Source: Ignavibacteriales bacterium (GTDB lineage Bacteria; Bacteroidota; Ignavibacteria; UBA10030; UBA8401). From it: a DNA stretch of 39,084 nucleotides. Both the position numbers and the translations under genes were made by a program. The stretch is from positions 10,338-49,421 of the forward strand of contig JAPLFO010000148.1 of assembly GCA_026390635.1 (NCBI GenBank), given 5' to 3'. The notes beneath the pieces are model-generated. The model was not told the DNA's origin and did not search any database. It was given only the letters and a program-made list of their open reading frames with translations. How positions within the stretch are numbered: position 1 is the stretch's first letter; every line of letters begins with the position of its first letter. Positions 1-39,084 of the stretch are shown one piece after another.

Positions 1-150
1 TGTGCGCATGACACCATACGACGCAATTTGTTGATAGTCCGTCACCTTTTCAACCAGGGCTTCGATGCCCAATTCCTTCAATGCTTCCCGAGTTCGGGAT
101 TCGAGGGTTTTACAGTTTGCGCAACCGGAGCCAAGCACTTTGATAATCAT
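1..150 (-). CDS. Small thioredoxin-family redox protein, partial (C-terminus beyond window)
   Basis: The 50 visible codons begin MIIKVLGSGCANCKTLE, which is the first beta strand and the CxxC loop (Cys10, Cys13) of the short 'redox-active disulfide' thioredoxin/glutaredoxin-like family of about 80 residues. The ATG at 148-150 has an AAAGGA ribosome site about 8 bases upstream, which fixes the start. The reading frame is open to the window edge, so the C-terminus is missing. It lies 50 bases downstream of the ArsR repressor on the same strand and is probably cotranscribed. In related genomes such pairs usually accompany a membrane permease, which would lie outside this window. The role is thiol-disulfide chemistry or metal and metalloid handling in the cytoplasm; the actual substrate cannot be told. 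Confidence 0.85.
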   Translation of the reverse strand, partial: MIIKVLGSGCANCKTLESRTREALKELGIEALVEKVTDYQQIASYGVMRT

Positions 151-200
151 TTCGAGTTCCTTTCTCATTTCCATTGAGTGCATATCATGCCCGATGGTGC

Positions 201-548
201 TTATATTCCACAGATCTTCTTGCGGCACACGTGTTTTGCAGTTTTTTTGTCTTTGGTGACTGTCTCTTCGTCCACCAGCGACTTCTTTAAAAGTTTCAGT
301 ATATCGCCGGCAAACTGGTTTGTCGGCTTTGCGGGAAGGGAGAAGTTCACCCATCTTCCGTCTTTGGAGTCTTCGACAAGGCCGGCGTCACGCAGCAGCG
401 TGAGATGTTTAGACACGGTGGCATTGGAAAGCTGGAGCACCTCCCGGATTTCGCACATACACAGTTCCCGTTCTTCCAACATTTTGACAATGCGCAAACG
501 ACCAGGATCGCTCAGGGCTTTGAAGACTTTTACCGCATGTTGTTGCAT
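201..548 (-). CDS. ArsR-family metal/redox-responsive transcriptional repressor
   Basis: This 115-residue protein has the length and order of the ArsR/SmtB winged-helix family. It has a helical start, then a recognition region around residues 28-52 containing ELCMCEI and LSNATVSKHL, then a wing (LVEDSKDGRWVNF). The CxC pair in ELCMCE matches the alpha-3 metal site of ArsR-type repressors. Two further cysteines close the protein (HVCRKKICGI) and could add a ligand or a redox switch. Members bind an operator as dimers and leave it when metal or an oxidant binds. A perfect inverted repeat lies 19-38 bases upstream of the start, so self-repression is likely. The downstream thioredoxin gene is the probable regulated partner. 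The inducer is not known. Confidence 0.93.
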   Translation of the reverse strand: MQQHAVKVFKALSDPGRLRIVKMLEERELCMCEIREVLQLSNATVSKHLTLLRDAGLVEDSKDGRWVNFSLPAKPTNQFAGDILKLLKKSLVDEETVTKDKKTAKHVCRKKICGI

Positions 549-566
549 AGAGGCCTCATTTCTTCA

Positions 567-586
567 TTTCGTTAACTAACGAAATA
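567..586 (-). promoter_or_regulatory. Candidate ArsR operator: 8-bp inverted repeat with overlapping promoter
   Basis: Arms ATTTCGTT (567-574) and AACGAAAT (579-586) are perfect inverted repeats separated by 4 bases, just upstream of the arsR start. On the minus strand a sigma-70-like pair TTGCAT (606-611) and TATATT (584-589), spaced 16 bases, overlaps the right arm. A repressor bound here would block transcription. The palindrome is seen directly; the assignment to this ArsR is inferred from position. Confidence 0.65.
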
Positions 587-681
587 TATACACCTCTCCG
601 GCAATATGCAAGCACCTTTTTTTGGGGGGATCAATGGAAAGTATCAGATTGGAAATCGGGCGCCCATTGTTCAACTGCCTG

Positions 682-1593
682 CTAGAATTTCACGCAGGGC
701 GTGCTTTTTAAAATAGCGTCTATTGCTCTCTTATCTGTATCAGTCAACGGAAGAAGCGGCGGCCGTACAAATCCGCCGTCGCAGCCGTTGGCGGAGCAGG
801 CGTATTTTAGACCGGCGATGCCGTAAGTTGCAGTGATGGCTGCATTCAGCGGCAGCAGCTTGAGGTACAGTTCGCGGGCTGCGGCATGATTTGCAGCATC
901 GACGTATTTCTGGACGGCGACACACTCCTCCGGGGCACAGTTGGCCAGGGCAAGAATGCCGGCGCGAATACCAAGCGTCAACGCCGGATACCAGAGCGCC
1001 GCCGTCCCGACGATAAGATTAAAATCCGCCGGCACCACGGAGAGGTACGACGTCAATTGCGGAAGGCTGCCGGAGCTGTCCTTCATACCGATAATATTCG
1101 GATGCTGACCTAATTCTTTAGCAGCCGTCGCGGAGATGGTGATGCCGGTAAATTTGGGGACGTTGTAGATAAGAATCGGGATCTGCGAGTTCTCTGCCAC
1201 TTCTGTAAAATGACGGATCATAACACGATCGGTCATCTGATCCTTATAGAACGCCGGCGTGAGCACCAGCGCAGCGTGGACCCCGACTGCTGCGGCTTTG
1301 TTGGTGAGAAATATTGTTTCACGGGTAGATTCGAGGCCGGTACCGGCAAGAATTATGCGTCCCTCTTTTGCAGTCTCAACGGTTGTCCGGATGAGGCGTA
1401 ATTTTTCTTCCGGCGTCAACAGCGGCGTTTCACTGTTCGAACCAAGCACCAGATAACCGCTCAATGGAGCAGCATTCCAGCGCTCCATGTTGTGCTCGAA
1501 GGCATCGTAGTCCACATCGCCATGCTCTGTGAACGGCGTGATCATCGGCGGAAGAACGCCGTGTATGCTCAGATTGTTTTTTTCAGGCTTCAT
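682..1593 (-). CDS. DapA-family lyase, probably 4-hydroxy-2-oxoglutarate aldolase type
   Basis: This 303-residue protein belongs to the dihydrodipicolinate synthase / N-acetylneuraminate lyase family of class I aldolases. The Schiff-base lysine is Lys171 in IIGMKDSSG and the catalytic tyrosine is Tyr143 in IYNVP. The substrate loop reads GSNSE (51-55) where true DapA enzymes have GTTGE; the SN form is closer to 4-hydroxy-2-oxoglutarate aldolases and related sugar-acid aldolases. The exact substrate stays open. I start it at the ATG at 1591-1593. A GTG at 1672-1674 would add 27 residues, but that stretch lies inside the palindromic repeat 1622-1793 and does not look like family sequence. No good ribosome site precedes the ATG. 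It follows the kor operon on the same strand, separated by the repeat. Confidence 0.85.
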   Translation of the reverse strand: MKPEKNNLSIHGVLPPMITPFTEHGDVDYDAFEHNMERWNAAPLSGYLVLGSNSETPLLTPEEKLRLIRTTVETAKEGRIILAGTGLESTRETIFLTNKAAAVGVHAALVLTPAFYKDQMTDRVMIRHFTEVAENSQIPILIYNVPKFTGITISATAAKELGQHPNIIGMKDSSGSLPQLTSYLSVVPADFNLIVGTAALWYPALTLGIRAGILALANCAPEECVAVQKYVDAANHAAARELYLKLLPLNAAITATYGIAGLKYACSANGCDGGFVRPPLLPLTDTDKRAIDAILKSTPCVKF

Positions 1594-1621
1594 ATCAACA
1601 TGATTGATTTCAATGAAGGGT

Positions 1622-1793
1622 TTGCCACAGAGATCACTCGCCTCGCTGAGCTCGGCGAAGTGGGCAGAGACCACCGGGAAGTTGTCATTCTGAGCGGAGC
1701 GAAGAATCCATCATTTCAATTGTCGGACACTCCTCGCTGGATTCTTCGCTGCGCTCAGCATGATAGATCGCACACTCTCTGCCTCTGTGGCAA
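1622..1793. repeat. Nested palindromic intergenic element with TTGCCACAGAG terminal inverted repeats
   Basis: The outer arms TTGCCACAGAG (1622-1632) and CTCTGTGGCAA (1783-1793) are perfect 11-bp inverted repeats, so the element is 172 bp long. Inside is a second inverted repeat of 26 bp arms (1685-1710 and 1738-1763, 24 of 26 positions matching) that begins TCATTCTGAGCGGAGCG. The element has no coding capacity and separates korC from the DapA-family gene. The inner hairpin could end korDABC transcription or protect its 3' end. A second element with the same termini lies at 34410-34477. Confidence 0.8.
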
Positions 1794-1809
1794 TATTCTG
1801 TTGTAGCGG

Positions 1810-2355
1810 TTATTGCACCAATGTGCGGCCGTATTCGTACCCCTTTTCGAACGCACGCAAATTGAGTTCGTCTGTCCCTTTCGGCACCGACGCCAGGACG
1901 GCTTTGCGCATTGCATCGGCGCCGACGATTCCTGACACCGCTGTCAGACATCCCATCATGACGATATTGAGAACCATTTTCTTCCCAAGTTCTTCGGCAA
2001 AACGGGTTGCAGGGATAGAATAATGTTTGATGTCTTTCCGCAGATGGTGTGTCACCACAAGTTCTTCCTCCGTGATGAGTATACCGCCTTCCGAAAGTTC
2101 CGGCACAAATTTCGTATAGGCCTCCTGGGACATCACCACCATCAACGATGGCGAGATAATGTACGGATAGGCAATCACCTCTGTTGAGACGATGATTTGC
2201 GCGCTGCAGGAACTGCCGCGGGCTTCCGGCCCGAATGCCTGAATCATCGTTGCATATTTATTGTCATAGATCGCGGCGGCACGGCCGATGATATATCCGC
2301 TGAGGATAACACCCTGGCCGCCGAAACCGCCCACTTTAATCTCTGTTCTTACCAT
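1810..2355 (-). CDS. korC: 2-oxoacid:ferredoxin oxidoreductase, gamma subunit
   Basis: This 181-residue protein has the gamma-subunit hallmark near its N-terminus (KVGGFGGQGVILSGYIIG) and the family's later GPEARGSSCSAQIIVS. In four-subunit enzymes this domain binds coenzyme A together with the other chains. It is the last gene of the korDABC operon, 63 bases after korB. I choose the ATG at 2353-2355, which puts the GGxGGQG motif at the usual distance from the N-terminus and has AAAGGG upstream; an ATG ten codons earlier is possible. The enzyme oxidises or makes 2-oxoglutarate, or another 2-oxoacid, with CoA and ferredoxin, either in the TCA cycle or in its reductive form. Confidence 0.92.
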   Translation of the reverse strand: MVRTEIKVGGFGGQGVILSGYIIGRAAAIYDNKYATMIQAFGPEARGSSCSAQIIVSTEVIAYPYIISPSLMVVMSQEAYTKFVPELSEGGILITEEELVVTHHLRKDIKHYSIPATRFAEELGKKMVLNIVMMGCLTAVSGIVGADAMRKAVLASVPKGTDELNLRAFEKGYEYGRTLVQ

Positions 2356-2418
2356 TTTCTTTTGCCCTTTTATCATGATCAACAAAGAGATTCGCCATAG
2401 TCCAGAGGATCTTCTTTT

Positions 2419-3300
2419 TCATTCACCAACAACGCTCGGGATATAGCGATCGCCGAGTTTCTTCTGATAGTATTCCTGCATCATCGCGTGATATGTCGGA
2501 CGTTCTTTGTCAACGAATTTGCCGATAACAAACTTGCCCTGGAAATCGAGCGGAATCGTTTTCGTGTCTGCGCCGTTCCTGATCTCGCAATTGTCCCGAT
2601 AGTACACCATCTGATCCAGACCGTCGCCAATTTTGTTGCGGCGGCTGTAGAGTGTGGGGCACGGAGCAAGGATTTCAATAAAAGAAAAACCCTTTTTCCC
2701 CAATGCCTCTTTGATAGCTTTTGTCAGATGGCGGACATGGTACGCCGTCCAGCGCGCCACGTACACCGCTCCGCAGGATTCTGCAAGATACGGAAGATTG
2801 AACGACTGTTCGAAGTTCCCGTAGGGGGTCGTCGACGCAATGGACGTCATCGGTGTAGTCGGCGCCACCTGGCCGCCGGTCATGCCGTAGATAAAATTGT
2901 TGATCAGTATGACGGTCATGTCCACGTTCCGCCGCGCGGCGTGAATGAAGTGATTTCCGCCGATGGCGGTCAGATCTCCGTCTCCGGAGTAGACAATGAC
3001 TTTCAAATCCGGATTGGCCAGCTTCAGGCCCGTAGCAAACGGAATAGCGCGACCGTGTGTGGTGTGGAATGAATCGAGATCCATATAGCCCGCCACGCGT
3101 CCGGAACATCCGATGCCGGAGACGATGGCAACTTTGTCCAGATCCATTCCGCTGGTTTCCAGTGCATGGGCGAAACAATTGACTGTCGTTCCGATGCCGC
3201 AGCCCGGACACCAGATATGCGGCATGCGCTCCATCCGGAGAAAAGATTCCACTGCGTTGATCGGCATGCTCTCTTTTACATTGTAGAGTTCTTCTTGCAT
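2419..3300 (-). CDS. korB: 2-oxoacid:ferredoxin oxidoreductase, beta (thiamine diphosphate) subunit
   Basis: The 293-residue beta subunit carries the thiamine diphosphate and magnesium signature: GDGD at 106-109 followed by NN at 134-135. The CPGCG loop (31-35) is part of the cysteine set that binds the proximal iron-sulfur cluster in this family, together with Cys65 in GIGCSGR. The GRAIPFATG segment is also typical. The ATG at 3298-3300 has an AAGGA ribosome site. It sits between korA (35-base gap) and korC (63 bases), so the three chains are made from one transcript. The 2-oxoglutarate assignment rests on similarity to KorB; other 2-oxoacids cannot be excluded. Confidence 0.94.
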   Translation of the reverse strand: MQEELYNVKESMPINAVESFLRMERMPHIWCPGCGIGTTVNCFAHALETSGMDLDKVAIVSGIGCSGRVAGYMDLDSFHTTHGRAIPFATGLKLANPDLKVIVYSGDGDLTAIGGNHFIHAARRNVDMTVILINNFIYGMTGGQVAPTTPMTSIASTTPYGNFEQSFNLPYLAESCGAVYVARWTAYHVRHLTKAIKEALGKKGFSFIEILAPCPTLYSRRNKIGDGLDQMVYYRDNCEIRNGADTKTIPLDFQGKFVIGKFVDKERPTYHAMMQEYYQKKLGDRYIPSVVGE

Positions 3301-3335
3301 TGTTTTTCCTTCAAACCTTAATGACCGAAAGACGG

Positions 3336-4496
3336 CTATTTGCAGATGCTCTTCATGATTTTTTCATAGATGTCGTTGGGATTGTGCACCGTCCCGCCGA
3401 CGTGTCCTACCAGATGAACGCTTGCTTTGCCTGCTGCGAGGCGTTCGACTTCCAGAACAATCTGTCCCATGTTCAGCTCGGGAACAACGATTGCTTTGAC
3501 GGTCGCGGCGATTTCGCGTATTTTTTTCTCGGGGAACGGCCACACCGTCACCAATCGCAAATGTCCGACCTTTATGCCTTCGGCTCGGGCACGCTCGATG
3601 GCGGGAATCGCCGTGCGCGATGTGATGCCGTAGCTTACGACGACCACCTCGGCCCCTTCCATCTGTTCTTCGCGATAGTCAACGATCGAATCGGCATTTT
3701 GTTTGATCTTGTTGATGATCCGGCGGACCTTCTGCTCCTGTGTCGGCAGCGTCATGCTCGGATAGCCGCGTTCGTCGTGCGTCAGTCCGGTGACATGAAT
3801 ATGATAGCCGTCGCCTGCCTTGACCATCGGCGGCACAAGATCTTTACCGGCGTGATAGAGAAGAAAGTCCTTCTTTGCTCCTTCATAGTACCGACGCTGG
3901 CGAACAAAGATATTCTCCGCCGGAGGAATGTTCACGCGCTCGGTCATATGGCCGACACATTCATCCATCATCATCATTACCGGCACACGATATTCCTCGG
4001 AGAGATTGAACGCCTTGATTGTCAGATCGAAGCATTCCTGCGGTGAATTCGGACAGAGTGCAATAATCGCATAGTCGCCATGGGATCCCCAACGCGCCTG
4101 CATCATATCACCCTGCGCCGGCTGCGTCGGCAATCCTGTGGACGGACCGGCACGCTGCACATCGACAAAGACGCACGGCGTTTCCGTCATCGCTGCATAG
4201 CCAATATGTTCCATCATCAATGAAAATCCGGGGCCCGACGTCACGGTCATTGCTTTCTTGCCGCCCCATACAGCGCCCTGAATGGCGATGGACGACGCGA
4301 TTTCATCTTCCATCTGAATGAATGTGCCTCCGACCAGCGGAAAGCGTTCCGCGATGCGCTCGACTACTTCCGTGGAGGGCGTGATGGGATAACCCGCAAC
4401 AAATCGGCAGCCGGCGGCAATTGCGCCTTCGCAGCAGGCGTGATCACCGTCAATAAAATGAGAACCCGTCAATACTCCGCGCGGATCGGCATTCAT
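3336..4496 (-). CDS. korA: 2-oxoacid:ferredoxin oxidoreductase, alpha subunit
   Basis: The 386-residue alpha subunit has the pyrimidine-binding domain of the 2-oxoacid oxidoreductase superfamily, beginning GYPITPSTEVVERIAE. It then has the TSGPGFSLMMEHIGYA and QRAGPSTGLPTQPAQGD segments that are strongly typical of KorA/VorA chains. The C-terminal third (VVVSYGITSRTA onward) is the transketolase-C-like domain. Length is normal for a separate alpha chain with no fused gamma domain. Its ATG overlaps the korD stop as ATGA (4493-4496), indicating translational coupling. It works with KorB, KorC and KorD as a cytoplasmic CoA-acylating, ferredoxin-dependent enzyme. Confidence 0.94.
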   Translation of the reverse strand: MNADPRGVLTGSHFIDGDHACCEGAIAAGCRFVAGYPITPSTEVVERIAERFPLVGGTFIQMEDEIASSIAIQGAVWGGKKAMTVTSGPGFSLMMEHIGYAAMTETPCVFVDVQRAGPSTGLPTQPAQGDMMQARWGSHGDYAIIALCPNSPQECFDLTIKAFNLSEEYRVPVMMMMDECVGHMTERVNIPPAENIFVRQRRYYEGAKKDFLLYHAGKDLVPPMVKAGDGYHIHVTGLTHDERGYPSMTLPTQEQKVRRIINKIKQNADSIVDYREEQMEGAEVVVVSYGITSRTAIPAIERARAEGIKVGHLRLVTVWPFPEKKIREIAATVKAIVVPELNMGQIVLEVERLAAGKASVHLVGHVGGTVHNPNDIYEKIMKSICK

Positions 4497-4753
4497 GACG
4501 CCTTCCTTTCCGTCTTCGACTTGATAATGAATCCATAAATTGCAAAATCAGGACAGAGAAGGCCGCACATATTGCATCCCGTGCACAACTCGGCCGCCGA
4601 AAGAATCGGCGGATGATATCCTTTGGCATTATATTGCTCAGAGAGCGTAAGAGCGTCGGTCGGGCAAAACTCCACACAGAAGCCGCATCCTTTGCAGCGT
4701 TCTGCGGAAATCACCACCGTTCCTCTTATCTTTTTCTCCGTTGATCCTGTCAT
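4493..4753 (-). CDS. korD: 2-oxoacid:ferredoxin oxidoreductase, delta (2x 4Fe-4S ferredoxin) subunit
   Basis: This 86-residue protein has two complete 4Fe-4S cluster motifs: CKGCGFCVEFCP at about 20-31 and CTGCNMCGLLCP at about 57-68. That is the bacterial-type ferredoxin arrangement of KorD/PorD subunits, which pass electrons from the alpha-beta core to soluble ferredoxin. An AAGGA ribosome site precedes the ATG. It is the first gene of korDABC and overlaps korA by four bases. The preceding gap to the racemase gene is 61 bases, and I see no convincing promoter in it. Confidence 0.94.
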   Translation of the reverse strand: MTGSTEKKIRGTVVISAERCKGCGFCVEFCPTDALTLSEQYNAKGYHPPILSAAELCTGCNMCGLLCPDFAIYGFIIKSKTERKAS

Positions 4754-4814
4754 ACGCTTTTCCTTATTGGTGATACATACTCAAATACAAAATATTTTTG
4801 CCACATTCGGACAA

Positions 4815-5804
4815 TCATTTCTTCAACGGTGTAAATTCGAACAAATCTGATTTTACCTCACATCTATGGAGCGCCCGGGCGGTCGGTTGCGACACCCGCT
4901 CCAGCAATGCGCCCAGCGATGCTGCTTCCTCAGGCGTCACTCCCACCCGTGAAACGATTCGGACTTCCGCTGTAGCACCTGCATATTTTCCATATCGCCT
5001 TTCCGGAAAAACGACATCAGCCATACGCGGATTGGGATCGATAATTTCCACAGGAATCCGAGAATGATTCTGAAACGTCTTTTGAAACACGTCAAATGAA
5101 TATCCATAGTGCGTGCAGCAAAGGCCGGCATAGATCTTTGTCGCAGAAGCCGGAATGCGGCTGAGCGCATCCGTCAGATACGTATCGATCATTTTTTTGA
5201 CCGCATCGCTGCCGGGATTCTCCTGGATTTCGCTCTCCAGAGTGCGGCATGCCTGCGAAACGATCATCTGTTCTGCAATCCCTTTGCGAATCAATCCTTC
5301 TTTATGTTTGTTCGCAGTGATGGTTGTTGGTGTTCCCAGAATAATCGCCGCTGCCGCCGTATCGTTCGCCATTGCCGCTGCCATCATCTCGATACCGAGA
5401 TCCACTATTCCGATGACAGGTATGTGTGCCTGCTTCGCAAAATCCGTTTCGGCATACAACACAGAGAGCGTGTTGCACGCAACCAGAATAATATCGGGAC
5501 GGTACCAACGGACGAATCCGGTTAATGCCGAGGAAAAAATCCTGATCTTTTCCTCCGGCGTTGCCATGCTGTTGTAGCCGTAGTTTTTCGCCGCAAGTGC
5601 ATTACAGAAGATAACGTGAACGTGGCGGAAGATGCCCGCACGGCGCGCCCGCGCCTCAACGTCCGCGGCCACGGAAAGACCACCCAGGCCGGAGTCTGTT
5701 ACCAGTACAGTGATCCTCTCTTCTGCAAACAACTGTTTCACCAGTTTCCCGGTTTTTCCATTTGTTGGTCCCACTCCGGAAGTCAATGTCGCAGCGTTTT
5801 TCAT
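4815..5804 (-). CDS. Glutamate racemase-like Asp/Glu racemase family protein
   Basis: The protein has both catalytic cysteine motifs of the MurI family: ACNT with Cys110, and LCCTHYG with Cys230. Asp37-Ser38 in TDSGLGG corresponds to the family's N-terminal substrate motif. Glutamate racemase makes D-glutamate for peptidoglycan. At about 330 residues it is longer than typical MurI (260-290). It also has a large insert between strands around VEARARRAGIFRHVHVIF, so it may be a divergent paralogue. I use the ATG at 5802-5804, which has AAGGA seven bases upstream. That makes it overlap the upstream hydrolase by about 149 bases; a GTG about 21 codons further in would shorten the overlap and fit the family start better. 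Confidence 0.8.
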   Translation of the reverse strand: MKNAATLTSGVGPTNGKTGKLVKQLFAEERITVLVTDSGLGGLSVAADVEARARRAGIFRHVHVIFCNALAAKNYGYNSMATPEEKIRIFSSALTGFVRWYRPDIILVACNTLSVLYAETDFAKQAHIPVIGIVDLGIEMMAAAMANDTAAAAIILGTPTTITANKHKEGLIRKGIAEQMIVSQACRTLESEIQENPGSDAVKKMIDTYLTDALSRIPASATKIYAGLCCTHYGYSFDVFQKTFQNHSRIPVEIIDPNPRMADVVFPERRYGKYAGATAEVRIVSRVGVTPEEAASLGALLERVSQPTARALHRCEVKSDLFEFTPLKK

Positions 5805-6975
5805 TTCCATCCTTGTGTAATTCCTCAACCAGCACCCGCGCACTCTGCATCGTCATTCCGTCAAACGCTGTAATGCGCTGCAGATATCCCGTCTCTTCTC
5901 TATTCAGAAGCGGTGCAAGATTCATGTACCTCTCCCCTTCCGGTGTCTTAACCGGAAAGCACTCATTCTTCCATGCCAGCGACCAGGCATTCAGTGGCGC
6001 CGGTTTGTAGTGTGATGACAGGAGCATCTCCGGCTGGAAATCTTTCGAGCCCACCCAAACAGGCACCACCGGGGTTACCAGCGGATTGCCGAGCGAAAGC
6101 CAGAGGGTTGTCAACAGCGGATCTTCACCGGACGTCACACCCTCCATGATCAGGGAGGACGCCGTGGAGAAGCGAAGTATATAGTCGGAGAATGGAATCA
6201 TCGTTTTCTCACGCGCGTTCGCAGGCCAGTGTGTCTTCCAAAGATTGGATCCGGTCAATGAATGAGAAAGCCCGCGCACAACATCCGTCAGGATGAATTC
6301 CGGAGTCAACAGAGAAGAAAGCAATCCCCAGTAGACCGCGTCGTTTGCTGTCGTGTAGCGGATGTATCCTTGCCCGTCCTCAACCGTTCCGCAGAACGAA
6401 TAATTCGTGCGGACCAGATATCCATGCGGCGCGACCTGTGGGTCGTTGACGTCGTACTTTACAAAGGAGTAGGGCGTCGATTCAAAATATGCGGCTCCCC
6501 CTTTTGCATCGATCGCCCCGAAATTTGCTTCGACACCGCGCGATCCGTTTGTGGAACGGAGCATCTGTTCAAACTCGTGTACGGTTTTGCACGTGGCAAG
6601 GCCTCTGCGCATAATGACGCCTTCCTGATCCATCTTTCCTTTGTATTTCGCATACTGGAGATTGTACGACGCGGTGTTGATTAAGCAGAGTCCGACACTA
6701 TTGCTTCCCATGTAGCATTCTGTTTCGGAGCTATCGGAGAGATTATACACTCCGACAAAATCGTATGTATCGCCTTTGCAGTAGGAGAATTTATTTTCCT
6801 GTGAATCCGTGTCGCGGTTTTTCCAAATAATCGGCCGGCCGCTTTTCGATGCCTTCGCAGCAATAATGACCGTGGTACATGCTGCCGCCATATGCGCAGC
6901 GATGAGACACAACAGCACAATTCGTTTTACAGAGATCATGAATTTGTTCTCGGATTTTTTGTCAGGGATTTTCAT
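5656..6975 (-). CDS. Secreted Ntn-type hydrolase (C45 / linear amide hydrolase-like)
   Basis: The protein of about 439 residues starts with a signal sequence (ISVKRIVLLCLIAAHMAAA) directly followed by CTTVIIAAKASKSGRPI and then WKNRD. A cysteine exposed by cleavage, followed by a short strand and an N/R-containing loop, is the pattern of N-terminal nucleophile hydrolases such as choloylglycine hydrolase, acyl-CoA:6-APA acyltransferase and C69 dipeptidases. These cleave non-peptide or linear amide bonds. Cys33 would be the nucleophile; alternatively it could be lipidated, but the preceding AAA is a poor lipobox. The last 50 residues are read in the region that also encodes the start of the racemase gene and look atypical, so the true C-terminus may be earlier. 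The start may be Met1 or Met13. Confidence 0.72.
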   Translation of the reverse strand: MKIPDKKSENKFMISVKRIVLLCLIAAHMAAACTTVIIAAKASKSGRPIIWKNRDTDSQENKFSYCKGDTYDFVGVYNLSDSSETECYMGSNSVGLCLINTASYNLQYAKYKGKMDQEGVIMRRGLATCKTVHEFEQMLRSTNGSRGVEANFGAIDAKGGAAYFESTPYSFVKYDVNDPQVAPHGYLVRTNYSFCGTVEDGQGYIRYTTANDAVYWGLLSSLLTPEFILTDVVRGLSHSLTGSNLWKTHWPANAREKTMIPFSDYILRFSTASSLIMEGVTSGEDPLLTTLWLSLGNPLVTPVVPVWVGSKDFQPEMLLSSHYKPAPLNAWSLAWKNECFPVKTPEGERYMNLAPLLNREETGYLQRITAFDGMTMQSARVLVEELHKDGNEKRCDIDFRSGTNKWKNRETGETVVCRREDHCTGNRLRPGWSFRGRGR

Positions 6976-7357
6976 ATCCCAAAAAGTCGGCAGGATTCCA
7001 GCGCCGGCACAATATACTATAATGTTCCCAGAGGTTCTAAGGAAAAAGACAGTTTGCCTGCGCCTGCAAATCCCGTCCCTCTCATCACGGACGCGCGCGC
7101 TTTCTTCAGAACTTCTTTAATTCCTTCAAAATACATGCCACTATCAGAGGGTTCCTATCTTTCAAAATTGCCAGTCGTGAAGACAGTTTTCCTACTTTTT
7201 GTGCATTTTTGACCTATTTTTACTAGGATTGACAAGTTGTCGTTACTCGCGGTGGGCATCCTGGGTGCCGACAACACTGGTATGGGCTGAATGCGCACAC
7301 ATGGCGACACAGAGGTTACAGAGTATAGAGCGGAATCCGAAATATTTCTGTCGGGGG
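6976..7357. other. Non-coding gap of about 380 bases
   Basis: No plausible gene was found between pgl and the secreted hydrolase. A weak minus-strand promoter-like TATATT (7011-7016) lies about 40 bases above the hydrolase start. The segment 7304-7323 (GCGACACAGAGG then TTACAGAG) resembles a worn copy of the CCACAGAG repeat ends seen at 1622, 15698 and 34410. Nothing else stands out. Confidence 0.5.
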
Positions 7358-8095
7358 CTAGGTCGCTTGCGGATTGCATGCTTCATCCACCCACCACTCA
7401 ACAATACCATGGATCGGTATCACCATTGAAACTGGATACAGTGCGGAGGGAGATGATAGAGTTGAGAGAGTCCGGAGAATTCCTGCTTTTTCTTCTCCGG
7501 TCGCGATAAGCGCTGTACGATGCGCATTGTTGAGGACCGGCAGTGTCAGGGTCAATCGCCGCTGTCCGCTCTCAGGATGTGTTGTGGCCAGGCAGAGCGC
7601 CTTCCGTTCCTGCACGGCGCTGCTGTTCGGAAAGAGAGACGCCGTATGGCCGTCTGTTCCCACACCCAGCAGGATCCAGTCGAATTGTGGAAGTCCCGCC
7701 GCATCGACAGGCACAATATTGAGAATCTCCTGCTGATAGCGGCGCGCTTCTTCGGACGGTTCGCATTCGCCGCGCATGCGATGGACGGTACCTCCCGCGA
7801 TCTGCAGCGGTTCCAGAAAACTCTCTTCAACCATCTTGAAGTTGCTGGCATCATCCTGCGGTGGAACGCAGCGCTCATCGCTCCAAAAGATGTGGATCCG
7901 TTTCCAATAGTCCGCCGGAAGACCGCGCCATTGTTTATACAACACCTGCGGGGTTCTGCCGCCAGCAAGAGCGACCGTCACAAACGGCTGTGCGCGCAGA
8001 CGTTCTGACGCATCATGCAGAAATTCCACCGCCAACGCAGCTGCGAGAGAGTTGGCATCGGAAAAATGATGTTGCCGGGAATTTTGCATAACCAT
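7358..8095 (-). CDS. pgl: 6-phosphogluconolactonase
   Basis: This 245-residue protein matches the DevB/Pgl family. It has ALAGGRTPQVLY at 42-53 (phosphate-binding loop), IHIFWSDERCVPP at 67-79, and LLGVGTDGHTASLFP, whose Asp and His belong to the active site. The enzyme hydrolyses 6-phosphoglucono-delta-lactone in the second step of the oxidative pentose phosphate pathway. I take the ATG at 8093-8095; a TTG 17 codons earlier would run into zwf. It lies 38 bases after zwf on the same strand, so the two form a zwf-pgl operon. No clear ribosome site precedes it. It appears intact, unlike its neighbour. Confidence 0.93.
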   Translation of the reverse strand: MVMQNSRQHHFSDANSLAAALAVEFLHDASERLRAQPFVTVALAGGRTPQVLYKQWRGLPADYWKRIHIFWSDERCVPPQDDASNFKMVEESFLEPLQIAGGTVHRMRGECEPSEEARRYQQEILNIVPVDAAGLPQFDWILLGVGTDGHTASLFPNSSAVQERKALCLATTHPESGQRRLTLTLPVLNNAHRTALIATGEEKAGILRTLSTLSSPSALYPVSMVIPIHGIVEWWVDEACNPQAT

Positions 8096-8133
8096 GCTCG
8101 CTGTCTGACTGTTTACTATATATTGCCACGCCA

Positions 8134-9614
8134 CTACAACTCGCAATAGATCCCATCATCCGACAAATTCTTGCACGGATAACGCCAGTCGTCATTCTGA
8201 GATGCAAAGAGATCCCTCGCCTCGATCGGTCCCCAGGTTCCAGCCGGATAACCGTAGAGTTTTTCTCCAGGATGTTCATCCCACGCGTTCACGATCGGCA
8301 TCACAAATGCCCAGCATGCTTCCACAGCATCGCTGCGGGCATATAATGTCGCATCCCCCAGCATACAATCCAGCAGCAGGCGTTCATAAGCGGAAGGAAC
8401 ATAGGTATGCGACAATTCGGAATAGTGAAAATCCATATTCACGGTTTGGATATCGAAGCCAGCACCGGGGACCTTCATTCCGAATTTGACAAGCACGCCC
8501 TCATCCGGTTGGATACGTATGACCAATTGATTGCCGGCCGCAACACCGGACTCTCCGCTGGAGAAAAGGACATGCGGTGTTTTATTAAAATGGATCACCG
8601 CTTCCGTCACGCGTGTCGGCAGGCGCTTGCCGGTTCTAATGTAGAATGGCACTCCGCCCCACCGCCAGTTATCGATGAAAAACTTCATTGCGACAAACGT
8701 CTCAATGCGGGAGTCTGGTGCAACATCTTTTTCCCGGCGATATCCCGGAACAGATTCGCCCCTAATGACCGAAGCGACATACTGCCCGCGGATGACCGAC
8801 CGGAAGACATCCTCCTTCTTCAGTGGCCGCAGCGATTCCATGACTTTGACTATTTCATTCCGGACTGCCGTTGCATTGAACGTGGACGGTGGTTCCATCG
8901 CGACAATCCCCGCCACTTGCAGTAGATGGTTCTGCACCATGTCCCGCAGGATACCCGCCTGTTCGTAATACCCGCCGCGGTTTTCGATGCCGATATTCTC
9001 GGCCGCGGTGATTTCGACGCGATCGACATAGTTGCGATTCCAGAGCGGCTCGAACATACCGTTCGAAAAGCGCAGCGCCATGATATTCTGGACGGTTTCC
9101 TTGCCGAGATAGTGATCAATGCGGTAGATTTGCGATTCTTGGATTCAAGATCGCGACCGAACGGTGTTTCAACAATAATACGCCGCCATGCCATTCCTTC
9201 CCGCTGCACATTCAGCTCATGGGCGGCGAGCGCGTGAGCGACGGTTGCATAGAGACTGGGCGGCGTCGCCAGGTAATAAATGTAGTTGCCGCCGATGTGG
9301 TGATCCGCATCCAGCGCAATCAACCGCGAGCGGACAGATGCATACTCCAGAACGTTGGAGGTATCAATGCTGATATAATGGAGCATGGAGCAAAACTCTT
9401 GCACGCAGTGCCGGTCCTCTGCAACCAGCGAGTCCGCCATTGCAGCGCGAAACTCATCGTCATTCATGCGGGATCGCCCCACACCCAGAACGACAAATTT
9501 TCCGGGAAGCTGATGCTGCCGGTGCAGTTCAAACAGCGCCGGCACCAGTTTCTTTTTTGTAAGATCTCCCGACGCTCCGAAAATTATCAGGATGCAGGAA
9601 TCAGGAATGGACAT
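8134..9614 (-). pseudogene. zwf: Glucose-6-phosphate dehydrogenase, interrupted by an internal deletion and frameshift
   Basis: The 5' part (9614 to about 9141, 158 codons) encodes the NADP-binding half: IIFGASGDLTKKKL, YLATPPS and RRIIVETPFGRDLES. The 3' part (about 9141 to 8134, 335 codons) continues in a different frame with QESQIYRIDHYLGKETVQNIM, then the substrate domain with GLFEPLWNRNY-like and IRTGKRLP segments. In intact enzymes roughly a dozen more residues lie between DLxSA and the (E)xQIYRIDHYLGKE motif. So about 37 bases are missing at 9132-9141 and the frame is changed. GAATC occurs twice at the junction (GAATCCAAGAATCG on the minus strand), which fits deletion between short repeats. 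The start ATG (9612-9614) has a clear AAGGA site. It may be a true pseudogene, or an assembly or sequencing error. Confidence 0.88.
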
Positions 9615-9807
9615 AGGTTCCTTTTTGTCTAAAATACTAAAAATATCGATCACTTTTTGCGGGCAAGCATTTTTACGGGTTTTCCTTTATATTCTGTGGC
9701 GTCCGGTGGCGGCTTCCGGCATCTTTTGCAGGGAACAACTGCTCTTATCGCATGGGGCGATCGCTGCGGGCCGTTTTCCATTCACTTCACCGAGGGAGTG
9801 CTGATAC

Positions 9808-10572
9808 ATGATCGAAACATCTCAACTCAGCAAGAAGTTCGACACAAAAGTAGCGGTTCACGACTTGAGCCTTACCGTACGTGAAGGAGAGATTTTCGGA
9901 TTCCTCGGTCCCAACGGAGCGGGAAAGTCCACGACCGTTAAAATGCTGACAGGAATGATCTTTCCGACAGCAGGTACGGCACACATCTGCGGCTATGATA
10001 TTGCACAGCAGCCGGTGGAAGTGAAAAAGAGAATCGGTTATGTTCCGGAATCCGGTGCGCTATTCGAAAGCCTCACCGGCTGGGAATATCTTCGTTTGAT
10101 TGCGGACCTGCACCATCTGGATTCGACTGTTGCGGAAAAGCGGATCGAAGAATTTCTCACGCTGTTCGGCCTCTGGGAGGAGCGGGGATCCCGGCTGCAG
10201 CAATACTCCAAAGGAATGAAGCAGAAGATTTTGATTGCCGCCGCTCTGATCCACAATCCGCCCGTCCTCTTTTTGGATGAGCCGATGAATGGATTGGATG
10301 CCAACGCCGCTCTCGTCTTCAAGGAGCTTCTGAAGAAATTTTCCACTCAGGGCAAGACGATATTCTTCACATCTCACATTCTGGACGTCGTTGAGAAACT
10401 ATGCACACGTATCGTCATCATTAACAACGGCCTTGTCATCGCGGAAGGAACGGGAGCGTCCATCGCTGCGTCAACCGGACGCTCAACGCTGGAAGAGGCC
10501 TTCAGCGCGCTGACCGGAATGAAAGACGCACGTGATTCTGCGCAGGATTTTTTGGAGGCCATGGGATCCTGA
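9808..10572 (+). CDS. ABC transporter ATP-binding protein
   Basis: This 254-residue ATPase has Walker A GPNGAGKS at 34-41, an ABC signature in the form YSKGMKQK at 133-140, Walker B LFLDEP at 153-158 and the switch His190. The shape is that of the CcmA/NatA-like group that pairs with ABC-2 type membrane proteins for export. The signature has KGMKQK instead of the usual SGGQ, a variant common in that group. Its stop overlaps the next gene's start as TGATG, so the pair is translationally coupled. It is divergent from zwf. The substrate is unknown. Confidence 0.92.
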   Translation: MIETSQLSKKFDTKVAVHDLSLTVREGEIFGFLGPNGAGKSTTVKMLTGMIFPTAGTAHICGYDIAQQPVEVKKRIGYVPESGALFESLTGWEYLRLIADLHHLDSTVAEKRIEEFLTLFGLWEERGSRLQQYSKGMKQKILIAAALIHNPPVLFLDEPMNGLDANAALVFKELLKKFSTQGKTIFFTSHILDVVEKLCTRIVIINNGLVIAEGTGASIAASTGRSTLEEAFSALTGMKDARDSAQDFLEAMGS

Positions 10573-12218
10573 TGCTGAAGACACTGCTGGAAGCATACGG
10601 CATCGATTATGCCCAATGGAAAACACTGACGCGCACCTCGCTGCGGCTCGCGAGCCGGCAGTCTTCCCTGCAGTTCAGGAGCTCCGGCACCCGCACGAAA
10701 GACTCGAAGGCGCCGTTCGTCCTTTCTCTCGTGCTCTACCTCGTGCTCGGTGTCGTGCTCATCGGTATGATCACACAAATCCCCAGCCCGTTCTGGTCCT
10801 CACTTGTGGTCTATACGACAATCTCTTTCTTTATCGGATCATTGATGTTGACAGAATTCGGTTCGCATATTATTGCGCCCGAAGACTATGCAATCTTCAG
10901 CGTGCAGCCGGTTTCCTCGAAGACGTATTTTGCAGCAAAATCTTCCTTCGCGCTTTTTTTCGTGCTCCTCTATACGCTTGCGCTCGGGCTCCCGTCTGTT
11001 ATCACGTACGGGGTCATCGCCCCGGCCGGCCGCGGTGTGCTGTGCGCCTTCGCTGCGCTGACAGGGTTGTTAATGACCGGTATCGGTGCAGCAATGTCCA
11101 TGATTCTTATCTATACTTTGGTACTTCAGAAGGTTCACTACCGCAAGCTCAAGCAGATGCTCTCATATGTGCAGCTTGGAATGACTTTTTTTATCTACGG
11201 AAGTTATACGCTTCTTCCGTCTCTTGTAGAATCTATTCGTCTTGCCATTCCGGTATCCAAACCATGGTGGGTGTATTGTCTGCCTCCCTCCTGGTACAGC
11301 ATGCTGATGGAACTCGCCGGCGGATCGGTTTCTCCGGAGGTGATCGCGGGAAGCTGTGCAGGAATCGTGTTCTTCATCGCAATCCTTCCTGCGGCATTTT
11401 CCAAGATTTCTCTTTCGTATGCCGAGAGTCTCGCAGCAGCCGCAACTGTGCCGGATGAAAAGAACGCGCCAGCGCAGCACGCCGGTCGTTTGATCGGCCT
11501 CTTGAAACGTCATGAAGACCGCATCGTCGTCGCATTGATCCGGGGACAATTCAGAAACGACACAAAATTCAGAATGGGAATTCTGGCAATCGTCCCGCTG
11601 ACGTTGATGTATGCCTATCTTGGCCTGCATGGAAACCGCAAGCTCTTCGATCCATTCGCGCCCGATTGGCATACGCTGGGAGGTTCGATTGCTCTCTATA
11701 TTGCGATCATTTTGTTTCCAATGATGCTGAAAGAAGCAGTCACCCGATCCGAATCTTTTGCCGCTGCGTGGATCTTCTTTGCCACACCGACAGAAAAGGC
11801 ACGTCTGGTGATTGCTGTGAAGACTATTCTTTTCTGGTTTTTCATTGTTCCCTATCTCTTGTTGCTGAGCCTGCTCTTCTTATACAGTTTTCGGAATCTG
11901 ATGCATGTTCTCATGCATCTGGCGATGCTCCTTCTCTTCAGCCGCGGGTATCTTCAGATATTGCTGCTCCTCAAACCCAATATCCCGTTTTCACTTCCAA
12001 AGAATATCAACGAACGGGCCACCCTATTCGGCACCGTGGTTGTCCTTGGTCCGATCATTTTAATCGGCGGCCTGTTCGGAATTTCCTATTTCGTCTATTC
12101 GAATATTGTTGCCTATTTGATCACGCTCGTTGTATTCGGTGTGATTCTTGCGGGCGCCGAGAAGTTGCTTGTCGTTCGAATCTCGCATAAACTGGCGACC
12201 CTGGAATACCAGGGATAA
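10572..12218 (+). CDS. ABC transporter membrane protein
   Basis: This 548-residue protein is largely hydrophobic, with many predicted membrane segments. Early ones are around VLSLVLYLVLGVVLIGMI and the following SSLVVYTTISFFIGSLM; several more lie in the C-terminal half after residue 330. The N-terminal 60 residues are polar and basic (RTSLRLASRQSSLQFRSSGTRTKDSK). It is coupled by a one-base overlap to the ATPase gene, so it is the transmembrane partner, probably ABC-2-like with two membrane bundles separated by a soluble loop. No sequence motif reveals the substrate. The gene is intact and is followed by 74 bases before the permease gene. Confidence 0.82.
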   Translation: MLKTLLEAYGIDYAQWKTLTRTSLRLASRQSSLQFRSSGTRTKDSKAPFVLSLVLYLVLGVVLIGMITQIPSPFWSSLVVYTTISFFIGSLMLTEFGSHIIAPEDYAIFSVQPVSSKTYFAAKSSFALFFVLLYTLALGLPSVITYGVIAPAGRGVLCAFAALTGLLMTGIGAAMSMILIYTLVLQKVHYRKLKQMLSYVQLGMTFFIYGSYTLLPSLVESIRLAIPVSKPWWVYCLPPSWYSMLMELAGGSVSPEVIAGSCAGIVFFIAILPAAFSKISLSYAESLAAAATVPDEKNAPAQHAGRLIGLLKRHEDRIVVALIRGQFRNDTKFRMGILAIVPLTLMYAYLGLHGNRKLFDPFAPDWHTLGGSIALYIAIILFPMMLKEAVTRSESFAAAWIFFATPTEKARLVIAVKTILFWFFIVPYLLLLSLLFLYSFRNLMHVLMHLAMLLLFSRGYLQILLLLKPNIPFSLPKNINERATLFGTVVVLGPIILIGGLFGISYFVYSNIVAYLITLVVFGVILAGAEKLLVVRISHKLATLEYQG

Positions 12219-12292
12219 TTCGTTTGATTCGGAAGACGCAGGTCATCGTGAATTCTGTTCCTTGGCTTGCTGTACCGTAAGGAGTCCATCAG

Positions 12293-13594
12293 ATGCTCTC
12301 ACGCTATTTCCAACTTGAAAAACACGGGACAACCGTCCGCCGGGAGGTCATCGCCGGCATCACCACGTTCATGACGATGGCATATATCATCATCGTCAAT
12401 CCCAAGATACTCGAAGCTGCCGGTATGCCGTTCGGTGCATCCATGGTTGCAACCATTCTCAGCGCATTCTTCGGAACGATGTTGATGGGCATTTATGCAA
12501 AGCGCCCGTTCGCTGTCGCTCCCTACATGGGTGAAAATGCCTTTATCGCCTACACGGTGGTGAAGGTGATGGGATACAGCTGGCAGACAGCGCTCGGGGC
12601 CATTTTTATCGGCGGCGTGTTGTTCACGCTACTGACGGCATTCAAAGTCAGAAGCTGGCTTGCGAACGCAATTCCGTCATCTCTCAAAATCGGATTTGTG
12701 GTGGGCATCGGACTGTTCCTCTCCTTCATCGGTTTGAATGAGACGGGCATCGTGCAGATCGGCGTTCCCGGTGCACCTGTACGGATTGGCAATCTCCACA
12801 ATCCGGGAGCATTGCTCGCGATCTTCGGTTTTCTGTTGACGGCATTCCTGATGGTGAAAAAGATCAACGCAGCCATTCTCTACGGCATTCTCTCCGTGAC
12901 GGCAATTGCCTTTGTATCAGGAATTTCGCCTCTGCCGGAAAAATGGATGAGTCTGCCGCCGGATATTTCCCCGATTCTTTTCAAACTCGATGTGGCGGGT
13001 GCGATGACATGGGGATTTTTTGCGGTGATTCTCACCATCTTTGTCATGGATTTTCTGGACACACTTGGCACACTGATCGGATTGGGATACAAGGCGAATC
13101 TGATGGACGAACATGGCGAACTGCCTGAAATCGAGAAGCCGATGATGTGCGATGCGCTCGCAACAACAGTAGGCGCACTGCTCGGCACGACGACCACCGG
13201 CGCGTACATCGAATCGGCAACCGGAATCGAAGCCGGCGGCAGGTCCGGCTTGACGGCGGTGGTGACCGCATGTATGTTTCTGCTCGCCCTTTTCTTTGCG
13301 CCCTTCTGCACGTCAATTCCATCGTTTGCGTACGGCCCGGCGCTCATCATTGTCGGGGTGCTCATGATTTCCCCTGTCACAAAAATTCCGTTCGACGATC
13401 TGACCGAGGTAATTCCCGTCTTCTGCGCAATTGTACTGATGAGCTTCACGTACAACATCGGCATCGGCATGACGGCGGCGTTTGTCGTCTATCCGTTCTT
13501 CAAAATTGCGGGAGGACGATGGAGGGAAATCCATGCGGGGATGTGGATTCTGGGAGGATTGTCGCTTCTTTTCTTTGTCTTCTATCCGTATTGA
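12293..13594 (+). CDS. NCS2-family purine permease, AzgA type
   Basis: This 433-residue membrane protein is recognisable from its N-terminus (EVIAGITTFMTMAYIIIVNP) and the APYMGENAFIAYT segment, both hallmarks of the adenine/guanine/hypoxanthine permeases of the AzgA subgroup. The central LDTLGTLIGLGYKANL and GTTTTGAYIESATGIEAGGRSGL segments hold residues of the substrate site in this family. It imports purine bases with protons across the inner membrane. The ATG has a strong AAGGAG site nine bases upstream. It is separated from the ABC pair by 74 bases and ends at the strong terminator at 13612-13636. Which purine it prefers cannot be read from sequence. Confidence 0.93.
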   Translation: MLSRYFQLEKHGTTVRREVIAGITTFMTMAYIIIVNPKILEAAGMPFGASMVATILSAFFGTMLMGIYAKRPFAVAPYMGENAFIAYTVVKVMGYSWQTALGAIFIGGVLFTLLTAFKVRSWLANAIPSSLKIGFVVGIGLFLSFIGLNETGIVQIGVPGAPVRIGNLHNPGALLAIFGFLLTAFLMVKKINAAILYGILSVTAIAFVSGISPLPEKWMSLPPDISPILFKLDVAGAMTWGFFAVILTIFVMDFLDTLGTLIGLGYKANLMDEHGELPEIEKPMMCDALATTVGALLGTTTTGAYIESATGIEAGGRSGLTAVVTACMFLLALFFAPFCTSIPSFAYGPALIIVGVLMISPVTKIPFDDLTEVIPVFCAIVLMSFTYNIGIGMTAAFVVYPFFKIAGGRWREIHAGMWILGGLSLLFFVFYPY

Positions 13595-13611
13595 TGGGCA
13601 ACAAGAAAAAA

Positions 13612-13636
13612 AAAGCAGTCCGTATTGGACTGCTTT
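13612..13636. terminator. Bidirectional Rho-independent terminator
   Basis: A perfect 10-bp stem, AAAGCAGTCC (13612-13621) and GGACTGCTTT (13627-13636), has a 5-base loop. It is preceded by a run of A and followed by TTT-rich sequence, so it can act on both strands. It lies 18 bases after the permease stop and 29 bases before the end of the converging beta-helix gene. Confidence 0.9.
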
Positions 13637-13664
13637 CTTATGTACCCTACGGCTTCCGCTGATA

Positions 13665-15608
13665 CTATTTCACGAGAAGCAGCTTCTTCACATCCGTAAA
13701 TAAGTTGGCGTGTCCTTCCTTGCTGACAGCGGTAAGACGATAGAGATACAATCCGCTGGCCAGGCCGTTTGCGTTGAATTGCTGGCGGTATTCGCCCGCG
13801 GGCAATTCCTGTCTTACCAACTCCGCAACTTCCCTGCCGACCATGTCAAATACTGTCAAAGAAACGTCGCTCTTTGCCGCCACACTGAATGCAATTGTTG
13901 TTGACGGATTGAACGGATTGGGATAGTTCTGTTCCAGACCGAACACCAATGGTGTAGCGCCTGTTTGCTTCGCGACCGCTGTGAACGGACCCGCTTCATC
14001 GGCTCCCATATAGGGCACGGTGAGACTGCGTGTATCGCCGTCGATATCCTTTGTAATCCCAGTGATCGGCGTGCCCGCAAATATATTGGTCGGCGCAGAG
14101 AACCAATGCGGATTTGTGATGCTCGTAAGCTGGCGCGCTGCACCGAACGGATTCGCGGGATTAACGCTTATGCTGTGCGCATCCTGGCCGGTTGCTGTTT
14201 TCCAATCGGCAAGCGCTGCCTTCACGGCTGTCCAATTGGTTGAAGCATAGTTACCCACGGTGTCGGCAAAGATATCATTGTAGTCCGACGTCACAAGCTC
14301 AGCCGGCTTCAGACAGTCGATGCCGTATGAAAGCGCATTCTTTATCGTGTTCACCAGGAGATTGTTTTTCAAGTTGACCACTGTAGCGTTGACGGTATTG
14401 TTCGATAATCGGAATGTGGCGAATCTTCCCGTCGTGTTTCCATAGCTGCTGTTCAAAAAAACAGTGTTATGATAAATATTGTGAACAGCCGCATTACCCG
14501 TGCTGCTGCTATGGTTGACGTTGATGCCGTAAATGTAGCCGTCCGTCCTGGCACCGCTCAGTTGGAAATCACTGAAAAAGTTGTTGTAGATGTTGACGAC
14601 GCTTCCGGTTTGACCGATGTACGTACGGAGACCGTTCAATGTTAGCCCTGCGGTGTACGTATTCGCCGCCTTGAGCGTGACGCATTTGTTGTTGAAGATA
14701 TTTACCGTATCCTGCCAGTTCTCCAATTCGATACCATAGTGGGTGTAGCCGGCGCTGTAGATACTATTCAAGGACACCGTGTTTCCGCTTATTTCGCTCT
14801 TCGCGCCGGTCTTGGCCGCCCGCACCAAATAGATTCCGACCGTGGAAACGTTCACGACATTGTTCGTTACTTTGACCCCTCCGGAATATGTGGCGCCGCC
14901 CGCAACGTTGACAATGTACATGCCGTTCTTGAATTGTGAACGCGTGCTATTCCCGTATATGTTGCAGTTGGTGATAGTGAGATTGTCGGCGACCTTGCCC
15001 GTCGAGGTGGCTGACCCTGTTACCGCGATCCCGGCAGTTTCAAAGGTATAACCAGGGGCGGTGTTGTCGATCTGAATAGAATCAACAGTGATATTCAGAT
15101 TTTTGATTGTCACATTGTCAGCATGTCCGTTGACCAAGATGCAGTAGCGCCCGCTCGTTGTATCGCTTAACTTGAACGTCATATCACGCGTGGTTCCATT
15201 TGCGGTATTCGATCCATCGATGGTGATATTGCTCATGGCTTGCGTTATGCCGTCGATCGCGAGGCCCGCTCCGCTATTGGGAGCGGCTGCGGCGTACGTG
15301 GCGCATTTCCTAAAGGTGACTGTCGGGGTTTTGCCGGGTGCCGGTTTAATCACCAATGACGCTGTTGTTCCGTCGAGACCAGCCTGCGAGATCGAATCTG
15401 CATTTACCGTCATATCCTGGTTAACGAGGAATGTGACGACGCCCGAAGCGCCATCGCTGTTTAACGCATCAATCGCCGCTTTCAGCGTCGTGTAAGTATT
15501 CCCCGTACCAATGGTATAGGTACCGGTCAATTGGGCGAGGGTCACAGCGGGCAGCAGAAATGCGATTGCCCCTAAAAAAGTGATCCAAAACAGAGAACGT
15601 GATCTCAT
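13665..15608 (-). CDS. Secreted beta-helix surface protein with T9SS type A sorting domain
   Basis: The protein of about 647 residues has a signal peptide (MRSRSLFWITFLGAIAFLLPA). A long body follows, full of short asparagine- and valine-rich strands such as NVTIKNLNI, NLTITNCNIYGN and GGVKVTNNVVN, which is the pattern of a right-handed parallel beta-helix. The C-terminal 85 residues form a T9SS sorting domain starting LEQNYPNPFNPSTTIAF and ending KKLLLVK. It is therefore exported across the outer membrane and probably held on the surface or released. The ATG at 15606-15608 has GGAGG five bases upstream. Beta-helix proteins often bind or cut polysaccharides, but no catalytic residues are evident, so I assign no enzyme activity. 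Confidence 0.85.
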   Translation of the reverse strand: MRSRSLFWITFLGAIAFLLPAVTLAQLTGTYTIGTGNTYTTLKAAIDALNSDGASGVVTFLVNQDMTVNADSISQAGLDGTTASLVIKPAPGKTPTVTFRKCATYAAAAPNSGAGLAIDGITQAMSNITIDGSNTANGTTRDMTFKLSDTTSGRYCILVNGHADNVTIKNLNITVDSIQIDNTAPGYTFETAGIAVTGSATSTGKVADNLTITNCNIYGNSTRSQFKNGMYIVNVAGGATYSGGVKVTNNVVNVSTVGIYLVRAAKTGAKSEISGNTVSLNSIYSAGYTHYGIELENWQDTVNIFNNKCVTLKAANTYTAGLTLNGLRTYIGQTGSVVNIYNNFFSDFQLSGARTDGYIYGINVNHSSSTGNAAVHNIYHNTVFLNSSYGNTTGRFATFRLSNNTVNATVVNLKNNLLVNTIKNALSYGIDCLKPAELVTSDYNDIFADTVGNYASTNWTAVKAALADWKTATGQDAHSISVNPANPFGAARQLTSITNPHWFSAPTNIFAGTPITGITKDIDGDTRSLTVPYMGADEAGPFTAVAKQTGATPLVFGLEQNYPNPFNPSTTIAFSVAAKSDVSLTVFDMVGREVAELVRQELPAGEYRQQFNANGLASGLYLYRLTAVSKEGHANLFTDVKKLLLVK

Positions 15609-15697
15609 TGTATCCTCCAAGGATATTGTCTATATGAGTGAGTTAGTTAGTACAACGAAAACGAACAATCTATGCAATTACCCGGCTCAAAGAGCAT

Positions 15698-15707
15698 TTG
15701 CCACAGA
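15698..15707. repeat. Solitary TTGCCACAGA repeat end
   Basis: TTGCCACAGA at 15698-15707 followed by AAAAAAGAGAACACAGAGAAC matches the outer arms of the elements at 1622 and 34410. No matching right arm is found before the next gene. It sits in the gap of about 180 bases between the beta-helix gene and the S51 gene and looks like a remnant. Confidence 0.5.
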
Positions 15708-15786
15708 AAAAAGAGAACACAGAGAACGATGATAGAAACTTAGTCGAAACCCGATATTTGCCGCAACGACGCTGAGCAGTTGCAGG

Positions 15787-17803
15787 CTATTTGGCTAATA
15801 CGAGCTTATTCATTTGGCTCTTTAAGGATCCATTCACTAGCTGATCCAACCTTGCAAAATAGACTCCGCTTGCATTGTTAGATGCATCCCATCGAGTTTC
15901 GTACGTACCCTCTGCGGCCTGTTGATCTATCAACGTTGCGACTTCTCTGCCGAGAATGTCGAATATTTTCAGTGAAACAATACTTGCCTGAGAAATTGAA
16001 AAGCGTATGGTCGTTGCCGGATTAAATGGATTGGGATAATTTTGTTCCAGGAAGAATTCTCGCGGCTCTGAGTGCCAATCGAGGCGAACGTCCGTGAGAC
16101 TGCAGGAATCGCCCGGACGGATGATGTGCATGGCCGCTCCGATGAATGCTGCGTTTTGCACAGCATTTGCCATTCCGGGCGACAGGAAGAGAGGAAAATC
16201 TACCCACTGCGCATTTCGGGCGTCAATCACTATTAGCGGCGTGGATGTCTGTGCAACTCCGCATACCGCGATGCTGTTATTTTTTACGGCGACATACGCT
16301 CCGGCGTCGATCAGCAATCCATACGGAAGCCGTGATATACCCATAGACCACATCATCCCCATCACCCGGTTTCCACTGAAATCATATCCTCTGCTATTAT
16401 TCGAATTTTGATAGAAGCGGGGAATCGGCTGCATGCCTTTGAGCAAATTTAGACCCGGTAACTGAGTAAGGTATCCATAGTACGCGCCGAGAGTGCTGCC
16501 GCTCACACCCCCGATTGCTTTTTCGCCCGCAAGCATCACATCATCCGAGAGAAAAAGAATCGGTTTCCCTGCATCCACTTTTAGTGCAAACATTGCGCCG
16601 ACAGAAGTACCGGTGCTCAGAAGTCCAGCTAGGCTGTCAAGTGAATTTCCGACAAAAACAAATGCGCCGCACGATGCAGCTGCCGCTGTCATGTTCGGAT
16701 CATTCTTATGTGTTTCATCAATCCAGAGTATGCGGGATACTAGTCCCCACGAATTTAGTGAGTCCCTAACTAAAGTTGCGCCAGCTGAGGCTGCAGGAGA
16801 AGAGAAGATTCCAACAGCATCATTTTGATTGATTAATAATGATTGTAGCTTTTTAAAGCTTCCGGCAGAAGCAAACCAATCTATTGATTTGCCGCTTCCA
16901 TCCAGGATAATCGTCCCGCCCGGAGAAGAGATCTGTTTGGGGCTGAATGCCGTGGCTGTGGCCGGCCGCAATATCTCTCCGGTGGCAAAATTGATCTTAT
17001 AACCGGGGAGTAGTTGATCGAATTTCATGTTCTGCATGGAAAACGATTTGCCGGATTCAATGACGTACCGCGTATCAACGTTCCAGCGCAGCAAAGCAAC
17101 GGCACTGCCCCCCATCACCTCGCCGACATTATCCGGCCCTACTGCGAGAGCCGTCGTAGCATCAACCGCTACAAAGAAAAGCAGGAAGGCGCCCGAGGCG
17201 CCCCCGCTCGTTGGTATGACTCTCCGCAAGCACGTTCGGCACAAATGGCAGAAAATCATCCGCCAGTGAAATGGAAGAGGCAGGAGAACGCAGAAGCGCT
17301 CCGTTGTCTGAAGTGCCTGAATAGTAGCAGATATTGCTCAGCACCATTTCGCCTGCGCTCGAGCCTCCAACCACTCCTCCTCGTTGGAACACCTCTTTAA
17401 TCGCTTGCTGTGTCAGTGTCCCTTTCCAGAGCCCGACGTATTGCGCCTGATCACCTCCACGGAGAAAGATGCCGTCGTGCTGAAGAATGAATCTGTACAT
17501 TGCCGAATCGTTGGCCTGCGCCGCAGTGATGAAGCGATTATTCACGGTGCAGGGGCTCAGCCACGAAAAGTAGCCAGTGAACCAACTGGTTGCGTTTGTG
17601 TCCGCATAGTGAAGAACCAGAATCTTTCTGTTCGGCGCATGCTGGACCAACCAGCGGTACGGCGCATCCGACCAATTGTTGTAGTTTTCGGTGCCTCCTC
17701 CCACAAGAAGAACCGATCCCTGGCTCAGGCCTTGGACCGCAAGAATGACGGCGAGCAAAATCTGCCACGTCATGAATTGTGCAGAAGAAAACTTTGAAAC
17801 CAT
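15787..17803 (-). pseudogene. T9SS-exported cyanophycinase-like (S51) peptidase with a one-base frameshift
   Basis: The first 210 codons (17803 to about 17174) encode a signal peptide and an S51 serine peptidase core: LLVGGGTENYNNW, GIFLRGGDQAQ, the nucleophile motif GGSSAGE (Ser149), and SHTNERGRLGRL, whose His196 matches the catalytic histidine region of cyanophycinase. The frame then stops, but an adjoining frame continues at once with VAVDATTALAVG, the next conserved block of the family. Removing one T from the CTTTTCTTTG run near 17175 restores a protein of about 670 residues. The later part holds what may be a second, degenerate S51-like domain and ends with a T9SS tail (LEQNYPNPFNPATTI to NKLVLAK). 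The ATG at 17801-17803 has GGAAG upstream. The gene directly follows the PorV-like gene in an uptake operon. Cyanophycinases release beta-aspartyl-arginine dipeptides; the substrate here is not proven. Confidence 0.82.
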
Positions 17804-17853
17804 TGCTCGCTTCCACAATAGTTTGGACAAAAACGATGATTTACGAACCTGCT

Positions 17854-18849
17854 TCAAAAATCCAACCCGACAGAAAATCTGTGAATGCTCGGCAACAGAT
17901 CGTATTGTGAAAATCCATAGTCAAAAGTGACGCGTGTTGATTCTCCGGCCCATGCGACGCCCGCGCCGAGAGTGAGGCCTTCCTTGTCGTAGTGATAGCG
18001 ATACCCGCCGCGCAGAAACAGCGCCCGGAAGATACCAATCTCAGTTCCGACATTCACGCGTTCGTCGTTGTCGTTCGGATGGGCGACATCAGCTGCAACA
18101 AGCCAAGATATATTTTCGCTTGCATAGGGAACAGCGGAGATACCGACTTGAAAATGCAGCGGCAGCGCATACTCGTCTGTCACGAGTTTGGCAGTCACCT
18201 TTCGCTCCCGTCCATTGTACACATCCTTGTCATAAGTGACGGCAAGATCCTGCCCGTCCATCTTCAAATTACCGCCATAGTTCGTCAGGCTCATGCCGAT
18301 CGTGAAGTCGTTGAACCACAGGCGGTACTGCGTTCCGACGTCAACGGCGATTCCGGAAGCCGACTCCCTCAAGATGGTCTCGTTGACATACTTCACCGTA
18401 ACACCGGCGTTGAATTTGTCCGTCAGCGCCCGCGCATACGTCAGTCCGATGGCCAATGAAGTGGGAGAAAAGGATTGTCCGGTTCCTTCCGGATTCAGTT
18501 CGGTCGTAATCTCCATCGGATCCATGGACATGGAAACGATAGACGCGCCGACGGTTCCCGCTTCACCGAGCTGCAAGGCATACGCAGCCGCAGTGACTTG
18601 GATTGTCGCCCACCATTGGTTGTAGTTGAATGTGGCTGATTGACTGGCGACACCGATGATCCCGGCGGGATTCGAAAATATTGCCGATGCGTCGCTGGCC
18701 GACGCAACAGTCGCCCCCGCCATCGCCATAGCCCGGGCTCCGACGCCGATCTGAAGAAACTGGGCACCGGCCGTACCAAGGTTGGGATTTTGCCCCAGCA
18801 CGACAGTGTAGGTTCCGATCAGAAAAAAGAAAATGCGTATCGTTTTCAT
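17854..18849 (-). CDS. PorV/PorQ-family outer-membrane protein
   Basis: This 331-residue beta-barrel protein has a signal peptide and the family start NPNLGTAGAQFLQIGVGARAMAMAGA, followed by DASAIFSNPAGI. It ends with FDYGFSQYDLLPSIHRFSVGLDF, closing on an aromatic residue as outer-membrane barrels do. PorV relatives shuttle T9SS cargo tails from the translocon or are related FadL-like barrels; this one is shorter than classic PorV. AGGAG lies seven bases upstream of the ATG. It follows the ~930-residue protein by 10 bases and precedes the S51 peptidase, both likely T9SS cargo, which suggests a dedicated acceptor. A close paralogue with the same neighbours is at 35129-36127. Confidence 0.88.
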   Translation of the reverse strand: MKTIRIFFFLIGTYTVVLGQNPNLGTAGAQFLQIGVGARAMAMAGATVASASDASAIFSNPAGIIGVASQSATFNYNQWWATIQVTAAAYALQLGEAGTVGASIVSMSMDPMEITTELNPEGTGQSFSPTSLAIGLTYARALTDKFNAGVTVKYVNETILRESASGIAVDVGTQYRLWFNDFTIGMSLTNYGGNLKMDGQDLAVTYDKDVYNGRERKVTAKLVTDEYALPLHFQVGISAVPYASENISWLVAADVAHPNDNDERVNVGTEIGIFRALFLRGGYRYHYDKEGLTLGAGVAWAGESTRVTFDYGFSQYDLLPSIHRFSVGLDF

Positions 18850-18859
18850 GGTGATGCTC

Positions 18860-21652
18860 CTATTTTATTACAGCAAACCGGGATAACCGTTCGCCATACG
18901 ATGTCTTGACCAGGAAGAGGTAGATCCCTGCCACGATCTCGCGCTTTCCCGCCGCGCGCAAATCCCACGATTCTTCCCCAGTTTGGTTCGAATGGTTGAT
19001 GGTCTGCACCAGATCGCCGTCCATCGTAAAGATAGAGATCGTACATTCGGCGGGAAGGTGGATGAATCGAATGACCCGAAGCGGTTCGCGCCGCAGCGTT
19101 CCATAATCCTTCTCGTACAACGACGAAACAATGTATGGATTGGGCACCACCTTAATCTTATTCAGTTCACTTTGAGCGCGGTCGTTATTGATACTCCAAC
19201 CAACGAGTTTGAAAGTGTACAGATCGTCGTACGAAGGCCGGACGAGTTTTCTGGTCACAACCTCATACACCGTGGTGGAATCCGGAACCTTGCCCGCCAA
19301 GAACGAAACTTTAAAAGACACTCCCCGGTCCGAGAACATCCATGATGTTCCGGCGTTCAGTGAATCCCTTATCGCCAGCGGTACGGTCGCAGACGAAGAA
19401 TCTGTCACTTGAACCTTGATCGTGTTGTTGCTGTATTTCCTTACTACTGAAATTCTGTAGAGCGTATTTACTGCACTGTCGGCGTACTGCGCCGCAGCGG
19501 TGACGATGAGTCCACTTCCCGCGACCAATTGCTGGCCGGCAACAGGTGACGGCGGTGAGAACCGGAACAGAAGCCGGTTGGTGGAAAGCAGAGGCGTATT
19601 ATACAGAAGTGGTTGTATTGGCAGGATTGTGTCGATGCCTGCGGTGACGAACACCCCCTGCGAAATAAGAAGCGTGTCGCCTGCCTGCGGTTTGAAATCC
19701 GCCGTCGTGTCGCGTTCAGAGAAGATAAGACTGGTTCCCTTGCTCGCGCTCGTGAGGCTCAACACAAAAACGGTATCCGCCTTGTAGTCCTTCGTAAGAA
19801 CGTTTTTAAATTTGTTCTCAAACACTCGAAATCTCAGCACTCCGGCTTGGTCAAAAAACTGGACCAGATAGTCGTACGGCCTGAGTGTATCCGCCGGCGT
19901 GCTCTTGAAAAGAGTGACTTTCGTTTTCAGGTTGCCGCTAACGACCGATGCGTACTGTGCGAAATGGATCGAATCCTGACGGCTGTCGTTGGGTTGCTGA
20001 TCTTTCAGGAAGACCTCCGCCTGGTAATTGGAATTACCTGTGTGACCCCATTGGGTGGTCGCAGCCGGCACATATCCAAGCGGGTCGGTATGCGGCCTGC
20101 CGATCTTGAGATTGGAAAGGGTCGTATTCGAGCCGATGGACGATTCCAGCCGATCAACCAGCGAATCCCCTCGATCGTACGCAGTGATCGAATACCAGTA
20201 ATCAAATCCGTTCGTCACATCGCGATCTTCATAGGTGTACTGAATTCCGCTGTTCGGCGGCAAATCGTTGCTCTTGTCATACTGCGCCAGCATCGTCCAA
20301 CTCACGCCGTCGTCGCTGCTTCGATATAACTTGTATCCTTCAAAATCAAAATTGCCGGTAAACTTGTCCTGCGCGATTTCTGATTTGTTGTCCCACGACA
20401 CTTGCACAGTCTTGTCTCCTCCAATCACGGTAATGCTCGGCGGTGGTGGGGCGGAAGGCACGGCCCAATTGAGATCCACAATGCGCTTTGCCTGCTTGGC
20501 ATATTGCATGAATTCCGTGTGATTAAGGCCTCCGACAAAGGCAACGACAAAGGGACCTATCGTCTGTCCGGGCTGGAGCGTGTACGGGCCCGAACTTTGG
20601 TAGCACGTTTCATCCCCCGTCGGGATGTTGAGTGAATCATCAAAATGAATATTGGCCGAACCTGATGCAATGTGAAACAGCTTCGGACCCCATGTGGGAT
20701 CGTTCTTGAGACGTGGATCGCTCGACATGACGCCGTAAAAAAGACTGTCCACGTCCAAAATATTGTCATCATTATAATCCACGCGATGAAAATCCGTCAT
20801 CCCAAGCTCGACCCCGTTCACCTTCGGGGATTTCAGAAACATGCATCCGAATTCGTTGTTCATGGGATTCATACCCCAGTCACTGGACTTGCGGTCGACA
20901 TCATACTTGTAATACATCCCCATCGCTTTGTCGAAAACAATCTTATCGTCCAAATATTCAGGATCGCCGCCCGAATCATTCCCGATGGAGATTTCGCTGT
21001 ACATGCTGAAGTAGAGGCCATCGAGTTGCCTGCCGCTGGTGTTCACGATCTCAAAGGAATAGAAAATGATGTTCGAGACAAGCTTGACGCCCCAGCAATA
21101 TCCTGTTTGCTTCACAAGCAGTCCGATCGGAGTTGCTGAACCGGAATCGCTGTAGACGCAATAACTGTCCTGATCGGAAACGAAAACGGGATTGCCCAGC
21201 GCATCCTTTACCGGCCAACCGGACGCAGGCCAAGAGTTTGGATTGTCGGACATGGCCACAGAGAGATAGGCGGCTCCGGGCTGACTCGCATTGTGGTATC
21301 CTCCTACGGCCTCCCACTCTTCGTTGGTTGTTAATTTTCCCTGGATGACGTTTCCCGGAATACCAACAAACGGATTCGCCCGATAGATGTGGTCATGGAG
21401 ACTCTTGATGGGAAATTCACCGTCCGGACCATCCGCCTTTCTTCTGGGATAGAGCTTCCCGCGGTTCTCAAAATACATCCCCACATTACCTTTGTTGTGG
21501 ATACCTGCCGCACGATCAAGCGTTCCTGTCGTCTTGAACAGAGAATGTACCCCGGACTTCGGTGCGTCGTTGTCCCGGCCATTCGACTGTTGCTGACTTA
21601 CCGCAATCTGCATCACCGCCGTCAGCATCAACACTGTCCTCACATTTTTCAT
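18860..21652 (-). CDS. Large secreted surface protein (about 930 residues) with FnIII-like domain and T9SS-like tail
   Basis: A signal peptide (MKNVRTVLMLTAVMQIAVS) is followed by a conserved N-terminal region: ENRGKLYPRR, EEWEAVGGYHNA, GWPVKDALGNPVF and SDQDSYCVYSD. Acidic loops such as DYNDDNILDVDS could bind calcium. Around residues 425-520 lies a fibronectin-III-like stretch (SAPPPPSITVIGGDKTVQVSWDNKSE, YKLYRSSDDGVSWTML, YWYSITAYDRGDS). The C-terminus (KIKVVPNPYIVSSLYE, CTISIFTMDGDLV, REIVAGIYLFLVK, FAVIK) has the fold order of a T9SS sorting domain without the NYPNPFNP start. It is encoded between the TonB receptor (21 bases away) and the PorV-like protein (10 bases). I infer an outer-surface ligand-binding partner of the receptor. 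A full-length paralogue is at 36140-38932. Confidence 0.75.
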   Translation of the reverse strand: MKNVRTVLMLTAVMQIAVSQQQSNGRDNDAPKSGVHSLFKTTGTLDRAAGIHNKGNVGMYFENRGKLYPRRKADGPDGEFPIKSLHDHIYRANPFVGIPGNVIQGKLTTNEEWEAVGGYHNASQPGAAYLSVAMSDNPNSWPASGWPVKDALGNPVFVSDQDSYCVYSDSGSATPIGLLVKQTGYCWGVKLVSNIIFYSFEIVNTSGRQLDGLYFSMYSEISIGNDSGGDPEYLDDKIVFDKAMGMYYKYDVDRKSSDWGMNPMNNEFGCMFLKSPKVNGVELGMTDFHRVDYNDDNILDVDSLFYGVMSSDPRLKNDPTWGPKLFHIASGSANIHFDDSLNIPTGDETCYQSSGPYTLQPGQTIGPFVVAFVGGLNHTEFMQYAKQAKRIVDLNWAVPSAPPPPSITVIGGDKTVQVSWDNKSEIAQDKFTGNFDFEGYKLYRSSDDGVSWTMLAQYDKSNDLPPNSGIQYTYEDRDVTNGFDYWYSITAYDRGDSLVDRLESSIGSNTTLSNLKIGRPHTDPLGYVPAATTQWGHTGNSNYQAEVFLKDQQPNDSRQDSIHFAQYASVVSGNLKTKVTLFKSTPADTLRPYDYLVQFFDQAGVLRFRVFENKFKNVLTKDYKADTVFVLSLTSASKGTSLIFSERDTTADFKPQAGDTLLISQGVFVTAGIDTILPIQPLLYNTPLLSTNRLLFRFSPPSPVAGQQLVAGSGLIVTAAAQYADSAVNTLYRISVVRKYSNNTIKVQVTDSSSATVPLAIRDSLNAGTSWMFSDRGVSFKVSFLAGKVPDSTTVYEVVTRKLVRPSYDDLYTFKLVGWSINNDRAQSELNKIKVVPNPYIVSSLYEKDYGTLRREPLRVIRFIHLPAECTISIFTMDGDLVQTINHSNQTGEESWDLRAAGKREIVAGIYLFLVKTSYGERLSRFAVIK

Positions 21653-21673
21653 AGTCATCGCCCTTAGAAATAT

Positions 21674-24160
21674 TTACATTGAGAGTCGGAGCCCAAGCCT
21701 TATTCGACGAGGCGAGCCATAGTTGGCAGGATTCCGGTAGTACTCTTCCGAATAGAGTTTGACGAGCGGCATATCCGGTGATCCGCTATCGGTGTACAGA
21801 CTCACGACATTTTTGTAGTTCGTCAGATTCAGACATTCCAGAAAGGCGGTGAGCCGCATGCCGTAAATATTCCAATCGCGTCCGATTTCCGCATCGAGCG
21901 TGAATGACCACGGATAGCGGGCTGAATTCAGTTCGACCGGACCCAAATCCCGCCCGGTGGGAGTGTAGGGAACTCCGCTGCTGGCACGCGAGATGAAGTT
22001 CCAGTAGGAATTCTCAAACAGCTTAATCCCCAGCACTGTCGGACCCTCGTTGCTGTTGAACGTCAGGCTGAGTCCGGCATTGAGCGAATGGGTTCTGTCG
22101 AAACTGAGATAGTATAGATTAGTCGACTCTTGCGTTCCGGGATATTGTTCCTCCGTGGATGATGCGCTCCCTTTCGCCACCTGATAGGAGTACGTGAAGG
22201 AACCAGACACATTATTCATGCGCCGCCGGATAAATCCAATCTCGAATCCTTTGGTATTGGCATAGTCCTCATTCACATACACCGTGTATCCCACCGGATT
22301 ACCGGAGGTGTATGCCCCCGTATAGTGCGTTCCTACAAGCCCGGTAATATCCTTATAATAGAGTGTGAAGGTACCGGCAAGATTGTCAGTGAATTGATGA
22401 CTCAGACTGACCTGATACGCAACCGTCCGCTGAGCATCAAGATCCGGCGTACCAAAAATCGGTTCGCGCACTTTGAAGTCATAGTTCATGTACCGGAAAA
22501 TGTATTGGTAATCGGGATTCTGGAAGAAATGCCCGTAAGAAAAGCTGATGTTGGTCTTGTCGGTCACCGGATGGGCGATCCCGATGCGTGGACTCAGCTG
22601 CACCTTGGACGTCGGCTGAATGTACACCGACGAATTGAACGGGTTCAACCGGAAAGATGCATTCTGGTCTGCATAGTCGAACCGCAGGCCCAGATTCAGG
22701 ATCAGTGCTGGAAATTCCATCTTGTCCTGAACGTACGCCACCGCTTCGTACGGTGTGCGGGAGAAATCGTCACGATACGGCGCCACCCGTTTCGGCCCCA
22801 GTACATTTTGGCGTTTCAGCGTATGCTGCTTGAGTTCGGCACCAAGTTTTATTTCGTGCGACGATGCATATTGCCAGACAAGATCCGATTTGAAATTGAG
22901 CGTGGAACTTTCTGAATGATCCCATTCCTCCGGGATTGCAAGAGCGTAGAAGTCATTGCCGGTCCCTTTGTTCGCCAGATACTGATAGCGCTGGCTATTG
23001 AGGTACTGGGAAGTGTCGAGATACTCGCCGTCCGCTCCAAGAATACCGGTGCGGCTGGCCTGTGTAAGATACGATACGCGTACATCGTAGTACATGCTCG
23101 ACGAAATGTAATGGGTCCCTTGGGCCATCCATTGCTGGCTGGAAGATGATGGCTGATAGTACATCCAGGGAATGTACTTGTATGCATGACTGTAGTTTTG
23201 ATGCTTGTTGCTTGCGTACCGATATGAACCGACCACCTTGACTCCGGATAGCGGAACCATAGACAGTTTGCCGAGCGTTGAAATGTCATTGTTATAGCCG
23301 AAGGGGAGCCAACTCCCGCGTGCATCCCGTTCACCGCTGACAAAGAACGACAATCTCGGATCTTGCAGAATGGGGCCGCTGACGGTCGCTACGGCGCGGT
23401 TCTCATGAAAATCCGAAAATGGCTGTGCCAAGAATTCGCTCGTCCGCCCTTCAAGTTTTACCTTGAATTTCTCTCCCCCCTCCCTCGTTACCAGATTCAC
23501 AACACCGCTCATCGCCGCACCGTACTCAGCGCTAAATGTTCCCGAGAGAAATTCCATTTGGTCGATGGCATCATTATGCAGCTGCGTTCCCAATCCACCA
23601 TACAACGGATCCTGAACATAGACACCGTCGATCATGTACGCGACCTCATTTCCCCGGCCGCCTCGGATATGGAGGTTGCTTCCCTCGCCCACCACGCCGG
23701 ATTGCATCTGCAGGACACCAGTGAAGTTCGCCACCGGAAGCGCCTGAAGTTCGTCGTGTGACAGAACTGTGACCGAGCCTGTAGCGTCTTTCTGGATCAT
23801 CGGCCGCTCTGCGTAGACGATCTGATCCTGCGTTTGAAGCATGGTTTCGCTCAGCGCAAATGAGATGGATGTCGTTTGATCGATATTCACTTTGACATTT
23901 TCCATCCGGATCGACGCATAACCAATGAAACTCGCTTTCACTTTATAGGTGCCGGGAAGAATATTGACAAGAACAAATGTGCCTTCAACAGTGGTCACGG
24001 TTCCCATCGACGTCCCTTCAATGAGGATGTTGACACTGGGCAGCGCCTCTCCCGTCGCCTTGTTCGTTACGCGACCTGCCAGTTTGCCCGTCGTTCCGCC
24101 GATCACACTGGAAATGCACAGGAACACAGCAAGGCACACGTAGAGCATGGTATATTTCAT
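21674..24160 (-). CDS. TonB-dependent outer-membrane receptor
   Basis: This 828-residue receptor has a signal peptide and then a carboxypeptidase-regulatory-like domain (about 25-110, GKLAGRVTNKATGEALPSVN). A plug domain follows (about 125-240, with LPVANFTGVLQMQSGVV, LHIRGGRGNEVAYMIDGVYV and YGAAMSGVVNLVTREGG). The rest is a beta-barrel of about 590 residues ending RIRLGLRLSM. Such proteins import large or scarce nutrients using TonB energy. AAGGAG lies eight bases before the ATG. It is 21 bases after the RpiR regulator gene and 21 before the ~930-residue protein. No SusD-like lipoprotein is encoded nearby. A paralogue's C-terminus is at the right window edge. The cargo is unknown; neighbouring peptidases suggest peptides. 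Confidence 0.92.
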   Translation of the reverse strand: MKYTMLYVCLAVFLCISSVIGGTTGKLAGRVTNKATGEALPSVNILIEGTSMGTVTTVEGTFVLVNILPGTYKVKASFIGYASIRMENVKVNIDQTTSISFALSETMLQTQDQIVYAERPMIQKDATGSVTVLSHDELQALPVANFTGVLQMQSGVVGEGSNLHIRGGRGNEVAYMIDGVYVQDPLYGGLGTQLHNDAIDQMEFLSGTFSAEYGAAMSGVVNLVTREGGEKFKVKLEGRTSEFLAQPFSDFHENRAVATVSGPILQDPRLSFFVSGERDARGSWLPFGYNNDISTLGKLSMVPLSGVKVVGSYRYASNKHQNYSHAYKYIPWMYYQPSSSSQQWMAQGTHYISSSMYYDVRVSYLTQASRTGILGADGEYLDTSQYLNSQRYQYLANKGTGNDFYALAIPEEWDHSESSTLNFKSDLVWQYASSHEIKLGAELKQHTLKRQNVLGPKRVAPYRDDFSRTPYEAVAYVQDKMEFPALILNLGLRFDYADQNASFRLNPFNSSVYIQPTSKVQLSPRIGIAHPVTDKTNISFSYGHFFQNPDYQYIFRYMNYDFKVREPIFGTPDLDAQRTVAYQVSLSHQFTDNLAGTFTLYYKDITGLVGTHYTGAYTSGNPVGYTVYVNEDYANTKGFEIGFIRRRMNNVSGSFTYSYQVAKGSASSTEEQYPGTQESTNLYYLSFDRTHSLNAGLSLTFNSNEGPTVLGIKLFENSYWNFISRASSGVPYTPTGRDLGPVELNSARYPWSFTLDAEIGRDWNIYGMRLTAFLECLNLTNYKNVVSLYTDSGSPDMPLVKLYSEEYYRNPANYGSPRRIRLGLRLSM

Positions 24161-24181
24161 ACAACTGTCTCCTTACATTGA

Positions 24182-25069
24182 TTAAGCAACATATTGACCG
24201 GTCTCGCGCATTTTTCGGGAGATTGCCTCCATTTTCGGGGCAATCGCTTTTTGGTTTTTCAGTGCAATTTCCGTGACGATTGCATTCATCATAATCGAGA
24301 TTGCGGAGATCGAATTGGTGTACAGCATATTCTTTGTTCGCACCACAATCACTTCGGATGCGTGGAACGTAATCGGAGATGTTCGCGTGTCCGTAATAGC
24401 CACAACCTCGGCTTTCCGTTCATTTGCAAAAGCCGCTGCTTCAATCGTCTCACGCGAATAGGGAGGAAACGAAAATCCGACCACTACATCCCCCTTCCGG
24501 GCGAATGACAGCTGTTCGACGAAGCGCGCCGGACCGGTGGAAATCGATCGTGCGTTGATCGCCACTTGATTGAGTTCATACGACAGGATTTGCGACAACA
24601 GCGAAGATATGCCGACACCCATGGTGAAGACCTGACCCGCATCCAGCATCATTTTCACCACGGCATTAAAGACGGTGCGGTCAAAATGGTTGAGTGTGTC
24701 GTTGATGTTTTCAATTTCTGTTGCGATCACTTTGTCGAGCGCTTCATTCTGGGTTTGCTTCTGCAGCTCTCCCATGTATTGATGCACATTCGACAAATCG
24801 GACTGCAATGCACCCACCGATTCCTGCTGCAATTCGGTGAATCCTTTATATCCCAGGCTTCGTGCAAACCGGACAATAGTCGGCTTGCTGACATGGAGCT
24901 TGCCTGCGAGAAGGTCTGTGGTGAGAAACGCCAGTTCGTTTGGCTGCTGGAGAATGTAGTTCGCAACGATTTTCTGATTTGCAGGAAGATGTTGATAGGC
25001 ATCAACAATCTTCTTGTTCAGTGCTTCCTGAACGGAAATATGATTCGATATTTTCTTTTTTGACGGCAT
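24182..25069 (-). CDS. RpiR/MurR-family transcriptional regulator (HTH + SIS domain)
   Basis: This 295-residue protein has an N-terminal helix-turn-helix at about 46-75 (LTTDLLAGKLHVSKPTIVRFARSLGYKGFTEL), which is diagnostic for RpiR. A SIS domain follows at about 135-270 (VFTMGVGISSLLSQILSYELNQ, FARKGDVVVGFSFPPYSRETIEAA). Members usually sense phosphorylated sugars, amino sugars or related small ligands. GGGAGG precedes the ATG. It lies inside the operon, between the permease and receptor genes, so it likely controls its own operon. The paired palindromes at 27645-27688 are the best candidate sites. An RpiR regulator inside a peptide-handling operon is unusual, so its ligand is worth finding. 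Confidence 0.92.
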   Translation of the reverse strand: MPSKKKISNHISVQEALNKKIVDAYQHLPANQKIVANYILQQPNELAFLTTDLLAGKLHVSKPTIVRFARSLGYKGFTELQQESVGALQSDLSNVHQYMGELQKQTQNEALDKVIATEIENINDTLNHFDRTVFNAVVKMMLDAGQVFTMGVGISSLLSQILSYELNQVAINARSISTGPARFVEQLSFARKGDVVVGFSFPPYSRETIEAAAFANERKAEVVAITDTRTSPITFHASEVIVVRTKNMLYTNSISAISIMMNAIVTEIALKNQKAIAPKMEAISRKMRETGQYVA

Positions 25070-25107
25070 CGTGTGTACCTCCCTTTCCTACCGAAGCGCT
25101 CTGTCCC

Positions 25108-26493
25108 TCATTGATACCCGATCACAAATGCGACACCAAGCAGGATCATGGCGAGACCAAAAAAATAGATCTGTGCCGGCAGCATCCAGCGGATCCACTT
25201 TTCCCATGGTATCTGCGCCATCCCGAGAACACCCATCGTCACTCCGGACGTCGGCAATATCGGATTGATCCATCCTTCGCCGAACTGAAATGCAAGCACC
25301 GCTGTTTGTCTGGAAATGCCGACGGCATCCGCGAGCGGCGCCATGATGGGCATCGTCAACGCTGCCTGACCCGAGCCGGAATGGACAAAGAAATTGATGA
25401 TGCATTGAGTAACGAACATCGCCTGAGCCGCAAAAATGGGATGAATGCCGGCAATAATGTTCGAGAGAGAATGCAGCATCACGTCCAGAATTTTTCCGTC
25501 GTTGGCAATGACGAGAATTGCGCGTGCACATCCGATAATGAGCGCCACGCCCACCATTCCCTGAGCGCCCTTTTTAAAACTGGCAGTTATTTGACCCGCA
25601 GTAAGCCTTCCTGCCACCCCGCATCCGATGCCGACCGCCAGGAACAGAGCGGCGATCTCATTGATATACCACCCGAAGACAAGAACACCGTAGATCAGGA
25701 AAAGCATGGCGCTGACAAACAACGCAAGGACGATTTTATGGCGAACGACAAACGAGGCCGGCACGGCATTGTCGATCTTCAGCGTCGCACGTCGTACTTG
25801 ATCGAGGTCGAACACCGGGCTGAGTTGCGGATTCTTCTTCACCCTGGCCGCATGATGCATGACGAACGTAACCATGGACACTGTACTGATCACCCAGATC
25901 ACCAGGCGGTATTCGAGTCCCGAATACAGTGTGAGTTCTGAAATATTCTGCGCAATACCGACGGTGAATGGATTCAAGACGGCACCGGCAAATCCTGCAG
26001 CCGCACCGAGAAACGGAATGGACGTTCCTGTAATCGAATCATATCCCAGAGAAAGAGCCAGCGGAATAAAGACAAGGACAAACGGCATTCCGGATTCCGC
26101 CATGCCAAAAACGGCGCCCGCGATGGAGAATAGCGTCATTGTCACCGGAATAAAGAATTTTTGCAAATGGGGTTTGCGGGCAAAGGTGTGTGCGAGATGT
26201 TGTACCGAAACGGCGATAGCGCCTGTTTCTTCGACGATCATGAATGCTCCCCCGATAACAAATAGAAAGGCGATAATCTGTGCCGCCTGGATGAACCCTT
26301 TTATCGGAGCAGTGAGTATCGCGCCGATCCCTTGCGGCGTTCCCGTCACGCTCGTAAACGATCCGGTGACCACAAGAGTTTTTCCATTCTTTACCTCGCG
26401 CGTGTATTCGCCGCTGGGGACCACCCAGGTCAGAAAGGCGACCAGTACGACGACCGCATAAATCATGACGAGCGTATTGAAGGAAAATTTCAT
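25108..26493 (-). CDS. YfcC-family inner-membrane permease
   Basis: This 461-residue membrane protein begins KFSFNTLVMIYAVVVLVAFLTWVVPSGEYTREVKNGK and has GAFMIVEETGAI, GMAESGMPFVLVFIPLALSLGYD and HSGSGQAALTMPIMAPLADAVG. These are typical of the YfcC group in the C4-dicarboxylate/ion transporter superfamily. About 11-12 membrane segments are visible. Family members are thought to move amino acids, dipeptides or C4-type carboxylates. The gene lies between an M20 peptidase (33-base gap) and an RpiR regulator (38-base gap). The context argues that it imports the product of the outer-membrane system, such as a dipeptide, arginine or aspartate. That substrate is an inference. Confidence 0.88.
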   Translation of the reverse strand: MKFSFNTLVMIYAVVVLVAFLTWVVPSGEYTREVKNGKTLVVTGSFTSVTGTPQGIGAILTAPIKGFIQAAQIIAFLFVIGGAFMIVEETGAIAVSVQHLAHTFARKPHLQKFFIPVTMTLFSIAGAVFGMAESGMPFVLVFIPLALSLGYDSITGTSIPFLGAAAGFAGAVLNPFTVGIAQNISELTLYSGLEYRLVIWVISTVSMVTFVMHHAARVKKNPQLSPVFDLDQVRRATLKIDNAVPASFVVRHKIVLALFVSAMLFLIYGVLVFGWYINEIAALFLAVGIGCGVAGRLTAGQITASFKKGAQGMVGVALIIGCARAILVIANDGKILDVMLHSLSNIIAGIHPIFAAQAMFVTQCIINFFVHSGSGQAALTMPIMAPLADAVGISRQTAVLAFQFGEGWINPILPTSGVTMGVLGMAQIPWEKWIRWMLPAQIYFFGLAMILLGVAFVIGYQ

Positions 26494-26526
26494 CGAGTGG
26501 CGCCTCTCGGATAGAAAAATCGGTTT

Positions 26527-27633
26527 TTACGCACGCACAAGTTCCCGGGCCAGTTCATACGTCTTCATCATATCTTCAAGAAGGATGAATTCTTCGTACG
26601 AATGGGGTTTCTGCGCTCCGATACCCAGATTGACTGCAGGAATCCCTTTGGCGTTATACTTATTCGCATCGCTGCCGCCGGTGTAGCGGATCGGCTGCGG
26701 CTTCAGCCCTACCGCAATCATGGCTCGTTCGAGTTCGAGAATCATCGGACTATCCGGCGTCAGCATGTACGGCTCGAAATCCGATCGTGAGTGGAAATGT
26801 ATTTTCCCAACTTCACCGATAGAGCAGCGGAAAGCGTTCTCGATGGAATCCAGTTGCTCCCGAATGCGGGCCGGTGTGAACGAACGGACCTCGCCTTCAA
26901 TGGTCACTTTTTCCGGAATTGCATTGATTGCTTCGCCGCCGCTGATCTTTCCGATGTTCGCCGTGGTTGTCGCATCGATGCGTCCGAGAGGCAGCGTCGC
27001 AATCGCCTTGCTGGCAAGCTGTATCGCACTGATGCCTTCCTCCGGCGCGACGCCGGAGTGCGCCGACTTGCCGATGAATTCGGCCGCGAACGTATGCAAA
27101 CCAACAGATTCGCGGATATAGACACCCGGACGCTTCGAACAGTCGAACACATACGCATGCGACGTCACGTATTGCGAAATGTCGATTGTTCCAGCACCGA
27201 ACAGCCCCGTCTCTTCACCCACGGTGAAGGCAACAAAAAAATTCTTGTACTGAAATCGCTGCTGCGCCGCGTCCATCAGGACGCGAACCAGGACCGAAAG
27301 TCCGAGGCGGTCATCTCCGCCGAGAATGGTCGTCCCGTCCGATCGGATGGAAAGAGTATCGACCACCGGCACCAGGTTCCCTGTTGGTTTGACGGTATCA
27401 AGATGAGCCGTCAGCATGATTGCCGGAAGATCGGATCTATAATCAGGCGGGAAACAGAGTAGATTGCCGGCTGTTCCGCCAAGGATCTGCGCAGATCCAT
27501 CTGCGTGTACCTTTACGCCGTGCTGCCGCAGCAGGTTGGTGACCGTGTCGGCAATCGCACGTTCTGCAAGTGAGATTCCTTCTACCTTTGCAAGCCGCAA
27601 GAAGAGTTCGAGAAGATTTGTATCGGGATCCAT
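26527..27633 (-). CDS. Cytoplasmic M20-family metallopeptidase, peptidase T-like
   Basis: This 368-residue protein has the full M20 metal set. His77 is in TAHLDTV, the bridging Asp107 in ILGGDDRLG, the general base Glu140 and ligand Glu141 in VGEETG, Asp164 in VFDCS, and the last histidine in QKPHSYEEF. The lid domain carries GKSAHSGVAPEEG. The GGSDANKYNAKGIP segment is typical of PepT-like aminopeptidases. There is no signal peptide, so it acts in the cytoplasm. It would cleave a small peptide brought in by the next gene's permease. It is the first gene of the seven-gene operon. No ribosome site precedes the ATG at 27631-27633. Its bond specificity, alpha or beta-aspartyl, cannot be read from sequence. 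Confidence 0.9.
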   Translation of the reverse strand: MDPDTNLLELFLRLAKVEGISLAERAIADTVTNLLRQHGVKVHADGSAQILGGTAGNLLCFPPDYRSDLPAIMLTAHLDTVKPTGNLVPVVDTLSIRSDGTTILGGDDRLGLSVLVRVLMDAAQQRFQYKNFFVAFTVGEETGLFGAGTIDISQYVTSHAYVFDCSKRPGVYIRESVGLHTFAAEFIGKSAHSGVAPEEGISAIQLASKAIATLPLGRIDATTTANIGKISGGEAINAIPEKVTIEGEVRSFTPARIREQLDSIENAFRCSIGEVGKIHFHSRSDFEPYMLTPDSPMILELERAMIAVGLKPQPIRYTGGSDANKYNAKGIPAVNLGIGAQKPHSYEEFILLEDMMKTYELARELVRA

Positions 27634-27644
27634 AAGGGGTGTCC

Positions 27645-27688
27645 GTAACCAGTGTTACATCCATTGCCTGCACCGTAACAGATGGTAC
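27645..27688. promoter_or_regulatory. Two operator-like palindromes exactly 30 bp apart
   Basis: Site 1 is GTAAC-CAGT-GTTAC (27645-27658), a perfect inverted repeat. Site 2 is GTAAC-AGAT-GGTAC (27675-27688), matching at four of five arm positions. Both are preceded by CC and share CCGTAAC at the same 30-bp offset, about three helical turns, so two dimers would sit on the same face. They lie 12 and 42 bases upstream of the first operon gene and just downstream of a -35 element. The RpiR regulator of the operon is the likely binder (inference). Confidence 0.6.
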
Positions 27689-27690
27689 AC

Positions 27691-27718
27691 AAGTTATATC
27701 TTTTTTCTACGATGTCAA
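27691..27718 (-). promoter_or_regulatory. Candidate promoter of the peptide-uptake operon
   Basis: On the minus strand a consensus -35 TTGACA (27713-27718) is followed after 16 bases by TAACTT (27691-27696); TATAAC at 27693-27698 is an alternative with a shorter spacer. Transcription would start near 27684, inside operator-like site 2, which fits repression. The -10 is weak, and promoters of this phylum can differ from sigma-70 consensus. Confidence 0.45.
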
Positions 27719-28053
27719 GTACTTTTCTTCGATGGAAAAAATGCGGTGCGGCATTGCCATGGATGGAAAATGTATTGGAGCGGCTCACGACGATGGAGGG
27801 AAATAGAATCCGATTTGTTTCGCTGTGTCAGGCGGCGGAATTGGGCCAGTCGCGGGCAGCCGTGATCCCCAAGCCGTCAGATTACCCGCTCGCTGTCATC
27901 CGGGGAAGAAAGAGGTTTACAGGAAAACTCACGAGAGAGGCTCAAAAGCAGCGCTCCCCGAAGAGCCTCTGGCCAGTCAGAACTTGGGGGGCAAGAAGAT
28001 ATGTGCAAGTCAGTTCCGGTCGCCGGCAGTGGTCTTTTTGCGTCCGTGAAACG
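27719..28053. other. Non-coding gap between the operon promoter and htpX
   Basis: No credible gene was found. An inverted repeat AGAGGCTC (27936-27943) / GAGCCTCT (27963-27970) with a 19-base loop could be an RNA hairpin at the end of the lemA-htpX transcript, but it has no T-run, so I do not call it a terminator. The rest shows no pattern. Confidence 0.4.
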
Positions 28054-29049
28054 CTACGTGCGGGTCGCCGTCTCTGTTTTCATGTGATACGCCATCACCT
28101 GGAGCCATGTGATGCGTTTGTTCATGGGAGGATGTGTACCGAAAAGTTCCGCGGCAAATCCTTCTTTGGCATTCAGCTTCCTTCCGAGAGGATCGACGAT
28201 ACACAAATGGGCGGCGCCGCGCTTAATCGAGGCAGTCGGTGCGGAGGCACTCTCGATTTTCTGCAGCGCATGCGCCAGTCCGAGCGGATTTCGCGTTAGT
28301 TCGGCGCCGGAAGCATCCGCCAGATATTCACGTTTGCGGGAGACGGCCATCGCCATCATCTGACTGATCAACGGTGCAAGGAGGATGCCGAGAAGCCAGA
28401 GCACGAGAAAGATCAATCCAAGCCATCCGCCGCTGCTTCCGCCGGAATCGCGCGAGCGCCGCCGGCCGCCACCCCAGGACATTCCGCGCCACGCCCAATC
28501 GGAGAGCAGAAGGACCGCACCCATCATCGCCGCGACGACGGTCATCACCCGAATGTCGTAATTGCGGATATGGCTCATTTCATGTGCAACGACTCCCTGC
28601 AATTCCTCCCTGTCCAACAGATCGAGAAGCCCTTGCGTTACGGCAATGGAGCTGTTCTGCGGATCCTTGCCGGCGGCAAATGCATTGGGATCGGGATCAG
28701 GCACAACGTACACCTGCGGCAGCGGCAATCCGGAGGCGATGCTCATTTCTTCGACAACATTGAGAAGCTGTTTGTGTGCCGGATTGTTTGGATCTGCCGG
28801 CATCGCATCGGTGGAGATCAGCACGGCCTTTGCGCCGCTCTGAAGGCTCCATGCCGCTGAGATCGATCCGAATGTGATTGCGATAACGGTGCCGATGGGA
28901 AGGAATATGTCTCCATTCACTGTTCCCAAATAAAAGGCATCAAAACCGAAACCGATGAATCCCAGGAAGAGTGTAAAGCCGATCATGACAACGATGGTCG
29001 CCCGCCTGTTGTGTTCCTGCTGTTCATAAATATTTCTCGTCTCAATCAC
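28054..29049 (-). CDS. htpX: M48-family membrane metallopeptidase, HtpX-like
   Basis: The zinc motif HEMSH (about residue 156-160) lies between hydrophobic segments. Two precede it (VVMIGFTLFLGFIGFGF and LPIGTVIAITFGSISAAW) and others follow (VMTVVAAMMGAVLLLSDW and GLIFLVLWLLGILLAPLI). The third ligand glutamate is in KREYLADASGAELTRNP. HtpX proteases degrade damaged inner-membrane proteins. A glycine-, serine- and arginine-rich loop (GGGRRRSRDSGGSSGG) separates two membrane segments. I choose the GTG at 29047-29049, which has GGAG eight bases upstream; a TTG 11 codons earlier is less likely. It follows lemA on the same strand, a widespread pairing, and the two probably act together in envelope stress. 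Confidence 0.9.
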   Translation of the reverse strand: MIETRNIYEQQEHNRRATIVVMIGFTLFLGFIGFGFDAFYLGTVNGDIFLPIGTVIAITFGSISAAWSLQSGAKAVLISTDAMPADPNNPAHKQLLNVVEEMSIASGLPLPQVYVVPDPDPNAFAAGKDPQNSSIAVTQGLLDLLDREELQGVVAHEMSHIRNYDIRVMTVVAAMMGAVLLLSDWAWRGMSWGGGRRRSRDSGGSSGGWLGLIFLVLWLLGILLAPLISQMMAMAVSRKREYLADASGAELTRNPLGLAHALQKIESASAPTASIKRGAAHLCIVDPLGRKLNAKEGFAAELFGTHPPMNKRITWLQVMAYHMKTETATRT

Positions 29050-29110
29050 GTCGATGTCTCCGGGTGAACACAATGAACGCAAAAGTTTCCGTCTCGGAAG
29101 AACCGATGCG

Positions 29111-29683
29111 TCAACCCTGCTTCTTCAGCGACAAATCGACATTTGGAACTGTGCGCTCCGCTTCCACCGTAATTTCAAAGAGTATCGACGGGGTAAAATT
29201 GAATATCCCTGCGATGATATTTGCAGGGAACACCTGTTGAGCGATGTTGAACTTGGTGGCGATGTCATTATAGAACTGTCTGGCGAACGATATTTTGTTC
29301 TCCGTGCTTGTCAATTCTTCCTGAAGCTGCATCACGTTTTCGTTTGATTTCAGCGCGGGATAGCTCTCCACGAGCGCGAACAACTTATTCAAAGCGCCCG
29401 TCAGTGCGCCCTCTTTTGCCGCCGCATCGGCGACACCAGTGGCGGAGATTGCGGAGTTGCGAGCCTGGATGACCTTCTGTAGCGTCTCCTGTTCGAATTC
29501 CATCTGTCCTTTGACGGTCTGCACCAGGTTGGGAATCAGATCGTGCCGTCGTTTCAACTGGACGTCGATCTGTTTCCAGCCGTTCGCAACCTGGTTGCGC
29601 AGGGTGATAAGTCCGTTGTATTTAGCAATGACCCAAAAGAGAAGGAGAATCGCGAAAGTGATGAGAATGAAGAAGTAAACCAT
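29111..29683 (-). CDS. lemA: LemA-family protein
   Basis: This 190-residue protein has one N-terminal membrane segment (YFFILITFAILLLFWVIA) followed by a helical domain. The family marks are clear: YNGLITLRNQVANGWKQIDVQLKRRHDLIPNLVQTVKGQ, then LQEELTSTENKISFARQFYND, and FPANIIAGIFNFTP near the end. The usual orientation has a short outside N-terminus and a cytoplasmic helical bundle. The ATG at 29681-29683 has AAGGGA upstream and puts the membrane segment at the very start. Its biochemical function is not established. It is followed after 61 bases by htpX, a common arrangement. Confidence 0.93.
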   Translation of the reverse strand: MVYFFILITFAILLLFWVIAKYNGLITLRNQVANGWKQIDVQLKRRHDLIPNLVQTVKGQMEFEQETLQKVIQARNSAISATGVADAAAKEGALTGALNKLFALVESYPALKSNENVMQLQEELTSTENKISFARQFYNDIATKFNIAQQVFPANIIAGIFNFTPSILFEITVEAERTVPNVDLSLKKQG

Positions 29684-30052
29684 GGCGTGATCCCTTTCGA
29701 ATATGACTGAGCGTACAGCAAGAGTTTCCATTGACATCCCGCCGCACAAGAGCCTCCAAGAATGTAGGCGATAGATAGTCCAAAATCAATTGAGAAATCC
29801 GCTCTTTCCTCCGTTCGTCATAGGATGTCTTGCTCCATCTCATCACCGTCCCGGCATTCACATCGGTGAAAGAGATTCCGAAGAGACGATAAGTCGGCGG
29901 ATTGAGAAAAGGAAGTGCATTGTTACGGGAACGTCGATCGAAGCTGATGAATGCAATACATGGATATATGTGTCATGACAATTCTTCTTTTATGTCAATA
30001 GAGCGACGACGACTCCCGCGAGTCAAAAGACGGAGCGTCGTTGTTCGATATG
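29684..30052. other. Non-coding gap of about 370 bases
   Basis: No credible gene on either strand. A short hairpin GACTC-CCGC-GAGTC (30011-30024), flanked by ACGACG and CGTCGT, lies just downstream of the GNAT gene end and may help terminate it, but no T-run follows. The lemA promoter should lie in the right part; I could not pick a convincing one. Confidence 0.4.
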
Positions 30053-30868
30053 CTATGTGCCGTCACCTGTGATTGGTGATCTGATTTTCTTTGCTTGCTT
30101 GTCAATGAGTTTCCTTATTTTCTCGTACGAAGGAGGCGGTCCTGTCCGCACTTCTTTGTTGTTGACGAACAGTGCATCTGCGATCCCAAGCCGCAGAATA
30201 TCTGCTCGATCAAATGTATCAATCTCGCGAAATACGACCTTGTCCGCAAACTGAGACTCTGCAGATGCTCTCTTGGCTCGCTCTAACGCAAGGTTCTGAG
30301 CCGGACACCAGCCGTTGCAGAAGGCGGTGACTGTCACCTTATTTGGATCGAGAGAAGGTTTGCCCTTTGATGGAAGCCATTGAGGAGGGATGGCATCGGA
30401 AGCAAAGGGCTTCCAGAGCAGGACTCGAATGCCCTGTCTGTCCACTTTGCGATAACCGTGTTTCTTGAACCAGGATGCGCGCATAAAAACTGGAATAAGA
30501 AGTCCCCAGGCAACGAGGCCTTTGGCTCCAAGTGATCGAGCATCAACTTCGGCCGCCTCAAGAAGAGCCGTGCCCATCCCGCGATGCTGGAAGCTCCCCC
30601 TTCCCTGACTGTGGCCGTGAACCCAGATGCAGTTGATGACGTACAGGTCGGAACCTCCAACAAACGAGCATTCAATGGGAATGTATTGGATCATTCCGCC
30701 CAACGCACCGTGATCGTCGAATGCCAGCTTCACACGAAGGCCCTTATCCTTCATTCGGTGATACCAGATTTCCTTGTGACGTCCCGCCTCCTTGCTTTCG
30801 TCTGACCAATCTTCGAGGCACACAAGATAGAGAGACAGATAGTGTTCGTCCAGATCAACTATTTTCAT
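30053..30868 (-). CDS. GNAT acetyltransferase fused to a thioredoxin-like (YoaP-type) domain
   Basis: The N-terminal 155 residues are a GNAT domain with the acetyl-CoA loop HRGMGTALLEAAE at about 96-107 and a later FKKHGYRKVDR. The C-terminal 95 residues start VTVTAFCNGWCPAQN, with Cys184 and Cys188. They continue as a thioredoxin-like fold (VVFREIDTFDRADILRLGIADALFVNNKEVRTG), closest in layout to the YoaP-like domain that follows a GNAT domain in some Firmicutes and Bacteroidota proteins. The two cysteines are spaced CxxxC, not the thioredoxin CxxC. The ATG at 30866-30868 has GGAGG six bases upstream. The acetyl acceptor is unknown. It is a single-gene unit between two unrelated genes. Confidence 0.83.
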   Translation of the reverse strand: MKIVDLDEHYLSLYLVCLEDWSDESKEAGRHKEIWYHRMKDKGLRVKLAFDDHGALGGMIQYIPIECSFVGGSDLYVINCIWVHGHSQGRGSFQHRGMGTALLEAAEVDARSLGAKGLVAWGLLIPVFMRASWFKKHGYRKVDRQGIRVLLWKPFASDAIPPQWLPSKGKPSLDPNKVTVTAFCNGWCPAQNLALERAKRASAESQFADKVVFREIDTFDRADILRLGIADALFVNNKEVRTGPPPSYEKIRKLIDKQAKKIRSPITGDGT

Positions 30869-31046
30869 TGTCAACCTCCGTACACAGATCTCATTCAGTT
30901 ATGGGCAATGGCACGTCACGTTCGCAGCCATACAAAGTTGTCCGAAGCACAGAGCAATTGGGGTGGGGCGACCGACAGGGGCGGAACCACATAGTCGCTG
31001 CGACAGGTAGTTTTTTTCGGGGCACGGTTGTCATTGAACGGTCATA

Positions 31047-31574
31047 TTATTGTCTTTCAATCGCTTTTATCGCTTTGACATAAACATTCTTAACACCGTT
31101 ATTTTTTTCTCCCCTTATTAACTTTTCAAAAACCGGTATGAGCTGTTTTCTGGTTTTGGGACTATGTTTGGCAATTTCCGCAAGACTAAAAGCGGCACAC
31201 CATTTTATTACTGTGGTATTGATATCGCTGTCAGTGGTGTTTTCAAGGAGATAAGGGATCGCTTTTGCCGTGGCATCAGGATACTCTTTTGCCATATTGC
31301 CAATCGCTTCCGGCACACCCCATTTGACTCTTGGAGCTTTGTAATTGATGTATTTCACGAGAACATCAATATGCGGCATGAGAATTTCAGGACTTTCTGC
31401 CGAAACATGCTTCATCACGTCAGCGCAAGAACCTTTGTCAACATCAGAAGCAGACTGAAAAAATGCAATGAATTCCTTCGCTGATATTTTCTTTGACACG
31501 ATAGCGTCAACCAGCTGTGCTTGCTTTTCCTTTGGTTTTATTTTTAGCCGTAAGAGCTCTTCAATTTTTGTCAT
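31047..31574 (-). CDS. HEAT-repeat protein
   Basis: The protein of about 175 residues is made of helical pairs typical of HEAT repeats. Examples are EILMPHIDVLVKYINYKAPRVKWGVPEAIGNMAKEYPD, AIPYLLENTTDSDINTTVIKWCAAFSLAEIAKHSPK and LIPVFEKLIRGEKNNGVKNVYVKAIKAIE. There is no signal peptide or catalytic motif, so it is a protein-binding scaffold. The DNA is visibly more AT-rich than its neighbours, with many AAA, ATT and TTT codons, which may mean separate acquisition. The ATG at 31572-31574 has GGAG upstream. It appears to be a single-gene unit. No function is assigned. Confidence 0.75.
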   Translation of the reverse strand: MTKIEELLRLKIKPKEKQAQLVDAIVSKKISAKEFIAFFQSASDVDKGSCADVMKHVSAESPEILMPHIDVLVKYINYKAPRVKWGVPEAIGNMAKEYPDATAKAIPYLLENTTDSDINTTVIKWCAAFSLAEIAKHSPKTRKQLIPVFEKLIRGEKNNGVKNVYVKAIKAIERQ

Positions 31575-31774
31575 GCTATTTTTTTTCTCCAAAATACATT
31601 AAAGATTATTCTTTGCGACCGTCTTCTCCCTATGGAAAGAACCCGGAAGTCCCTTTCTTGGCAAGTCGTTGTTTGTCATTTGCCTGGTGTCAGCTGCATT
31701 ACCACAATAACCCGCGCCGTTTAGCTGCTCGTTGTACGTTCGTTGTGTTGCATGCAATGCCTCATACAGCCGGG

Positions 31775-33190
31775 CTATGAACCGGAAGTCAGTGCTTTGA
31801 TAAATCTATACATGAACTCGATTCCTTTGTAGAATTCATTCACGCCGATGCGTTCATCTTTCCCGTGGGCGCGAACATCATTCATGTCCGTAAACATTCC
31901 TGAGATACCATACACCGGAATACCCGCTGCGCGCAGCAGCCTTCCATCGGAGGCACCGCCGGACATGTATGGCGTGACAATAACACCAGGCCACATTGAA
32001 GCCGTAAGACGATCAAGAGTCTCCAGAACATCTTTCCGGAGAGGCGAGCGGGGGCTCAGAGTTGAGGCATTTGTGCAGATTATTGTAACATTGGTGTCGG
32101 CAACAACGGTCTTGAGTGTGGCCAGAACATTCTCAGGACTGTCGTCGGGCAGCATGCGACAATTAATATTCGCTTGAGCGGTCTGTGGCAGAGCATTTTC
32201 AGCGTGGCCGCCGCTCAGCATCGTAGCAACGCAGGTAGTACGCATTTTCGAATTGTAGCTTGGGGAAGCATGCGCGAGTCGATTTGCTGCCGCGGCGTCG
32301 ATCGGAATTTCGGTCATGGCCAGCATATCGGCTTTCAGCTGGTCTGTTTCCTGAAGAGCGCTTCGCGCAAAATACATTCGCGTTGTTTCATTGAGATTGA
32401 TCGGAAAGTCATACGCGGCGAGCCGTGTGAGAGCCGCTGCAAGTCGGTAGATTGCGTTTTCCTTAACCGGCACCGCGCTATGACCGCCTTTATTGTGCAC
32501 TTCCAGCTTAAAATCAAGATAGACTTTCTCGCTCGTTTGTATCGTCATCACGATGTCCCTGCCATTCTTGCTGTCACCGCCTCCACCGTCCGGATTTATG
32601 CAATACTCTGCATCGATAAGGTCGCGGTGATTGGTAAGCAGCCATTGCACACCGTTGGCATCGCCGTTCTCTTCGTCTTCCGTGAGAGCAACAATAATAT
32701 CACGTTGAGGAACGAACCCTTCCTGTTTCAGCCGGATGAGATTTGTGATCAGGCTTGCGTCATCGCATTTCATATCTGTTGTTCCGCGACCATAGAAGTA
32801 ACCGCCGCTTTCGAGGAACTTGAAGGGATCGAAAGACCAATCTTGCCGGAGCGCCTCAACGACATCGAGGTGTCCGATCAACAGAATTGGCCGCAGGGTG
32901 CCCTTACCCCGGTAACGCACAACAAGATTCATGTGCAGCGGCTGCGGCCCGAGCAGTCTCACATCATTTTCTGCAAAACCCGCTGCTCTCAACCGCGCAG
33001 CCATCGCCTCGGCGGCTTTTGTGCAGCCCATATTCAGTGTTGTATTGATCTCAATCAGTTCCTGGAATAACTCGCGGGCCAATCTTTGATGTGCAATAGT
33101 AGCATTGGATCCCTCGAACGATTGAGTATAGACCACGGCGGAAGGAATGACGATCGCAGCGATGAGCGACCATGTGATAAGCGATTTCAT
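31775..33190 (-). CDS. Secreted M20-family carboxypeptidase-like metallopeptidase
   Basis: This 471-residue protein has a signal peptide (KSLITWSLIAAIVIPSAVVYTQ) and an intact M20 core: LLIGHLDVV (metal histidine), YGRGTTDMKCDD (bridging aspartate), LTEDEENGD (catalytic and metal glutamates), and near the end DVRAHGKDERIGV (last metal histidine). The lid has HNKGGHSAVP. The set is closest to PM20D1/carboxypeptidase Ss1-like enzymes, and it differs clearly from the peptidase T-like protein at 26527. It would act in the periplasm or outside, trimming peptides or acyl-amino acids. AAGGAG precedes the ATG. It follows the transglutaminase-like gene by 132 bases. Confidence 0.9.
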   Translation of the reverse strand: MKSLITWSLIAAIVIPSAVVYTQSFEGSNATIAHQRLARELFQELIEINTTLNMGCTKAAEAMAARLRAAGFAENDVRLLGPQPLHMNLVVRYRGKGTLRPILLIGHLDVVEALRQDWSFDPFKFLESGGYFYGRGTTDMKCDDASLITNLIRLKQEGFVPQRDIIVALTEDEENGDANGVQWLLTNHRDLIDAEYCINPDGGGGDSKNGRDIVMTIQTSEKVYLDFKLEVHNKGGHSAVPVKENAIYRLAAALTRLAAYDFPINLNETTRMYFARSALQETDQLKADMLAMTEIPIDAAAANRLAHASPSYNSKMRTTCVATMLSGGHAENALPQTAQANINCRMLPDDSPENVLATLKTVVADTNVTIICTNASTLSPRSPLRKDVLETLDRLTASMWPGVIVTPYMSGGASDGRLLRAAGIPVYGISGMFTDMNDVRAHGKDERIGVNEFYKGIEFMYRFIKALTSGS

Positions 33191-33322
33191 TGTAATTCTC
33201 CTTCGAGAATAGATGTCACACAACAGTATGTGCATAGGGTTCTCCTCGTTCCCACGCACCGCTGGGCCAGAGGCACTTCGACGAGCGAGAAGACCACATG
33301 ACCAGCCAACAGGAGGGTATTG

Positions 33323-34384
33323 CTATGGCAATTCTTCGTACCGCACCAGCCTTCGTTCGGTCCTGATGTTTGCGGAAAAGCCGCTCTTCACCATCGTCAC
33401 GAATTGCATGAAGTCCGTCCGGTTTCCCTGTGCATCCTGATCGGCGTATGTTGCCCATGAAGGAACGTGCTTCAGCGGCAGGTTCATTCCCACTGATGCG
33501 ATGAGGCGGTTGTTCGGCAAATGCGCAAATCCATCCGGCAACGTTGCATCCATAGGCACCCAGCCAACGGCGGGTAGATACACTTCGCTCCAGACATGAT
33601 AACCAAATTTTCCGTCGTCGATCACAAGACCCGACTGCTGCCGCGCCGGAATGCCGGCAGAGCGGCAGAGTCCGATGAAGAGGGCAGAATACTGGCCGCA
33701 ATCTCCTTCGTAGCACTTGATCGCCTCCAGTACGCCGCGAGCATCCGGCGGATATTTATAGTGCATTCTCTTGCGCACAAAATCGAAAATGCGATGCGTT
33801 TTTCCCGGTAGCGCCCGTTCGCCGCGGACAATGCTGTCCGCCAACAGGATCAACGGCGGCGTCTGTTCAAGCGACGGTTCCGCCTTTGTGTAGAAATAGA
33901 ATACATCGTCCGGTACGCCGCCATAGGTTTGCGGAACAGCGGATTCGTCGAAGTGTTTCACATAGTCATAGGTGGTGTAGGAGAACTTTCTCTTGACGAT
34001 GATCGATTCTTTGTCCGTCAACCGTTTCGAAAGATCCCAGAAACAGATACGATTGCCGTTTTCATTCTCAGTGGTAATCTCCGTTGGCGGCGTCGAGGAA
34101 AATTCCGATTCTTTCACCCGTTGCGCGGGCCGGCCGATGATGTCGGAACACCAGAGAAGAAATGTCGGAGGTTGATCTGCAGATATTCCCCGGCGTAGAT
34201 TGGTCGCTTTGAGAGAATCCGGTTCAAGGAATACCACGCTGTCGATAGTGATGACGAACTCCGCTTCCACCAGGCGCGGATGGGTGTATCCGTTGACTGG
34301 CAGGAACAGCGAATTCGACGAAGAGCATCCAATGAAGAGCGCGACATTGATGAGCAGTAAAGCCGCAAGTGATACGATTTTCAT
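33323..34384 (-). CDS. Transglutaminase-like cysteine peptidase domain protein, probable lipoprotein
   Basis: This 353-residue protein starts with a short signal (KIVSLAALLLINVALFIGC) ending at Cys20, which suggests lipid attachment although the -3 residue is not ideal. The C-terminal half is a transglutaminase-like domain with the full triad: Cys229 in GDCGQYS, His263 in GYHVWSEVY, and Asp279 in WVPMDAT. Members act as cysteine peptidases or amide cross-linkers in the envelope. The N-terminal 190 residues look like the beta domain often found in front of such enzymes. AAGGAT lies eight bases before the ATG. Upstream, beyond the repeat at 34410, is the kinase-like gene of the second receptor cassette. 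Confidence 0.88.
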   Translation of the reverse strand: MKIVSLAALLLINVALFIGCSSSNSLFLPVNGYTHPRLVEAEFVITIDSVVFLEPDSLKATNLRRGISADQPPTFLLWCSDIIGRPAQRVKESEFSSTPPTEITTENENGNRICFWDLSKRLTDKESIIVKRKFSYTTYDYVKHFDESAVPQTYGGVPDDVFYFYTKAEPSLEQTPPLILLADSIVRGERALPGKTHRIFDFVRKRMHYKYPPDARGVLEAIKCYEGDCGQYSALFIGLCRSAGIPARQQSGLVIDDGKFGYHVWSEVYLPAVGWVPMDATLPDGFAHLPNNRLIASVGMNLPLKHVPSWATYADQDAQGNRTDFMQFVTMVKSGFSANIRTERRLVRYEELP

Positions 34385-34409
34385 GAGCCCGATCCTTCAA
34401 GAAAATGAC

Positions 34410-34477
34410 TTGCCACAGAGAGCACAGAGAATCTGGAGTAGACCCATCTCCCCCTACCTCATTCTTGTCTGTGGCAA
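34410..34477. repeat. Short palindromic element with TTGCCACAGA terminal inverted repeats
   Basis: The perfect 10-bp arms TTGCCACAGA (34410-34419) and TCTGTGGCAA (34468-34477) bound a 68-bp element with no coding potential. It also contains the internal AGCACAGAGAATC that echoes the left arm. The ends are the same as those of the 172-bp element at 1622-1793, so both belong to one family. It lies between the kinase-like gene and the transglutaminase-like gene. Confidence 0.75.
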
Positions 34478-34487
34478 AAATAGCAAC

Positions 34488-35117
34488 CTATTCGTTCATA
34501 TACAATCCGCCGGTTTCTTCCATCCAATCGGCGATTGTATCTGTGGCAGCTGCAATATTGTTGTCGGATACGTCCAGTCGGTACCTCGGCAGTATTGACT
34601 GAGCAATCAGTTCATCCATAAGCCGCTGCTCGTCGACGAATGTTCCCAAATTGTCGTACTGCGACGGTTTGCCCGATACTTTCAAGCGCTCTTTCTTGGC
34701 GGCGGCAAACGATTCCGGGGTTCGCGTGCAAAAGACAATGCGAAAACCGAGCGGCAGTAATCGTTCTTCAAACCACCCAAAATCGTAGACCCTGCCGCAA
34801 TATTTGCGTTGATACATCTGCGTTGAAATGTGAAAACGATCGACGATCCAGGAATAATAGCGCTGCAATTCAAACAACCGCGCCCAGGTCGCATATGTTT
34901 CCATTGCCAACGGCTCTTCCTGCTGCTCAAAGTTAATGAGTCCCCGGCCCCAGGGAAAGTTCGTAAACGCACACCATTCACCGGATATCAACGGCGAATG
35001 ATATCGATACTTGCGCGGACCCACAATGCGCGGATGTTCATTCAATGCAAAGGCGATGTCCGTCTTGAGCGTCAGGCGGGTGCCTTCAAGAATTATTTTC
35101 GGACAGAGTTTCGGCAC
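34488..35117 (-). CDS. P-loop nucleoside/nucleotide kinase-like protein with altered Walker A
   Basis: This 209-residue protein has a phosphate-loop-like start, IILEGTRLTLKTDIAFAL, with Gly12, Lys18 and Thr19 in place but Leu17 where most kinases have glycine. The segment WIVDRFHISTQMYQRKYCG (about 90-108) matches the DRxHxSxxxY region of thymidylate and deoxynucleoside kinases. ERLLPLGFRIVFCTRTPESF looks like a following strand and lid region. The GTG start has a strong AAGGAGG site and lies 11 bases after the PorV-like gene, so it belongs to the second cassette. What it phosphorylates is unknown; it could also be a non-catalytic nucleotide binder. Confidence 0.65.
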   Translation of the reverse strand: MPKLCPKIILEGTRLTLKTDIAFALNEHPRIVGPRKYRYHSPLISGEWCAFTNFPWGRGLINFEQQEEPLAMETYATWARLFELQRYYSWIVDRFHISTQMYQRKYCGRVYDFGWFEERLLPLGFRIVFCTRTPESFAAAKKERLKVSGKPSQYDNLGTFVDEQRLMDELIAQSILPRYRLDVSDNNIAAATDTIADWMEETGGLYMNE

Positions 35118-35128
35118 CGCTTCCCTCC

Positions 35129-36127
35129 TTAGAACGCTATGCCCACGCTGATCCGCTGGACATTGGGCAGAATGTCGTAGATACTGTAGCCATAGTCAAA
35201 AGCGAGCAGCGATCCGGCAAATGGAAACGAGGCTCCGGTCCCAAAGGTAAAGCTCTCATCATCGTAATGATAACGGTACCCGCCGCGCAGGTACACGCGA
35301 TCAAAGAACGACGTCTCGATTCCTGCGTTGATGCGCTCACGATTGTCGCTGGGATGTGCGGCGTCCACTGCGCCGCGCACGGAGAATGTTTCCGAGCGGT
35401 ACAGATCCATTCCTATCCCCACCTGAAAATGAAGCGGCAGTGGGTACTGATCGGGCTCATAGCGCGCGGGCGCCAGACGGCTATTTGGAAAATTTTTGTC
35501 GCGAAGATATGTGATGTTCAGATCGGGTCCATTGAACTGAAGATCGCCGCCGAAATTCGTCATGCTCATCGCAATGGTCAGATTCTGGAAATCGATGCGG
35601 TATTGTGTTCCAATGTCGAAGGCAATACCGTCGGCAACTTCATTCCAGATGCGTTCGTACACATATTTTCCCGTTATACCGACACTGAACCGGTCAGTCA
35701 AAAATCGTGCATACGTCAGACCGAGCGCAAGATCCTGCGCATCAAAGAACTGCCCGGTTCCGTTCGGCTGCGACTCCGTGGTCACTTCCATCCGATCCAT
35801 CGACAGCACGATCGCGCTTGCCGCCAGCACACCGGACTCTCCCATCGCATGCACCACCGAAACCGCATTGATGTCGAACGATTGAAGCCAGCGCATGGAC
35901 GAAAACTGCGCCGCGTTGTTTTCCACACGGGCGACACCTGCCGGATTCCAGAACACGGCAGATGCATCATCCACTGTCGCGACGCAGGCGCCCGCCATGG
36001 ACGTTGCACGCGCACCGATCGGTATTTGAAGGAATTTGGCTCCGGCGGATCCCAGATTCGGATTCTGCGCCGCCAACGGCAGCGCGATGAGACATATGCC
36101 GGTGATAGTACTGAGCGTTCGTTTCAT
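35129..36127 (-). CDS. PorV/PorQ-family outer-membrane protein (second copy)
   Basis: This protein of about 332 residues has a signal peptide and NPNLGSAGAKFLQIPIGARATSMAGA, then DDASAVFWNPAGVARV. It ends FDYGYSIYDILPNVQRISVGIAF. It matches the protein at 17854 along its full length, including TTESQPNGTGQFF against TTELNPEGTGQSF and the YLRGGYRYHYDDE block. This makes it a paralogue from the duplicated cassette. It lies 12 bases after the large secreted protein and 11 before the kinase-like gene. It probably receives or anchors the large protein's C-terminal tail in the outer membrane; this role is inferred from the PorV family. Confidence 0.87.
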   Translation of the reverse strand: MKRTLSTITGICLIALPLAAQNPNLGSAGAKFLQIPIGARATSMAGACVATVDDASAVFWNPAGVARVENNAAQFSSMRWLQSFDINAVSVVHAMGESGVLAASAIVLSMDRMEVTTESQPNGTGQFFDAQDLALGLTYARFLTDRFSVGITGKYVYERIWNEVADGIAFDIGTQYRIDFQNLTIAMSMTNFGGDLQFNGPDLNITYLRDKNFPNSRLAPARYEPDQYPLPLHFQVGIGMDLYRSETFSVRGAVDAAHPSDNRERINAGIETSFFDRVYLRGGYRYHYDDESFTFGTGASFPFAGSLLAFDYGYSIYDILPNVQRISVGIAF

Positions 36128-36139
36128 ATGCATGTCCTG

Positions 36140-38932
36140 TTATTTGATCACAGCAAATCGTCCAAGGAATTCACCGGCCGCAGATTTTACCATGAAGACG
36201 TACATGCCGGCAGCAATTTCGCGCCCGCCTTCCGCGCGAAGATCCCATGCCTCCGTCCCGGTCTGATTATTATGATGCAGCGTCTTGACCAGATTTGCAT
36301 CCAGCGTGAAAACATAGATTGCGCAATCCGTCGGAAGGTGTGTGAACTGTATCTGCCGCACCGGTTCGCGCCGGAGCTCGCCATATTCCACTTCATACAG
36401 GGAGGAAACGACGTACGGATTCGGTACGACTTTAATCCCTCCAATTTCAGCAGAGGCTTTCTGCACATCCACGGTCGGCGCAAGGATGGAAAATCGAAAC
36501 CTATCCAAGAGTGACGGTTCGACGGAAACGATGCAATCAACTGAATAGCTGTTGCCCGGCAGCGGCGGATTATTGCTGTTGAAATCGATCATTGCCGTAA
36601 TGCCGTTGAAGGTAATTGACGTTCCAGCAAACACTGTGTCCTTCGTCAGGATTACCGTTGACACAGAATCGCGCACGGAGAGGGACACAAATCCTTTTCC
36701 GGCGGCAGTTCCCTTTCCTATGGTCGAGAGCAAATACCGGTTCGTTCTAAGCGCGCTGCTGTTTCCTATGCTGAAGGTTGCTGCGAAGGAAAGATCCGTT
36801 CCGCCCACACGTGAAATATTCTGAAACGTTTCCGGCGGCTGCATTGAGAAACGGATCCCGTCCGTCGTTGTCTGCATAGCGCCGGACTTAAATGGCCTGG
36901 CTGACGATACGGTGTCTGCGTTGTCGCGTGTGCAGTAGGATTCAAAACTGAGAACGATATAGTCTCCCGCTTTGGGCAGATAGATCGCAGAGTCGAGCGG
37001 ATTCGGATCCTCCACACGGATATTCAGGATAATGGTAAATCCCTGGGATTGAATTTTTGTATAGGTGATTCCGGTCGCCCGATTGTAATTCTTTTCTGCC
37101 ACAACATCTAGGCCGGTCGTCAGGTCTGTGATCGTCACCGTGCTGGGAGTGGTGAAAAGAATCCCGTAGCTGCGGGGTACAAGTTTCATCGTATCGAGCA
37201 CAATAGCCCGTACTTTTGTCCTCAGGGTTCCTTTCTCGGTCCGCTGCCTGTAGGTGAATCCGACGTCATAGGCATGGTTGGCAAGCAACGGAATGTCCGC
37301 CGGTTGAACGAGAATCTCGTAGTTCGATTTTCCCTGGCCGTAATGCATCGTTGCACCGGAGCGAACGGGTGTGCGTCCAATAGCTTCCGACCGCGGTGTG
37401 ACGATTGCCAGATTCGTGACTCCAGGAGTCTTTCCGCGCGGACATTCCAGGCTTGCGGACAGCGAATCTCCTTTGTCGTACGCAGTAACGGTGTACCAAT
37501 ACTCGATTCCGTTCATGAGCGAGGTATCGACAAAGCTGCGTTGAATATTCCGGCTGTAGGTAAATTCGTTCACCACATCAAAATAGTCGGCAAGCAGTGA
37601 CCAATTGGTGCCTTTGTCGACCGAACGATAGAGACGATATCCCTGAAAATCCCTCTGAGCCGGATTCTCTCCTGTGCGTTCCGCTTTGTCATCCCAAAAT
37701 ATCGTCACTCGCCGATCACCGGCGATACCCGTTACCGTCGGAGTGCTCGGCGGTTTCAGAATCACAAAATCCTTCAGCATGATGCTCCTGGCAGTGTCCA
37801 CACTTGCGAGAGCCTCCTGCAGCGTATTGCCGGCGGCAATCGCCGTATAGAACGTCAACGTATCGCCCGGTTTGATGGTGTAAGGACCGGACGCAATTTC
37901 TGCAACCAAGTCCATTCCTGCCGGAGGAATCAGAGTCGGATCGTCAAAGTGAAGATTCGTATCTGATCTCACATGAAAATATTTCTTGCCGATCGGCGAA
38001 TAATAGAGCGACGGTTTCGATGCCATGATACCGTACAACACGGTATCAATGTCATTATTGCTGTCGTCATTATAGAGATAATAGTGCATGTCGGTAATAC
38101 CGGCTTCTTTGCCGTTGATCATCGGCGTTTTCAGAAATGTGCAGCCGAAAAATCCCGTCTTTCCTGACGTCCAGTCTGTCGTTAGACCGTCATCATAGAA
38201 GTAGACAAAACTGCGCGCCTTGTCAAAAGCAAGCAAGTCGTCAGTATATTCCAGCGCACCGCCGGGATCGACATCACCGACATCTATATCGCAGTACATT
38301 GCAAAATAGAGACTGTCATACGTTCGCGAACTCTTATTCACAACGTCATATTTAAAGAACAACAGATTCTGTGCGTACTTCACGCCGTACGCATACCCTG
38401 TTTGCGCCACCGTGATTCCCAATGCGCCGCGGCTATTGTTTGCGTCATTGAACACGCAGTAGCTGTCCTGATCCGATTTGATGACGGGACTGCCCGTGGC
38501 ATCTTTCACAGGCCAGCCAAGAGTCGGATGCCATGTCGCCGGATTGTCTGAAAAAGCTACCATTGACAATTTCGCGTTATGGTACCCGCCGACGGCTTCC
38601 CATTCTTCGTCTGTTCGGTACCGTCCCTGAATGACGCTCCCTGGAACACCCACATACGGGTTTATCCGGTAGATATAGTTCTGCCCGGAATTGATTGGAA
38701 ATTCTCCCGACGGTCCCTGCGCTACACGCCTTGGGTAGAGCTTTCCACGGTTTTCAAAAAAGAGCCCGATGTTGCTGGCATTGTGCACACCGGCGGCGCG
38801 GTCTTCCACACCGGACGTTTTGCCAAGCCGCACCGGTTCAGCGTTCCGATCCCGCGCCGGATTCTGCTGCTGCGCCGCCATCCAGCCGTACAACACTATC
38901 ACCACCGTGCAAAGGAAAAGAAATCGTTTCAT
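36140..38932 (-). CDS. Large secreted surface protein (930 residues), second copy
   Basis: This is a paralogue of the protein at 18860-21652, nearly equal in length. Shared blocks include DRAAGVHNASNIG, ENRGKLYPRR, VIQGRYRTDEEWEAVGGYHNA, GWPVKDATGSPV, SDQDSYCVFND, the FnIII-like VTIFWDDKAERTG with GYRLYRSVDKGTNW and YWYTVTAYDKGDS, and the end block KVVPNPYVVSSLYE to FAVIK. Acidic loops such as LYNDDSNNDIDTV again suggest calcium sites. The middle (about 560-800) is much less conserved and may carry ligand specificity. A signal peptide (KRFLFLCTVVIVLYGWMAA) is present. It lies 18 bases after the receptor stop and 12 before the PorV-like gene. I infer a surface partner of the receptor; the ligand is unknown. 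Confidence 0.75.
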   Translation of the reverse strand: MKRFLFLCTVVIVLYGWMAAQQQNPARDRNAEPVRLGKTSGVEDRAAGVHNASNIGLFFENRGKLYPRRVAQGPSGEFPINSGQNYIYRINPYVGVPGSVIQGRYRTDEEWEAVGGYHNAKLSMVAFSDNPATWHPTLGWPVKDATGSPVIKSDQDSYCVFNDANNSRGALGITVAQTGYAYGVKYAQNLLFFKYDVVNKSSRTYDSLYFAMYCDIDVGDVDPGGALEYTDDLLAFDKARSFVYFYDDGLTTDWTSGKTGFFGCTFLKTPMINGKEAGITDMHYYLYNDDSNNDIDTVLYGIMASKPSLYYSPIGKKYFHVRSDTNLHFDDPTLIPPAGMDLVAEIASGPYTIKPGDTLTFYTAIAAGNTLQEALASVDTARSIMLKDFVILKPPSTPTVTGIAGDRRVTIFWDDKAERTGENPAQRDFQGYRLYRSVDKGTNWSLLADYFDVVNEFTYSRNIQRSFVDTSLMNGIEYWYTVTAYDKGDSLSASLECPRGKTPGVTNLAIVTPRSEAIGRTPVRSGATMHYGQGKSNYEILVQPADIPLLANHAYDVGFTYRQRTEKGTLRTKVRAIVLDTMKLVPRSYGILFTTPSTVTITDLTTGLDVVAEKNYNRATGITYTKIQSQGFTIILNIRVEDPNPLDSAIYLPKAGDYIVLSFESYCTRDNADTVSSARPFKSGAMQTTTDGIRFSMQPPETFQNISRVGGTDLSFAATFSIGNSSALRTNRYLLSTIGKGTAAGKGFVSLSVRDSVSTVILTKDTVFAGTSITFNGITAMIDFNSNNPPLPGNSYSVDCIVSVEPSLLDRFRFSILAPTVDVQKASAEIGGIKVVPNPYVVSSLYEVEYGELRREPVRQIQFTHLPTDCAIYVFTLDANLVKTLHHNNQTGTEAWDLRAEGGREIAAGMYVFMVKSAAGEFLGRFAVIK

Positions 38933-38950
38933 AAGTCAATCATCCTTTCA

Positions 38951-39084
38951 TCAGAATCTGATCGCTGCACCGATGCGAACATTCATCGGCGGCCCGTAAT
39001 TTGAAGGATCCCGCATATATTCCTTCGACGAATTCTGCGCGAGCGTGAAATCCGGATCTCCCGTATCGGCATAAACATAGAGCA
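38951..39084 (-). CDS. TonB-dependent receptor, C-terminal fragment (continues beyond window)
   Basis: Only the last 44 codons are visible, read as YVYADTGDPDF, then SSKEYMRDPSNYGPPMNVRIG and AAIRF before the stop. This aligns with the end of the receptor at 21674 (LYTDSGSPDM, YSEEYYRNPANYGSPRRIRLG, LRLSM), including the terminal strand with an aromatic last residue. The 5' part lies outside the window. It completes the receptor / large protein / PorV-like order of the second cassette. Confidence 0.85.
   Translation of the reverse strand, partial: LYVYADTGDPDFTLAQNSSKEYMRDPSNYGPPMNVRIGAAIRF

Follow-up and report, generated by a model that had tools for sequence, protein, structure and literature searches.

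A probable duplicated cyanophycin-scavenging locus of an Ignavibacteria-type bacterium, with an M20 peptidase beside a predicted cyanophycinase

Cyanophycin is a large cyanobacterial nitrogen store, and its consumers and their means of using it are poorly known. Cyanophycin utilization loci are known from Salinivirga cyanobacteriivorans L21-Spi-D4 (Ben Hania 2017) and also from Flammeovirga pacifica, as cited in PMC10206079, and one plain S51 enzyme paired with one carrying a Por-secretion domain has been described (PMC6243061). The catalytic and pocket residues of the S51 cyanophycinases CphB and CphE are Ser132, His174, Glu201, Gln101, Asp172, Gln173, Arg178, Arg180, and Arg183 (PMC3235067), and the third catalytic residue varies within the S51 family (PMC9239234). 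A TonB receptor beside a cyanophycinase in Citromicrobium sp. JLT1363 was proposed for cyanophycin uptake in 2012 (PMC3400609). CphZ/AotO is a cyanophycin dipeptide hydrolase (Sharon 2023, as cited in PMC10206079). According to a 2023 survey (PMC10206079), the isoaspartyl dipeptidases that Firmicutes and Bacteroidota use are still undiscovered.

The window is the whole stretch of DNA analyzed, 39,084 nucleotides long (G000:C31:10338-49421). Two neighboring operons, one inside the window and one reaching past its right end, are in our judgment quite likely a duplicated cyanophycin-scavenging locus of an Ignavibacteria-type bacterium. Operon A lies in the window, which also takes in the end of operon B; the canonical cyanophycinase is encoded in the part of operon B outside the window. 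ORF calls and profile searches of the window gave operon A as seven genes, all on the minus strand and in one operon (Table 1), with intergenic gaps of 33, 38, 21, 15, 10, and -4 bases from the M20 gene to the S51 gene. All seven genes named in a sequence-only reading of this DNA were recovered, and the Pfam and NCBIfam matches agree with its labels; its locus end at 27718 was placed too far out, as the M20 ORF starts at 27633 and the remainder is upstream sequence. The YfcC carrier scores below the cut-off of 500 bits for NF008611 (putative basic amino acid antiporter). The 651-aa protein that comes after operon A shares 40% identity over 644 aa with L015:4100-5989, which comes after the long S51 in that locus. 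C-terminal Por sorting domains (Pfam) mark the type IX secretion system (T9SS) substrates, and homologues of the T9SS sortase PorU are present, which in the own genome are only fragments below the cut-off.

Table 1. Features of operon A and operon B, with positions in the window unless a locus is named
Feature	Position	Strand	Basis
M20 peptidase, PepT-like, 368 aa; proposed beta-aspartyl-arginine dipeptidase (operon A)	26527..27633	-	TIGR01883 239 bits, Pfam M20
YfcC/DcuC-family inner-membrane carrier, 461 aa (operon A)	25108..26493	-	DcuC 324 bits; NF008611 372 bits
RpiR/MurR-type regulator, HTH_6 + SIS (operon A)	24182..25069	-	Pfam
TonB-dependent receptor (TBDT), 828 aa (operon A)	21674..24160	-	CarboxypepD_reg + Plug
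SP930 family, 932-aa beta-rich surface protein, receptor partner (operon A)	18860..21658	-	No Pfam; weak T9SS tail
PorV/PorQ-family outer-membrane protein, 331 aa (operon A)	17854..18849	-	NF033709 206 bits, cut-off 90
Disrupted long S51, N-terminal part, cyanophycinase-like domain (operon A)	17162..17857	-	Peptidase_S51 37.5 bits; TIGR02069 60.8 bits
Disrupted long S51, C-terminal part with T9SS sorting tail (operon A)	15787..17259	-	Por_Secre_tail 38 bits
T9SS-tailed 651-aa protein, after operon A	13665..15620	-	Por_Secre_tail 47 bits
SP930 paralogue (operon B)	36140..38932	-	Paralogy to operon A copy
PorV-like paralogue (operon B)	35129..36133	-	Paralogy to operon A copy
Transglutaminase-like protein, downstream of operon B triad	33323..34384	-	Transglut_core 83 bits
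Second M20 peptidase, downstream of operon B triad	31775..33259	-	PRK09133 624 bits, cut-off 349
Short S51, Sec-type (operon B)	L014:6424-7296		TIGR02069 181 bits

Operon B, the paralogue of operon A, is on the same contig and occupies 31775-38932 of the window plus about 8 kb beyond it (L014), with an intact S51 gene about 6 kb past the right end of the window. Its genes are M20, short S51, YfcC, a T9SS-tailed protein, RpiR, and TBDT, followed in the window by the SP930 and PorV-like paralogues, and its identity to operon A is 58% for M20, 71% for YfcC, 37% for RpiR, and 44% for the TBDT. The operon B M20 gene (L014:7296-8414) and the short S51 gene overlap by one base. The second M20 peptidase, downstream of the triad of TBDT, SP930, and PorV-like protein, would belong to the same operon judging from a 63-bp gap. 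Divergent from the operon B M20 gene is an operon encoding ornithine carbamoyltransferase, carbamate kinase, an aspartate-type carbamoyltransferase, ornithine aminotransferase, and a 456-aa P-loop protein.

The short S51 of operon B exceeds the cut-off of the curated cyanophycinase model TIGR02069 (126.6 bits), and Q101, S132, D172, Q173, H174, R178, R180, R183, and E201 are identical in 22/22 short S51 homologues. The N-termini of this family resemble Sec or lipoprotein signals as judged by eye. These features make the short S51 the likely working cyanophycinase of the duplicated locus, the more so because the S51 of operon A is broken and the long family to which it belongs lacks the catalytic Glu.

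The long S51 in the window consists of two ORFs in different frames, and DNA alignment against two close relatives (L015 and L034) showed that 38 bp are missing at about 17173/17174, in the part of the gene that separates the catalytic His motif from the Glu position. Since 38 bp are absent, a one-base or homopolymer sequencing slip was rejected as the simplest reading of the frame break. From the ORF translations, the glucose-6-phosphate dehydrogenase of the window also appears split, so an assembly error is possible as the cause of the S51 deletion. Against TIGR02069, the broken copy and the long S51 of L018 (117 bits) both score under the cut-off. All 14 long S51 sequences, of which L037:7753-9777 is an intact example, keep Ser, His, Gln101, and the three Arg; position 172 holds Asp or Glu, and position 173 holds Thr, Ser, or Asn in place of Gln, with the CphE-like Thr before His in half of the members. 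Glu201 is never kept, being replaced by Tyr, Ala, Asp, or Ile in 13 of the 14 and gapped in the remaining one. An AlphaFold2 (AF2) model (mean pLDDT 71) has a second region of alpha/beta type, for which a degenerate S51 repeat was considered, and matches cyanophycinases best (7uqv, E 4.4e-20 and target TM 0.84; 7uqw; 3en0), with a much weaker match to peptidase E. Residues and model together give the long S51 the fold and pocket of a cyanophycinase, though its triad is altered; it is either an enzyme in modified form or a protein that binds at the surface. The cleavage step had been assigned to the secreted S51 of the window itself, which is not supported for a gene with a 38-bp deletion from a family without the catalytic Glu.

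Operon A alone is incomplete, having no short S51 and a broken long S51, and the earlier description of its seven genes as a complete pathway does not hold, the canonical cyanophycinase being encoded in the paralogous operon outside the window. This incompleteness, together with the fuller content of operon B, could also mean that operon A is a decaying duplicate of operon B without a separate function. We consider this somewhat unlikely, as the other six ORFs of operon A are intact, the order M20-YfcC-RpiR-TBDT-SP930-PorV-long S51 recurs in L034, where the S51 frame is open, and in part in L035, and other frame breaks in the window suggest a possible assembly error.

Conservation was examined across genomes. 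An M20 orthologue (at least 44% identity) was found in 15/60 genomes of the order, with a short S51 about 70-115 bp away (distance between profile match edges) in all 15. When about 85,000 species genomes were scanned with the M20 alignment, 33 loci were recovered from Ignavibacteria, Bacteroidales, Neomarinimicrobiota, and Elusimicrobia; among the Bacteroidales sources were a Tannerella sp. MAG and Bacteroidales bacterium CF. Neighbor linkage was counted by six-frame HMM searches. The short S51 adjoins M20 in 27 of the 31 testable loci (four phylum-level groups), and YfcC comes after M20/S51 in 28/29. The four loci without a short S51 are L034 and L035, which are of operon A type, L049, which keeps YfcC, and L062, whose M20 has destroyed metal ligands. 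M20 and short S51 are correlated in their pairwise distances (r=0.88; reached by 0/2000 permutations), which shows co-inheritance, to which genome relatedness contributes. The gene order of operon A is not due to chance, because it is kept across genomes. The S51 and M20 genes, which the sequence-only reading had taken to form one locus with the receptor triad, were found linked to that triad in Ignavibacteria loci, and the conserved order in related genomes is consistent with that reading.

Several findings agree in pointing to cyanophycin or its dipeptide as the probable substrate: a canonical cyanophycinase is present, the long or the short S51 is linked in several arrangements to ornithine carbamoyltransferase (OTC) and carbamate kinase (ArcC), and cyanophycin synthetase is lacking. 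The OTC-ArcC-carbamoyltransferase-ornithine aminotransferase (OAT) operon runs divergently from M20 in L014 and comes immediately after the long S51 in L023, and part of it is present in L026 and L038. No cyanophycin synthetase (CphA1) scored over the cut-off in 60 relatives, the weak matches probably being Mur ligases and ATP-grasp proteins; this points to scavenging, and storage of cyanophycin by the host was rejected. The arginine deiminase pathway (ArcA, OTC, and carbamate kinase) was likewise rejected, as OTC and ArcC are present and no arginine deiminase was found for the step from arginine to citrulline or ornithine; DDAH_eukar was not found in the own genome. Alternatively, the locus could import other aspartyl peptides or oligopeptides in general, with S51 acting as a peptidase E-like aspartyl dipeptidase instead of a cyanophycinase. 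The S51 family does include peptidase E with different substrates (PMC9239234), and sister triad loci carry genes that are typical where peptides are used in general, namely POT, NhaC, M14, and M3. This alternative appears quite improbable given that the short S51 is above the curated cyanophycinase cut-off with its whole pocket kept, that the best structure matches are cyanophycinases, with peptidase E matching far more weakly, and that arginine-catabolic genes are linked to the locus. The earlier proposal of a peptide-polymer uptake locus, with cyanophycin as the best guess, thus gains genomic backing from the canonical cyanophycinase, the linkage, and the conservation.

The M20 enzyme is under the cut-off (274 bits) of its nearest named model, TIGR01883 (PepT-like). 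It has the two-zinc ligand set and the M20 dimerization domain, and the motifs H-x-D, D, EE, D, and H are kept in all cassette members except L062. FDCSKRPG was discarded as a universal signature, as Elusimicrobia and Bacteroidales have other residues in its place; a better fit to the cassette M20 is given by GGSDANxxNAKG and GA[QKR][NK]PH. The nearest solved relatives are labeled peptidase T or tripeptidase (3gb0, 3rza), and none with beta-aspartyl activity was among the structure matches. IadA was found in 0/60 relatives, and neither iadA nor iaaA was found within the cluster. Of the 60 relatives, 54 carry Asparaginase_2 (IaaA family), among them the own genome, where the gene is unlinked to the locus (C183:34323-35201), so that the sequence-only statement that there is no isoaspartyl dipeptidase holds for the locus and fails for the genome.

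On this evidence M20 is probably the natural candidate for the beta-Asp-Arg dipeptidase, a role suggested earlier and strengthened here by the near-universal adjacency of M20 and cyanophycinase and by the absence of IadA. The locus could also serve cyanophycin with that dipeptidase being the unlinked Asparaginase_2 or, where present, a secreted M14, and M20 acting on other small peptides. Such a division would fit the wide occurrence of Asparaginase_2, the M14 genes adjoining the locus in L018, L021, L063, L070, L071, and L073, and the fact that the known CphZ is an AstE/AspA-type enzyme (PMC10206079). We regard it as unlikely, as Asparaginase_2 occurs in most relatives regardless of S51 presence, G006 (estimated 100% complete) has short S51 and M20 with neither Asparaginase_2 nor IadA, and M14 occurs sporadically and is lacking in the cyanophycin loci of the own genome (G000), whereas M20 is near-universal. 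With M20 as the preferred candidate, its conserved position beside a cyanophycinase in four phylum-level groups offers a directly testable candidate for the missing dipeptidase.

In Ignavibacteria, the M20-S51-YfcC cassette is followed by RpiR, TBDT, SP930, and the PorV-like protein, and in Bacteroidales (L054, L061, and L063) it adjoins SusC and SusD (Pfam SusD_RagB). SusD (PF07980) is absent from the own genome and present in 1/21 genomes searched, so the triad appears to occupy the SusC/SusD slot. Triad loci with other peptidases occur in the same genomes (L066, L067, and L069, with a more distant M20, M14, POT, NhaC, and M3), and the triad is therefore not specific to cyanophycin. A SusD-like nature of SP930 was not supported, the AF2 model being of low confidence (mean pLDDT 62.5) and matching FnIII/Ig-like structures only; partial SP930 matches are common. 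The swap between SusC/SusD and TBDT/SP930/PorV-like around the same enzymes suggests interchangeable outer-membrane machineries and is a lead for annotating many uncharacterized Ignavibacteria triads. We propose tentatively, at somewhat short of an even chance, that the cassette M20 is a new, dedicated cyanophycin-dipeptide hydrolase family filling the Bacteroidota gap and that the triad is a SusD-independent class of outer-membrane peptide importer across Ignavibacteria.

In the mechanism proposed, cyanophycin would be bound or trimmed outside the cell by surface proteins that leave through the type IX system, among them the long S51 wherever it is intact. The TBDT, the 930-aa protein, and the PorV-like barrel would bring oligomers or dipeptides through the outer membrane. 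In the periplasm, the short S51 of operon B, exported by Sec, would release beta-Asp-Arg. Transport of this dipeptide, or of Arg in exchange, through the inner membrane would fall to YfcC, and the cytoplasmic M20 would split the dipeptide into Asp and Arg. The arginine may then pass to the ornithine carbamoyltransferase, carbamate kinase, and ornithine aminotransferase of the neighboring operon. RpiR would regulate the locus in response to a putative effector.

Among SusC/SusD-type utilization loci, of which RagAB is a peptide example, a TonB receptor, a surface partner, an outer-membrane protein, a regulator, and degradative enzymes stand in one operon as they do here, whereas the own genome has no SusD and has SP930 and a PorV-family barrel instead. 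The short S51 shares all catalytic and pocket residues with CphB (3EN0, 7UQW, 7UQV) and the extracellular CphE; the long S51 shares the Ser, His, Gln, and Arg pocket with them, and differs in lacking E201 and in having the second alpha/beta region and the T9SS tail. The Citromicrobium sp. JLT1363 genome has the same TBDT-cyanophycinase linkage, but it is a single linkage in a proteobacterium, with no triad and no M20 described. CphZ/AotO is, like the proposed M20, a metallo-enzyme for the same reaction, but of an AstE/AspA-type family and not M20. As in the locus type of Ben Hania 2017, cyanophycinase is clustered here with a transporter and cphA1 is lacking; the Salinivirga locus likewise joins cyanophycinase genes, a plain S51 and a Por-secretion S51 (PMC6243061), to a transporter in a scavenging cluster without cphA1. 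That locus carries iadA, whereas here IadA is absent and M20 takes its place. An S51-based uptake locus, considered new in the sequence-only reading, was thus already in print, together with T9SS-tailed S51 enzymes (PMC6243061 and PMC10206079). A full-text literature search, with subscription papers mostly outside its reach, gave nothing relevant on cyanophycin with M20 and no paper on PorV, TonB receptor, and Ignavibacteria together. Relative to these sources, the features that are provisionally new are an M20 enzyme standing where IadA would be, an M20-S51-YfcC cassette conserved in four phylum-level groups, and a SusD-free triad that substitutes for SusC/SusD.

Glucose-6-phosphate dehydrogenase is apparently encoded by two ORFs in different frames, as read from their translations. 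This is a second frame break within the window, in addition to that of the long S51 (cyanophycinase-like) gene, and suggests caution over assembly quality. An Asp/Glu racemase-family ORF and a second ORF were also found to overlap by ~190 bases in different frames.

Genes for ornithine carbamoyltransferase and carbamate kinase were clustered near the proposed cyanophycin-scavenging locus in the source genome (G000) and relatives, and a search of the source genome turned up no member of the arginine deiminase family. In L014, which lies past the right end of the window on the same contig, and in L023, the operon of these two genes and ornithine aminotransferase ends with the gene for a 456-aa P-loop protein; in L015, this gene comes after the aminotransferase gene.

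In many loci (L018, L021/L022, L063, L064, L070, L071, and L073), the gene for a secreted M14 peptidase is accompanied by one for a MenC/N-acylamino-acid-racemase-like enolase. The pair adjoins a PorV-like, long S51, or YfcC carrier gene and is absent from the cyanophycin loci of G000. An M20 peptidase paralogue from Elusimicrobia, with its metal ligands destroyed, adjoins a more distant M20 copy and has neither S51 nor YfcC among its neighbours.

Coordinates of the additional features.
Feature	Location	Strand	Match
Glucose-6-phosphate dehydrogenase, two ORFs	window 8134-9081; 8850-9653	minus	
Racemase-family and second ORF, together	window 4815-6975	minus	PF01177 (racemase-family ORF)
Second ORF	window 5656-6975	minus	no Pfam match
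P-loop protein	L014:12951-14318; L015:1926-3329; L023:15759-17135		NCBIfam, no match; cobW, weak
M20 paralogue	L062:9974-11074		

Four sister loci (L066, L067, L068, and L069) carry a triad of TonB-dependent receptor, a ~990-aa relative of the ~930-aa surface protein, and a PorV-like protein. Most contain a distant M20 gene, adjoined in L067 by an aspartase/fumarase-family lyase, and L066/L069 have M14, NhaC, and POT genes. These are probably other peptide-utilization loci.
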